Assembly (NCBI GenBank): GCA_963971285.1
Contig: OZ020248.1
Location: 19,055,873 to 19,119,872, forward strand
Reading direction: 5' to 3'
DNA length: 64,000 nt
DNA from: Astropecten irregularis
Taxonomy: Eukaryota > Echinodermata > Asteroidea > Paxillosida > Astropectinidae
The notes beneath the pieces were generated by a model. The model ran no database searches. It was not told the DNA's origin and saw nothing but the letters and a program-made list of their open reading frames with translations. The position numbers and the translations under genes were made by a program. Below are positions 1 to 64,000 of the stretch, piece by piece. The first letter of the stretch is position 1. Every line of letters begins with the position of its first letter.

Positions 1-34
1 ATTCTAGTCTTTTAAGACTTATTTTATACCATCA

Positions 35-1860
35 AACAACTGTATTTCATAACAGTTTGCCATTTGCTGTTAGTGAGAATTCTCATTGTTTCACAGATTT
101 CTTCAATTTGAAAAATGTGAGCACCTCCTGCAGTTCAGTAAATAAATTAATATTATGTGTGACAGCACTTCATAATGTGAATGAAATGTGACAAGGATTC
201 TAAAGCCAACTTTTGCCAAACAAATTTAAGATTGTACATTAGTACTACTGTACATACATTGTATAGTTTGCAAACCTAATCATTTGTTTTACAATCAGCA
301 CGTACCCATAAAACTGAATCGGTGCATCATTATACATCTGCAGTGAGGGCAGAGTTCAAATGCAAAAATCAATATCACATCCTTTTTTAACAAAATGCAT
401 TATACCAATGGGAAAAACCTTTCACAAATTTGCAAATTGTTTTACATTAACAAATAAGTTACTAGAATATCAAGTGAGTATGGGTCACAACCTGAACCGT
501 CAGCTGAGGTTTGAAGCCCCAGTGACACCCTGAAGTTGGGTCATTCCAGGGTTCAGGTACTAACACCAAATACCTGTGAAGGGCAAGCCTAATTTGCATA
601 TTAACACCAAATACCTGTTCATAAATGCTGGTCTCATTATGCATTTAATGTGGGTTATAATAACCTGAACCGTCAGCTGAGGTTGAAACCCTCAGCTGAA
701 GTTGGGTCATTCCAGGGTTCAGGTTGCTAACACCAACTGTCTCTTAAACATTTGTAGTCTCTAAACAAATGTTCTCATTTCTGCACGTCGTTAACTGAGT
801 ATGGGTTATAACCTGAACCGTCAGCTGAGGTTTGAAGCCCCAGTGACACCCTTAAGTTGGGTCATTCCAGTGTTCAGGTGCTAACACCAAAACTGTTCTT
901 TAAGTTTGGTCTCATCATAATAAATTTAGTATGGGTTATAACCTGAACCGTCAGCTGATGTTTGAAGCCCCAGTGACACCCTGAAGTTGGGTCATTCCAG
1001 GGTTCAGGTGCTAACACCAACTACCTGTTAAACATTTGCTAGACTACTTGTGAATGTGGGCCAGTGTCGCATGCACACACAGAGCAGGGATACCATGGCT
1101 TGAAATCGAGAATACTACTAGCTTGTGAAAATAATTGCCACTCACTGGCACTTACCATGCTGCTACGATTAATCAAGTAGTTCAGAATGAGATAATCGCC
1201 CAGGCCTAAGAAGCATGTTGATGACAAACAAGGTACTGGACCATTGCATCTAGACAGTTTACTCGAATTGATCTTGAAGAACACAGTAATTTGTTAAATA
1301 TCAAGTCTCTTTTATAGTTTAGTTTCAAGACCAAGATGCATACAATTTATTATGGGTTATAACCTGAACCGTCAGCTGAGGTTTGAAGCCCCAGTGACAC
1401 CCTGAAGTTGGGTCATTCCAGGGTTCAGGTGCTTACACCAACTACCTGTTTAATATTCAGTCTCTTTTATAGTTTAGTTTCAAGACACCCTGACGTTGGG
1501 TCATTCTACGGTTCAGGTGCTAAAACCTGACTACATTTGTAGTCTAAATAAATGTTCTGTTTTAAACATGAAAACTGTACAAAGCACTGCTTATTTTAAT
1601 AAAAGCACATGGATCAATCCACGATGAAGTGTGTGTAAAAGTCTAATTATAAAACTCTTGTAAAATAGCATCTTTACTAATGTCTCAATGTGGTTGAAAG
1701 GAGAAGTGTAAGATCCAGGGTTGGAACCATAACACTGGTGAACACTTGTCACACTGATGTCAAGATACTTACATTTCATTGGAGATACAACTTTCATTGT
1801 GGCATTGAGTAGTGACATTGCAATCATTTACCCATTGTCTGAACAAAGTGAACAAATTAT
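35..1860. repeat. Dispersed repeat, copy A (partner at 45.5-47.4 kb)
   Basis: Long stretches match 45465-47370 in the same order: the ACTGTATTTCATAACAGTTT start, the CTCCTGCAGTTCAGTAAAT block, the ACATTGTATAGTTTGCAAAC block, the ~95-bp unit, and the block ending CATTGCAATCATTTACCCA. Copy A lacks about 0.9 kb that copy B has near 45.72-46.62 kb, but has more ~95-bp units. No long ORF and no clear terminal repeat are visible, so the class is unknown. It may be a non-autonomous element or a segmental duplication. Confidence 0.75.
478..1530. repeat. Irregular array of ~95-bp units with internal inverted arms
   Basis: Units start near 478, 651, 800, 930 and 1353, with a partial unit near 1480; a single unit lies at 46927-47022 in copy B. 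Each carries a conserved core CCTGAACCGTCAGCTGAGG followed by CCCAGTGACACCCTGAAGTTGGG-like sequence. The ends of each unit are complementary (ACCTGAAC near the start, GTTCAGGT near the end), so one unit can fold as a hairpin. Spacers between units are AT-rich and differ, so this is not a clean head-to-tail satellite. Confidence 0.8.
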
Positions 1861-2413
1861 GTTCTTCCATCGATGACCAAGTTCACATGTGTTTAATAAA
1901 ACTAGTGTCCGCCTGTATCCCTTGCTAACAGAAACCCTTATATTCTTCTTTCAGGGTCAGAGTATGAACACATTTTAATGTTTTTAAATGACATGAAGAA
2001 AGGCGAAGAACAGGCGTGCAACTTGGACTTTCCAAACTTTACTATACTTTGTCCAGTGTTTTTTCAATGGCATAGGAGTGAAGAGATAAAAAGAGGAAAT
2101 CAGCTGATCTGAGGAAAAGTTGCATGCCTGAAAGAAGTATGGAGAGGGAGTGGTGTTGTGCGTGATTTAGAAGTACAGTGTAGTTGATGTGGTGGAGTAT
2201 GAAGGTGATTGGGATCATACTGGCAACATGTGTGAGAAGGGCAGGTGTGTCAAGATCCTAGGATTCAAGTAGTATGTCAGAAGAGAAGTGCTACGTCTGA
2301 ACGAGAAGAGTATTAAGGTATAATAATAATATAATAATTATGCACAGGTGGCAACATCATCAACAGCCAGCGATATCACAGGCACTTATACTTTCTCTTT
2401 CCTTGTCTTCCAG
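1861..2413. other. Intergenic stretch without a recognised feature
   Basis: AT-rich non-coding sequence. I see no long ORF, repeat or RNA gene. The end (TGTCTTCCAG at about 2404-2413) resembles the splice acceptor of the DUF4806-like exon at 5.7 kb, so the last part is probably intron of the decayed copy that follows. Confidence 0.5.
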
Positions 2414-2790
2414 GTTTTAATAAGACAGTTATTAAACTATTAACAGAGATGTCATTCGAGGTGAAAGAAATGAGGAAGCGAGTGGGCCACAATACATCGC
2501 TCCTTAATGATCTTTCATCTCAAAGATCAGGCACTCTGAATGAAGAGCCAGCATTGTCCAGTGGAGACCGACCTGGGAGTGATGCTGCCGATTTAACCAA
2601 AACCAGTTTCTCTGTGGATGATCCTCCATGTTTGCATTCCATAGTGTTTGGATGTAAATGCAGAATGATGCTGGAAACTCCACATTTGCATCTCAACTCC
2701 ACTACAAGAAGTTTGTATATGCATGCCATGGTATGCCTTCCTGCATCTGCTAGACATCAACTACCAAGAGCAGTTTATGTGAAGAGATAA
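2414..2790 (+). pseudogene. Truncated DUF4806-like exon (oldest copy)
   Basis: The first ~130 bases match the exons at 5.74 kb and 11.6 kb: a splice acceptor, then coding for the MSFEVKEMRKRV, NTSLLNDLSSQ and RSGTLNE motifs. After SGTLNE (about 2543) the reading frame stays open to 2790 but no longer matches the copies, so the conserved LPMKHDKDLQELE part is missing. The downstream TTTGCATCTCAACTCC stretch is seen again near 11350, before the exon of the second block, so the order is scrambled. It is a broken fragment of the transposon family that dominates 4-17 kb. Confidence 0.6.
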
Positions 2791-3068
2791 AGGCTCTTGT
2801 GGTCATAATCCTGAGATTGTGATTTGTGATGCAACCATCTGTCTCTACGGAAAGACCTTTCTCTGTGGAAGGAGAATTTACAAAGGGCTACAAAAAATAA
2901 AACTCAATCATCAACCAGATGACCTTGGGTTTGCTAAACTGAGACATACCAGCTCTACAGTGTTAAACTAATGTAGGTTTCCACTGTATACCATCCTGTA
3001 TGCTGTGTCCATGTGCTTTGACCATAGAGCCACATGTAGAAGTCATGTACTGAGATACTGAGAGTGTA

Positions 3069-3101
<33 letters not shown>

Positions 3102-4248
3102 ATGAGAATGTAAGAGATACTGAGTGTATAATAAACCAACCCCAGTCATTATCACAAAGTTACTGTCTCCCGTTCTATATAATTGTTTGCGTGTCTGTAG
3201 TTGGGTACAACTCCCAATAGTTAGGAACGCAACAATAGGATGAAGCCCCGAGGACTGTTGGCAGTCGAGCCCAAACAGTGAGAAACATCCAGATACATCT
3301 GTCTCTACGGAAAGACCTTTCTCTGTGGAAGGAGAATTTACGAAGGGCTACGAAAAATAAAACTCAATCGTCTACCAGATCAGTACATTTTTCTATTCCC
3401 TTTCTCATGTGCAAGCAGAGTCTTGGTTCAAAAATATTCGCAGCCTACCCACTGCACTGCTTTTATAAAACACCATTTCGCAGATGCAAAGTCACTTTTT
3501 ATTGTGGCTCGTGGGAAAATCCGTATAAGAAGTGTTGCGTCTTATCAAGAGGAGTAGGGTATGTATTTAGAGTGAGATTAATTTTTTTTGGAATTGTTGA
3601 TATGATTTGAAGGGTTTTTGGTTTGCCTTTTTCAATTGAGTGTTTTACTTAATTATAGGATGTGGTATAGAACAGAGTTGTACAGGTGTATGCACATATT
3701 TTGATGTTTCTTTTATTAATGTAAGTGTACATGTATGTGATTACTCCATTTGATGTAGAGGAGATCAAAACTAATCTAAATCCTTCTATTTGCATCCTTG
3801 CATTTGCCTGAAACCACATAATAATTCCAGAAGCATGACTGCTTGAGAAAGATGTAATGAATGGTACCATTATAAATTAACCAACATCATAACGTAAGTC
3901 ATATTTGGATAAAGTCACATTTTATTGCAATTTAAATGACTGTAATGGGGACAAAAAGATATTTACTGGCCATGGACTTGCAACTGCAACCAATCCGTTA
4001 CCTAGTGAGGAACTTGGCAGAATTTGTAATCATGAGGGAGGGCCATGGTGGGACAGCTGGAGGAATGAAGAAGCAAGAAATAGCCATATTTGTATCTGAT
4101 TTTGCGTCTCGACTTTTAATTTTTTTTTTACATTTTGAATGATGAAAGCTTTTTGATTTGTATTTTGTTCTTAAGTAGATTTTCATTGAATGGTTGATGG
4201 GAAAAGAAGATATGAATTGATTACAAGCGGAACTTTTCATTCAGGATC
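2791..4248. other. Degenerate transposon-derived stretch with a hexamer microsatellite
   Basis: Contains a (GTGAGA)n microsatellite at about 3070-3110. The GGAAAGACCTTTCTCTGTGG phrase is repeated at ~2850 and ~3310 and again near 11505, marking decayed copies of the array that follows. The ORF at 3278-3610 has no recognisable domain and looks like chance. The rest is AT-rich and I see nothing else. Confidence 0.5.
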
Positions 4249-5313
4249 ATGGCAATATGTGCCCTCATCAGGACTACACATACAGCAGTCCGAGTACCGT
4301 GCCATTTGTCTCTTTGCCAGCCAAATACTCAAGGCATCATAGAAAAGAGTATGCAAGAGATTAAAAGAGCCAAGCTTATTCACGATAGATGCAGGAATGT
4401 TGTCGATTTCGTTTGTATCTATGAGCGAGACATCCTACCTTTGCAGAGGGAATTTTGTGAAGCCTTATGCAAGGGTAAGAAGAAAAACAAAGGGAAGTCA
4501 TTAAAATTAGCTTCAGAAATATGGGCGAAGCGAAATAGATGCAGCACTCCAAACAATAAAGGTATTTATTTCACCCCTCCTGTACCTGGAAGTTAGTACA
4601 GGACTTTGTCGTACAAATAAACCTTGATTGCAACATATAACAAGACGCTGCTGAATTTTGTCTACAACTCATGGTGCCATTTTTTTCACGAATCATGTAT
4701 AACAAACCAAGTCCAAACTCAAAAGGTGTCATGTGCATCAACTGCAATGAAACAATCATCGTTGAAAATGACAAGGGTCGTCAGTAGAGTAACGAAGAGA
4801 GGCAACGAGGCCACGTCATCGATTCATGACTGTGCACGAGGTGGCTTACATGGCAAGGTGGCTTTACAAAGCGAGCGTCTCCTTTTTTATAAACATATGG
4901 GTCATTCATCCCTTGTCAACACCAATGTCTATCAAGCACCGTTAGCAATTGAAGAAGTCAGAAAGGTGGGACAGCACTTACAACAGATGGATTTGCAAAT
5001 GTATTTCGGAGACAGGGACCACAAGCAGGCCGGGAACTGCACAGCAACTTGTCCAGCACATTTTAACATGGGCAATGAGCGTGAAGGAGGACAACAATGT
5101 GCCCCAAAACTCTTGAACTCTAAAGAACCACTTCTCATTGATAGGCCCTCATTTCACTGGTACTACAGCGGAAGTAATGCATGCTATGCTCGCTATGATA
5201 ACGAAGGTAACCACCGTACCCATGATGCGTGTGGTTTCCAAAATGGCGTGCAACACGGGAGGACCGTGTACTTCCAAAGGCAATTAACAGTAACACACTT
5301 AAAACAACAATGA
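4249..5313 (+). pseudogene. Scrambled copy of the DUF4806/His-Cys/Mutator-like element
   Basis: Three pieces found in the 5.6-17 kb blocks occur here in shortened form. 4340-4595 encodes the linker (KRAKLIHDRCRNVVDF, KKNKGKSLKLASEIWAKR). 4650-4860 encodes the segment before the His-Cys box (HESCITNQVQ, KQSSLKMTR) and stops at GGLHG, just where the others continue to the zinc-binding box. 5007-5150 jumps to the Mutator-like part (GDRDHKQAGNCTATC, MGNEREGGQQCAPKLL). The whole His-Cys box and the first part of the Mutator-like domain are therefore deleted. The 229-residue ORF at 4624-5313 is this deletion product, not a functional fusion. Confidence 0.6.
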
Positions 5314-5673
5314 TGTGCGTACACATACACATTCTGCATAAATTGGATGTTGGATTCTCTGGATTCTCGCGAACATCATGGGGTGGGAATCCATATGGAT
5401 TCTCGCCATTTTTCACGAAATTCTAGGCCTGTAGGGTGACAACTGATACCTACGTTGGTATGGCACAAGGTGTCACATATGTTACGTAAGGCCGCAGGTA
5501 TGGAAATTAAGCATTTGTTAGACCCTCCTTGTTTGAATAGATCCTTTTGTGCAGTAAAGAGATGTTCATAATTAAGAAATTTAGTTCTTCTTCTTTGATT
5601 GGATGTGTTTTTTTATTTAAGTGGAAAAAACTGGTGGTAACGTACTTTATAAAAAAAACAAAAACGTTTAACC

Positions 5674-6003
5674 ATGCCTAATGTGATTCACCGCGAGATC
5701 ACCGCCGCCGATACTTACTCATGTTGTCTTCCAGGTTTTAATAAGACAGTTATAAAACTATTGACAGAGCTGTCATTCGAGGTTAAAGAAATTAGGAAGC
5801 GAGTGGACCACAATACATCGTTCCTTAATGACCTTTCATCACAAAGATCAGGCACTCTGAATGAAGACATGGTGGAGACGGACCTTGGAGTGACACTACC
5901 CATGAAACATGACAAAGACCTGCAGGAATTGGAGTTCAAACTAGAAGATGAAGACTTTGTCAAACAATTGGTAAGAAGAGGCAATGTGCAAGTCCTATGT
6001 TAA
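5674..6003 (+). CDS. DUF4806-like transposon exon, block 1
   Basis: A 109-residue open frame. Residues 23-55 are a helical, charged segment (LTELSFEVKEIRKRVDHN). Residues 75-100 read LPMKHDKDLQELEFKLEDED and FVKQLV, matching my memory of the start of the DUF4806 domain (P-L-x-T-x-x-E-L-x-x-L-E-x-x-L-x-D-x-x-F-x-x-x-L-V), a domain common in invertebrate transposon-derived proteins. The rest of a DUF4806 domain is not in this exon. An AG acceptor (TGTCTTCCAG) lies inside the ORF before GFNKTVIKLL, so the true exon probably begins near 5736. The same exon recurs at 11.6 kb. Function is unknown. Confidence 0.5.
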   Translation: MPNVIHREITAADTYSCCLPGFNKTVIKLLTELSFEVKEIRKRVDHNTSFLNDLSSQRSGTLNEDMVETDLGVTLPMKHDKDLQELEFKLEDEDFVKQLVRRGNVQVLC

Positions 6004-6099
6004 CTTTAATGTTGCATGATTGATTACGTAGAGACACCATACCAAAAATATTAAAAACTATACAACTCCTTAAAAATACCAATGTCATAGAAAAAGAGC

Positions 6100-6468
6100 A
6101 TGCAAGAGGTAAAAAGAGCCAAGCTTATTCACGATAGATGCAGGAATGTTGTTGATTTCGTCCGTATCTATGAACGAGACATCCCACCTTCGCAGAGGCA
6201 ATTTTGTGCAGCCTTATGCAAAGGTAAGAAGAAAAACAAAGGGAAATCATTGAAATTAGCTTCAGAAATATGGGCGAAGCGAAATAGATGCAGCACTCCA
6301 AACAATAAAGGTGTTTATTTCACACCTCCTGTACCTGGACTCCAGTTTAAAGAGAAACCCAAACAAAAGCAAGTTAACGCTCAGAAGGAAAAACGCGACA
6401 TTCATGATTCAGACATTGATTCACCAGCCTCATCCCTACCCAGCAAAAAAATCGAAAAAAGGCTCTGA
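6100..6468 (+). CDS. Lysine-rich linker exon, block 1
   Basis: A 122-residue open frame, repeated with small changes at 4340-4595 and 11960-12330. It starts with EVKRAKLIHDRCRNVVDF, passes KKNKGKSLKLASEIWAKRNR and ends in a basic, serine-rich tail. I do not recognise a domain. It probably belongs to the same transposon protein as the DUF4806-like exon upstream and the His-Cys exon downstream. In block 2 an extra base in the tail (KKCDIRDSD versus KRDIHDSD) shifts the frame, so block 1 is the better-preserved copy. Confidence 0.4.
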   Translation: MQEVKRAKLIHDRCRNVVDFVRIYERDIPPSQRQFCAALCKGKKKNKGKSLKLASEIWAKRNRCSTPNNKGVYFTPPVPGLQFKEKPKQKQVNAQKEKRDIHDSDIDSPASSLPSKKIEKRL

Positions 6469-6773
6469 ATGTTATCACAATGTAAATAGACAAACTTCGA
6501 GGGAGATTTCAAATAACCGAGTTTCATGTTGGCAGATAGCCACAATCCAAGCCATGAAGACATTTTTCAACTGGACTAAACTCAGCACAACAAAATTTGA
6601 GAGAACGATGGTTATATTTGGAGATGTTTAATTCAATTATTCTATTATTCATGGCACTAGACACTGACAACGCTAGACCAGTTCCATCCCGTGAAATAAA
6701 GAAGTTAGTGTAGGACTGTGACGTACAAATAAACTTTGATTCTAACATACAACAAGACGCTGCCGAATTTTAT

Positions 6774-7148
6774 TTGCAACTCATGGTGCAATTTTTTCAC
6801 GAATCATGTATAACAAACCAAGTCCAAATTCAAAAAGTGTCATGTGCATCAACTGCAATGAAACAATCGTCGTTGAAAATGACAAGGGACGTCAGTAGAG
6901 TAAGGAGGAGAGGTAAAGAGGCCACATCATTGATTAATGACTATACACAGGGTGGCTTATATGGCACACACCGCCGAAATAAAAATCTGCCACGGGAGTG
7001 TGATGTAAGTCACCTGTGCAAGAATTCATTGTGTGTTTGCTTTGAGCATCTGTTGCTTGAGCCCAGAGCAGTAAATAATTCAAGAAAAATCTGCAAGAGA
7101 CAGCACAAGTGCCAAGGCCACGATGGTTTCAAAAACTGTATCATTTAA
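6774..7148 (+). CDS. His-Cys-box (I-PpoI-type) endonuclease exon, unit 1
   Basis: A 124-residue open frame, the only one of the four copies in which the N-terminal part and the zinc-binding box are in one frame. The box reads ECDVSHLC-KNSLCVCFEHL-(8)-N-NSRKIC-(5)-C-QGH-(5)-C. Spacings H-x-C, C-x4-C, C-x4-H, H-x8-N and N-x5-C equal those of the I-PpoI residues H98, C100, C105, H110, N119 and C125; the later C/C/H/C set is spaced slightly wider. This matches the Pfam zinc-binding loop of His-Me finger homing endonucleases. In I-PpoI the H and N are catalytic and the C/H residues bind two zinc ions. The joined frame depends on two extra bases in AAATAAAAATCTGCC compared with units 2-4. An ATG is at codon 4 of the frame. 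DNA-cleaving activity is inference. Confidence 0.6.
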   Translation: MQLMVQFFHESCITNQVQIQKVSCASTAMKQSSLKMTRDVSRVRRRGKEATSLINDYTQGGLYGTHRRNKNLPRECDVSHLCKNSLCVCFEHLLLEPRAVNNSRKICKRQHKCQGHDGFKNCII

Positions 7149-7159
7149 ATGATAGTGAC

Positions 7160-7730
7160 AGCCAGCCCACATTGATGGCAGATGCTGAGGAACTTTTGGG
7201 CTTGGCTGTGTTGGAGGAGGAGGCTCTTGTCAGCCAGGATACAATAGTGCCGCCTTCGGGGGAATTCCTAGCAAAACACAGCAAACAAATGGGGTGAAAT
7301 CATCACCGCAGAAAATCACAAGGACATGTGCGACAAAAGAACAATTGTGAAAGATATTCATGAACTCCAGGGTTATGAGAGAGACAGTGCAATTGCAGTG
7401 GAAATTGACCGTCAGTACAACAACCCTCTTTGGAACTGTCGCAAGAAAACGCCCTTCATTCCTGCAACTCAGACCAGAGATGTTGTCTGTGAAAATGTCA
7501 TGGCCAACAAATAAGTGGTGATGTATCACCAAGAGAACAAACTATGCAAAAAATGTGACAATGTCTGAGACAGGCACCACATCAAGCAGGCCGGGAACTA
7601 CACAGCCACTTGCAAAGCCTATTACAACATGGGCAATGAGCGTGAAGGAGGACAACAATGTGCCCCAAAACTCTTGAACTCTAAAGAACCACTTTTCATT
7701 GATAGGGTGACAACTGATACCTAAGGTTGT
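7160..7730 (+). pseudogene. Mutator-like transposase fragment, unit 1
   Basis: After an acidic linker (SQPTLMADAEELLGL) a frame from 7326 encodes MCDKRTIVKDIHELQGYERD, then EIDRQYNNPLWNCRKKTPF and PATQTRDVVCENV. A TAA at codon ANK-stop interrupts it; the frame then continues with VMYHQENKLCKKC, QAGNYTATC, MGNEREGGQQCAPKLL and a final VTTDT-stop. The string (Y-N-N-P ... K-T-P-F-x-P-A-T-Q ... C-E-x-V-T ... K-L-C-x-x-C ... G-N-E-x-x-x-x-x-x-C-A-x-x-L ... V-T-T-D) resembles the metazoan Mutator-like transposase domain, ending at its first aspartate-rich motif. The in-frame stop, also in units 2 and 3, makes it a pseudogene or a segment needing splicing. Confidence 0.45.
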
Positions 7731-7899
7731 CTTGCACAAGGTGTTACATATGCAAAGTAAGGCTGCAGGTATGGAAATTTAGCATTTGATAGACCCTCCT
7801 CGTTTGAAGAGATTCCTCTGTGCAGCTGTAAGTCTTGCCAAATTCAGTAAAGAGATGTTCCCATGAGGCTCCATGATCCAAGGATGGCATCATCTCAGG

Positions 7900-8275
7900 G
7901 GAAGAAATAAATCATTCCCACTGAAAGCTGTGTGTGAGAAGGAGCTGGATGTCAGAAGAGAGGGGAGGGGGTCCTGACATGTCTGAGAGCTGAAGGGCAC
8001 GATTCAAGTAGTGAAGAGGAAGATGAAGATGGGGAGGAAAGCAACCAAACTGTGACATCTGGGTGCTTTCCCCACATCTGCAGCTAGATGGCCAGGGGAA
8101 CATCATTGAGAAGGATGAACAATCCTACCAATGGATTGATAAGCTCCTTCCGAGGGAGTTCGGCACTTTCGATCCGACGGAATTGCTGAAGGATGTTTTC
8201 GTGTCATTGGCCGAAACGCTGCACGAAAATGCAATATCTGCATTTTTCTCAGTTGGTGAGATAATCATGTGTTAA
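7900..8275 (+). pseudogene. C-terminal piece of the array element, unit 1
   Basis: An acidic serine stretch (DSSSEEEDEDGEESNQT in the best frame, out of frame here) is followed by an ORF at 8063-8275 reading NIIEKDEQSYQWIDKLLPRE, then FGTFDPTELLKDVF and SLAETLHENAISAFFSV. The same piece recurs at 9900-10080, 13914-14150 and 15760-15950. I do not recognise the family. In the longer copies (units 2 and 4) it leads into the IIKDRNPTDLPQKDS motif that is also seen at 52.3 and 53.8 kb, so it is part of the same protein family. Confidence 0.4.
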
Positions 8276-8601
8276 TCATCAGAAGAAAAAACTAATCATC
8301 CACATCCAATCGAATGTTGACAGATTCACCACTGAACTTTCTACGTCCTTTGGCAGTGGTGGAATGGAATGAGGTGGATTGATCCACACCTTTTCCTCAG
8401 AGGATTTAAGGAAATTCTTCCTACATGAAGTGGAAAGATTCAATGAGTAAGTATGATCTGAAACACAAAAACCACAATTCAAGCCATGAAGACATTTTTC
8501 AGCTCGTCCAAACTCAGTGCAACCAAATTTGAGAGACTGATGGTTATATTTGGAGACGTTTAATTCAATTATTCCTGGAATTATTCACTGCGGAATTTTA
8601 T

Positions 8602-8974
8602 TTGCAACTCATGGTGCCATTTTTTCACAAATCATGTATAACAAACCAAGTCCAAATTCAAAAAGTGTCATGTGCATCAACTGCAATGAAACAATCATCG
8701 TTGAAAATGTTGAGGGACGTCAGTAGAGTAACGAGGAGAGGTAATGTGGCCACATCATTGATTAATGACTATATACAGGGTGGCTTATATGGCACACACC
8801 GCCGAAATAAATTTGCCACGGGAGTGTGATGTTAGTCACCTGTGCCAGAATTCATTGTGTGTTTGCTTTGAGCATCTGTCGCTTGAGCCCAGAGCAGTAA
8901 ATAATTCAAGAAAAATCTGCAAGAGACGACACGAGTGCCAAGGCCACGGTGGATTCAAAAACTGTATCATTTAA
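8602..8974 (+). pseudogene. His-Cys-box endonuclease exon, unit 2 (frameshifted)
   Basis: The N-terminal frame (8602-8829) runs off after THRRNKFATGV, and the zinc-binding box (ECDVSHLCQNSLCVCFEHLS, then LEPRAVNNSRKIC and CQGHGGFKNC) is in the next frame at 8765-8974. All zinc ligands and the H and N predicted to be catalytic are kept. The frame break lies at AAATAAATTTGCC, where unit 1 has two more bases. Units 2, 3 and 4 share this break, so either unit 1 was changed or an intron boundary lies here. Confidence 0.55.
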
Positions 8975-8989
8975 ATGATAGTGACAGCC

Positions 8990-9540
8990 AGCCCACATTG
9001 ATGGCAGATGCTGAGGAACTTTGGGGCTTGGCTGTGTCGGAGGAGGAGGCTCTTGTCAGCCAGGATACAATAGTGCCGCCTTCGGGGGGAATTCCTAGCA
9101 AAACACAGCAAACAAATGGGGTGAAATCATCACCGCAGAAAATCACAAGGACATGTGCGACAAAAGAACAATTGTGAAAGATATTCATGAACTCCAGGGT
9201 TATGAGAGAGACAGTGCAATTGCAGTGGAAATTGACCGTCAGTACAACAACCCTCTTTGGAACTGTCGCAAGAAAACACCATTCATTCCTGCAACTCAGA
9301 CCAGAGATGTTGTCTGTGAAAATGTCACGGCCAACAAATAAGTGGTGATGTATCACCAAGAGAACAAACTATGCAAAAAATGTGACAATGTCGGAGACGG
9401 GGACCACATCAAGCAGGCCGGGAACTACACAGCCACTTGTAAAGCCTATTACAACATGGGCAATGAGCGTGAAGGAGGACAACAATGTGTCCAATACTCT
9501 TGAACTCTAAAGAACCACTTTTCATTGATAGGGTGACAAC
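8990..9540 (+). pseudogene. Mutator-like transposase fragment, unit 2
   Basis: Nearly identical to unit 1: linker SQPTLMADAEELWGL, then MCDKRTIVKDIHE at 9153, the TAA after TANK, and the continuation with HIKQAGNYTATC and NEREGGQQC. Near 9490 the copy has TGTCCAATACTC where the others have TGCCCCAAAACTC, which breaks the CAPKLL motif. It is not functional as it stands. Confidence 0.45.
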
Positions 9541-9889
9541 TGATACCTAAGGTTGTCTTGCACAAGGTGTTACATATGCAAAGTAAGGCTGCAGGTATGG
9601 AAATTTAGCATTTGATAGACCCTCCTCGTTTGAAGAGATTCCTCTGTGCAGCTGTAAGTCTTGCCAAATTCAGTAAAGAGATGTTCCCATGAGGCTCCAT
9701 GATCCAAGGATGGCATCATCTCAGGGGAAGAAATAAATCATTCCCACTGAAAGCTGTGTGTGAGAAGGAGCTGGATGTCAGAAGAGAGGGGAGGGGGTCC
9801 TGACATGTCTGAGAGCTGAAGGGCATGATTCCAGCAGTGAAGAGGAAGATGAAGATGGGGAGGAAAGCAACCAAACTGGGACATCTGGG

Positions 9890-10470
9890 TGCTTTCACCA
9901 GCAGCTAGATGGCCAGGGGAACATCATTGAGAAGGATGAACAGTCCTACCAATGGATTGATAAGCTCCTTCCGAGGGAGTTCGGCACTTTTGACCCGACG
10001 GAATTGCTGAAGGATGTGTTCGTGTCATTGGCCGAAACGCTGCATGAAAATGCAATATCTGCATTCTTCTCAGTTGATGAGATAATCATATGTGTCAATC
10101 ATCAGAAGAAAAAAACTAATTATCGACATCTTTTAACATCTCTGAACATATACAAAGAAGTCCAGCACACATAGCTTATCAATACTTTCTTCAGGCTGTC
10201 ATGGAATTCATAATAAAAGATAGAAATCCGACTGATTTACCACAAAAAGATTCAGCTTCAGGACTGCATCCCATTTCATATGAGCAAGTACTACGTGGTT
10301 TTAGTAACACTATTAATTTCTGCTTACTATTTTAAATCTTTTATTTCAGATTTTTTGCCAGGACATGCTTTGTCACCAATTGGGCATTCCAATCGAACGT
10401 TGACAGATTCACCACTGAACTGTCTTCGTTGTTTGGCAGTGGTGGAATGGGATGAGGTGGATTGATCCAC
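9890..10470 (+). pseudogene. C-terminal tail of block 1 (DLPQKDS family)
   Basis: A frame reads QLDGQGNIIEKDEQSYQWID, then LLPREFGTFDPTELLKDVF and HENAISAFFSVDEIIICVN. After a break it gives AYQYFLQAVMEFIIKDRNPT and DLPQKDSASGLHPISYEQ. A typical acceptor (TTTTATTTCAG at about 10339-10349) follows. The II-K-x-R-N-x-x-D-L-P motif is shared with 52.27 kb and 53.77 kb, where LRYVAGYI follows, so this is the same unnamed transposon protein family. Stops and frame changes make it a relic. Confidence 0.4.
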
Positions 10471-11580
10471 ACCTTTTCCTCAAAGGATTTCAGGAAATTC
10501 TTTCTGCACTAAGTAGAAAGATTTTATGATAAGTTCAGAAGAGCTCACCAACAGTCTACAGGAGGCCAACACACAAGTAGCTGAAATTTCCTGTTCCCAG
10601 GGGTGAACAGTGCTTCTTCAGCACAGCACCCAATGCAGTGCTGATGAAGGATGTCATGCTACTCCGCCCTAAAGTTGTCAAGACTACTCCTCTTGATGAA
10701 GACAGCAGAACTCCGCAGTCCAGCCGATTAGTCAGATGGAGGGGTGAGAGCGACATACTGGTTTGTTGACATCAACGCCTATCATCAGCTATCTCGACAG
10801 AAACGTCAAATGTACATGTACCGATAGTACCACACCTTCCCATGTGCCACCTGAGTTGAAGAAGCTGATATGAGCACATTGAATAAATGAATTTTTTTGT
10901 TGATACACCCTATAGTGACCAAATCAACACATGTAAATTACAAAAAGTGAGCACATTTTGAAACTCCAAAAATGGAGGAATTTTAGTCTTTTTAAGTCTT
11001 TCAAGTCCACTATGAGCTTCTATTCAGAAGCACTGAAATTGTGCCTACCTAAAGATTGGAAATGAAATGGTTAGCCATAAACAGTTAACAGAAAATTTCC
11101 TTGGTTTTATAATCAAACTAACTTAACCCTAAAAGTGCCAATTTTGTTTACAATTGTTGACCTTAAAAAGACCTTCACAATAGTAGAATGCATACAAACT
11201 ACTATGCTGCTATGAAGAGATGTTCATAATTAAGAAATGTTGTTGTTCTTCTTTGATTGGATGGTGTTCTTTCTATTTAAGTGGAAAAACTGGTGGTAAC
11301 GTACTTTATATAAAAAAAACGTTTTAAAACCATGTCCAACTCCACATTTGCATCTCAACTTCATTACAAGAAGTTTGTATGAGGATGGTATGGCTTCTTC
11401 TGTTAGACATCAACCGCCAAGAGCAGTTTATGTGTAGAGATAGCTCATGTGGTCAGAATCCTGAGATGGTGATTTGTGATGCAACACATCTGTCTATAGG
11501 GGAAAGACCTTTATCTGTGGAAGGAGAATTTACAAAGGGCTACAAAATATAAAACTGAATCATCAACCAGATTTTCTCTT
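10471..11580. other. Tail of block 1 and head of block 2, non-coding
   Basis: 10471-10990 matches 16340-16960 closely (block tail). 11217-11330 matches 5561-5670 (block head: GAGATGTTCATAATTAAGAA, then CTTTGATTGGATG). No ORF with a recognisable domain is present. Minus-strand ORFs at 10556-10756 and 16434-16634 are identical only because the DNA is duplicated. Confidence 0.6.
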
Positions 11581-11609
11581 TGTGTTGTCTTCCAGGTTTC
11601 AATTAGGCA

Positions 11610-11870
11610 GTGATAAAACTATTAACAGAGATGTCATTCGAGGTGAAAGAAATGAGGAAGCGAGTGGACCACAATACATCGCTCCTTAATGATCTTTCAT
11701 CACAAAGATCAGGCACTCTGAATGAAGATGTGGTGGAGATGGACCTTGGAGTGACACTACCCATGAAACATGACAAAGACCTGCAGGAATTGGAGTTAAA
11801 ACTTGACGATGAAGACTTTGCCAAACAATTGGTAAGAAGAGGTAATGTGCAAGTCCTATGTCAACTTTAA
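11610..11870 (+). CDS. DUF4806-like transposon exon, block 2
   Basis: An 86-residue frame with the same motifs as at 5.7 kb: MSFEVKEMRKRVDHNTSLLN, then LPMKHDKDLQELELKLDDED and FAKQLVRR. Substitutions relative to block 1 are mostly conservative (FKLEDEDF to LKLDDEDF), but the upstream GFNK becomes a frame with TAG (CAATTAGGCAG), so the 5' part of the exon is damaged. It matches the beginning of DUF4806. Function is unknown. Confidence 0.45.
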   Translation: MIKLLTEMSFEVKEMRKRVDHNTSLLNDLSSQRSGTLNEDVVEMDLGVTLPMKHDKDLQELELKLDDEDFAKQLVRRGNVQVLCQL

Positions 11871-11949
11871 TGTTGCATGATTGATTACGTAGACACACCA
11901 TACCAAAAATATTCAAAACTCTACAACTCCTTAAAAATACCAAAGTCAT

Positions 11950-12520
11950 AGAAAAAGAGTATGCAAGAGGAAAAAAGAGCCAAGCATATTCACGATAGAT
12001 GCAGATATGTTGTTGATTTCGTCCGTATCTAAGAATGTGAGATCCCACCTTCGCAGAGGCAATTTTGTGAAGCCTTATGCAAAGGTAAGAAGAAAAACAA
12101 AGGGAAATCATTGAAATTAGCTTCAGAAATATGGGCGAAGCGAAATAGATGCAGCACTCCAAACAATAAAGGTGTTTATTTCACACCTCCTGTACCTGGA
12201 CTCCAGTTTAAAGAGAAACCCAAACAAAAGCAAGTTAACGCTCAGAAGGAAAAAATGTGACATTCGTGATTCAGACATTGATTCACCAGCCTCATCCCTA
12301 CCCTGCAAAAAGTCTAAAAAAGGCTCCGAATGTCCCCACAATGTTAATGTTAGACAAACTTTGAGGGAGATTTCAAATAACCAAGTTTCATGTTGGCGGA
12401 TAGCCACAATCCAAGCCATGAAGCCATTTTTCAACTGGGCTAAACTCAGCACAACAAAACTTGAGAGAACGATGGTTATATTTGGAGACGTTTATTTCAA
12501 TTATTCTTGGCACTAGACAT
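11950..12520 (+). pseudogene. Lysine-rich linker exon, block 2 (frameshifted)
   Basis: The KRAKHIHDRCRYVVDFVRI-like start contains a stop (CGTATCTAAGAATGTG where block 1 has CGTATCTATGAACGAG), and the tail is shifted by an additional base near 12255. The KKNKGKSLKLASEIWAKRNR core is kept. This is a decayed paralogue of the block 1 ORF at 6100-6468. Confidence 0.45.
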
Positions 12521-12629
12521 TGACAACACTAAACCAGTTCCATTCTGTGAAATTAAGAAGTTAGTGTAGGACTGTGACGTACAAATAAACTTTGATTCTA
12601 ACATACAACAAGACGCTGCAGAATTTTAT

Positions 12630-12999
12630 TTGCAACTCATGGTGCAATTTTTTCACGAATCATGTATAACAAACCAAGTCCAAATTCAAAAAGTGTCATG
12701 TGCATCAACTGCAATGAAACAATCGTCGTTGAAAATGACAAGGGACGTCAGTAGAGTAAGGAGGAGAGGTAAAGAGGCCACATCATTGATTAATGACTAT
12801 ACACAGGGTGGCTTATATGGCACACACCGCCGAAATAAATTTGCCAAGGGAGTGTGATGTAAGTCACCTGTGCAAGAATTCATTGTGTGTTTGCTTTGAG
12901 CATCTGTTGCTTGAGAGAGCAGTAAATAATTCAAGAAAAATCTGCAAGAGACAGCACAAGTGCCAAGGCCACGATGGTTTCAAAAACTGTATCATTTAA
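12630..12999 (+). pseudogene. His-Cys-box endonuclease exon, unit 3 (frameshift plus codon deletion)
   Basis: Same layout as unit 2: the first frame ends at THRRNKFAKGV and the box is in the next frame from 12793. It has lost one codon between the fifth zinc-site residue and the predicted catalytic asparagine (LLLERAVNN where the others have LLLEPRAVNN), which shortens the H-to-N spacing by one. Zinc ligands are otherwise kept. Confidence 0.5.
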
Positions 13000-13009
13000 A
13001 TGATAGTGA

Positions 13010-13580
13010 CAGCCAGCCCACATTGATGGCAGATGCTGAGGAACTTTTGGGCTTGGCTGTGTCGGAGGAGGAGGCTCTTGTCAGCCAGGATACAATAGTG
13101 CCGCCTTTGGGGTAATTCCTAGCAAAACACAGCAAACAAATGGGGTGAAATCATCACCGCAGAAAATCACAAGGACATGTGCGACAAAAGAACAATTGTG
13201 AAAGATATTCATGAACTCCAGGGTTATGAGAGAGACAGTGCAATTGCAGTGGAAATTGACCGTCAGTACAACAACCCTCTTTGGAACTGTCGCAAGAAAA
13301 CACCCTTCATTCCTGCAACTCAGACCAGAGATGTTGTCTGTGAAAATGTCACGGCCAACAAATAAGTGGTGATGTATCACCAAGAGAACAAACTATGCAA
13401 AAAATGTGACAATGTCTGAGACAGGGACCACATCAAGCAGGCCGGGAACTACACAGCCACTTGTAAAGCCTATTACAACATGGGCAATGAGCGTGAAGGA
13501 GGACAACAATGTGCCCCAAAACTCTTGAACTCTAAAGAACCACTTTTCATTGATAGGGTGACAACTGATACCTAAGGTTG
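13010..13580 (+). pseudogene. Mutator-like transposase fragment, unit 3
   Basis: A frame from 13177 encodes MCDKRTIVKDIHE, EIDRQYNNPLWNCRKKTPF and PATQTRDVVCENVTANK, followed by TAA and then the KQAGNYTATC and NEREGGQQCAPKLL continuation ending VTTDT-stop. The stop is at the same codon as in units 1 and 2. Confidence 0.45.
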
Positions 13581-13779
13581 TCTTGCACAAGGTGTTACAT
13601 ATGCAAAGTAAGGCTGCAGGTATGGAAATTTAGCATTTGATAGACCCTCCTCGTTTGAAGAGATTCCTCTGTGCAGCTGTAAGTCTTGCCAAATTCAGTA
13701 AAGAGATGTTCCCATGAGGCTCCATGATCCAAGGATGGCATCATCTCAGGGGAAGAAATAAATCATTCCCACTGAAAGC

Positions 13780-14171
13780 TGTGTGTGAGAAGGAGCTGGA
13801 TGTCAGAAGAGAGGGGAGGGGGTCCTGACATGTCTGAGAGCTGAAGGGCATGATTCCAGCAGTGAAGAGGAAGAGGAAGATGGGGAGGAAAGCAACCAAA
13901 CTGGGATATCTGGGTGCTTTCCCCACATCTGCAGCTAGATGGCAAGGGGAACATCATTGAGAAGGATGAACAGTCCTACCAATGGATTGATAAGCTCCTT
14001 TCGAGGGAGTTCGGCACTTTCGATCCGACGGAATTGCTGAAGGATGTTTTCATGTCATTGGCCGAAACGCTGCACGAAAATGCAATATCTGCATTCTTCT
14101 CAGTTGGTGAGATAATCATGTGTCAATCATCAGAAGAAAAAACTAATCATCCACATCCAATCAAAAGTTGA
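13780..14171 (+). pseudogene. C-terminal piece of the array element, unit 3
   Basis: Encodes NIIEKDEQSYQWIDKLLSRE, FGTFDPTELLKDVF and HENAISAFFSVGEIIMCQ, then runs out at 14171. It matches 8063-8275 and has a damaged acidic stretch upstream. Family not recognised. Confidence 0.35.
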
Positions 14172-14449
14172 CAGATTCACCACTGAACTTTCTACGTCCT
14201 TTGGCAGTGGTGGAATGGAATGAGGTGGATTGATCCACACCTTTTCCTCAGAGGATTTAAGGAAATTCTTCCTACATGAAGTGGAAAGATTCAATGAGTA
14301 AGTATGATCTGAAACACAAAAACCACAATTCAAGCCATGAAGACATTTTTCAGCTCGTCCAAACTCAGTGCAACCAAATTTGAGAGACTGATGGTTATAT
14401 TTGGAGACGTTTAATTCAATTATTCCTGGAATTATTCACTGCGGAATTT

Positions 14450-14819
14450 TATTTGAAACTCATGGTGCCATTTTTTCACTTATCATGTATAACAAACCAA
14501 GTCCAAATTCAAAAAAATGTCATGTGCATTAACTGCAATGAAACTATCGTCGTTGAAAAATGACAAGGTGGAGTAACATGGAGAGGTAAAGAGGCCACAT
14601 CATTGATTAATGACTATACACAGGGTGGCTTATATGGCACACACCGCCGAAATAAATTTGCCACGGGAGTGCAATGTAAGTCACCTGTGCCAGAATTCAT
14701 TGTGTGTTTGCTCTGAGCATCTATCGCTTGAGCCCAGAGCAGTAAATAATTCTAGAAAAATCTGCAAGAGATGGCACGAGTGCCAAGGCCACGATGGTTT
14801 CAAAAACTGTATCATTTAA
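14450..14819 (+). pseudogene. His-Cys-box endonuclease exon, unit 4 (frameshifted)
   Basis: The zinc-binding box is intact at 14610-14819 (ECNVSHLCQNSLCVCSEHLS, then RAVNNSRKIC, CQGHDGFKNC). The N-terminal part is more damaged than in the other units: an additional base and a deletion near 14555-14580 remove the TRDVSRV segment. All predicted zinc ligands and the H and N are conserved, which is notable for a copy that is otherwise decaying. Confidence 0.5.
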
Positions 14820-14829
14820 ATGATAGTGA

Positions 14830-15400
14830 CAGCCAGCCCACATTGATGGCAGATGCTGAGGAACTTTTGGGCTTGGCTGTGTCGGAGGAGGAGGCTCTTG
14901 TCAGCGATGGATAAAATGGTGCCTTCTGGGAATTCCTAGCAAAACACAGCAAACAAATGTGGTGAAATCATCACCCCAGAAAATCACAAGGACATGTGCG
15001 ACAAAAGAACAATTGTGAAAGATATTCATGAACTCCAGGGTTATGAGAGAGACAGTGCAATTGCAGTGGAAATTGACCGTCAGTACAACAACCCTCTTTG
15101 GAACTGTCGCAAGAAAACACCCTTCATCCCTGCAATGCAGACCAGAGATGTGGTTTATGAAAATGTCACGGCCAACAAATATGTGGTGATGTATCACCAA
15201 GAGAACAAACTATGCAAAAAATGTGACAATGTGTGACAATGTCGGAGACAGGGACCACATCAAGCAGGCCGGGAACTACACAGCCACTTGCAAAGCCTAT
15301 TACAACATGGGCAATGAGCGTGAAGGAGGACAACAATGTGCCCCAAAACTCTTGAACTCTAAAGAACCACTTTTCATTGATAGGGTGACAACTGATACCT
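14830..15400 (+). pseudogene. Mutator-like transposase fragment, unit 4 (stop codon absent)
   Basis: The frame from 14994 runs MCDKRTIVKDIHE ... NNPLWNCRKKTPF ... VVYENVTANKYVVMYHQENK-LCKKCDNV. Where units 1-3 have the stop TAA after ANK, this unit has TAT (Tyr), so reading continues 19 codons further. It then stops because CAATGTGTGACAATGTC carries a short local duplication (TGTGACAA twice). The original protein therefore probably read ANKYVVMYHQ through this point, which supports the Mutator-like reading of the whole segment. Confidence 0.45.
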
Positions 15401-15739
15401 AAGGTTGTCTTGCACAAGGTGTTACATATGCAAAGTAAGGCTGCAGGTATGGAAATTTAGCATTTGATAGACCCTCCTCGTTTGAAGAGATTCCTCTGAG
15501 CAGCTGTAAGTCTTGCCAAATTCAGTAAAGAGATGTTCCCATGAGGCTCCATGATCCAAGGATGGCATCATCTCAGGGGAAGAAATAAATCATTCCCACT
15601 GAAAGCTGTGTGTGAGAAGGAGCTGGATGTCAGAAGAGAGGGGAGGGGGTCCTGACACGTCTGAGAGCTGAAGGGCATGATTCCAGCAGTGAAGAGGAAG
15701 AGGAAGATGGGGAGGAAAGCAACCAAACTGGGATATCTG

Positions 15740-16345
15740 GGTGCTTTCCCCACATCTGCAGCTAGATGGCCAGGGGAACATCATTGAGAAGGATGAACAG
15801 TCCTACCAATGGATTGATAAGCTCTTCCGAGGGAGTTCGGCACTTTCGACCCGACGGAATTGCTGAAGGATGTGTTCGTGTCATTGGCCGAAATGCTGCA
15901 TGAAAATGCAATATCTGCATTCTTCTCAGTTGATGAGATAATCATGTGTCAATCATCAGAAGAAAAAACTAATTATCGACATCGTTTAACATCTCTGAAC
16001 ATATACAAAGAAGTCCAGCACACATAGCTTATCAATACTTTCTTCAGGATGTCATGGAATTCATAATAAAAGATAGAAATCCGACTGATTTACCACAAAA
16101 AGATTCAGCTTCAGGACTGCATCCCATTTCATATGAGCAAGTACTACGTGGTTTTAGTAACACTATTTATTTCTGCTTACTATTTTAAATCTTTTATTTC
16201 AGATTTTTTGCCAGGACATGCTTTGTCACCAATTGCCAGGACATGCTTTGTCACCAATTGGGCATTCCAATCGAACGTGGACAGATTTACGACTGAACTG
16301 TCTACGTTGTTTGGCAGTGGTGGAATGGGATGAGGTGGATTGATC
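15740..16345 (+). pseudogene. C-terminal tail of block 2 (DLPQKDS family)
   Basis: Matches 9890-10470: NIIEKDEQSYQWID, FDPTELLKDVF, HENAISAFFSVDEIIMCQ, then MEFIIKDRNPTDLPQKDS and the TTTTATTTCAG acceptor. One base is lost at AAGCTCTTCCGAGG (others AAGCTCCTTCCGAGG), and a 29-bp duplication GCCAGGACATGCTTTGTCAC occurs twice near 16210-16255. It is a relic. Confidence 0.4.
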
Positions 16346-17051
16346 CACACCTTTTCCTCAAAGGATTTCAGGAAATTCTTTCTGCACGAAGTAGAAAGAT
16401 TTTATGATAAGTTCAGAAGAGCTCACCAACAGTCTACAGGAGGCCAACACACAAGTAGCTGAAATTTCCTGTTCCCAGGGGTGAACAGTGCTTCTTCAGC
16501 ACAGCACCCAATGCAGTGCTGATGAAGGATGTCATGCTACTCCGCCCTAAAGTTGTCAAGACTACTCCTCTTGATGAAGACAGCAGAACTCCGCAGTCCA
16601 GCCGATTAGTCAGATGGAGGGGTGAGAGCGACATACTGGTTTGTTGACATCAACGCCTATCATCAGCTATCTCCACAGAAACGTCAAATGTACATGTACC
16701 AGTACTACCACACCTTCCCATGTGCCACCTGAGTTGAAGAAGCTGATACGAGGCACACTTAATAAATGATTTTTTTTGGTTGATACACCCTGTAGTGACC
16801 AAATCAACACGTGTAAATTACAAAAAGGGAGCACATCTTGAAACTCCAAAAATGGAGGAATTTTAGTCTTTTTAAGTCTTTCAAGTCCACTATGAGCTTC
16901 TATTCAGAAGCACTGAAATTGTGCCTACCTAAAGATTGGAAATAAATGGTTCTAGCCATTGACAGTTAACAGAAAATTTCCTTGGTTTATAATCAAACTA
17001 ACTTTTTGTTTACAATTGTGGACCTTAACAAGACCAATAGTAGAATGCATA

Positions 17052-17240
17052 CAGCTCCCATAAATGGTCCTACCCTGATAACCCCACCTTTGGCTCACCG
17101 GGTCAATTATTTGGGCGATGGAGAGGAAAGGTCCTAGCCCTGAGCAAAGAAACTTTATCAACTCAAACTTTTCTCTGAGAGGAAAGGATGAATGCAAACT
17201 GCAGAGGGGTAAAAGGGAGGCAGTCAACAAACTGTTTGTG
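17052..17240 (+). repeat. Paralogous copy of the 23.3-23.48 kb minisatellite end
   Basis: Reads CTCCCATAAATGGTCCTACC, CACCGGGTCAATTATTTGGG, then GAGAGGAAAGGTCCTAGCCC and continues to AGGGAGGCA. It matches the last minisatellite unit and unique flank at 23300-23475 over ~180 bases with few differences. The repeat-plus-flank unit has therefore moved within the region or been duplicated with it. Confidence 0.75.
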
Positions 17241-17980
17241 GAAAAAGTGTTAGGTGGACTCATGGGTGTGATAATGTTTAAACACATGATGTCACATCTT
17301 TACTCTATTTGTCATACAGTATAGTTCTCATTTATGGAGCTTTTTTTGCAACTTTGTTTTGTGATTTCCTTTTGCCACTTTCCCTTCTGATCATGATGAC
17401 AGTAGAGTAGTTTAAACTTTCTTCAGCATGTTCAGAAGTAATGGGAATATGCTTTAATTATTTTTGCCTCCTTTTCTTCCTTTTTCAGGATTGATGAGCC
17501 ATTTATGGTGAAGAGAAGAGCCAGGGAGTGCAAAAATGACTGAGTAAGCAAATCAATCTAAATTGGGATAACCCTAACCTATATGATCCATAAGGGCCTA
17601 GGGGGTTAGGGTTATTACAATGCACTCCCAGCCAATCACATCCTTTGTTGCACCCTGACACAGAGGCTGGGTTAAGATTATCCATGGGCATATCTAGACA
17701 TCATTATATCACAGTAGATATGGTAAGCTCCATACACGAGGTACCCAATGTAGTGTTTTATGTATGGAGGCCTTGTATGCCTGCTTGCTGGGTGATGCAC
17801 AAAAGTTGTTGAGATAAGGGACCTGTTTAGAAGAGACTATAATAGCTGATGGGCTGGAACTGAGGTATAACTGATTCTTTGATTTGGGATTATAAGTACT
17901 TGGTTTCTCTGTGGTGATTTGAAAGGTCTTTTGACCATTGCACAGAGTAGGCTTGATGGGCTTGAGTTCTTTTTGCATGT
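17241..17980. other. Non-coding, with a TTAGGG-containing palindrome
   Basis: At about 17567-17618 ATAACCCTAACC faces GGTTAGGGTTAT across a 25-bp loop. Outside this, GGGAGTGCA (17526) faces TGCACTCCC (17622). The pair could be a very small inverted-repeat element. Nothing else is recognisable; the minus-strand ORFs here lack domains. Confidence 0.5.
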
Positions 17981-17986
17981 TTAAGT

Positions 17987-18418
17987 CTACAATGCAGATG
18001 TTTTTGGCTTTCCAGAGATGGGGTGTGTCGGCTGGGTTCGACACTCGGTTGCGAGGTTTGATCTAATGCAGCGCGGTGCTGGCCCCGTGTGATGGTGACC
18101 CTGTGATGTAGTGCTGTCAGGGTGAAGCCTGGATTCAGGGATCTGTGGCACTCCGGGAGGGCATGGCTCTAGATTGGTTGACCTCTCTGGTGACTTTGGT
18201 GGTGGACGTGTTACTTGTCTGGGTGTTGCAGGAATTGGTGTGGTGTACGTGTTGGGAGGTATAGCATTGAGGTGGTGCCAGAGATGATGTGAATCCTTTT
18301 TGCTGGGTTGGTGATTTTCAGTTGGAGGGAGGATGTTTTGATTCATTCTTTGCAGAACGGCCTGTGTTGGATAACTCTGGGAGCTAAGGACGATATATCC
18401 CGCCTTTCGCAAGGACAC
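17987..18418 (-). CDS. Proline-rich ORF of unknown function
   Basis: A 143-residue minus-strand frame rich in Pro, Thr and Ser (PPPKSPERSTN, PATPRQVTRPPP). It has no catalytic motif, zinc knuckle or signal peptide. A disordered gag-like or transposon tail region is possible. The local GC is higher than the surroundings, which may reflect a real coding fragment. I cannot assign a function, and chance is a real alternative. Confidence 0.2.
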   Translation of the reverse strand: MSLRKAGYIVLSSQSYPTQAVLQRMNQNILPPTENHQPSKKDSHHLWHHLNAIPPNTYTTPIPATPRQVTRPPPKSPERSTNLEPCPPGVPQIPESRLHPDSTTSQGHHHTGPAPRCIRSNLATECRTQPTHPISGKPKTSAL

Positions 18419-19292
18419 TTAGGATAACTGCTTGTCTCGTATGTTGTCTGTGGAATCAACCGGTGGGCGACCCAAAGCATCCAATCAGAACTAGTTTAAT
18501 GAGTCCCTCTGATTGGAAGTTTTAGCTTGCAAATCGATTGGGGCCGCTCATGGCATATTGAGCTTGCGGGGACTTTTGTGAAATTGCGGCTAGGTGGGTG
18601 TGGAGACCTGGCTTTTGGGGGAATTCATCCAGGTCCGTCTTCCTAGAATGTCTTGAGATGTCCGCTCTTCTCCTGGGAGTTGCTAATCTAGTAAATTGGA
18701 CTCGCCTTGTCTTTGACATCTTCTCTCTGTTGCTATTCTGGCAACTCTGCACTGCACTGGTTTCTGTAACTACCTGGGCACCCCATCATTGGAATCACCG
18801 GAGAAGGAGGGCAATCCAGTGACATCAACTCTTTGGATTGTCACAGGTGTCTGGATTCAGGAATCACTCTGGGGCCTGCATTACAGCTGGAACCACTCAC
18901 GGTTGCCCCCGCCTGTACTTGGGTACCCTCCCAATGCGAGTTAGTCGAGACTGCAGTCGGTCCCCTTCCGGAAAAGCCTTCAACGTCTGCAAGTCTAGAC
19001 GGCATGCAACACGAACTTGAGTGCATCATGTCTACTCTTGTGTAGTGGTTACTAGATCAGTCAAACCGGCACACAGGAACCTAGTATTAGTTCCATGTCA
19101 GAGAGTCAGGTGTACCACAGTTTCAGCACTTCAGTTTATCTCTCCTAGATGGGTGCTGAATCTCCTCATCTTCCGTGTACCTTCTTGTAAGTATGTGTCT
19201 GGGTCTTTCATACAGAAGCACACTAGCATTGGGTATCGCTATATAGAAATAATGGTACACCATTGTATTTTTTCCAGAAATGTGGCGCCTCT

Positions 19293-19327
<35 letters not shown>

Positions 19328-20100
19328 TTTTTTAACAATGGTGTATTATTATTAAAGGGCATATGATCATTGACCCTGAATTACCATAATCTGCTGTGAC
19401 AGAATGCCCACTGTGACATCTCACCCTGCATCTCAAAAGGGATGAAGTATGTATGAGGCAGGAGGCCATTTCCCGTGTACTTTTAATTTTTCTTTTTTAG
19501 GTTATTCATTTTTACTTTATTTGATTTTAATTGATTTGTTTTGAGCTTATTGACTTTTAGCTTATTTGTTTTTAACTTTTTCTTTTTAATGTTTCTATTT
19601 TTAATTTATTATTTTTAATGTATCCCTTTATTAGTTTTTTTAGGTTATTCATTTTTACTTTATTTGTTTTTAATTGTTTTTGTTTTTAGCTTATTCACTT
19701 TTAGCTTATTCATTTTTAACTTTTTCTTTTTAATTTGTCTATTTTTAACTTATTATTTTTATTGTATCCCTTTATTTTCTTTTCTTTTTTATTTTATGTT
19801 ATTCATTTTTTTAATTGTTCTATTTTTAGCTTATTTTTTGGGGTGTGGGCCCTATCCCTTTTTAGATTATTCCCTTTTGCATGTTTTTATTTACTTTGTA
19901 CATAGTAGCACATATTTTTTTTCGATTTGTACATACAGTAGGCCTATTTATATATACCGATATATATATTTGTACATATTTGTATTTGTAAATCTGTATA
20001 TTTGTATATTTGCATATGTATATATGTATATTTGCATGTACATATTTGTAAAAAAAAAATTCATGTGGGGAGGGGGTAATTGTCTTCGGTACAATTTTCC
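18419..20100. other. Non-coding with (TTTA)n and a long T-rich tract
   Basis: A clean (TTTA)n microsatellite lies at about 19293-19331. From 19480 to 20060 the plus strand is strongly T-rich with recurring TTTTTAACTTATT, ATTTTTAGCTTATT and TATCCCTTTATT phrases, followed by TATATTTG repeats near 19960-20050. ORFs here (19664-20122 and its antisense) are low-complexity by-products. Confidence 0.7.
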
Positions 20101-22073
20101 CATGGGCACTCAACAAGTTTAGTTTGTCATGATGTCATTAATAGGCTGATTTTAATGTCATACCCTAAACACCGTCCATTTACCATATAAAATTGGGTTT
20201 AATTTCTCTACACTAAATCCAAATCTGAAACGTAATAGAATAATCATACGGCCATTTTTTAAATTTCATACACTAAACAGTGTCAGTTGTTAATGAAACG
20301 TGGTGGGTGTGATTTGTGCACTTCTCCTTACCCAAATCAGTGATTGATGTCTATCCAAATTGGAGATGACATCATTATGACATCATCAATAATTCTAAAT
20401 GTAGATCTTAGATACAATAACAGCATTAATCCAAACTGGTTAAAAGACTAATTCTCAGTAATTCAATATAATTTGTGATGGCCATGAAGTGATCTTAAAC
20501 ATGGGATGCTGAAGTTCATTTTCACACATTTCTACATGTGACATGACCTTTGTAAGGCTTTAAATTTCAGTCCTATTATGATAAAACTAGTTTCTCAGTT
20601 CTCTAACAGTGTCTACAAAATAATAAAAGAAAGAAGATGTTTTCAGATTTCTTTTTGAAAACGATATGACAATTTATTACTCTGGCATCGTTATTACTTT
20701 TTAATACCTACTGATAGTGATTTGGTCTCCTTTTTGTTTTTTAGAGAGATGAACACAGTAAAAGCCAAGTAGTTTTAATATTTAATACCACCCTTGAATA
20801 CCAACAATGAAACCATGCTCAGGTTAATGTGGACACATACATATTTTGGGGATCCAAGAGGCTTTGGCCAACAACCCAATCAATTTCTCCAGGAATATAC
20901 TTTACATAGTCTGTCAGTGAAGCATTTGGAATCATGTTTACTCGGGAAAATTGTTGAATAACTTTTGAGATAGTCCCCCTCCCAAGTAGTAAATATCCTT
21001 TCTCCTTGTTAAACTGTTGATTTAAGAATGACTGGATAGGTTTGGTGCCATTATGTCATACATCTGTATTGACAAACATTTACCCATTCAGATCTGTATT
21101 CACTTTCAATAATTCTTCTTTTACCAGTACTTATCTGCTGTGACAGAGTGCTCCCTCTTTATTGACCAAATACAGTGGGCTTGGTCCTGATAACTTAAAA
21201 CATTGGTTGAGTTTAGGTTATAAAGGAACCTGTGATGTATCCATAAATTGTTACATATTAATTGGCTCATTCTTGAACTTGTAGCAATGACCCACATAGA
21301 ACAATGTTAGTCAATTCTTGAAAATATCGTGCATGTATTCATGTACGGTGTACCTAATTAGACTGTACTAATTCAGTTAAGCTCTGGATTAAATTTCCTT
21401 CCTGCCACATGTACACCAAGCTTCCTGCACAATAGCACATGCATTACTGCACACATGTGCATGCACAATTAAGTAACTAAGACATCATTTCTGCTGATGC
21501 ATTTTATTTTATTGAGTGTACCTGTTCCCTGCCCTTCAACCATTAGCCAACGAAGATGAATAAATGGAACACTTTATGGGATAGGCACCTTTAAATTGAT
21601 TTGTTAAGTATGTAACTGCATAATTTAATTCCTGTTCCAACAACCCCCCCCCCCCCAACCTTCCCCAAAAAACTGAAACATTTCAGATCCTGAAATGGGG
21701 CACACAGGCCTCCGATTGGGTGGTTTTTTTTTTCAAAAGAACATTTCCAACAATGGCCAAGAATAGGTGGGTGTCATGACAGATGTTAGTTGATGCCTGT
21801 CGGGCTTTTGTTTGCTTCTTGTTGTTGTTTGTTTTTCAATTGCTGCTCTTTCAAATGGTAAAACTTTAAGAATGATATCTTTAATTGGTTTAAACCACAG
21901 GATGTTGCTGGCCCTTCCACCTCCCAACTACAACCCCAAGGACAGTCTGTAAGTCTTTTTTGAAATAGTACATGTACATGTATGCTTGGTCATTTTCAAT
22001 GTATTTTCATCTCGTCATTTTGCAATCCTTAGAGTGTGACGTTTTATTTGTTATGCCGTCATTTATTTTCAGA
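20101..22073. other. Gene-free stretch
   Basis: AT-rich, with many stops in all frames. A C homopolymer lies at about 21644-21656 and a T homopolymer at 21724-21732. I see no repeat pair, RNA gene or coding exon. Confidence 0.5.
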
Positions 22074-22640
22074 TACTGGAGTTCTATGGGGAAAAAATGA
22101 AGCATCCATCCTCCAAGTTTTCCGAGGACACGAGGGCCCTGCTTCTGACCAATTTTAGAAATGTGAAATTACGGGAGCCCGGCGCAACTTATACACGAGT
22201 GGTCCGTGTATTATGTAAAACATCATATATACATCACTATCTTAGCACTGTGTTTGGTTAATTTCAGTTACCTCCAAGATAGAGAAAAAATCCTGTATAA
22301 AAATACTGGCTAAAAAAAGAATTAAAGCAATCTTAATCAGCACTTGAGAACAAAGGTAAAGTCCACATAATTATGTTAAGCAAGTAGGAGTATGTGTGTT
22401 CGCTCAATCATCAAATTTTTTTTTATTTACTTGTTTTCAGGCTGATGTTATCCGTCAGGAATACCCCGATATGGCGAAAGCCTTCACAAGGAAGCAAATA
22501 ACAGACAAGCTCCGCTTTATGCTTGACGGTCCATTTCATTTCATGAGTCTGAAAGCTGCAGTCGAGCTGTTTAGAGAGCTCGTTCGTTCCCGAAAATCAT
22601 ACAGCCGACAACCTTGCCAGAGCTTCAAGAGTGGAACTTA
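22074..22640 (+). pseudogene. Two exon-like segments of an unrecognised protein
   Basis: 22074-22204 reads ILEFYGEKMKHPSSKFSEDT, then RALLLTNFRNVKLREPGA after a TTTTCAG acceptor. 22441-22640 reads ADVIRQEYPDMAKAFTRKQI, then TDKLRFMLDG, after a TTGTTTTCAG acceptor. Both have sensible amino-acid composition, and the second resembles the start of a helical DNA-binding domain. I do not recognise the family. The second segment runs into the hAT-like fragment, so these could be pieces of nested transposons. Confidence 0.3.
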
Positions 22641-22755
22641 CATGAATCAAAATTGGCCTGTATAAGGACCGTCAATGGGGCCAATATTGTTGCTGCCGTC
22701 AGACAGTTGGGCTGGGCATGGCTCAACTGTTTTGGTCACAACCTAAACTTGGCAC
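22610..22755 (+). pseudogene. hAT (ZBED-type) transposase fragment
   Basis: The frame encodes LPELQEWNLHESKLACI, then RTVNGANIVAAVRQLGW and NCFGHNLNLA. This matches the conserved part of ZBED-type hAT transposases (T-T-D-N-G-x-N-I-V-A-A ... L-G-W-x-W-x-x-C-F-G-H-x-L-x-L-A). The acidic residue of T-T-D-N-G, a catalytic position in the hAT core, is Val here, so the fragment would be inactive. The downstream sequence is replaced by the 84-bp minisatellite directly after NLA. Confidence 0.6.
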
Positions 22756-23395
22756 ATCGGGTCAATTATTTGGTCGAAGGAGAGGATTCCAAGACAGCTC
22801 CCACAGATGGTCCGAACCTGCCAACCCCACCTATGGCTCATCGGGTCAATTATTTGGTCGATGGAGAGGCTCCCAAGACAGCTCCCATAGATGGTCCTAC
22901 CCTGCCAACCCCACCTATGGCTCATTGGGTCAACAATTATTTAGTGGATGGAGAGGCTTCCAAGACAGCTCCCACAGATGGTCCGAATCTGCCAACCCCA
23001 CCTATGGCTCATCGGGTCAATTATTTGGGCGATGGAGAGGCTTACAAGACAGCTCCCACAAATGGCCCTACCCTGCCAACCCCAACCATGGCTCATCGGG
23101 TCAATTATTTAGTCGATGGAGAGGCTTCCAAGACAGCTCCCACAGACAGTCCGAACCTGTCAACCCCACCTATGGCTCGTTGGGTCAATTATTTCGCTGA
23201 TGGAGAGGCTCCCAAGACAGCTCCCACAGATGGTCCTACCCTGCCAACCCCACCTATGGCTCGTTGGGTCAATTATTTAGCCAATGGAGAGGCTCCCAAG
23301 ACAGCTCCCACAGATGGTCCTACCCTGCCAACCCCACCTTTGGCTCATCGGGTCAATTATTTTGGCGATGGAGAGGAAAAGGTCCTAGCCCTGAG
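22745..23395 (+). repeat. In-frame 84-bp coding minisatellite (~8 copies)
   Basis: Units of about 84 bases (one is 87) repeat ATGGCTCATCGGGTCAATTA and TTTGGTCGATGGAGAGGCT. As 84 is a multiple of three, the reading frame is unbroken across the array and each unit encodes 28 residues such as PPMAHRVNYLVDGEAPKTAP. Two overlapping frames (22614-23429 and 22718-23200) stay open for the same reason. The frame continues from the hAT fragment, giving a 271-residue ORF. Differences between units are mostly single substitutions, and one unit carries an additional codon (HWVNNYLVDG). Confidence 0.85.
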
Positions 23396-23489
23396 CAAAG
23401 AAACTTTGTCAACTCAAACTTTTCTCTGAGAGGAAAGGATGAATGCAAACTGCAGAGGGGTAAAAGGGAGGCAATGGACTCCACAAAGA

Positions 23490-23800
23490 GAAGTTAAGGT
23501 TTGTAATGAAAGCTGCATATGAATTAGGGCGCCGCCGTTTTGTTTTTGCAATATCCCAACAACTTAGAACCCTTGCAAGGGATGGTATGTAGATGGAACC
23601 TTTAACGTGGTGAAGCGACCATTCTCTCAACTGTTTTCCATTCATGCGTTTGTGAAGTGCGGAGAGGATATCAAGCAAGTGCCTCTTTGCTTTATCCTGA
23701 TGAGGGCCAGAAAGAAGAAAGATTACAAGAAGGTCTTCAAGGCAGTGCGAGTGTGTGTCCTGGAACAGGAAGGGGTAAGAAAGAAAGTGCTACATCGGAC
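23490..23800 (+). pseudogene. MULE (Mutator-like) transposase fragment
   Basis: The first frame reads VMKAAYELGRRRFVFAISQQ, then LRTLARDG. After a frame change at about 23580 it continues WYVDGTFNVVKRPFSQLFSI, then KQVPLCFILMRARKKKDYKK and VFKAVR. This matches the first part of the MULE transposase domain seen in FLYWCH-type animal elements (W-Y-x-D-G-T-F-x-x-x-x-x-P-F-x-Q-L-F-x-I-H ... V-P-L-x-F-x-L-M ... K-x-Y). The Asp in YVDGTF is the first catalytic acid. The rest of the DDE core is not seen downstream. The frameshift makes it a relic. Confidence 0.65.
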
Positions 23801-24620
23801 TAGTTCATTTCATCGGAACCGTCCGACCACCTTACACAAGTGATAATTTTTCCCCTGGGGCAGCAAGCACTTAAAAAAGGGGCAAACAGGCAGAACGTGT
23901 GAGACGTCTTCGTTTGAGTGGTAGCAAGCACATTGGCGTCCAACCAACTGCCACTGCCAGATGGAGAAGCCGCAAGGGAAGAGGAGGGGCAGGGCTTCAT
24001 GCTGGGCGGCCATCAAAATCATCCCACATACCTGAGCATGGCTATTCCCAGACCCAAGTATCACTGTCTTCTGCTGTGCTCCCTCTTCCACGTAGAGGAA
24101 GAGTACCAGCACCACACAATTTGAGCCATGCTGTCTCCAACAACCAAGCCCTTGGAAAAACACATACCGGTAGTTCCAAATAGATTCAAGACAATTGGAT
24201 AAAGAATTGTTTATATAGTGTTACAACACAGACGTTTCCTATCTGACATGTTCTCGACCTGTGTTATCTTTGTAAGATTCAAGAGGAAAATTAGCAAATG
24301 CTTGTCATTTCTAGTTGGGTTTAAACCTAACAATTAAGTGCACCATTGTGAAAACTGATATTACAAGCGATTCTGCATTTGCAGGTGTCGCATGTTAGAG
24401 TGATGTAGACCTTGTAATCCAGGAAACCACTAGCAAAATACAGGTGCGAGCAGTGCCAAAAAGATGGTCCTTGCAATAGCATGGTAGTGATTTAACATGG
24501 AGTAGGAACTCGGCTTAAAGAGTTTGATAGATTCTGCTTCATTGCACCCAAGTCCTGAATTTCTGTATCATCTATGTGGTTACTATTTCTCAAATATGCA
24601 CTGTATTTATCAATCCATTT
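23801..24620. other. No confident feature
   Basis: ORFs on both strands at 23810-24183 overlap and none shows a domain; the higher GC here may reflect decayed coding sequence downstream of the MULE fragment. From 24190 the sequence is AT-rich and non-coding. Confidence 0.4.
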
Positions 24621-25500
24621 AGGCCATCCGGAAGAACCCAAATACTTCAACGGAAACTGGCGAAATCATCCAAAAGGAAGTCGCACATTTTCTGAAAGGA
24701 GCAGCTGACAGAGGAGACGGCAGAAAAGAAAAGCAAGGATGAAATGGGCCAATAATGGTACCATAAATTGATTCAAATATTTTTAGTGTGCAGAGAACTG
24801 AATTTTACTTATTGAACATTATGGTGAAGATCAATGATAAGTATTAACAGCAGCATAATTCCTTCCAATATTGAGGTCATGCCTGCTATGAATCAAGTTA
24901 TCTTGTAAGGTGTTTGACTAGCCCCTCTTACTTTCACAATCATTTGGTCAATTTCTTTTTCAGGAGTGAAGAAGGAGGTGGACAACAGGTCAAAACTGAA
25001 ATCATGCAGGGAGGTTGGTGAGTGGGCCAGGAGCATCAATAACCATGTTTACTGGTGTGCGTCATCCACAACAGATGAGGAGAAAGACCTTAGGACAGCG
25101 AAGTGGGTGCCCATTGTGAATCACATCCAGGGCGTTCACCATGAACATTCAGAGCTGTTTCCAAATTGTCAGCACAGCACAAGAAGATGAGACCAGAAGC
25201 CTAAAATATACTCGAAACCAGGAAAATGTAAGTCAATTTGTACATCACGCATTTGTGAAGGTTCTTACCAGTTCTCAGCACAATACTAGATTGTTCAATT
25301 CCAGAATCGTGCATTATTTGAACTGTCTGCGATTAACGTACAGACAAAATCATTAAATGATATAAATATCAAACCACTTGTTCTTAATCTGGAACAAATA
25401 TCACTATTGCAATACCACAACCTGTATTTAACAGATTATACGTTGCTGGCCTGCACTTCAATGAGAACAGCAGCAGTGCTCAGGTTGTAAGAGAGAAATG
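24620..25500 (+). pseudogene. Fragmented transposase of a Kolobok-like or related family
   Basis: Exon-like pieces: 24623-24740 (AIRKNPNTSTETGEIIQKEV, AHFLKGAADRGDGRKE), 24963-25190 after a TTTTTCAG acceptor (SCREVGEWARSINNHVYWCA, KWVPIVNHIQGVHHEHSELF, PNCQH) and 25437-25499 (LYVAGLHFNENSSSAQV). The combination N-H-x-Y-W-C ... K-W-x-x-x-x-N-H-I ... H ... F-P-x-C-x-H ... L-H-x-N-E-N-S is one I know from multicopy transposase-like proteins of fish and invertebrates, possibly Kolobok. The assignment is from memory and weak. Stops lie between the pieces. Confidence 0.35.
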
Positions 25501-25548
25501 AGGGCTACTCTCAAAGCCAAAAATAATTGATTCTAAAAAAGCAAGACT

Positions 25549-25910
25549 TTGGGTGAGTGGCACAGGCAAAATAAACTGCTAAATACATACTATGACCTAT
25601 GTATACTTTGGGTAGAGGAATCCCTTCAAGGACAACTAGATGGAACAACGCGAAACGCACGAGTGTTCAGCGATCTGGCCGAAATCTTGGGAGCTGCGGG
25701 ATACGTCCGGACACCAGCCCAGTGCCAGGACAAGTTGAAAAACTTGAAAAAAAAAAACGTACAAAGCTGTGAAAGATCATAACAATCGATCCGGGAGAGA
25801 ACAGGCCAAATGTAGCCACTACGATCTCTTCTGTTTTGGGAACGAGGTCCATAATAGACCCAAGAATCATACAAAATACGATAACAATGGAAGATGACGA
25901 CAGTGTCAGT
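25549..25910 (+). pseudogene. Myb/SANT-like (Harbinger-type) DNA-binding domain, frameshifted
   Basis: The first frame gives WVEESLQGQLDGTTRNARVF, then SDLAEILGAAGYVRTPAQCQ and DKLKNLKKK. At the A homopolymer (~25748-25757) the frame shifts and continues YKAVKDHNNRSGREQAKCSH, then YDLFCFGNE. The whole reads as a trihelix Myb/SANT-like domain, close in layout to the one in the Harbinger Myb gene at 56.4 kb (both end N-N-x-S-G-R-x-x-x-x-C-x-H-Y-D). An indel in the poly-A run broke it. It is probably a remnant of another Harbinger-like element. Confidence 0.6.
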
Positions 25911-26143
25911 GGTGGCATTTACGTGGCAATGACCGCATTACTAGCGAGGAACCCTGAAACTCAATAATGATTGAGAATATAGTTGGGTCTGGTTTCCAGA
26001 CTACAGCTGTTGGCGCATTGCACAATTGCGCTTGCGCAGACTTCAACTTCTTGCTCCTTCAAAAATGAGGTAATCGTCTCAAAGAGCTCTATCCAACCAT
26101 ACCACTAGCACTTACAACTCGATCAAATCAAGTCTCAAACTTT

Positions 26144-26920
26144 GTGATTCTACCTATAATTGTTGGTGTAGCGTTTAATAATAATAAAATGGAAGACAGT
26201 GGACTTATTTCTGATTTTTGGTTGGCACTTGTAAGATTCATGGCTGAAGCGTATCAACAGACAACGACCAATGACATTAATGTTGCTGAACAGTATTTTC
26301 GTCAGGTAAACGAACATGCACAGACTGTTTAATGATGTCGCATGCAATTGAAGTTGTCCACGAAGACCCTCGGCCTCGGGAAGTACTGCACTTTGCATCA
26401 CTTGTTTGTGCAGTGCTTGCTCATGTTCTGGTTTTAAGAGAAAGGTTTGAAACCAAGATCCATCAGCTCTTGACTGGCCATTGCACGCATCCTGTTCAAC
26501 ATGCCCTGCCAACAAATGTCACTGCAATTTCTGAGGATCCATGGCCAAGCCTGCTTCAATCTATTCCTGTTGAAGTTGAACACAGACAACCTGGACGCCC
26601 TCCGCTTAGTATTAGCGTTGATACTGTAAAGTCTTGAAGAGATGCAGGCTTCAATTCTCAAACATTCTTGGTATTAATGAAAGGACATTAAGAAATAAAC
26701 GAAATACAGTTGAATTTCAGGAGCTCAGGTTAGGATATTTTGATGTAAACCGATGATGAACATTAAGAAATAAACGAAATACAGTTGAATTTCAGGAGCT
26801 GAGGTTAGGATATTTTGATGTAAACCGATGATGAACTGGACCAGATTGTCCGTTCAGTGATGGAAATGACCCCAGCCTGTGGAGAAACTTGTGATTGGCG
26901 CCCCACCATAGAGGAATGGT
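26144..26920 (+). pseudogene. Integrase-associated protein fragment
   Basis: Pieces: FWLALVRFMAEAYQQ (26205), EDPWPSLLQSIPVEVEHRQP and GRPPLSISVDTVKS (26530-26637), stop, RDAGFNSQTFLVL, then after a 75-bp duplication DDELDQIVRSVMEMTPACGE (26829-26890) and WRPTIEEW. The order G-R-P-x-x-x-I-x-x-x-x-x-x-x-L-R-x-A-G-F ... D-x-E-L-D-x-I-V-R matches the region before the integrase core in multicopy integrase-domain proteins of fish and marine invertebrates. No integrase core follows. Several stops are present. Confidence 0.4.
26685..26834. repeat. 75-bp tandem duplication
   Basis: Two adjacent 75-bp copies beginning ACATTAAGAAATAAACGAAA differ by one base (GAGCTCAGG versus GAGCTGAGG). The duplication lies inside the integrase-associated relic. 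Confidence 0.9.
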
Positions 26921-26934
26921 TCCTTCCTCTATGC

Positions 26935-27235
26935 AATGTTGACATAAATTCTTTTTTTAAATGTTGATATATATTTTTGTCTGGTTGGAGCATATTGTAA
27001 CAATGTTGACAACTATTTTTTGGAAATGTTGACATGTTTTTTTGGAAATGTTGACATTTTTGGGGGGGAAGTGTTGACATGTTTTTTGAAAATGTTGATA
27101 TGTTTTTTTGGAAATGTTGACATGTATTTTTACAAAGTGTTGATATATTTTTATGCGGGTTGAAGCATATTGTAACAATGCTGACAAATGTTTTTTGGAA
27201 ATGTTGACATGTTTTACAAAATGTTGACTTTTTAT
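26935..27235. repeat. AAATGTTGACATG minisatellite
   Basis: Twelve or more imperfect units of about 18-26 bases built on GGAAATGTTGACATGTTTTT. A second-order repeat GCATATTGTAACAATG occurs at ~26990 and ~27165. Minus-strand ORFs rich in CQHFQKN are by-products of the repeat. Confidence 0.85.
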
Positions 27236-27236
27236 T

Positions 27237-27630
27237 AACTCCCTTTTTTAATTTTTGGGTTGACGGTCGGTCTAGCCGATGCACCAGGGAAAATCATATA
27301 CTAGCCCTAAATGTGTTGTACACAGAAAATGTCCCCAAATGATAACAAAGACATCACAAACCTGCTTGAAAATTGCTCCATCTCTTCTCTGATTGTCAGG
27401 GATGAAATGCAGTCTATTTATCTGTACTCACGATCATTCTCTTTGCTGAAAATCAATGTTTTTCCGACGGAAAACAAGACGATCACGTTGGCACAGTGGC
27501 TATCTTTGTTTATTTTTGTGACTGTGCGCATTCGCACATGGCCGCCATAATTGTGAGGAGCAGAGCCACCCAAGATTGCTGCCGAACCAATCCTGATCAT
27601 ACTTGTTTCAGCCTCCAGTTACTGGGTCTA
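27237..27630. mobile_element. MITE-like copy related to 56926-57509
   Basis: Shares the end GGTTGACGGTCGGTCTAG and CCCAAATGATAACAAAGACA, the middle (CTCTTCTCTGATTGTCAGGG, AAAATCAATGTTTTTCC) and the other end CCAGTTACTGGGTCTA with the inverted-repeat element inside the Harbinger intron. It is rearranged: the end at 27237-27290 lacks the outer GACCCAGTA part. It is an older, damaged copy of that family. Confidence 0.65.
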
Positions 27631-27885
27631 GTCAAATTATTGAAATTAATATAAAAATACCATCACCATAATTTTGTAAAGTTCGGTTTTTGGACTGTTC
27701 CCTTGAATGCTTCAACATGGAGGAAGGTTTTAATAAATTTCTTGAAACATTTTAATTTTTTTGTTATGTTTAGGATTCATACAGTACAGAAAAAAGAAGT
27801 TTGTGTAGAAAAAAAATATGTTAAAACAATGACTTTGTATTTTCTGTTTATTTGCTTTATACCAGCAGGTATTCAGAGGCTCCAT
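27631..27885. other. Short non-coding interval
   Basis: AT-rich, ending in a TATACCAGCAG that could serve as splice acceptor for the ORF starting at 27892. No other feature is seen. Confidence 0.4.
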
Positions 27886-27891
27886 TGAACA

Positions 27892-28990
27892 ATGTCTGTG
27901 CAAGACGTTGCAGATGTGTGTAGGTTGTGTGGAGTCTTGCTACATCCAGAACCAAACCGGAATCCTATTCGAAAGGAGATTGTTGCCCATATTATCAAGT
28001 ATGGTCTCAACGTCACTGTGGAAGAAGATGTCAAAGGGGTACCATCCACCGTACATCCGCAGACCATGCGACTCAAGTTGAGGAGATGGTGGGAAGCCGC
28101 AAAGAAGAAGAAAAGGGCCACGCTCAACATTAATATGGCAGACTTTTCTGAAGGTGGGAGAGAGCTTCTCATCTAAAACGGTTAGGTGGGAGAAAGACGC
28201 TCGAAATGCAGGGCTGATCACCTGGTCTTCGGATGAGCGTTTGCAAATCATGAAGATGAATGATGAGAGAATGCCGTCTGTTTTTTTTCCCATTCTCTGT
28301 GATTTGTCGTGGCGTCTGGGGGTTGCAGGCATTGTAGCAGGGCCAGATCTTCCTGTTTGTTGTGACCATCCAAGCATTCTCACAGAGGAATTGGTGAGGA
28401 AGGTGTCTAGTCTTTTTGTATGTATTGGCAACAGGGACCTGCCAGGTGTGGTGGAGGCCAAGAAAGGGCCAGACAGCCAGGTTCCAGTCAGGATAACACC
28501 AAGCGATGTGTATTGTGAGGGCTCGATCCACCATGTGCGATGCTTGCTTCTAAGCGACAAGCCACGATGCGATGTATCTCGTGTACATCGGGGTGATCTC
28601 ATGGTCGTTGCTGGTCGGGAGATGAAGAAGTTGGAAACTGTTGTTTCTGTGGATTCGCCCATCCCAAACAAATGCTTGTCTCGCCATCAGTTACAGCAGA
28701 AGGTTTCAATGTTGCAGGCCGAGAGGAAAAGCTTGAAATGCCGTAGTCGGGCACTTCAGGAAAAAGTGGCTAACATGATGAAGGTGGAGAATGTAGCTGT
28801 GGATAGGCTTCAGCATGACCAGTTGCATGCAACAGTCTCTGAGTGTGACGAGGAGATGGGTAAACATCTTGGAGTAAGTGCGACAGCGAAGCTGCTATGG
28901 GAACAGCAGAAGGAGTCGACTCTGAAGGTCTTTTCCTTCCTCCATGCATTCCTTCCTACATGTATCCATGGATTTTCATACTTTTCATAG
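27892..28990 (+). CDS. CxxC zinc-finger / coiled-coil transposon-family gene, one frameshift
   Basis: Two frames: 27892-28176 (94 residues) and 28154-28990. They join if one G is removed from GAAGGTGGGAGAG near 28153. Part 1 has C10-x2-C13, then IRKE at 26-29 and H55-P56; the two positions where a second Cys pair is expected are R60 and L63. Part 2 has FPILCDLSWRLGVAG, a Cys-containing segment, and a coiled coil (KCLSRHQLQQKVSMLQAERK, RALQEKVANMM). It ends with HLGVSATAKLLWEQQKE. The coiled-coil/LWEQQKE layout resembles multicopy uncharacterised proteins in cnidarian and deuterostome transposon-rich genomes. The first part resembles the finger at 63.7 kb. A frameshift, a missing cysteine pair and a truncating tandem duplication suggest it is no longer functional, though a sequencing error or intron could explain the shift. 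Confidence 0.4.
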
Positions 28991-30014
28991 TAACTACAGT
29001 ATGTTTCATACAATTGCCTCCTTACGTTTGTTTTGTTGATTCAAGTGAAGGACAATTCAAAAGGATGTTATTTCGTTGGATGAAAAAATGACGACAAAAC
29101 CATCTAAGAAACGGTCACTATATACATGTAGTCCTAGCTCAGTAGCTGGACGGGTGGGAACCTGTCATAATATACAGTGCCATGAATGGAAAGGATATCC
29201 AAGATTTGATCTTGAACTTGTTCTAATACAAACTGGAACATCTACCAATGCGAAAGAATTTCTGTTTCTGTGCTTATTTGAGGTCGATGCTGTAAGCCTA
29301 TAATTTATTTTTCATATTGAAAAAAACTGTTGTTTCTGTGGATTCGCCCATCCCAAACAAATGCTTGTCTCGCCATCAGTTACAGCAGAAGGTTTCAATG
29401 TTGCAGGCCGAGAGGAAAAGCTTGAAATGCCGTAGTCGGGCACTTCAGGAAAAAGTGGCTAACATGATGAAGGTGGAGAATGTAGCTGTGGATAGGCTTC
29501 AGCATGACCAGTTGCATGCAACAGTCTCTGAGTGTGACGAGGAGATGGGTAAACATCTTGGAGTAAGTGCGACAGCGAAGCTGCTATGGGAACAGCAGAA
29601 GGAGTCGACTCTGAAGGTCTTTTCCTTCCTCCATGCATTCCTTCCTACATGTATCCATGGATTTTCATACTTTTCATAGTAACTACAGTATGTTTCAAAC
29701 AATTGCCTCCTAACGTTTGTTTTGTTGATTCAAGTGAAGGACAATTCAAAAGGATGTTATTTCGTTGGATGAAAAAATGACGACAAAACCATCTAAGAAA
29801 CGGTCACTATATACATGTAGTCCTAGCTCAGTAGCTGGACGGGTGGGAACCTGTCATAATATACAGTGCCATGAATGGAAAGGATATCCAAGATTTGATC
29901 TTGAACTTGTTCTAATACAAACTGGAACATCTGCCAATGCGAAAGAATTTCTGTTTCTGTGCTTATTTGAGGTCGATGCTGTAAGCCTATAATTTATTTT
30001 TCATATTGAAAAAT
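28637..30014 (+). repeat. Recent 689-bp tandem duplication
   Basis: 28637-29325 is repeated directly at 29326-30014. I see only about three differences (CATACAATT/CAAACAATT, CCTTACG/CCTAACG, CTACCAATG/CTGCCAATG). The unit begins within the coiled-coil coding region (ETVVSVDSP) and ends in the non-coding sequence after it, so the second copy is a headless C-terminal exon (29317-29679). Confidence 0.95.
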
Positions 30015-33000
30015 AAGAGTTTTCTCTGACCTTATAAATTCATGACAAAAAGAGAAATATTATTGTCTCGATATTTCTCATTAGAAAGTTTGTCAATCTT
30101 GTATAGATCTAAAGTAATTGTATTGCATTCATTAAGGCCCCCTTTAAATTAAATTACCATTGACCATTCCCCCATCGGCCGCCCCATCCCCAGAGAGGAA
30201 GTCTGGTTGTGACCACTTCCTTAGGAATGTGTAGGCCACCCACAATGGAACATGGTCATCATTATTCAAAGAATGTGGGCCAAGATACATGTAAGTACCA
30301 TACCATTACCCTATTTGGCAAACCACTCACTACATTAATTTGCATTGGCTGGGAGCTGGCTTGACCAACTTCGTCCCGGCACTGTGGAAAGGTCTACGGT
30401 AATTTCCTTGCGCGTGGAATATACAAACATAGTGGACTCAACATGGCCAAAATGAAAAACTGACCGGACTTTTCAACAACTGGCCATAGCTGGCTAGGCA
30501 TTTGTCATATACACACATGTACCATATTTTCTGTCAGGACATTATCTACAATTTAGGCTGACTCCTCACCGTAGGAAATCTCGGGTCAAGCCGCATAACG
30601 AAATATGAAATTACCCTTTTTAAGCATATTTGGTTTTCGATAAATGTCAAGAAAAGATGACAAATTGCCGTTAAATGCCCGATTTCGACGGACGACGCAC
30701 CGATCAAAACATAATTTTCTTGCGCATCTTTCGGTTTGCCATTTAAGAATGCAGGGGCTTTCAGTATCAACTGCGCTTGCCATTTATATTTGGTTCGTTT
30801 GTTTTGTTACTCCAATTTGTAATTTCAGTTATGAACCATTTTGGGGGTTACCAGGGAATTCCGGCGACCATCATATGATCAAAGGATTGACTGCGGTTTC
30901 GTTATGTAACAGGCATGAGGCCGGCCGCAGTGCTTTTCCAATGGGGCTAAATTGGGCGATTAGTGATTGGATTAGTGATAGGTTGCAGTTCGAACTCATT
31001 CTCTTCCTATCTCCATGGGCAACTCGTACACCGGCCGGCCAGCTCGTACGTCAGCCAGCTCGTATGCCAACCAACTTGTACGCCATGCGTCACAACGTAA
31101 GCCTGTAGTTTGTAAACGTTAGCCGTTTTTTCTTCAGCAGACGATTTTGTCATTACATGTTGTTTGTCAAAATAAATGGAAATAAAGGAAGCATTATTTG
31201 GAATTGGATGTTGTTTGTGAAAACAAAAGGAAACATTAATTATGTATGTGGAAGCAAAAGTAATGTTAGTTATTGTTACTTAGAATGTTTTAAAATTTGA
31301 ATGCCAGGGGAACACCATACCCCCTTCAAGGTATCCAGTCCCTCAAAAAAACATTTATCTCGTTAATACAAAATACAAAAAAAGCTTCCCACTCTCACAA
31401 TCCTCTCATGCAAGAATACCGATCCCATACGGTGCATACAGGTTTGCACAGTTGTAAGCAAATGAAAAAGAAAGACACTCTTTTTACTGATAAACCGGCG
31501 ATAAACCTTTCCCTCCCAAGCTCAATTGCAGAATACCCCGCCACTGACCTCTTCCTCATTGAAACAGTGAACAATGTCTTTCTTGAACGCTCATATATTT
31601 ATGGAATTATGCACAGGGCTTTCAAGTGGCGGAATATTACAATTACTCCGGGTTTAGGTCGATGTAGACCAAGGGTTAAAATCATCGCAACTAATAAACG
31701 CTGCCAATACAATTAACAAACATTTTACCCTTTCTACCTCCATGAATTTTACTTACCTGTCTGCGGCAGACCTACATCTACTTTAGTACTTACCACTGGT
31801 TAGGCAGAAAGTAATAGGGCCTACATGTAAAAGTTGCTGAGGACATGGTGAAAGTTGAAAGAAGTCCTTCACACCCCATGGGCCTCCTTGGTGGAATCAT
31901 GGAGGAAGTGGTACTACTGTAGTCTGTACTGGTACTATGGTTGGTACTGCTCATGTCCTTCTTCCAAGGCCAAGGCCCAAGCTGCAATAGCCTAGACCAA
32001 CATGTGCAGACGAGTGCCAACTCACACGTTGAGTACAACCACGGCCTGGCACACTGAGCCTGAGTCACATGTTCCTGACTTGGCCTTGGGCAGCCGAGTT
32101 CACCAGTCTCTCCTTTCCGAATGCCACACACACGGTCAGCAATCTCAGCATGGCCAGTCCAACTGGGTTCACTTCTCACCAGATGAAACATTGGTACGCT
32201 GACTTTAGGGATCTAAAACTACAGCAGGGACAGAATACCAGGCCGTGTCAAGCCTGCTTGTCCAGTCAACGTAAAAGTACAGTTTGACAAATGAACACAG
32301 ACAAACTGGAAGAACATTAAACGAAGGTTCTCGAAGTAACTCCCCGACTTCTGTCACTTCCGCCCTACTCCTACTTCCTAGCTTCGCGCTTGCCAGAATG
32401 AGATAAATAATGAAAACATGAAACCACATGTGGCTGCACGTGCTCTACACAATACTGGTTGATTTTGTACTGTAGACGTCTGGGTACCGTCTCATCCAGA
32501 GTTTTTCGGAACTAGAGATATAGGTGCTATGTGTTGCGTCTGGCCAGATGAAAGGGGCTACCTGTACATTTTATAGATGTTGTGGCGCATCCGGGAAGGG
32601 TGGCCGGGGGGGGGGGGGGTGTTGGAAGCATGATGGGTATAGGCATGTGCAAATCCTATTATGCGTGGATATCTCAACAATAATGAAAATTCTAAATACC
32701 TTCATAGGGCCCTTGGTTTTTTTTGTACGTGTTGGAATTGTGCTTAAAACAAACGTTTACATGGTGTTCTTGAGGTGAAGGATATGCAGGATGGTAAGAA
32801 TGTGGATCAGATATCCCTCCCCGCCAGTGACCAATACAAGACAATGACACCATGGACCGTGTGTTGAGTGGCCTGACATAAGAGTAACGTTTATATTTGG
32901 GAAAAGTCTGTTGACCTCCGAAGTATTATACAGTATTTAAGATAATTATTATTTTTGTTAATGAGGGTCCAAACGTGAAGCATTTGTTGAGGAGTACATG

Positions 33001-34985
33001 TATGATCCAGCAGGAAGTATACTCCCCTCGCAATGGCGATTGCTTCATTGACATTTAATTATGTATGTCCTCACTCACAAGTGAAGCAAGTATGGGAGCA
33101 AGGGAACAACCTCTCGAGAGGAGTATAGGGGGAAGTGTCGTGGCAATATTGGTATGCCCTTATAGGTACACTCCCCTGAAGAGTGTACCTATAAGGGCAA
33201 TGTGAACATCAGAATTCTGCACCAGATGCATGCGTATTTACTGTACGTTGTAAATTAATGACCCGAAATTTCCCGATATTTGAGTATCTTTGGCTTTATA
33301 AATCAACGTTTTCTCTAAGCATGACAGGCTGCTGAATTTGGTACGAGATGCGAACACGTAGGGTAAATGTGCCATGATTCGGACACTTAAGCAATTTTGG
33401 ATTATTTGACCTTCTTAATGTTTGTTTCTCTCAACTATTTTCACTTATGAACAACAAAGTGAAGTTATTATATCCAGGTTGATATTTTATGAAAGTTTTT
33501 TGTGTCCTTGAAATGAAATTGACTTGAAAAATAACCTTAATTTTAGCCATGATTCGGACACCTTGTCCATGATTCGGACACACATGAAAAAATGCTGAAA
33601 AAACATGCCTTGCAAAATAAAATAATACCTCATCAATGCAGTGGGCAAATTCTCAAGTTGCCACCATTTATTTTCCCAAAAAAGTGTCATTTGACTGCTC
33701 AGAACTCAAAAAAGAAAATTGGTGCATGGACACATCCAGGACTTATTTTCAGAGTTTTTGAAGGCAATGCCCTGATAAAAACGGGCCATTTCGGCCATAT
33801 CGTGAAATTGAACTCCATTCCGTCCGTGCGCTCCCGTGCGCACCACTCTAGTGTGTACAAAAGTCAATGGCGTAGATATTAGACTCCAGCCATTGACGAA
33901 ATGAACGGCAGTCAATGGAGTGGAGTGTAAATTCGGGAGATGCCGGCATTTCTTCTAAAATGGAACATACACAAGCCACAAACTTATTTTGGCATATTGT
34001 TTAGCGACTCTGGGGGCCTGGGTAGCATAAATCAATGGAGTGTCAGAAATCATGGCACATATACCTTGGCTTCTGGACAAGGAAATTTATGCAAGTTCAA
34101 ATTGGCAACGCAGCTCTCCATAATTTGGACCTTGATGGTATATTGATGAACAGAATATACCAGTTTCATATAAAAAAAATCCTGTTAAATTTAATTAATT
34201 TTCTGTGTTTTTAAATAATGCATTTTCTCACAACCCTATTTTTAACAGGGCTCTTAAGTTAAGGATCACACTTTTTTTTAATTTGAGGCTGCACCCCAAT
34301 TTCCTATCAGAAAATGTGACATTTTATAATAGGAATTGGATCATGTAAAGTATGTGGCACCGTTGTTTAGTCTAATAGGCCCTAGTGCACCTATCGAAAA
34401 AGAATTCCACTGATGACCATAATTTGTGCACAACTCTATAGAACCAACAGAGGGCGTTTTGAGCAAACTGGCTTTGTACAGTTTGTAGGTAAAAGAACCC
34501 TGTAAAACTCACTTTTCAGATATTCTACGCAAGTTTTCCACACATGAAATTGAGGTTTATCATAATTTGTATCCAATAAGTTAACTCTTGGAGGATATAA
34601 TCCTTTTTCCGTAATGGTGATCAGTGGAATTCTTTCCCATTTGCATTTGCACATTTCCGAGCATCCGAATGCTTCCGAAAACGTTGCTTCCGAAGACCTG
34701 CCGAAGATGACGTTCGTTGTGACGTCACAGGTCATTTAAATAAAGTAATAAAATCCACTTTTTGGCTCAGGTTTATACTGTTTCGTATGTTTTTTAGCGT
34801 TTCCAACCCTCTTGAAACCATTCTAAGGCGTTCCATGCGATACAATGTCAAAATGTTGACTACAACATACATATCTGGGGCATTTTTGGTCATTACCGGA
34901 TTTTTTTCTACGAAAGTAATTAAGAGTGTTCCGATAAAGCCCTAGTCGTGTGCAGCGCCACCTACCGGTGGTTCCGGGAACATTG
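30015..34985. other. Gene-poor stretch
   Basis: No recognisable gene. ORFs at 30644-31108, 31297-31716 and 31790-32191 lack domains. A G homopolymer lies at 32608-32619. The phrase CCATGATTCGGACAC occurs three times at 33372, 33548 and 33568 (with variants). A perfect inverted repeat is listed separately. Near 33815-33920 TCAATGGCGTAGATATTAGA and TCAATGGAGTGGAGTGT flank a self-complementary region (CATTGAC / GTCAATG), perhaps a degraded short inverted-repeat element. Confidence 0.5.
33155..33199. repeat. Perfect 19-bp inverted repeat, 7-bp loop
   Basis: The arm TGCCCTTATAGGTACACTC (33155-33173) is exactly complementary to 33181-33199 across the loop CCCTGAA. It could form a stable cruciform or RNA hairpin. 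No neighbouring coding sequence explains it, and its centre CTCCCCTGAAGAG resembles the CTCCCCTCG phrase at 33021. Confidence 0.9.
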
Positions 34986-35241
34986 CGTCCCGGGGTGCGT
35001 TCCGCTTACGCGAACGTTGCCAACGTACGCCAACGTTTGCAAACAATGGGAGACTTTTGACTTTCTGGTAATCACCACGAGAGGGCGCTCGCGGTCAGGT
35101 AAACAGTTGGCTGGGTTGTGTATACGTATAATTATTTTGTGTGGGCACGACGCTTTGAAAATTAAAAGCTAACACTCGCTCGAGCTCTGCATAATTATTT
35201 TTCTCATCGTGGGAATTTACTCAGCACGTTTTTGAGGCAGC

Positions 35242-37383
35242 ATGCCCAATATATCATGTGCTGTTCCAAATTGTTCTGGCACTGGAGGCAGTGGCCACGA
35301 TTTTCCGAGAAATCGGAAACGATGTAATGCCTGGCGAGTGGCCATCAGAAGAGTCAAGGATGATTCAGGCCATTCTTGGTGGCCATCCACGTATGATATG
35401 GTGTGTGCCAAGCATTTTTTGCCTTCAGACTTCGAGGAATTTGGAAAATGTGGTAAGTCTGTGAATGAAACTGTTGGACCATACTGTGCAAATTGGGTGG
35501 GTTTTGAATTTTGAGCCTGGGACATGTGATGTGAAAAGTATATGAGTGTGAGCATTTTAACGTGACTCATTCATTCATTGTCCATTGATACATATTAGGT
35601 CTAACTTTAGAGCGTGTACTAATAATAGTAATACTACAGGCCCAGATACATGTAGAAATAGAACACTTTCCAAATTTTTAAAGGTACTCAAAAACAGGGC
35701 AGCACAATCAATACAGTTAGAGTGCTGCCCTTGGATTTTTACAGGGGAGAGGGGATGACCTGTCTATCAAGACTAGAATTAGGCCCTATTATCAAATTTT
35801 GATAAAAAATGATTAATTTATTATCAAATGTTTTATTAAGAGGGTTCCCAAAATAAACAACTCTCTTAATAAAACAGTTGAATTTTTGTGTTGTATCATA
35901 TATTTTATGAGGTGACTGTTTCTGTTGCAAATTTACTAATTGCTCTGCAAAGCTGTGACATTGTGAGCCATGGCATTACACACATAATTATATTTGCTAT
36001 TGGGGGCATAGACCTCATAATTATGGGCATGATCACATAGACTACTTTATTATAGCCAAATAATTGAAGTAATGAAGAGAGAAGTGATGGATCTTCATGT
36101 TCAGAAAACCATGATCATTTTTATTTGGAAACAAAGCATACTGAGTGTGTTTTCTTTTTTTAATTTGTCAAACTACAGGGCTAAAACTGAAGCGGAAGAG
36201 ATTAAAGCCAGATGCTGTACCAAGTCATTTTGCATGGAGCAAGAAACCAACATCTCAAGATGAAGCCAGGGCAGATCGTCTGTGTAAACGTAGTATGCAG
36301 AAAGAAAAAGAGGTTTGCTCGAAGGAACATCAACTAGATGTTGATTTAACCTTAGATCTTGACCTGGCAATGGAGGTCAATGTTGAGAATAACGACGAGA
36401 GGGTGCACCATCAGGCTGTACAAACGAACCCAAGCATTCTGCCGATCTATGAATCCACTCCTACTCAAACGGACACTGTGGTGATGGGATTTACGGTTGA
36501 TGATTTTATGAATGATTCGGCTGGAATTCAGTACTACACAGGATTGCAAGATTACCAAACTTTCATGGATGTATTAGCTTCACTTGGCCCTAGTGCTTTT
36601 AAGTTGACTTACATTAATAACATAAGGCCAAGGTTGACTGTGCCAGATCAACTGTTTTTGACATTAGTGAAGTGTAGGAGATACACATCCCATTTTGAAT
36701 TGAGCCGAATGTTTAAAGTCTCCGAGTCTGAAGTGTACAGCATCTTTGGCACATGGATAAGATTTATGCATCTCCAGTGGAGTGAAGTGAATATCTGGCC
36801 AAGCAGAGATATAGTTTATTTCTATGCTCCATCTGACTTCAAGAGGAAATTTCCGACCACTCGCACTATTATTGATGGGTTTGAGTTCCCAGTGAAAAAA
36901 CCCAAAGCACCTGCAGCCCAGCAAGTGACATTTTCTACATATAAACACAGAAACACTGCAAAGGCTATTGTTGGTGTAACTCCAGGTGGTTTAGTTTCCT
37001 GTATTTCAGAGGTGTATGGTGGGTCAACCAGCGACAGACAGATGACAGAGAGGAGTGGAATCATCAGTAAAGTCAGCCCGGGTGATTCTATAATGGCAGA
37101 CAAAGGATTTGATGTACAGGATATGTTTGCCCCTGTGGATGTCACTGTCAACATTCCTACTTTCTTTCAGAATAAAAACAGAATGACAGGACAGTCTGTT
37201 GCCAGAGATAGAAAGATATCTAGTAAAAGGGTCCACGTTGAAAGAGTGATTGGACTAGGGAAGACATATAGAATATTGACACAACCACTGAATCATACAG
37301 AAATGATTCTAGCTTCAGATATAGCATTTATTTGTTTCATGCTTGTAAATTTTAGGAAATGTATAGTGCCAAGAAATGCCTAA
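35242..37383 (+). CDS. THAP-DDE transposase (ISL2EU type), two exons
   Basis: Exon 1 is 35242-35452, exon 2 is 36179-37383; donor G|GTAAGT and acceptor CTACAG|GG keep the frame (phase 1) and give 471 residues. Residues 1-70 form a THAP zinc finger: C6-x4-C11, FP at 21-22, W31, C55-x2-H58-F59. The catalytic part has IIDGFEFPV (D303), IMADKGFDV (D378) and HVERVIG (E425), the DDE layout of the DDE_Tnp_4-type domain used by IS5-like and ISL2EU transposases. Residues ~72-85 are strongly basic (LKLKRKRLK), a possible nuclear signal. The start is the first ATG after the left terminal region. AATAAA occurs ~270 bases after the stop. All key residues are present, so the protein could be active; it would cut at the terminal inverted repeats in the nucleus. 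Confidence 0.85.
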
Positions 37384-38048
37384 TTTCATTCAAGGGTATG
37401 TATATGGTAGAAGTTGTTTTTTGATAGATTAAACATTTAGTACAATTTAGATGTGATGATTGCATTGTTTTCCTCAAAAAACTGAAAACTTACAATGTTA
37501 AAGTTCTTGCAAAATACTAATGGCTAAGATAACTGGATGCTTGCTGCTTTCCAAAATCCTGCATCTGCATCTAGGCAGCAAATTGAATGATTGTCAAACC
37601 ACAGCTCAAGCATTCTTGAATACCGATGTGCCTGATTGATTATGTAATTACTCAATAAATTATATCTTTATTGGCTAATAAATTACAAAATGGGGAAGTC
37701 AATTTATTTTAAACCAACAGCTTTTATGTTGTGGAATGAACACAGAATATTTCATAAAAACTCAATTCCGAATGGGCTTATTTTATTAACCCACAAACTA
37801 CTGACACATGTTCACAGTCTTAATCGTGGCCAAGTACATGTACGTTTATCGTTCTTTACAGAACTAAAGCTTAGATCAGTTTTTGCAAACATTTTCTATC
37901 ATTCAGTACATACTTTGGTACTTGTATGGATTTTTAAAATGGAAATGCTTGTACACAAATATCTAAGCTTCCTATTAATTTAAACGAGGCACACAGAACA
38001 AAATTCATGTGCACAATACATGAACATTTTAAGAATGAAAATGGCATT
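37384..38048. other. Interval between the two convergent ISL2EU genes
   Basis: AT-rich shared 3' region. AATAAA at about 37652 and 37676 could end the transposase transcript; TTTATT words near 37705 and 37780 could end the opposite one, so the two 3' ends may overlap. The ORF at 37690-37983 has no domain. Confidence 0.5.
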
Positions 38049-41000
38049 CTATTCTTCTACCTGTACTTGCATTTGGCAAATAGAGTATTTGTGAGTTTCT
38101 CGGTAAAAATACTTGTCTAATACTGCTTGTCTGAAGTGTTGATCAAAGAAAGATTTTAATTTGACTATTAAATTATTAATAAACTCATTATCACGTTGAA
38201 TCCGTATTATTTGCACATCCTTGAAAGTCCAAACTATGAAATCACACCATTGTCTTTTGGTACACAGCAAGTTTCCTTGTACCTGATAAAAGTAGTTATG
38301 ATTCTCATTCAAAGTCAAACCTAGGTTTCCAGAACTTTCATACTTCAGGTAAGGAACATTTTCTGGGCAAACTACATGGTCTTTACAGGTGTATGGGCAT
38401 TTGACCTCAATAAGGCCTTCACTCCCTACTAGACCATCAGGTGAACACCCTATATATGGATACTCAGTGCATACATGAATACCACAAAACTCAACTTTGT
38501 TTCCTGTTAAAGTGCAATAATCTTTAACTGCCACAGACTCATACTTTTTCCCGTGGTTAGTGTACTTGCTAGTGAAGTCTTTACACACTGTGAGTGACTG
38601 TGCCATTTTGTTTAGATCTGTTCGTGATGTTGCTTTACATATCCTGCCAAAGTTTGAGGCATGGAGACGCATATTTCTCTCCTCTTTCCATGTTTTATTT
38701 GTGCTCTGACCTCTTGTTGCTTCCTCAGTGGCAGCGCATTGTTCTTTACTAATAGAAGTCACATGAACATCATGCAAGAATTGCTCTTCATGTGTTTTCT
38801 CCATGATATCATGATCATTATTAAGGGCCCCGATATTAGCTGGTGGATATAGCTGCCGGATTGGCAAGTCCTTTGCTTGAGAATTCAGCCAAACATTTCT
38901 GAAGATATCAGGATACTCAGGTCGATTTCTTGAGTCCAATGGCCTGGGATCAAAGTCTTTGAGTTGATGTATTGTTTCCTTTTTACGTAGCTTCAATTCA
39001 CTCATTCTGACTGGTGAACCACTATATTTCTTTGGTTGATGAAATGTCTGCAACAGATCTGTGCAGGTATCCTTCGTAACAATGCCTTCTTTTTTATTCT
39101 TATTACAAACAGCGCAGTAAACAACAGCAACATGTTTGCAGTGAGCCTCTGGTCCCATGCCCACAGCACATTCACACTGTGACTCTTCTATCACCCCATG
39201 CACATTTAGCTTAAGGTCAACCTTGTATAGCACTTTTGTTTTCATCTCTGCTGACACTCTTCCCCTTATGAAGGTGCTGTCATCTTGTATGCAGTAACGA
39301 ATCGAATGCAGAAACTTCCCATAGTAAAGAGACTCTGCTTTCTCACACAGATCTTGTTCATGAAGTGCATGAAAGGCTCTGACATTCTTTTCACTGACTT
39401 CTGGGATCTGAAATGAAATATAAAGCTCACACTTGTGAGTCTACTGCAGAAAGTGTATCAATTCAAGCAACACTGAAATGGGAGACTTTTGAGAACCGGT
39501 CTTTAAATCAACAGCGCACGCGCATGCAATTGTGAGCATGCGCACGTTGTTTTGCGCCTGCGCTGTTGTGCGCGCGCGTGCGCTGTTGACTTGAAGACCG
39601 GTTCTCAAAAGTCTCCCATTGGCATTGGAACAAGTCTGTGAAAATAATGCGTTCAGTCAAGGGCAATACTTATAGACATGGATGCATTGGACATTTCTGA
39701 TGGGGGTGAGGAAACAGGGGATTGTACTAGAAAATACAAAGTCAGGGCTCCTGTGGGAAAAAACACTAGGTACCAGGTGTAGTAAAAGAAGAATATGACT
39801 GGTTGCTATGGATGCACCACTACAACAAACATGTACCCCACTACTGTCTCCCCCCCCCCCCCCCCCCCATTGCAATACTAGACAAAATTGATGGTTTCCC
39901 CATAAGTGACCTTTTGTGGTGACAGTCTTCAATTCTTAAAAACATTTAAATGTACCTGGCTATCTGTGTTGATATCCAAATACCTTGATGCCTCCGGAGT
40001 GGCCATTTGAAAGCATTCATCCTCGCAATGAATATGTCCAAAGTTGAAGTTCCTGTCATAACTTTCCAATCTGAAACCAAAAAAAAAAATATATAACATT
40101 TGTATTCATCTGATAAAGATATAGATTGTAAATAAACTACTAGTAATGCTCCCAAACAAAACGTGACATAAATGTGAAAAAACATGTGAATAATGCGGTG
40201 AACAGAAGTACTCCAATCATAGGCTTCGGCATAAATCCACATACTACTGTAGCTTACAGGCTTTGACAGTGACTCATGCTAGAACTAGTACTAGTAACAG
40301 TATAGAGGAATAAGCAACTTGAACTATCAATCAAGATTTTCATTAGTGTCAAGCCCAAAACTTCATGCCCCTAGGTTTTACAGTAGTCAGTAAGAGATTT
40401 CATGGCTATAGCACAATGTTCTTAGCACAATCAATTTGCCAGTGTGCACATTTACCCCTTTAAATATAATTTCTAAAAAACTTCAAGTTGGATATGTGAG
40501 TGGGGGTAGGCCTAATGATGATTTAACAGAATTTAACTGTGCTTAAAATTCTTGAATTCAACTTCTGTTTTTTTTATGTGTGCCGGTGCCACATTGCTTT
40601 ATTTTTCCATGCTTAGCTCATGGAGGAAGCCTCCATGCTTAGTCTAGGACTAGGCTACGTAATATCCATGTGAATCTTGCCCACTTTCCGGACGTCACAA
40701 TTTTTGGGTTTTGTACGAACGGTGACGCGGAAATTATTCACCAAGATTCAACAGCATATTTGTGGAAGGATACATTTCACGTAGCCTATGTAACATTAAC
40801 ATAACTGAGGGGGAAAGCAGAGAGACCCGATAGCATGGCCTAGGGTAGATAGACGTAGGCCTAAGTATTAAGTAGGCTAAGCATAAAAAGGCAGGGCTCG
40901 AAAAATGTCGGACTCGAAGGCCTAGGCATACACAGTACTTACCTTTCGACGAGTTCGTGCTTCCTTCCTGACAATTTTGCTTTTCTGGTCTTTAGCTCTG

Positions 41001-41055
41001 CACGAAGGGCCTTCAGAGACAAAGAACCATAGTTTTTAGCTTTGCAAGAAGACAT
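38049..41055 (-). CDS. SAP-SWIM-YqaJ nuclease of ISL2EU transposon, three exons
   Basis: Exons on the minus strand: 41055-40943, 40070-39956 and 39407-38049. Junctions AAAG|GTAAGT ... TTTCAG|A and CCAG|GTACAT ... TTTCAG|ATC keep the frame and give 528 residues. A SAP-like motif lies at ~9-41 (YGSLSLKALRAELKTRK, GRKHELVERL), spliced across exons 1 and 2. A SWIM zinc finger is at C154-x-C156-x9-C166-x-H168. The YqaJ nuclease domain spans ~320-470: RLHASNFGRIC, KYESVAV, GCSPDGLV (D400) and IEVKCPY (E410, K412), the PD-(D/E)xK residues. YqaJ is related to phage lambda exonuclease. The job of this protein in transposition is not known; DNA end processing is inference. The ATG used is the first true ATG in frame. 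The gene converges on the transposase gene, 665 bases apart. Confidence 0.8.
39477..39620. mobile_element. 144-bp palindromic MITE inside a YqaJ intron
   Basis: Both halves are near-complementary: AATGGGAGACTTTTGAGAAC with CGGTCTT and AACAGCGCACGCG on the left, and the reverse complement on the right. The centre is rich in GCGC/GCATGCGC. Its outer 15 bases AATGGGAGACTTTTG are the same as the inner terminal motif of the surrounding ISL2EU element (35045 and 41226), so it may be a non-autonomous relative mobilised by the same transposase. Confidence 0.8.
39621..39955. other. Rest of YqaJ intron 2
   Basis: Contains a C homopolymer at about 39850-39869. No other feature is seen. Confidence 0.5.
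40071..40942. other. YqaJ intron 1
   Basis: 872-bp intron. AT-rich with AGGCCTA words; no insertion or ORF with a domain is visible. Confidence 0.55.
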
Positions 41056-41508
41056 TGTTGGTCCTTTCGTTGTTACTGTTTGGATGATACGTCTACGAGG
41101 GAAAATAGATCGTCTTTTGGATCGTCGGCACTGTTTTTGTAATTGTTTCTTCGTGCTCGCGCTATCTATGTTTACCTGATGAGTCTGCCGCCCTCTATTG
41201 ACAAAGGTCGCCAAAAGTCTCCCATTTCGGGTGGAACGAGTTGTGCGCCGCCAACGTTGGCGGGCGTTAGCAACAATCCGCGAACATATTTCTGAGATGT
41301 TCGCGGGTCAATTAAAGATGGCCGATACTTCATAGATGGCGGAAAAGTAAGCAGACGACGAATTGTTTTTATGACGAAAGTAAAAGGAAGTAGGCCTACA
41401 AAGTTAAGATTGAACATTTAATATTGCAATCTCCTCTATTATTTGGGATGCTGCAAGCCATACAATATCTTGGTCACTACTCCCAACACTACTGTCACTA
41501 GTGTCACA

Positions 41509-41542
41509 ACCACTGATCTATACAAACTTATAGATCAGTGGT
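41509..41542. repeat. Perfect 14-bp hairpin in the ISL2EU right end
   Basis: ACCACTGATCTATA (41509-41522) pairs with 41529-41542 across CAAACT. It lies in the additional sequence between the two candidate right ends of the transposon. Confidence 0.85.
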
Positions 41543-41670
41543 CACAACTGGACGCCGCCATTTTGACGTTGTGTTGCCCGCGCGCTCACAATCGGTTCCG
41601 GTTGTACGCAAACGTTGCCGCTAACGTTGAGACATGTTCGCGCAAGCGGAACGCAGCCCCGGTGCCAATA

Positions 41671-42300
41671 AACAGTTGTTATGAAGAGCGACCTCTCACG
41701 CCTTGTCATGCATTCACGGTACACTGCGCATCAAGCAAACAGGTTCCTCGCATTCCTCGATGCTCGAATGAAATGGCCTTACATACAATAAAATGTTTAT
41801 CTTTGATAGATTATAGATAATAAAAGAAGTCCTTTGTAGGCTTTTGAACATCTAATCTTGCGGTTATCAGTCGAACATCTACAAGAGAATAATTTGCTTA
41901 GGGATACATTATCTCTGCAAGCATCTAATCACAGTTTTTGGGCAAGTTGATAAGAAACTCCTGCTATTACGAAGTTACAAAATCGTATATTATTATGGAC
42001 CTTGTTGACTTTTCAAAAGGAATACCTTATTGCATTCTTTTCCCAGAAAATACAAATACACACAAATTATCTATTTATATTTAGAAGAGTCAATATTGGT
42101 CTGATAATGGAAAGTTTTGATATCTCGTTGTTACCGTTTTACTTTAGCTTGAAGGAAGGCTTGACATTGGTAAACTTTTGTCATTCAATAATGTACAGAA
42201 ATACCACACATTGGGTTGGGGAAGAGATCACAGTTGTATCGTTCTTTTTCTGATAAAGATTTGTTGGTGGATGGTACTAGAGATTAAATAAATAAAGCAA
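41671..42300. other. Non-coding interval after the ISL2EU element
   Basis: AT-rich; the ORF at 42002-42253 has no domain. No repeat or RNA gene is recognised. Confidence 0.45.
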
Positions 42301-42311
42301 AACATAAACAC

Positions 42312-42400
42312 CCCGTCCCTGGGTGGGTTGAACCACCAACCTTTTGTTAAACGGAGTCAAAACGGCGCATGAGGCATGCGCTAAAATTGCGACCAAATTC
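42312..42400 (-). pseudogene. Degenerate tRNA-Asn copy
   Basis: CGTCCCTGGGTGGGTTGAACCACCAACCTTTTGTTAA matches the 3' half of the tRNA-Asn gene 330 bases downstream with a one-base loss in the T arm and changes in the anticodon arm. GCATGCGCTAAAATTGCGACC is a mutated D arm. A ~25-base insertion separates the two parts. It is a tRNA pseudogene. Confidence 0.75.
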
Positions 42401-42642
42401 CAAGTTCTGACAAAATCAAATTTGAAATTGGAGTCTTTATTTAATCGATTAAATTTCCAATAACTTTAACACCTGTTTATTTCTTTCCATTTTTGCTCCC
42501 CCTAAAAACAAATTTCCTCATCGTAGGTGGATAGGCAATTACAAGTAGCCTCCATTCCTTCCTCAATTTGTGCGTGCCTGCATTACAGTGCCAAACAGGG
42601 GATTCCGGTCCCGATTAAAATTTAAAAAAACATACAAATTGT

Positions 42643-42649
42643 CGTCCCT

Positions 42650-42710
<61 letters not shown>

Positions 42711-42716
42711 AGAGAC
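42643..42716 (-). tRNA. tRNA-Asn (GTT)
   Basis: The minus strand begins GTCTCTGTGGCGCAATCGG and ends CCCACCCAGGGACG. The 74-nt cloverleaf has acceptor GTCTCTG/CAGGGAC (one G-U pair), D arm GCGC-AATCGGTTA-GCGC, anticodon stem TTCGG-CTGTTAA-CCGAA with anticodon GTT, T arm GGTGG-TTCAAGC-CCACC, and discriminator G. The T loop reads TTCAAGC. No intron. A and B box positions are standard (TGGCGCAATCGG and GGTTCAAGCC), so it is probably transcribed by RNA polymerase III. The CCA end is not encoded. Confidence 0.95.
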
Positions 42717-42836
42717 CGACCATGCACTAATAAATGTCTGCTAAAATTAAATGAATTAATTTCTTTGGCAATACAGACAAGGAACTCGAAATTCCCCGTG
42801 GATTGTAGGGATTGTACTAGATTCGACAAATTTGCT

Positions 42837-43200
42837 TAAAGGTAGTATCATACTTTCGTAAGAAACCAAAATAGAAATGTTCACAGATTTACGTATAACT
42901 TTCAGGGTATGAAGATGGTGCTGGTAGAATACTACCGTTAACATTGTTCCGCCTGAAATGGTGTATCTATCCAGAAATTAGTAAAACAAGAACCGAAAAT
43001 CTTTTTGATCTTTTAAAAGATCAAAAATAAAAGAGAAAAGACTTAAGAAATACTGTGGCCGTTTTTCATGATTTTCTCCAAAAGTGAGCACCGTATTGGA
43101 CTGGAATTTTCACAGATGACTGTTACTGTATCTTCCTTGATATTTTTGCCCATGAATCTGTACTTCTTTGACAAAAACCAAAGTATGATACTACCTTTAA
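42837..43200. mobile_element. MITE with AAAGGTAGTATCATACTTT ends
   Basis: The termini are AAAGGTAGTATCATACTTT and its complement AAAGTATGATACTACCTTT, about 360 bp apart. A related full copy is at 61805-62184 and a half copy at 43545-43745. The middle shows ATTTACGTATAACTTTCAGG and a GATCTTTTAAAAGATC palindrome. No ORF. The superfamily is not clear from the ends. Confidence 0.9.
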
Positions 43201-43544
43201 ATATTTTTTAAATGCTTGGAATTAGGACGGCCCATCGCGTTTCAATCCTAGCACTTCTCAGATCGCTGAGTTAGACATGGGTCTTAACAAATCTGAGACA
43301 CAGCCTCTAGTTTGGGCCCGCCCCTCAGTGATATGGGACAACTCGAGAGAAAATTATTCAAACAAGGACCTAAAAGTTGGCTTAACTTGGTAGCCAATAA
43401 TTATGATTAAGTCTTTGGCTCCCCTTTTAATAAAGTATTTGGTACTTGTCTGACACTTGTCAGCCGTATGTTAGGTTTTGTTTGTTCCTTGTCTTTCTGC
43501 GTGTTTCTTTGTTTTGATTGCTTCCTCGTTTGCTTATCCTGATA

Positions 43545-43745
43545 CCTAAATGATAGTATCAATACTTTGGTAGCATACCGAAACAAAAATCTTCACAGAT
43601 TTACCTATAACTTACAGGGTAAAAAGATGGTGCTGATAGAAACATACCGTTACAAATTTTCTGCCTGAAATGTTGTATTTATCCAGAAAAAGTAAAACCA
43701 GTGACCCAAATTATTTTTGATCTTTTTTAAAAAGATCATCTTTAA
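43545..43745. mobile_element. Truncated copy of the GGTAGTATCATACTTT MITE
   Basis: Begins AAATGATAGTATCAATACTTTGG and continues TTCACAGATTTACCTATAAC, GGGTAAAAAGATGGTGCTG, ending at the central GATCTTTTTTAAAAAGATC palindrome. Only the left half is present. Confidence 0.8.
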
Positions 43746-45464
43746 TTGAATTGAATGTATAGATTCTGTGTTATTATTAGTACGATGTTCAGAGTCTTTA
43801 TAAGAGTTAAAGCTATGCTAAATAGTACGGAAAGTACTAAATAAAGTAAGATTTGCAATAACACCATGTTCAAAACTGCATCTGAGAAGAACCGTTGGTT
43901 ATCCTCAACGTTTTGAACAGTGTGTCCTGGGGGGGGGGGGGGGTGTTCAGGAAACTGGGGGTTGGAAATAAACAAGTGCCATTTCGATGAAATTGTATAC
44001 TAAACTGAGTCAAAATCATGAGAAAGGTCCAAAGGTCAGCTTGAAATACTGATCGATGGATGTATAACATCTAGTATGAATTTGGGCACTGCCTCCAATT
44101 CTTCGTTTACAAAACAGAATATTTGTTTGCCTAGATTGTTCTCCAATTATTTTCCAACAATCAAATCACAGGTGTGAAAAATGCACCTGTATTAATGATT
44201 TGGTTGAAGGGAGCCCATTTTGTCTTTTTACCGATATAAATTACAACATTGGTCTGCGGGTGAATTGTGGGGGGGGGGGGGGGGGGGGGGGTTGCAACTC
44301 CCCAAACCACCTCCATGCAGATCCGTCACTCACACTGGGTAACAGGTAACAGGTTGTCAGGCTCTGAGAATTGCTGGTTATAAGTGGTGTCAGATGAACC
44401 TCTTGAAAGGGTGCTGGATATTCAAAATGGGATGCCACTCTCCAGGTTTCTTCTTCAGAGTCAGGAAAAATGTGGAGAATTCTTTCATTGGTTTGTCTCT
44501 GAGGCACTCACCATAATGCACGTTTCTGGAGATGAGACAAAATTTCTGACTCCAGTGCTTGGCGCTTTGGCAGCTGGACAGGCACTGGGGTGAGATGATG
44601 GATCATACCCAGGTGGGGGTGGTGGTGGCGATGCTTGTATAAATTCTAGAGCATATTGGAGCATGCATTGGTCTTTCATCCTATTTCATTTGCAGCTCAT
44701 TCTCTGAGGGTATCCTCAGTACCCAAACCATATCTGCCATGACCGCGTGGAAGCGGAGGTCAGAAGCCTAAAGATGGTTCTGTTGGCAGGCTGTCACTGG
44801 AGTAGGGTCAACATCTGTCCAGGGTCCTGGGTGCAGGGCTGTTCTACCCCAACCAGTGATTGTGTCAGGTGGGCATCTGTGACTGATGAAGATAGTCCCC
44901 GAGGGGGTGAGCTGTTTGATGGGCTCGGGCTGATGCTGCAGGTGAATTGCTCCAGGGAACCAGTGATATCACTGTAGCTCGCAATTTCTGAAAGCCTTGT
45001 AGGAGCAATGCTATGCATGCTGTTCTGGTGTTTCCTTTCCTGTGGGGATGACAAGAGTCAGCCTCATGATTTTTTTCTGTATAAAGCTGACTTACACCAC
45101 CTGTTTAACACATGAAAGTTTTTTGTATGAAACACTTGTGGTATAAAGGTCCCCCAAAGACCAACAATATCCATTGCTGGTTTTTTGTATTAACCACTCA
45201 GAGGTGGGGGTATCATCAGGAACCACCTGACTCATTGTTGCCTCCTTTCAAGTGTTTCAACTTACAATGACCATTAACCATATTGGCAAAAAACTCTCCA
45301 AGGAGGAAGAATCCATTCTGCTCTTTGGACTTAGAAACAGACTGGCAACAACACCTAAGATACATACATGACTTGGAAAGAGAAAATACAACAACACTTC
45401 TGCTTTCAATTACATTAAAGTGTCTAACAAGTAATGGCTAGTCCTTAATTTGTAACATCTAACA
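43746..45464. other. Non-coding, with G homopolymers
   Basis: G runs lie at about 43929-43943 and 44269-44291. ORFs at 44241-45054 overlap on both strands and are partly created by the runs. No domain, RNA gene or element end is visible. Confidence 0.5.
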
Positions 45465-47370
45465 ACTGTATTTCATAACAGTTTGCCATTCATGTGCTGT
45501 TGGGATGCTCATAGCAAATACAAATCAATGAAATATAGAAAATAACTTCAACATGAGAATTCTCATCAGAGTTTCACAGATTTCTTCGGTTTGCTCTAAA
45601 ATGTGAGTACCTCCTGCAGTTCAGTAAATGAATGAATGTTATATATTATGTGTGACAGGACTTCATACAATGTGAATGAAATGCAACCAGGATTCATAAA
45701 CCTATATCACCTTTGATAAACAAATTATTACGTTTACTTATTTATGTAAAAGAAGAAATGTGCAGATCAAAGTGGACCTGTAGCAACATAACTCAAAAGG
45801 AAATGGTTGACAGAATAAATTGCAATATGCTCCACTCCACTGCTGATGCTCACTGCTCAAGTCCACAAGTTGTTGTTGAGGATACCATGATTATCTATGT
45901 TGTTCTGTACACACTGATGGCTTTTCACATGTATCATTCATCAGGATGTTTCACTGCATGTCATTTATCAATGAATGCTGCATGGTAGCAGTATCACTCT
46001 CCTACTGGTTGGCTGTACTGTGTGTCTGTACAGCTTCTGCAATAGTGAAGTTCAATGATAACAATGATGTGTGTTCACTTCATCTCAATAATCTCAATGG
46101 ATTTTCAGGACTCCTGCACCTTTACCCATGCAGCACAGTTGTGCATTCTTCATCAGGATGTTAGTTAGGCACTTGTACCAGTCTTGAAGAGAATCAGTGA
46201 CATTGTTGAAATCTGATATCTTGGCAGATCTCTGACTGATGAGAAGAAACACATCACAAGCTCAGTACCTGGCACAGATTCACTGCTGTCTTGGAGAGAG
46301 TGAAAGTGATGATGATGAGGGTGCAGGCTGAGGATGTTTGTTCCACTCATGTTGGATGTCAGTTGTCATGACTGCACATGTTGATTCATACATCAATTCT
46401 TCAGGCAATGACAGTTCTGATACTGTGTTCAAGGTGTCTCTTGCTTAACATTCAAGCTGCATGTTGATCTTTCCAAGAGCTCTGGAGAAGATTCTCAGGT
46501 ATTTCAGTAGTGTGGAGCATTTTGCAGTGGCAGTGGAACATTTTGACAAAACATTAATTTGCATGTTTGGGATGCTGTATCATTACAAATGTCATAACAT
46601 CAGCAGTGTAGAAAACAGCTGCTAAAGAATGCATGTACATTGTATAGTTTGCAAACCTACACTCAGTAAATCTAATCATTTGTTTTACAATCTGCACAAC
46701 CCAGAAAACTGAATCATCTATCAAAGCAGTACATCATTATAAGACTGCAGAGATCAGATGCAAAAATCAAGTCTTTGTTTACTTGTTACTTCTCTAAATT
46801 TGTAGTAAAGATAAGCATTTAAGAATAAAATACAAGTCTGCTATATACCAATGAAAACAACTTTAACAAATTCACATATCTACAATTTTCAAACTTTAAC
46901 CAATATTCATTAGCTGAATATAAACTGAGTATGGGTCATAACCTGAACCGTCAGCTGAGGTTTGAAGCCCCAGTGACACCCTGAAGTTGGGTCATTCCAG
47001 GGTTCAAGTGCTAACACCAACTATCTCTTAAATATTTGTAGTCTCTTAATAAAATTAATGTTCTGTTTTAAAAATGAAAACGGAAGAAAGCACAGCTTAA
47101 TTTAAAACTACATGGATCAATCCACAATGAAGTATGTGGTACGGATTTTTTAAATTTGACAAAGTCTAAATAAAATCCTGTAAAATAGCATTTTTACTAC
47201 ATTGTAATGTCTAAATGTGGTTGAAAGCAGAAGTGTAAGATCTGAGGATGTAAACCATAACACCGGTGAACACTTGTCACACTGATGTGAAGATACTTAC
47301 CTGGTATTTCATTGTGGCATTGAGTAGTGACATTGCAATCATTTACCCACTGTCTGAACAAATGATGTCA
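45465..47370. repeat. Dispersed repeat, copy B
   Basis: Partner of 35-1860; see that entry for the shared blocks. This copy carries one ~95-bp unit (46927-47022) and an additional ~0.9 kb. That additional part repeats CATCAGGATGTT (about 45938 and 46152) and ATCAGTG/TTCATCAGG words. No coding potential is recognised. Confidence 0.75.
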
Positions 47371-48070
47371 ATTCCTGTATAATGACTATGTACATAATAA
47401 TAATAGAAACATTCAGAAAGACATGTATGCAAATTGAGTACATATTACATGTATGTATGAACATCAGCAGAATCACACCTTTTCTGCAAACTAAACATAG
47501 TACTGTCAAAATACTGAGCTTGCATTCTACAGATTACAAAATGGTGGTTTTGGTTGGGATTGTAGAAAAGGAGGAAAATAAAGAATTGTGTACACAAGCT
47601 GTGCTCGATCATCAATAAAAACATCATGAGTGCGATGGTCAGCCAAAACCATTGGCAAAGACAGAAGAGCTACGAGGCTTAGCTGCATCCAAGGCAAGAA
47701 GTGTGAATACAAAACAGAAGATGCAGTACTGCATAGTGAAATAGCTCACAAGGGCAAGAGGCAGGGAAGATGCAAAGTATCTTGATCTATCTTGAAATGG
47801 AAAACGCAAGGCCTTTTCACACGACGCTAAAAAAACTTGCAACCACTGAGAAATTTTCTCAAGGTTGCGAATTCTTACAAAAACGTTTTTACGCTCTATG
47901 TTTTTTGCGTCCTTTAACATGGCACAGTGGAACATTTTGCAAGCCTCCCTTGAGACACGAATACTTATTCCACGGGTAATCGGTAGGCTATGCACAATGT
48001 AAACGCTGCTAGTGCTACAGTAGTACCAACATGACATGTCTAAGGTCACGTTGGAGACTGGTACTGGTAC
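47371..48070. other. No confident feature
   Basis: A 204-residue minus-strand frame (47639-48253) spans most of this stretch but is antisense to the better-looking Myb-like start at 48071 and has no domain. Otherwise non-coding. Confidence 0.4.
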
Positions 48071-48238
48071 ATGGTGGAGAAAATGGCAAACTTGGCTCCA
48101 AAACGAGCCCATATTACTAGCAATAGCAACAGTGAAGGTGATGGTAGCATAGCAAATGCGAAGAAGAACAAGATTGAGAAGAAAACATGGGACTACGATG
48201 ACACAATAAAGCTTATCAAGCATATGGAAAATGGATGA
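48071..48238 (+). pseudogene. Possible Myb/SANT-like N-terminus (55 residues)
   Basis: ATGGTGGAGAAAATGGCAAAC opens a frame reading APKRAHITSNSNSEGDGS and KKTWDYDDTIKLIKHMENG, then TGA. The K-K-x-W-x-x-x-x-T-x-x-L-I-x-x-x-E start is typical of trihelix Myb/SANT-like domains, but the remaining helices are absent. It is too short to be sure. Confidence 0.3.
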
Positions 48239-48379
48239 CATGGTCCGCAGCAAAGCAAAGTGAAGGCATTAATAGTCTGTTTTTTTTTCTCAAACAGAGT
48301 CAGGAGCAATTGAATATTGTAAGACGCTCTGATTCACAAGTGACCATCCATGTGCCAGCACAGCAATAAACATTGCAGC

Positions 48380-48672
48380 GTTAAGTTGAGGAAGTTGGTT
48401 TGGAAGAAGTGCAGCCTCAACATTTCCATGTCATTCAGTGGAAACACTTGAACGCACTGTTTGGTGATGCTAATTGGCATGTAAGGATAGTGAATGAGGC
48501 TGGTGACCATACCAATGTAAATGTTGATGTCCTGTCATTTACCATTGTTGAATGTCAGCCTCTTGAGACATTCACTGCTGCCAACAAGAAGTATCAGAAA
48601 TGGCTGATACACCGGGGATTTGTACTTGTCCTCTGTTTTGTTAAGGACTATTATGGCAATCAATTCAGTTAA
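48380..48672 (+). CDS. Unrecognised ORF
   Basis: A 90-residue frame (EEVQPQHFHVIQWKHLNALF, then GDANWHVRIVNEAGDHTNV) with normal amino-acid composition and no known motif. It lies among transposon relics and is probably one. A TAA interrupts the frame upstream. Confidence 0.25.
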
Positions 48673-49555
48673 TCAGTTAACATTTAGAACTTTATCATTG
48701 AACTAATGTACTCATAAGTATTAACGTATCGTAGATGAGATCACCAGTCTAAATAAAAAAGCCAAAAGAGCTGTGTGGCCCAAGCAATTCTATCATTCAA
48801 AGGGCCACTGCAGAAGGAGTGTTTAGGGCACTTACCAATTTGATGCACAAGCATACGGGTGTGATAAACAATCTGAACACCATCGACCATTTTGCATTAC
48901 ACAACGCTGTACAGTCCACTACATTGGCCTAGTATCATGTCTATCAGTGACAATCCCAGCCTCACAAGCTCTCAATTTCCTCCACTTACCAGAGATATTC
49001 TTTAGGAACAATTCCACTTGAAAAACACAGAGAGCTCCTTGCCAAGAATGAGATGTCAGGAAAGATCTGTATTCAGCGAGATATGCCTCCCACAGAAGTA
49101 GTTGATGAAATAGATAGTGTTTTATAGGGATATTCTATTTTGTGGACGGTAATGAATTTCAATTAATCCTAACCCTAACCCTAACTAGAAAAAATCAAGA
49201 TATGATAAGTAATGCAACAGTTTTGTACATGTAACCCTGTTCTCATTCTATCACATCTATTGTTTACAGTGTTCTTTCAGGAAGTGGTAAGAAACTTCAA
49301 AGACCAAGGGTTTCTTCCCATTTTAAATGGTGTAGTGCTGAGGTGTTGTTCACATGTGGGCAAGGATGTCTGTATATCATGTGCCATAGCAGATTTACAC
49401 TACTGTAATTCAATGGCTGTAAAAAATAAGGTAAAACTCTGCAGCAAGTTATAACTGCCCAAGATTGCATGTATAATTTCAGGCTATATGCCAGCAGGTA
49501 TACACACAAGGTTGAACATGTTGCGTTTTGTTAACACAATGTATAATGTAATATG
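48673..49555. other. Decayed sequence with a short telomere-like motif
   Basis: CCTAACCCTAACCCTAACT at about 49166-49184 is three TTAGGG units on the opposite strand. An exon-like frame at 49280-49430 (VVRNFKDQGFLPILNGVVLR, CSHVGKDVCISCAIADLH) follows a TTTACAG acceptor; I do not recognise it. Confidence 0.4.
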
Positions 49556-49559
49556 GTTT

Positions 49560-49775
49560 TCTTTTGTTTTTATTTCTTTATATTTTCCCCTTTTAAAATT
49601 GTTTTATAAGCTTTGTTTACTTTCATTTGGAAGACGTAAATGTATTGTGTAATTATTCTGTCTTGTCCTGTCCTGTTTTGTACATGTATGTCACGGCACA
49701 TCCGACACAAGCCTCGGCTTTTAGGAAGTTGCCCCCACACAGTGGAAATAAATGTAATTGAATTGAATTGAATTA
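49560..49775 (+). mobile_element. 3' end of a CR1/L2-like non-LTR retrotransposon
   Basis: T-rich 3' UTR, then ACAAGCCTCGGCTTTTAGGA, GTTGCCCCCACACAGTGGAA, AATAAATG and a short tail (AATTG)3. Such a microsatellite tail after AATAAA with a G/C-rich block is the usual 3' end of 5'-truncated CR1/L2-type elements in marine invertebrates. No reverse transcriptase sequence is attached. Confidence 0.5.
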
Positions 49776-49942
49776 GTACAATTAGTGAAGTACTTCACTG
49801 TCCATTCAATACAAACATGGATGAAACCGTACCAAATGACGAGTGCCCGGCTGACATTAATGTTGTTCGCATGATTGTTGATAGCTATGAAAACAGACTC
49901 AGAGAAACACAGCTAGTCTTCCGAACAACACATGAGCAATAA

Positions 49943-50230
49943 ATGAAATCAGAGAAAGGGAAAGGAAAAGTTTTTAAGTTTGAGACCCTCCTGGGAATGT
50001 ATAACAATGCATTAATTGCAATAAATGATGTACGGGAATCTTTATTTATCTCTCGTGATAAAAACCACATGAAGACTTCTCGGATCATAGCATTACTTGA
50101 GACAATATCTCAGATAAATCTAAAACTGAACCAGCAGCACTTCAAGATCATTGATAGAAACAGACAGATCAATATACTCACAAACAAAAGTGACAGGAGA
50201 CCTGAAGAAAGGAAAGACTTCAGGAAATAA
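49943..50230 (+). CDS. Unrecognised charged ORF
   Basis: A 95-residue frame (GKGKVFKFETLLGMYNNALI, then AINDVRESLFISRDKNHM and RPEERKDFRK) with predicted helical, coiled-coil-like character. It has no identifiable domain and the frame closes before the minisatellite. Probably a fragment of the element that contains the repeats at 50.4 kb. Confidence 0.25.
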   Translation: MKSEKGKGKVFKFETLLGMYNNALIAINDVRESLFISRDKNHMKTSRIIALLETISQINLKLNQQHFKIIDRNRQINILTNKSDRRPEERKDFRK

Positions 50231-50356
50231 CACAGGAAAAGGAGGAATGGGAAAGGCTGGCCAAACATTTCGAAATAAACAATGGCCAGATTGAGAAGAA
50301 GCATTTGCAGAATGAGAATGATTGTCTGCTTACAAAGCAATCAATTTATTCAACTT

Positions 50357-51270
50357 GAGCAACACTCCACCTCATCTGCTTTCCATCATGTCATGGCAAC
50401 TGGGCCAGCTGGTAGCAAGACTAAGCCACACACCATGGTGAGCAACACTCCGTCTCATCTGCAAGCCATCATGTCATGGCAACTGGGCCAGCTGGTAGCA
50501 AGACTAAGCCACACAACATGGTGAGCAACACTCCATCTCATCTGCTGGTCATCATGTCATGGCAACTGGGCCAGCTGGTAGCAAGACTAAGCCACACACC
50601 ATGGTGAGCAACACTCCACCTCATTTGCTAGCCATCATGTCATGGCAACTGGGCCAGCTGGTAGCAAGACTAAGCCACACACCATGGTGAGAAACACTCC
50701 ACCTCATCTGCTGGTCATCATGTCATGGCAACTGGGCCAGCTGGTAGCAAGACTTAGCCACACACCATGGTGAGCAACACTCCACCTCATCTGCTGGTCA
50801 TCATGTCATGGCAACTGGGCCAGTTGGTAGCAAGACTAAGCCACACACCATGGTGAACAACACTCCATATCATCTGCTGGCCATCATGTCATGGTGACTG
50901 GGCCAGCTGGTAGCAAGACTAAGCCACACACCATGGTGAGCAACACTCCACCTCATCTGCTGGCCATCATGTCATGGTGACTGGGCCAGCTGGCAGCAAG
51001 ACTAAGCCACACACCATGGTGAGCAACACTCCACCTCATCTGCTGGCCATCATGTCATGGTGACTGGGGCAGGTGGTAGCAAGACTAAGTCACACACCAT
51101 GGTGAGCAACACTCCATCTCATCTGCTGGCCATCATGTCATGGCCACTGGGCCAGCTGGTAGCAAGACTAAGCCACACACCATGGTGAGAAACACTCCAC
51201 CTCATCTGCTGGCCATCATGTCATGGCAACTGGGCCAGCTGGTAGCAAGACTAAGCCACACACTATGGTG
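50357..51270 (+). repeat. 83-bp minisatellite, 11 copies
   Basis: Eleven consecutive units of 83 bases start GAGCAACACTCCACCTCATC and contain CATCATGTCATGGCAACTGG and CCACACACCATGGT. Units are 90-99% identical by eye; variants include GTGACTGG for CAACTGG in a run of three to four adjacent units (50880-51070), a sign of array growth by local duplication. As 83 is not a multiple of three, the frame rotates from unit to unit, so the array is not coding overall. Confidence 0.95.
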
Positions 51271-51880
51271 CTACTCCCAACTGCCCCAAGGTTCCAGTGC
51301 AGATACATGTGTACCTCACCCAAAGTACTCAACAATAGAGCAAAGGAGCTCATGAAGGTAAACTTTATAGGAATGCAGACAAAGTCAAATGACAGTGGTC
51401 AGCAAGAAAAGGACAAATGCAAGAACAGTGATGCAAGCCAAGCCCATGCTAAAAGAAAACGTGGTAGGTTTTCATTTATTTCACCAGAAAAAAAAAACCG
51501 ATTGGATTGAACCTATGATGTGGGAATTATTGGATTATTTATTGTGTTCATTGAGAAAATAATGATCAATGAAGAATAAATGACAGTGCCCCCCCCAAAA
51601 AAAAAAAAGAAGAAGAAGAAAAAGTAGAAAAAGTTCATAATGTTTACAATAGTAACTGCAGGGAAAAAATAATTACATGTACATGTACATGTGCTGTACA
51701 TCTGAGTCACTTGTTTGTCACATGGCAAACAAACTGCATGCATACATCTGAAGTTAAAACCATTTTGCCCCATCATGTCACATGTTGCTAGTGAAGTAAT
51801 TTCAACAGGTTCACTTTTCACAACAGGTTCAACAATCAATCTTTGTAAAGTCAATTTTTGTTTGTATTAATTTAAGGGTT
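51271..51880. other. Flank of the minisatellite, no gene
   Basis: An ORF tail (51290-51510) reads SPKVLNNRAKELMKVNFI and ends KKKNRLD-like; no domain. 51580-51630 is an A-rich low-complexity stretch, and ACATGTACATGTACATGT lies at ~51675. Confidence 0.4.
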
Positions 51881-51889
51881 TTCTAGACC

Positions 51890-52475
51890 TCCAGCAGTGT
51901 TCGAGGAAAATGATGCACTGAGAGATTGCTGTAGACTACTACGCAAGTTCACTTCAAGAAATGAAGGAACACCCAATGTTCAACATGAAAACTGCAACAT
52001 CTCTTCAAGTCCTGTCACTTGTATCACACCTTCTTTTATGCCTTTATGCTGAAGCGTTTGTTGCATTTTGCAAAAGTTCTGTGGCATGTATATGGGAGAG
52101 CCTTAGGTGCGGTGCCAATTCCAAGTCAGAAGGGTACGAGGCAATGTGGGTCAGGCTTGTGAACACAAAACGTAAGCTAGTTGGCTCATGGAACATAATG
52201 ATGAATACATTACAGCCTAACATATCAACCCAGTCCCATCTTACATTTAATTACCTACTTCAGTCTGTTTTAAGCGAAATTATTAAAGCCAGAAATGCAA
52301 AAGATCTACCCAAGGAAAAGACTCCCAACCAATAACCATTGGATAAATATGAGGAGGTTGTTTTACGGTACGTTGCAGGGTACATCCCATTTGTCCTTTT
52401 GAAGAAATTCCAAAACCAAATTAATCCAGCTGCTAAAATGTATTGCCACTTTTTATCATCTTGGCAGGTATCTTG
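51890..52475 (+). pseudogene. Transposon protein fragment of the LRYVAGYI family, copy 1
   Basis: The main frame (51961-52335) reads MKEHPMFNMKTATSLQVLSL, AFVAFCKSSVACIWES, NYLLQSVLSEIIKARNAKDL and PKEKTPNQ, then TAA. The frame beyond the stop gives YEEVVLRYVAGYIPFVLLKK. The sequence I-I-K-x-R-N-x-x-D-L-P-K ... L-R-Y-V-A-G-Y-I recurs at 53.77-53.9 kb and, in part, in the 10.2 and 16.05 kb tails. It is a multicopy protein I cannot name. The stop marks it as a relic. Confidence 0.4.
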
Positions 52476-53395
52476 AATGAATACATGTAGATCATTCCTT
52501 GATTACACAAATGAATGGATCGGCGCCCAAATTGACGACCTGCAGAAAAGACACACATTTTATCAGCAGCAAGGAAGTCCGTAAAACATGTCAGGAAGAA
52601 GTTTAAAGAGCGTCAAATAGAAATTCAGACGGCTAGGTGGGCAAGAGTCTTACCCACAGATGCTTACCAGGTTGCAGTAGGCAGCTGCCAGACCACAATA
52701 ATAATTTGAAGCGACAGGAGCAAACAAGAGAAAAAAGAAATGATGATAGAACATGTGAGTATGTTAAGAAATTCCATCACGTGCATTCCAAGTTGACCAA
52801 AATGTGGATTTCAAAGCCAATTTGGGAGGGTAAATCGTATGAATATATATGTACTTATGCACAATGTACTCGTTACGGATTATTCAGCACTCCTTCCAGT
52901 ATGTGTAACTTTCCAAACAAAATGAAGAATGTGAACATTTGAAACAAAACTTGGAACAAGAAATTTGCCAGATAGAGTGCTCCCGCTGTGCCCATGGCTT
53001 CAGCAACTGCACAGAGGAAGGCAAAATCCAAGTAGACCAAGATATTTGAAGTGAATAAATCCAAAAACTCAGGGATGGTGCTAAATATGATAAAAAAAAT
53101 TGCCCAAAATTAACCGGTACATTATTTGTTTCATGAAGCCAGGCATGAATTTGTATATGTTGAAGCCAAAAATTCAGAAAGCGATACATAGCTTTGAAGT
53201 TTTTTTTTTTAAAATAATAACACTGCTATGGGTGTTACAGATCTCAACGAGTTGCAATGTTCACATTTTGTACTTAACAGTGTGAATATTTCATCTGAGG
53301 ACACTGAAGTCACAATTTTCTGTTCAATTGCCTTCACATATTTTGCACGGAGTACATGTATATGTCCGTACAATATGAATTGTTACCATTTTTTT
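52476..53395. other. Interval between two related relics
   Basis: Short frames only. At 52930-53060 a frame reads LEQEICQIECSRCAHGFSNC and TEEGKIQVDQDI in pieces, which may be a decayed zinc-ribbon. Not assigned. Confidence 0.3.
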
Positions 53396-53920
53396 CAATT
53401 TCAGCTGTTCACAGACCTCCAACCCAGTACACAGCTGATGATGCTGCAAAGAATACAAGGAGTTACATAGAGACTTGCCTTCATCAGATGAAGACTCATC
53501 CAGTGGTACAAGGCAATTAACCCCTTGCCATTTGTATGTTGGCTCTACTTGGTCAACTGCTCAGTTTTTATGATACTGCTGAATTCGGTGACTTGTGCAT
53601 TGCAACTGTATCATCACTTTGGCTAGTTGTCATTTCTGGAGATGGTAAAAGCTTAAATCCAGTCAGGCAACTTGGACAAATTTTCTTAAATCATTGCACA
53701 TTCACGATCATGGCCAACATATCTTCATGGTTTATCAATATTTATTACTTTCACTCTTCCATATGATCATACAAGAAAGAAACAAAGCCGACTTGCCAAA
53801 AGAAAGTACTGGGACACGTAAAGAAGTAAAACCAATTTCTAATAATGAAGAGAAAATCCTAAGATATGTTGCTGGCTATATTCTCTATTCTTTAAATAAT
53901 AGATATATAAAACGATAAAG
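53396..53920 (+). pseudogene. LRYVAGYI-family fragment, copy 2
   Basis: After a TTTTCAATTTCAG acceptor, pieces AKNTRSYIETCLHQMKTHPV (53446-53510) and MIIQERNKADLPKESTGTRK, NNEEKILRYVAGYILYSLNN (53763-53905) are recognisable; several stops lie between. MKTHP corresponds to MKEHP of copy 1 and IIQERNKADLPK to IIKARNAKDLPK. It is more decayed than copy 1. Confidence 0.4.
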
Positions 53921-54149
53921 AGTCATTCCGCTGTTCTATATTGTAAATTTTTGAAGGCGTGGCAGGTCTGCCCATCTGATAGTGCAAAACGTTTTTAGAA
54001 TACATTAACCATTGGATTTCAGTGCAAAATACCATGGAAAATGAAACGAGGGAATATTTAACGACTTCAAACCTAGACAGTTTTCCTGGTGTAGAAATAC
54101 AAAGTGTTTTAATCAATAATATATGTTCTCATGTAAGAATTCAGCAATA

Positions 54150-54355
54150 CTGAATCACTAAAGGCAAAATCACTGGTGATAATTCTTCAAAACTACTCAC
54201 TATGATGGTGAAGAAATGGGTGAAGATACGATTCAATGCTTTTATTAATGTATATTTGAATTTAAGAACTAAGAAATTCTTCAATGATCCAGAAGTGCCA
54301 TGTTCCCTTCTTAAGAACCCCACTCATATACACAGTCTTGGGGAGTCAAGGTACT
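54150..54355 (+). pseudogene. C-terminal fragment of the same transposon protein
   Basis: A frame reads KLLTMMVKKWVKIRFNAFIN, VYLNLRTKKFFNDPEVPC and SLLKNPTHIHSLG, then TAG. The K-W-x-x-I-R-x-x-A-F motif is one that ends many uncharacterised multicopy invertebrate proteins. Its position fits the C-terminus of copy 2. Confidence 0.35.
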
Positions 54356-54867
54356 AGCCCTATGGGCCCAAACGATGACAGGATGGTAACAGCTTCCAAC
54401 ATTACTTAATTGTCTGAGGATAAACTATCTAGACAACAATGGTTACATATACTGCCATAGACCTTCATGGGCTTCATGCCAATGGCTTTACCCATTTGCG
54501 GCATGACAATATACAGCTTGTGTGACAGGATTGGCAGCAGGGAACACATCCATGCACAAGTTATTGATATGTCTTTCTCATGTATGGAGAAGTACGCACA
54601 CAAGCTTACAGATTTGCAAGTGTATTCTCTCTCTCTTCACTAGAGCACATCTTTGTTGATTCTATGCTACTTAGACAGGAATCTAATTGCATGACCAGCA
54701 CGACCGTGCCGTCACCTGCTCACGTCTTCCCTTGACAATCCCGGTACCAGGGACAAAGATGAGGTGCCCAGCAATGTCACCAAAATTGAGTGAAAGTTTA
54801 AAGAAAAAAGATCCTGACTTCCACAAGCATGGGCGCAGCAAATGCAGAAACATGCTAAATTAATTAC

Positions 54868-55330
54868 ATGTATGAAGTCATAGTGAAGAAGTTGACCAAG
54901 GACAAGGGGCATCTACAACAACGACCATCACCCCATAAAATGAAGGTACTTGCCCGTAAGGGGAAGAGATATCAGAGATTAAGAAAGCTGCAGAAGGGCC
55001 ATCTTGCAAAGAACCCAAGAATCTCAATTGTGAGGACCATCCAGGTCTAGGAACACCTTTCCCCAACATGAAAGGTGTGGCTTGGTCCTACTCCCACACC
55101 CTTGCCAGGACTCTGGAGGAGTTGGATGCTGAGATCTCAGCAGGAATGGAGGAGAAAGTGGGATTTGATCCTGAGGACGACCATTGAATCTTGACAACCA
55201 TCAAGGATGGTGCGGATTGAAAGGGAGATATCTCCATAACTAAAGCCACAAGGGATCATCTGTTACCAGGGGAAGGCATTCCATGCTGCATAATTTGAGG
55301 TTATCAAATGCAAGGTACATGTAGTTGAAG
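54868..55330 (+). pseudogene. Degenerate RAG1-like core fragment
   Basis: A frame from 55042 reads LGTPFPNMKGVAWSYSH, TLARTLEELDAEISAGMEEK, VGFDPEDDH-stop, ILTTIKDGAD-stop-KGDIS, then TKATRDHLLPGEGIPCCII. This follows the order of the RAG1 core around the first catalytic aspartate: a helical L-x-x-L-x-x-x-E-x-x-I-x-x-G-M, then T-V-x-x-x-C/A-D-G-M-G-D-V-S, then a P-x-K-A-x-R-F-S-F-x-I stretch. The aspartate (55215-55217) is kept; the following Gly codon is TGA and the next is Lys. The ORF 54868-55050 upstream (HKMKVLARKGKRYQRLRK) may be an earlier part in another frame. RAG1-like transposons are known in echinoderms, amphioxus, hemichordates and molluscs. Three in-frame stops show it is dead. 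No RAG2-like sequence is seen. Confidence 0.55.
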
Positions 55331-55458
55331 TCAAAGACCCCTGTCTTTGATTTCAATTAGCATGCATGGGGTTCACAACAATGGATTAACACTTATGATG
55401 GTCTTTTGGTAATAGTGATGTCATTATCCTCTACTTCAGTTGCTTTGTAGGCACCAGA

Positions 55459-55689
55459 ATGTGCACGTTATACGAAAGGATCGTAGAGCGGCTAGACAGA
55501 CAGGAGATTATCCAGCAGGAGATAGCTGAACGTCAGCGGACACTCATTGCCCTGCCCTCAGGTAATGACACCGATGATGATAATACCATTTTGCCAATGT
55601 TACCCTGCAGCAGTCATCAGGAGCTGAATGAGCTCAATCACCTTGTGGAGCAGTCAAAAGCTGCCAAAACCAAATTGGTGAGTATCTAA
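55459..55689 (+). CDS. Coiled-coil ORF, possibly DUF4806-associated
   Basis: A 76-residue frame: MCTLYERIVERLDRQEIIQQ, EIAERQRTLIALPSG, then ILPMLPCSSHQELNELNHLV and EQSKAAKTKLVSI. The first half is a coiled coil. The second resembles the DUF4806 beginning (L-P-x-x-S-x-x-E-L-x-x-L) seen at 5.9 kb, but more weakly. A GTGAGT donor follows directly after AAATTG (55680), so it is probably one exon of a larger gene whose other exons I cannot identify. Confidence 0.35.
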   Translation: MCTLYERIVERLDRQEIIQQEIAERQRTLIALPSGNDTDDDNTILPMLPCSSHQELNELNHLVEQSKAAKTKLVSI

Positions 55690-56056
55690 TGATACAACAA
55701 AACCAAATGTACTTGGCTAATTTATTTATTCTCATTCAAATGATAAGGTTGGTGATACTTTTTTTGTGTACTCATCAGATAACCATAAGGGAAACTGAAT
55801 TTTAAGTCATTGAAAATATTTTGTTCCATTATTAATTGTAGTGCTCATGAAAATGGTCATGCCCATACGACACCATTTCTATTTGACACAGCATTAATTA
55901 GTACGTGCTTAAATAAGTGGTTACAACATGATGACCAAGACAAAAACCATTCTCAGCTCAGCATGGCCAGAATGGTAATCCAAAACAACAAGCTTTCTTG
56001 TGTTGCCAGTAAATGGGTTTCCTTGGTAGAGGGCTCGCAAGGAAACTTCTACTCTG
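55690..56056 (+). other. Left flank of the Harbinger insertion
   Basis: A frame at 55838-56050 (SAHENGHAHTTPFLFDTALI, ARMVIQNNKLSCVASKWVS) follows a TTAATTGTAG acceptor and could be the next exon after the coiled-coil ORF. It is cut by the Harbinger element at 56057. No domain recognised. Confidence 0.3.
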
Positions 56057-56064
56057 TAAAGCCC

Positions 56065-56160
56065 TGTCCGCATTGGACTTAATTTTGTAAGAAGTTTCCG
56101 CGAGACACTGTTAACATTCCATTGCGGTAACTCTTACGGGCGTCCGCACTGGATTTATTT
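56065..56160. promoter_or_regulatory. Left subterminal repeats, likely transposase/Myb binding sites
   Basis: GTCCGCATTGGACTTA lies in the left end and GTCCGCACTGGATTTA at 56142; ATTCCATTGCGGTAACTC lies between. The corresponding right-end copies are at 62712 (GTCCGCACTGGAC), 62855 (GTCCGCATTGGACTTAAT) and the inverted terminal copy at 62917-62930. Repeated subterminal motifs of this kind bind the Myb-like protein in studied Harbingers; here the role is inference. Confidence 0.55.
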
Positions 56161-56353
56161 TGGCTGACGGTAAGTCATAACCTTAGCACCGGTAGTCTCA
56201 TGAGGGCGTCCTATTGTTGACCTTTGTTACCTGACACCGGATGTTGATGACATTTGCGAGTGCGCTTGGCGCGAAATCAGTCTTTCGAAACTCTTCCGTT
56301 CATAATTTCAGCCTTGTCGACGCGTAATTTCAAAGATTTCAATATAATACACC

Positions 56354-58956
56354 ATGTCCGACGTGTCAACCACCGCCTCTAAAAGAAAGCACGGTGGTAA
56401 AAGTGACGGAGCCAACGACAGAAAACGAAAACGGAACTGGACGCAACAAGAATCGTCAATACTGATTGCTGTGTGGGGCGAAAAGGCTCACCAAGAGGGG
56501 TTCGAGGGCCTACAGTATAATTCGCGTGTGTGGCAATCCATACACAAGCGATTTCGAGAATTGTGCTCCGATTGCCCATATCAGACATGGGAATGTCTGA
56601 AGGACAGAATAGACTATTTGAAGAGAAAATATAGAGAGGTGAAGAAAGTGAACAATGCATCGGGACGGGGAAGGATCACTTGCCCTCACTACGATGAGCT
56701 TGATGAAATTCTAGGTGAGTAACAGTTAGCATGGTTAGGCCTACATCATGATATACAGCCTGTCACTTTAGCTATAAGTAACATTAGGGCGTACCTGTTG
56801 AATTTTTAGTCTGAAAAATGTATTTTGTTATGCGAGATGAAAATTCTAAATGGGATGCAGTACCAAAAACAATTTTAAAGTACGGTTCAGTGATTAATAA
56901 TTTTTTTTTAAATTATAGGCTATTATTAGACCCAGTAGCTGTGGCGCTGAACTCCCTTTTTAATTTTGGGGTTGACGGTCGGTCTAGCGCCCCAGAGAAT
57001 TGTATAGGGCTAGATGTGTTGTACACAGAAATTGTAGTTTTTGCACTTCACGCTACTTGTGCCGAAAATGTCCCCAAATAACAACAAAGACATCACATAT
57101 CAATCGTCCGCCATCTTGTGTGGCTCTCCGCCACACACACCATACACATGTGACTTCATGCTCGTTTCTGATTGGCAGAGAGCCAATCCAAGATGGTGGA
57201 CGATTTTAAACGATGTCAAAATTTTCATTGGAAAACATTGATTTTCATCAAAAGGAATGATTGTGAGTACAAAAAATAGCCTGCATTTCATCCTTGACAA
57301 TCGGAGAAGAGATTGAGCGATTTTCAACCCGATCTGTGGTGTCTTTGTTGTCATTTGGGGACGTTTTCGGTGCAAGTAGCGTGAAGTACAAAAATTGCAA
57401 ATTTTTTCCGCGTACAACACATCTAGCCCTATACAATTCTCTGGGGCGCTAGACCGACCGTCAACCCCAAAATTAAAAAAGGGAGTTCAGCGCCCCATTT
57501 ACTGGGTCTAGGCTAGTAAACAAAATGATATACATTTTCATAAATATTGAATTTGTATACGACGATGTAAAATCCAGTAGGGCCTCATTTTTAGAAAAGT
57601 ATGGTGGCTTGTCATTTTACTCTGAGCAAAATGAGAAATGAAGCATCTGCTTACAATATTTCAAGAAATGTTTGTGTCATGGCTAGCAATTACCATGTTT
57701 TGTTCAAATTGTCATTGTCAACAGGGAGACGTCCAATGACGAATTGCCGGGCTTTTCATCACGCTGATGCAGACCTGAGCTCAGATGAAGATAGCTCACA
57801 AGATAGTGCACCCCCATCTGTACAAAGTGACCTGGTGAACTACGCACGAGGTATTGAATTGTAGATATTAATATATAATTGTGTTCCTCACCGAAGTACA
57901 CTGCAAACCTTTACATTTGAGTAGAGTAATGAGACTTGATTCAATATTTGCCTTTCAGAAACAATAACCGACGACATGAATGCGATGGATGAAGAAAGTG
58001 GGCATACATCAAATGACACATCATCACAGAGTTTGAACACATCTGCGGAACTCGAACCAGAGAGTGCAGTTGATCAAACAAAAAAGAAAGCAAAGCAGGA
58101 GAAGTACAATGGTATGTACTAGTTGCTTTATTTTGAGAACATTGTTTGAAAATTAATTGGGTGCTTTGATTTGATTTGAAATGGTTTATTAAGTTAAAAT
58201 TTATTCTCCGCCAAAGGCCGAATTGAAAAATTTGTATATGGACATGAACTTAGAAAATGATAAATAGCACATAAACAAAATTCAAGAGAAAAAAAGGAAA
58301 ATTAATGGTTAATAGCACACCCAAATTTTTTTTAAAATCAACTTTAACAGATAAACTAGAGATTTTTTTCTTAAAAATAGGAATTGCAATTTGGAGGAGT
58401 TACTTTATTTTAAAATCAGAGCCATATTTGCCGAGTGAATAAAAACTGAGAACCAAGTATGGTACTGCGTAACCCTATGGTGTGTGTGTGTGTGAAAAAG
58501 TCATAAAATTAACTGTGTAGTCTGTTTGTCTTCCCAAACTTATCAGGTCTAATGACAAGGAAACGGCGTGGGAAACGTTCCCAGATTGAGGAGGCCATGG
58601 CGACCAGCATCTCAACGCTCATTGAGTCCCAACAAGCTACAAGAGATGACTCAATGTTGGAACTTCTTCAACTTGAGAAGGATCGCTTCCAGTGGGAACG
58701 AGAGAGAGACCGTAGAGAAGACCAGTGGAGACGTGACAAGCTGGCAGCACAGCAAGCAGCACAGCAAACAGCAACTCAGCAAAATCACCAGTTGCTGCTA
58801 CAGCTTGCCAGCATGTTTGCAAATAACAGCAACACAAAAAGTTATGCAAATTTGGCCCCATGCAACCCAACACCAAACAAGGACATGCCGGGCCCAGTAC
58901 ACCCTTACATTGATCACAACACCTTCAATTTCAATCCACAGCCACCTCATTTCTAG
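56354..58956 (+). CDS. Harbinger Myb/SANT-like DNA-binding protein, four exons
   Basis: Exons 56354-56714, 57725-57850, 57959-58111 and 58547-58956. All junctions are GT-AG and phase 1 (CTAG|GTGAGT, CGAG|GTATTG, AATG|GTATGT; acceptors CAACAG, TTTCAG, TATCAG). The 1050-base CDS encodes 349 residues without a stop. Residues ~27-120 form a trihelix Myb/SANT-like domain: KRNWTQQESSILIAVWGEKA, WQSIHKRFRELC, LKDRIDYLKRKYREVKK, ending CPHYDELDEIL. Residues ~160-215 are acidic and Ser-rich; ~217-226 (TRKRRGKRSQ) is a possible nuclear signal; ~250-305 is a coiled coil (EKDRFQWERERDRREDQWRR) with Gln runs. In known Harbingers this protein binds the element ends and brings the transposase into the nucleus. 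The ATG follows the left terminus by 300 bases. Confidence 0.85.
56926..57509. mobile_element. Long-inverted-repeat MITE in intron 1 of the Myb gene
   Basis: 584 bp. Ends TTAGACCCAGTA and TACTGGGTCT; TIRs continue for ~130 bases (GCGCTGAACTCCC, TTTTGGGGTTGACGGTCGGT, CTAGCGCCCCAGAGAATTGT). The flanks AGGCTATTA and AGGCTAGTA look like a 9-bp target duplication with one change, which suggests a Mutator- or P-like transposase. A damaged relative is at 27237-27630. It sits wholly within the intron, so the host element's gene is not broken. Confidence 0.85.
58160..58500 (-). mobile_element. Reverse-oriented non-LTR 3' end in intron 3
   Basis: TTTGATTTGATTTGAAATGG followed by TTTATT and CTCCGCCAAAGGCCGAATTG is, on the minus strand, a G/C-rich 3' UTR block, AATAAA and an (ATCAA)n-type tail. 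That is the usual end of a CR1/L2-like element. The 5' limit is unclear; a short (TG)n run lies at 58482-58493. Confidence 0.45.
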
Positions 58957-60479
58957 AAACTTCCCATTTCCAACAACTCCCTCTCCAGAAATCATTTGTT
59001 TTAACCATAGTGTAGTATGAACCTTACTAATGAAAATTAAAGAAAATATATCCCTTTTCAGCTGCATCATTTTTTTTTGTTAACGAAAGCTAGATTCTTA
59101 GTACATGTACATTCTTTTGATGTTCAAGTTCATTAGCATTGAACATTGATATGACTCGATAAAAAACTTTCATTCATTTATTTTTTCTAATTTTTTGCCA
59201 TTTTAATATATTCATGTGCAGTCTTTATACATCATTCCGTCCATGTTGAAAGGAGTGACCTGTAATAACAACATTAATTTACCTGCTTTTTTTATTTTAC
59301 GGGTTCTTGTTACGGGTTAACCAATACCAAAGTTATGTAAGTTTGTAGTTATATGTATTTGTAACCACATATTTTGCCATTTTCAGAGTTTGAAATTTAC
59401 AGCCATTTCTTGCAAACATTAGCATTGAACATTGATATGACTCGATAAAAAACTTTCATTCATTTATTCTAATTTTTTGCCATTTTAATATATTCATGTG
59501 CAGTCTTTATACATCATTCCGTCCATGTTGAAAGGAGTGACCTGTAATAACAACATTAATTTAACTGCTTTTTTTATTTTACGGGTTCTTGTTACGGGTT
59601 AACCAATGCCAAAGTTATGTAAGTTTGTAGTTATATGTATTTGTAACCACATATTTTGCCATTTTCAGAGTTTGAAATTTACAGCCATTTCTTGCAAACT
59701 ATATTAAGAAAAACATCAATTTTTTTTATTGGTATTATCTAAGGAAATTTGTCAAGTTTCTGTGCAGTATGATCAGTCATGTCAAGCAAACATATACCGG
59801 TAGTCAAGGTTTTTGTTTTTATTTACAGATTTAGTTGTACATGCATTATAACAAAGTGTCAATCAGAATTCAGAAGTATGTTGTTATACTTATACTTGTG
59901 TATTACTTTGATGAATATTTAATTACTTATACACAATCACGTGTAGTAAACACCTTGATACACGTAGTACAGATACATTGTTATGCCACTCATCCTAAGT
60001 TCCTAACAATCGCTACCAGCCCTAACAGAACATTTCATTTTTGCAATATCTAATTGTATACAATTATTACTTCTTGCCATAAAATAGAACCTTCATGTCA
60101 GTTTTTTTAACACATCTGTCAGGTTTAGTGCCCATTGTTTTATCATCAATCTCTCCTACTATTAACGGTCTTTCAAAATGTTTAATGGCAATAATTATAT
60201 TCTCATTGTTTACACAAACTTCAAATTATATCAGTAGTTGGGTTATTTAATCGTAATAAAACAAGTTTTAAGACTATCACATCCTTGTCGTCACTGTGTT
60301 TTCAACCAACCCTGGATCAGATGCATGCGCAGACAAAAGTCAGACCCATTTTATCACTGGATTTATCAATGAGATAACATGAAATGATGACAATCAAACA
60401 ATACAGCTAATAAGGATCATAAAATTAATGAAGACACTTGTTATTTATTTAATTTAATTACTGTATCTAATTTATTTAT
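58957..60479. other. Interval between the two convergent Harbinger genes
   Basis: AT-rich. Contains the 286-bp tandem duplication listed next. The only longer ORF (59835-60053) has no domain. A minus-strand AATAAA (TTTATT at 60475-60480 and before) could end the transposase transcript very close to its stop codon. Confidence 0.5.
59131..59700. repeat. 286-bp tandem duplication inside the Harbinger
   Basis: 59131-59416 and 59417-59700 both begin CATTAGCATTGAACATTGAT and end AGCCATTTCTTGCAAAC. Differences: a 4-base shorter T run in copy 2 (TTATTCTAATT), ACCTGC/AACTGC and ATACCAAAG/ATGCCAAAG. Confidence 0.95.
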
Positions 60480-62499
60480 TTAATTATTTAAGAAATGCCT
60501 TGTCAGTGCATTACGTATTTGTTCTCCGGTAGCAGTGGCAGCAATTTCCTCTTCATTGTTAACTCTTTCGTCAGGCTGGTCAGCATCTTCAGGTTTATCT
60601 TGTTCCAAATCCCCATTGTCCAGTTTCCACGTTTCACAGAAGTTGTGCAGTACAATGCATGCAGAGACTAAAATATGAACATTTTTAGCATGCGAGTCAT
60701 TTCTCTTCATGATACACCTCCAACGTCCTTTCAAACGGCCAAAGGCATGTTCCACCAGGATGCGGGCTCCACTAAGTCTTACATTGAAGCGAAGTTGTTC
60801 AGGAGTTGCTATTGCCTCTGCGTATGGTTTCATCAGAAATTCCGTAAGCCCATATGCGGAATCTCCTAATATGACAATTGGAACATCTTGGTCGTCAATT
60901 TGTCTTGTCAGTTTGGGATAGAAAGTTCCATTCTTAAGTTTAAAGAAAAGTTTAGATGATTCAAACACCCAGGCATCATGGCATTTGCCAGGTTGTCCAA
61001 CGTCAAAGTCAATAAATTTAAACTCGTGGTCAACTAGGCCTTGCAAAATAACACTGTACCAACCTTTTCGGTTGAAATAATCAGTGTGGTATTGATCTGG
61101 GGCAATGATTGGAATGTGAGTCCCATCAATTGCCCCACCACACATCGGGAACCCATATTTAGCCTCAAATATGCGGATCATTCTGTTGACACTCTCACCC
61201 TTTGGTCTCTTCACATAGATGGGCTTCAGAAATGTGCAAATGGCATTGCACACATCCCAAAAACCATCACAGGCTGTAGTGCGTCCCACACCAAACAAAT
61301 TGCTAATGGTGCGGAATGACTCGCCAGTAGCTAGCCGATACAATGTTAGTGCTACAAGCTTAACTGTGCTCACAGGCTGCCTCATGTTTGTATCTTGACG
61401 CATGATGTGTTGCTGCAGTTGATTGCAGAGGAGCTGAAAGGCTGCTCTTGTCATCCGAAAGTTCTCGTACCACTGCCTGTCTGTGAACTGTGTAAGGACA
61501 TCTATTTCCCACCACTGGCAACTGCGTTGTCTTCTCCAGACTGATATTGGTGAATACACAGCAGAAACTGTTGGGGGAAGAAAGACAACAAATTGAAACA
61601 TACATGTAGCAATTTCTGTAGCAAAGTTTGTCCATTATTCCATTACTAAAATGGATGCCTGTGCGTACTTCATCTGGTTGTGTGTGATTTTGAAAGAGTA
61701 GGTCTCTTGCGCAGCTATTGCCTCTTAAGTTACTAGCCCGGCAGTAGTACTAGTAGTGGCGGGTTGTGCAATAATTTTCAAGACATGACAAGACAAATTT
61801 AGTTTAAAGGTAGTATCATACTTTGGTTTTTGTCAAAGAAGTACAGATTCATGGGTAAAAATATCAAAGAAGATACAGTCACAGTCATCTGTGAAAATTT
61901 AAGTGCCATACGGTGCCTACTTTTTGAGAAAACAGTGAAAAACGGCCATGGTATTTAAGTCTTTTCTCTTTTATTTCTGATATTTTAAAAGACCAAAAGA
62001 AAAAAAGAAAAAAAATTTTGGTCGTTGTTTTATTAATCTGAATAAATACACCATTTCAGGCGGAAAAATTTTAACGGTAGGTTTCTACTAGCATCATCTT
62101 CATACCCTGAAAGTTTTACGTAAACATATGAACATTTCTGATTTGGTGTAATGGTGTAATTACCAAAGTATGATTCTACCTTTAAAAAAGTATTTGAGAT
62201 CGAGATTTTTCATTCACATAGATCATTACAAATGCTATGAAATGGTGGACTTAAAAAATGCTCTGAAATATTGGTCATTTTAACTCACATAATCCACTCA
62301 AAATCACGGCGAAAAAAAGCGTTGACTCGTTCTGTCTTCGTTGTTGGTTCTCAAAACATCTCCGTAGCAGCCGCATTCTCCGTCTGTTCCGCGATCTTTC
62401 TATCGCCCGAGACCCCTGTCGTCGTTGTGACTCCTGAGAAGCTTGAGGGATTGCCCTTATACCAACTAAATCGCTCAATATCTCCACCAATTCTGCCAT
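60480..62499 (-). CDS. PIF/Harbinger DDE transposase, two exons
   Basis: Exons on the minus strand: 62499-62289 and 61567-60480. Donor TTAT|GTGAGT and acceptor CCCCAACAG|TT join in frame (phase 1), giving 432 residues. The ATG at 62499 (MAELVEILSDLVG) is the first true ATG; upstream codons in frame are open but lack one. Exon 1 is very basic (ERSRNRRRMRLLRRCFENQQ). Exon 2 has a helix-turn-helix-like part (LALTLYRLATGESFRTIS, LFGVGRTTAC), then the DDE core: GGAIDGTHIPI (D218), GDSAYGL (D306) and ARILVEHAFGRLKGRW (E343), plus CHDAWVFESS at ~268. All catalytic residues are present and the length is usual for animal Harbingers. It acts with the Myb-like protein encoded convergently. Confidence 0.9.
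61805..62184. mobile_element. GGTAGTATCATACTTT MITE in the transposase intron
   Basis: The ends AAAGGTAGTATCATACTTTGG and CCAAAGTATGATTCTACCTTT match the element at 42837-43200, in the opposite internal order. The intron still has intact splice sites, so the transposase gene is not interrupted. Confidence 0.9.
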
Positions 62500-62699
62500 T
62501 ATTAAATCTTGAAAATACAACCCGTACTTTTCACGAAACTGTTGCAACGCTGAAAGACCGGAACGTACATGTACGTACACGCTCGAGCTGTGACTTCCGT
62601 ACTATACTGTGTCGAGTGTGAAAACTCGCGCGCGAATAGTGCCAAAGGTCACTGGGATATCTGACCCGGCGGATGTCACGTGACAACATTGTAAGTTTT

Positions 62700-62938
62700 A
62701 CTTGACAAAACCCGTCCGCACTGGACTTTACAGCGACGTAAAACTAACATTGTAACTCTTCAGCTACCCAGTTGGCCCTGTAAGATTTACCGCTGTGGAG
62801 GGTAAAATTAACAATCGACGTCCGACACTTGACAATTTGGGAAGTCTTCCGGCCGTCCGCATTGGACTTAATTTGGTAAAACTGACAAGAGTCTCCGTAA
62901 GAGTTACCAAAATAAGTCCAATGCGGACAGGGCTTTAA
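62700..62938. repeat. Right subterminal and terminal repeats of the Harbinger
   Basis: Copies of GTCCGCAYTGGAC at 62712 and 62855 are direct repeats of the left terminus, and the terminal copy at 62917-62932 is inverted. 62855-62877 and 62908-62930 form an inverted pair (CCGCATTGGACTTAATTTGG / CCAAAATAAGTCCAATGCGG), so the right end alone can form a hairpin. Confidence 0.8.
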
Positions 62939-63158
62939 GTCTGTTCCCAAAAGAGTCTTGCCCATGTACCGCGCGCTAGGGGGACGTGCTACCATATTGT
63001 AGCATGCCGACTAGCTGTGGGAATGAATCCTGGTACATGTATCAATGAAAAACAGTATGTCAACCTGTCAGCATTAAAAAGACGCAAAAGAAACAAACGG
63101 AAATCTGGGAGGAAGAAACCAAGGACCGAAGCTGTGGGAATGAACGGTATGTCAACCC
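62939..63158. other. Right flank of the Harbinger insertion
   Basis: Short non-coding flank. The words TGTGGGAATGAA and GTATGTCAACC both occur twice (about 63015/63135 and 63055/63149), marking a small local duplication of ~100 bases. Confidence 0.5.
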
Positions 63159-63480
63159 ATGGAGGAAGAAAATAGAAGGAGTTTGAACGACCCGCCTAAT
63201 CCCCGCTGGGTATTTACCAACCAATTAGCATCTCAGCTGGCCCTGTGCAAAAGGAACGAAGACCTTCTGCTGCGTGACTGTTTTATGAGCGTGATAAGAT
63301 CTCTCCAAGCAGCTTTATGCACAAAGCACCTCGCTGATGCGAGGCAAAAAAAATGCACGCGTAGTTGTATTTCCTTAGCTTCTACGCTTGTGTCGTGCTT
63401 TTCATCTGATTCGTCTTGATTTTCTGATTTTTTTTTCATGTTTTGATCGTCAGATTTCAACGATCGGAAGGTAAGATAAC
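63159..63480 (+). CDS. Unrecognised ORF
   Basis: An 86-residue frame (NRRSLNDPPNPRWVFTNQLA, SQLALCKRNEDLLLRDCFMS) followed by a GTAAGA donor at 63470. Amino-acid use looks natural but no domain is recognised. It could be the exon before the zinc-finger exon at 63667, which is in the same direction. Confidence 0.25.
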
Positions 63481-63666
63481 AATCCATTCACCTCAGTCTC
63501 GAACCTAGCATTTTGTGACAAAATGGTGTCATTTTTACTTCTTTTTTTTGCAAGAACAGGAGGCACCCGGACAAAACTTTGATTGCCAACAGGTTTCTTT
63601 GTTCATTCATGTGCGTCAAGATTTTTCTGACATTCTGCAAAGATGGAGCATTCAGACTGCCTTTAG

Positions 63667-63885
63667 GGCATCTGTCCATTGTGCGAGAAAGAATGTGCTA
63701 TTGTTCAAGGTCATCATTCTATCAGGAAGGAGGCACTTTCCAGAACGATATCTGCAGCTTTATCTGTTGATGTAGCCGATGATGACGCCGAATTGCATCC
63801 ACCCTTTGTTTGCAAGCCTTGTAAAGTGATGCTTAAGAAGTGGAGGGGAAAAGGCTTCCTGCAACATAGAAGTGCCCTTGTTTGA
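63667..63885 (+). CDS. CxxC...HPxxxCxxC zinc-finger exon
   Basis: An open frame after a plausible acceptor (GACTGCCTTTAG|GGC). It reads ICPLCEKECAIVQGHHSIRK, then SVDVADDDAELHPPFVC and KPCKVMLKKWRGKGFLQH. C3-x2-C6, then IRKE exactly 13 residues after C6, H44-P45 and C49-x2-C52. The finger at 27.9 kb has the same C-x2-C-x12-IRKE and HP spacing. The layout C-x2-C ... V-D-V-x-x-D ... H-P-x3-C-x2-C resembles the zinc region before the RAG1 core, but also ZAD-like fingers. The stop at 63885 directly follows. The window ends soon after, so the rest of the gene is not visible. Confidence 0.4.
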   Translation, partial: GICPLCEKECAIVQGHHSIRKEALSRTISAALSVDVADDDAELHPPFVCKPCKVMLKKWRGKGFLQHRSALV

Positions 63886-64000
63886 CAAAAGGAATTGTTA
63901 AAGGTGTAAAGTGGTTCTGGCTGAAGAGATGGAAGTACAGTTATTGAAAGAGTGGTCTTCTCTGGCAAGTGTTAATAGTGTAAATAGTAGCTTGACAAGG
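63886..64000. other. Window end
   Basis: No feature recognised in the last ~115 bases. Confidence 0.5.

Follow-up and report, generated by a model that had tools for sequence, protein, structure and literature searches.

The closest described systems are the KolobokP elements, Kolobok transposons with an I-PpoI-like nuclease which occur in seven animal phyla (Kojima and Bao 2022; PMC9587614). Most KolobokP families encode the nuclease on the complementary strand, downstream of the transposase, and the elements have long terminal direct repeats (LTDRs), about 450 or 660 bp in length, which bear TIRs of their own (PMC9587614). Tandem multimers occur in KolobokP, and the nuclease has been proposed to drive such multimerisation by induced unequal crossover, a model which by its authors' own statement awaits experimental validation (PMC9587614). 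In KolobokE, KolobokD, Kolobok0 and KolobokH the accessory proteins are a lambda-exonuclease-like nuclease, a DEDDh exonuclease, KolX and a RecQ helicase (PMC9587614).

The window analysed here, 64,000 nucleotides of Astropecten irregularis, very probably holds the relic of a Kolobok-superfamily DNA transposon which carried an I-PpoI-like His-Cys nuclease, stands closest to KolobokP, and was truncated and dead before it underwent nested tandem duplication (Table 1). With KolobokP it shares an animal Kolobok-type DDE transposase combined with a small, stand-alone I-PpoI-like His-Me nuclease, while the likeness to KolobokE, KolobokD, Kolobok0 and KolobokH is limited to a Kolobok transposase plus an accessory protein, which there is of other types. 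The locus differs from KolobokP in that nuclease and transposase share a strand, with the nuclease first, no paired terminal repeats were seen, the elements are truncated and dead, and the tandem units do not resemble (LTDR-INT)n. In the self-comparison, the array of this truncated relic is not flanked by paired direct repeats of 450 or 660 bp. The locus is unusual but largely explained by the 2022 publication (PMC9587614). Capture of the nuclease by an animal transposon, as suggested in an earlier note on this DNA, is already published for Kolobok (PMC9587614). The DUF4806-like part which that note included in the transposon is not supported, with no Pfam match either in 5653-6000 (E<=1) or in a read of 11607-11867 (E<=10).

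Table 1. Nuclease, transposase and duplication features of the window.
Feature	Position	Strand	Remarks
Nuclease-start remnant, fifth deleted copy	4829..4855	+	recognised by DNA similarity
Transposase fragments, fifth deleted copy	5005..5556	+	
First large tandem segment	5722..11196	.	95.2% identity to 11583-17053 (self-comparison)
Nuclease fragment, copy 1	6934..7148	+	P0001 residues 61-130; 2-bp insertion, frame shifted before NLPREC
Kolobok-type transposase fragment, unit 1	7151..7863	+	P0003 residues 64-85 and about 136-351; 2 bp past nuclease stop
Nuclease fragment, copy 2	8762..8974	+	89% identity to P0001 over the shared part; same end residue, then stop
Transposase fragment, unit 2	8977..9689	+	P0003 residues 64-85 and 149-351
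N-terminal transposase fragment	10542..10800	+	P0008 residues 16-68 at 10542-10700; P0003 residues 1-53 at 10656-10800
Second large tandem segment	11583..17053	.	
Nuclease fragment, copy 3	12790..12999	+	lacks one codon; 83% identity to P0001
Transposase fragment, unit 3	13002..13714	+	
Nuclease fragment, copy 4	14607..14819	+	84% identity to P0001
Transposase fragment, unit 4	14822..15541	+	source of most of the PF20700-matching read
N-terminal transposase fragment, second segment	16420..16678	+	P0008 residues 16-68; P0003 residues 1-53
Separate transposase fragment	47535..47774	+	unbroken across P0003 residue 64

The four nuclease copies previously noticed at 6.8, 8.6, 12.6 and 14.5 kb are present, and all four exceed the curated cut-off of PF05551 (27 bits), with scores of 32.5 and 32.9 bits for the ORF of copy 1 read from 6774 and 6714, respectively, and of 36.7 (8762), 29.5 (12790) and 35.6 bits (14607) for the others. 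Using tblastn against P0001, an intact relative of 130 amino acids to which three of the copies are 83-89% identical, E values of 3e-41 (8762), 9e-38 (14607), 7e-36 (12748) and 6e-31 (6960) were obtained, which lie far beyond chance. Frameshift-tolerant alignment places the beginning of homology at P0001 residue 61 in every copy, with plain tblastn extending to residue 50 in two of them only by way of in-frame stops. About 60 N-terminal residues are absent from each copy, two stops just upstream are common to all four, and the copies terminate where P0001 terminates (NCII, then a stop). An N-terminal half concealed upstream by frameshifts was rejected for copy 3, where residues 1-62 of three relatives, aligned with frameshift tolerance to 12200-12795, scored 24-27 and did not exceed shuffled DNA (means of 26-27; 30 shuffles per relative, copy 3 alone). 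The ORF at 6714-7148 consists of two frames fused by a 2-bp insertion found in copy 1 only, with the residues ahead of NLPREC out of frame; the homologous stretch of this copy begins at about 6934 rather than at 6774. Another copy, the fifth and more heavily deleted, occupies about 4.6-5.6 kb, where the DNA at 4589-4855 is 88.8% identical to 6701-6966 by self-comparison; the match of its nuclease remnant to P0001 at the protein level is not significant (tblastn, E 1.6). The relatives of the nuclease are single ORFs, mostly of 120-160 amino acids, which argues against the reading of the window copies as exons. The four copies are neither exons nor working genes, but fragments of a PF05551 member.

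The copies carry S97, H98, C100, C105, H110, E114, N119, R122 and C125 at the spacing of I-PpoI, the homing endonuclease of the slime mould Physarum which belongs to the His-Cys box type (PDB 1A73, 1A74 and others), as numbered by alignment to I-PpoI through P0001. The His and Asn on whose conservation the earlier assignment was made to depend are kept in 83/83 (H98) and 80/83 (N119) nuclease relatives, alongside C100 (83/83), C105 (83/83) and H110 (81/83). Comparison of I-PpoI with P0001 as single sequences is weak (E 0.24), that of the window nuclease ORF returned two matches with I-PpoI not among them, and Foldseek alone yielded nothing at E<=0.001 (best 0.016). The predicted fold of P0001 is I-PpoI-like, as determined by structure prediction and a second-look structure alignment. 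Assignment to the I-PpoI-type His-Cys nucleases is based on the PF05551 profile and the second-look structure alignment. The window nuclease differs from I-PpoI in not being located within a group I intron and in the spacing of its second zinc set, which in I-PpoI includes C132 and C138. Furthermore, the N-terminal half, with its DNA-binding part and the C41-equivalent fourth ligand of zinc site 1, was not found in any of the four window copies; the equivalent residue within the family, C28 of P0001, is kept in 64/83 relatives. By analogy with I-PpoI, the intact nuclease of about 130 amino acids would presumably act as a dimer, making a staggered cut at a semi-palindromic site, with His98 as the general base and Asn119 as the metal holder.

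The association with a transposon, whose transposase part had been termed Mutator-like, is borne out by a PF20700 match of 28.9 bits (cut-off 26.5) for a read composed of unit 4 and a tail from unit 3, and by 91% identity over 83% of the query to P0003, a transposase relative of 608 amino acids. Nine of the sixteen relatives found were aligned, two of which end ahead of the last residues, and represent DDE transposases with C/DxxH and a downstream zinc finger; the Kolobok assignment is made on this signature as described in PMC9587614. The CCHC finger that follows the first catalytic D is legible by eye as C/C/H/C in six of the nine, P0003 included, with P0005, P0008 and P0010 each missing one of the four residues. 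The window copies have kept D198 and D301 but lack the third acidic residue, and they show a stop at residue 303 and R in place of H331. These fragments share stops and lack the C-terminal part and residues of about 86-135, and the N-terminus is located elsewhere. Beside the separate fragment downstream of the array no nuclease match was detected by tblastn. A single nuclease-transposase protein, raised earlier as a question, receives no support, with PF20700 in 0/83 nuclease relatives and PF05551 in 0/16 transposase relatives, in sets whose length filters would miss fusions of more than about 690 amino acids. Intact relatives encode the two as separate proteins, of which the DDE transposase moves the element.

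Nuclease and transposase follow one another on the plus strand with 2 bp between them in all four units, and the fifth remnant is likewise ordered. The window could accordingly keep the native order of a separate KolobokP-related lineage, with both genes on one strand and the nuclease first. Since all copies descend from one ancestor, however, this agreement counts as a single observation, and a transposase which starts at residue 64, lacks about 86-135 and has its N-terminus elsewhere, joined to a nuclease from residue 61, makes the order look rearranged; such a lineage is considered unlikely. The fuller version, in which an undescribed KolobokP sister lineage without long terminal direct repeats has this native order and a related nuclease perhaps set off the amplification in trans, through a double-strand break and unequal crossover, is decidedly unlikely. 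Under the preferred reading of a truncated relic, a piece made up of nuclease residues 61-130 and, joined to them, residues 64-85 and about 136-351 of the transposase would already have lost its function, and this dead piece would then have been copied by nested tandem duplication, giving four copies which decay without visible constraint.

The array is nested, with two units, spaced at about 1.83 kb, inside each of the large segments, themselves spaced at about 5.86 kb. The four copies are 94.8-98.6% identical to one another, and units 1 and 3 (98.6%) are closer than units 2 and 4 (96.6%), which could point to collapsed or duplicated haplotypes assembled in part as an array. Such an error is nevertheless very unlikely, considering the divergence of 1.4-5.2%, the private lesions (a 2-bp insertion, a codon deletion and an 8-bp deletion) and the presence of two units in each segment. 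Across the nuclease stretch, seventeen ungapped sites vary, distributed as 7/4/6 over codon positions 1/2/3. The key residues do persist in decayed frames, as the earlier note observed, but this is no sign of constraint, because the copies are such similar duplicates and their variable sites are spread in this manner. In three of the four nuclease copies an ATG follows the last common stop and the frame is open for 68-69 residues, so that a short product could still be made. These frames, with the catalytic and zinc residues present, could be taken to indicate that the host has retained the truncated and amplified fragment, for instance in a DNA-binding or dominant-negative role; given the frameshift in copy 1 and the distribution of variable sites, in itself a weak test on seventeen sites, such domestication is extremely unlikely. 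Most probably the piece was already dead when nested tandem duplication made it into an array, and no selection is visible since.

Among animal DNA transposons that carry a homing-type nuclease the locus is a further example, and one whose close relatives are available intact in public data. Loci with tandem nuclease-bearing pieces are where evidence on the unequal-crossover model should be sought, although in the window the duplication most probably came after the local nuclease had died.

A deubiquitinase (USP)-like reading of about 12390-12745, just upstream of the nuclease, suggested by a resemblance to USP motifs, was rejected, since Pfam gave nothing at E<=10 and the single match among solved structures (E 0.75) was not convincing. 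Searches of viral contigs revealed no relatives for the close nuclease (A1), transposase (A2) or wider nuclease (A4) alignments. While no transposase relatives were found on prokaryote genome contigs, nuclease relatives occur on one such contig, belonging to a Verrucomicrobia MAG.

The I-PpoI-type His-Cys nuclease proposed in the earlier note could be recognised by Pfam, with all four copies passing the curated cut-off of 27 bits for zf-His_Me_endon (PF05551; Table). HNH_3 (PF13392), the sole other Pfam family at E ≤ 1 for the four copies, scored under its own cut-off. In the family frame the copies read RVAYMAHTAEINLPRECDVSHLC. The 6714-7148 ORF of copy 1, which the earlier note relied on, holds this frame from NLPREC on, but is read in another frame before that point because of a 2-bp insertion which, on comparison of the copies, is private to copy 1. 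Residues 92-144 of this ORF, used as a protein query, retrieved P0001 (130 aa) and P0002 (137 aa), two proteins from two candidates; P0001 is 89, 83 and 84 % identical over the shared part to copies 2, 3 and 4, respectively. Profile search with an alignment (A1) of both proteins and these three copies gave 83 nuclease relatives among 475 candidates, including P0086 from Branchiostoma belcheri. The catalytic residues are those given in PMC9587614. In a MAFFT alignment of all 83 relatives, numbered through the alignment of P0001 to the I-PpoI chains, the His and Asn on whose conservation the earlier reading hinged are retained (H98, 83/83; N119, 80/83), as are S97, C100 and C105 (83/83 each), H110 (81/83), E114 (80/83), R122 and C125 (79/83 each), and the C, H and C of the second zinc set (79/83, 75/83 and 78/83).

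The window copies are truncated, with homology beginning at P0001 residue 61 in 4/4 by frameshift-tolerant alignment; plain tblastn takes two of them to residue 50, via in-frame stops. Aligned to the stretch ahead of copy 3, residues 1-62 of P0001, P0002 and a further relative, P0019, scored no higher than against shuffled DNA. Truncation has removed the N-terminal cysteine of the first zinc site (present in 64/83 relatives) and, judging from a model of P0001, helix 2-18 together with all strands located between residues 20 and 52. Two in-frame stops common to all copies lie directly upstream, and with an ATG downstream of the last shared stop, a 68-69-residue product would be formally possible from three of the copies. 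The copies end, with their stop, at the same residue as P0001, and in its relatives the nuclease is, within reach of the searches run, a stand-alone protein and no exon of a larger one.

Each copy forms a unit with an adjoining transposase fragment, the first transposase match starting 2 bp downstream of the nuclease stop codon in 4/4 units. The suggestion of a transposase part beside the nuclease, then termed Mutator-like, was borne out by a read typed from unit 4 plus a tail from unit 3, which matched PF20700 (28.9 bits; cut-off 26.5). The transposase core yielded 16 matches among 59 candidates, of which 15 contain PF20700 and none PF05551, the best being P0003 (608 aa; 91 % identity over 83 % of the query). 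P0003 residues 64-85 could be mapped in all units, and residues ~136-351 in units 1, 3 and 4 (149-351 in unit 2), while residues 352-608 were matched nowhere within the 64-kb window. All four units carry stops behind GNS and behind GMEI and have R in place of H331; as lesions are shared among the units, the piece was already dead before it multiplied. A stop at residue 303 occurs in units 1, 3 and 4; there the alignment of unit 2 is out of frame, yet the DNA (family D2) is 99-100 % identical among the four units.

In an alignment of nine of the 16 transposase relatives (A2), no variation is seen at D198, D301, D303 or H331, eight sequences have D and one has C at position 328, a C-H-C-C finger occurs in seven to eight, and E474 in all seven long enough to include it. 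This fits the Kolobok signature as described in PMC9587614, namely C/DxxH followed by a zinc finger before the third acidic residue; a CCHC finger past the first D, ascribed there to some Kolobok lineages, is readable in 6/9. The same paper describes KolobokP, with 228 families across seven animal phyla, as a Kolobok DDE transposase plus an I-PpoI-like nuclease that is encoded on the opposite strand in most cases. Terminal direct repeats occur there in pairs and also solo, tandem multimers are found as well, and the proposed model is unequal crossover induced by the nuclease. The combination would be immediately recognisable to a specialist aware of that work; no second description was recognised by titles and abstract openings among the matches listed, and the name KolobokP occurs in one paper of the library searched. 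The window locus differs from KolobokP, as there described, in nuclease strand and order, and paired repeats are not visible; it is therefore termed the relic of a KolobokP-like element rather than an established member. Its value lies in this small structural difference and in its intact relatives.

Self-comparison showed that 5722-11196 recurs at 11583-17053 (95.2 % identity), each segment carrying two units spaced ~1.83 kb apart. Units 1 and 3 share 98.6 % identity (1580/1602), units 2 and 4 96.6 % (1531/1585), units 1 and 2 95.6 % (1520/1590) and the three other pairs 94.8-95.8 %. The unequal divergence of 1/3 and 2/4 runs against the prediction of one single segment duplication, and could stem from gene conversion or assembly. 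The 17 ungapped variable sites of the nuclease stretch fall 7/4/6 over codon positions 1/2/3, giving no sign of purifying selection in what is, at this number of sites, a weak test.

Features of the window and of contig L001
Feature	Positions	Strand	Details
Nuclease copy 1	6934-7148	+	PF05551 32.5 or 32.9 bits (two ORF starts)
Nuclease copy 2	8762-8974	+	PF05551 36.7 bits
Nuclease copy 3	12790-12999	+	PF05551 29.5 bits
Nuclease copy 4	14607-14819	+	PF05551 35.6 bits
Transposase N-terminus (P0003 residues 1-53)	10656-10800; 16534-16678		mapping of P0003
Tandem array	22742-23445		84-bp units, ~7 copies
THAP domain	35236-35511	+	
DDE_Tnp_4 transposase ORF	36145-37380	+	412 aa; downstream of THAP domain (locus 35236-37380)
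ORF with YqaJ-like recombinase/exonuclease domain	38052-39440	-	463 aa
Tandem array	50356-51270		83-bp units, 11 copies
Myb/SANT ORF	56348-56719	+	
DDE_Tnp_4 transposase ORF	60483-61634	-	384 aa
L001 diverged His-Cys ORF	490-1209	+	239 aa
L001 diverged His-Cys ORF	2287-3036	+	249 aa
L001 diverged His-Cys ORF	4332-4826	+	164 aa

Coding-looking sequence also occurs at 12390-12745 and its repeats, immediately upstream of the nuclease fragments; its motifs resemble those of deubiquitinases, a reading backed by none of the searches. Further coding-looking repeats lie between the units (9764-10171, 13866-14168, 10120-10335 and 15973-16188), with no Pfam match for the reads tried. Three successive I-PpoI-type His-Cys ORFs are found on L001 (JAFEGF010000153.1; 5782 bases), a contig binned in a Verrucomicrobia MAG which none of the 16 transposase relatives match at E ≤ 1e-3, and which is possibly a eukaryotic contaminant. 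The minus-strand DDE_Tnp_4 ORF of the window is Harbinger-like.
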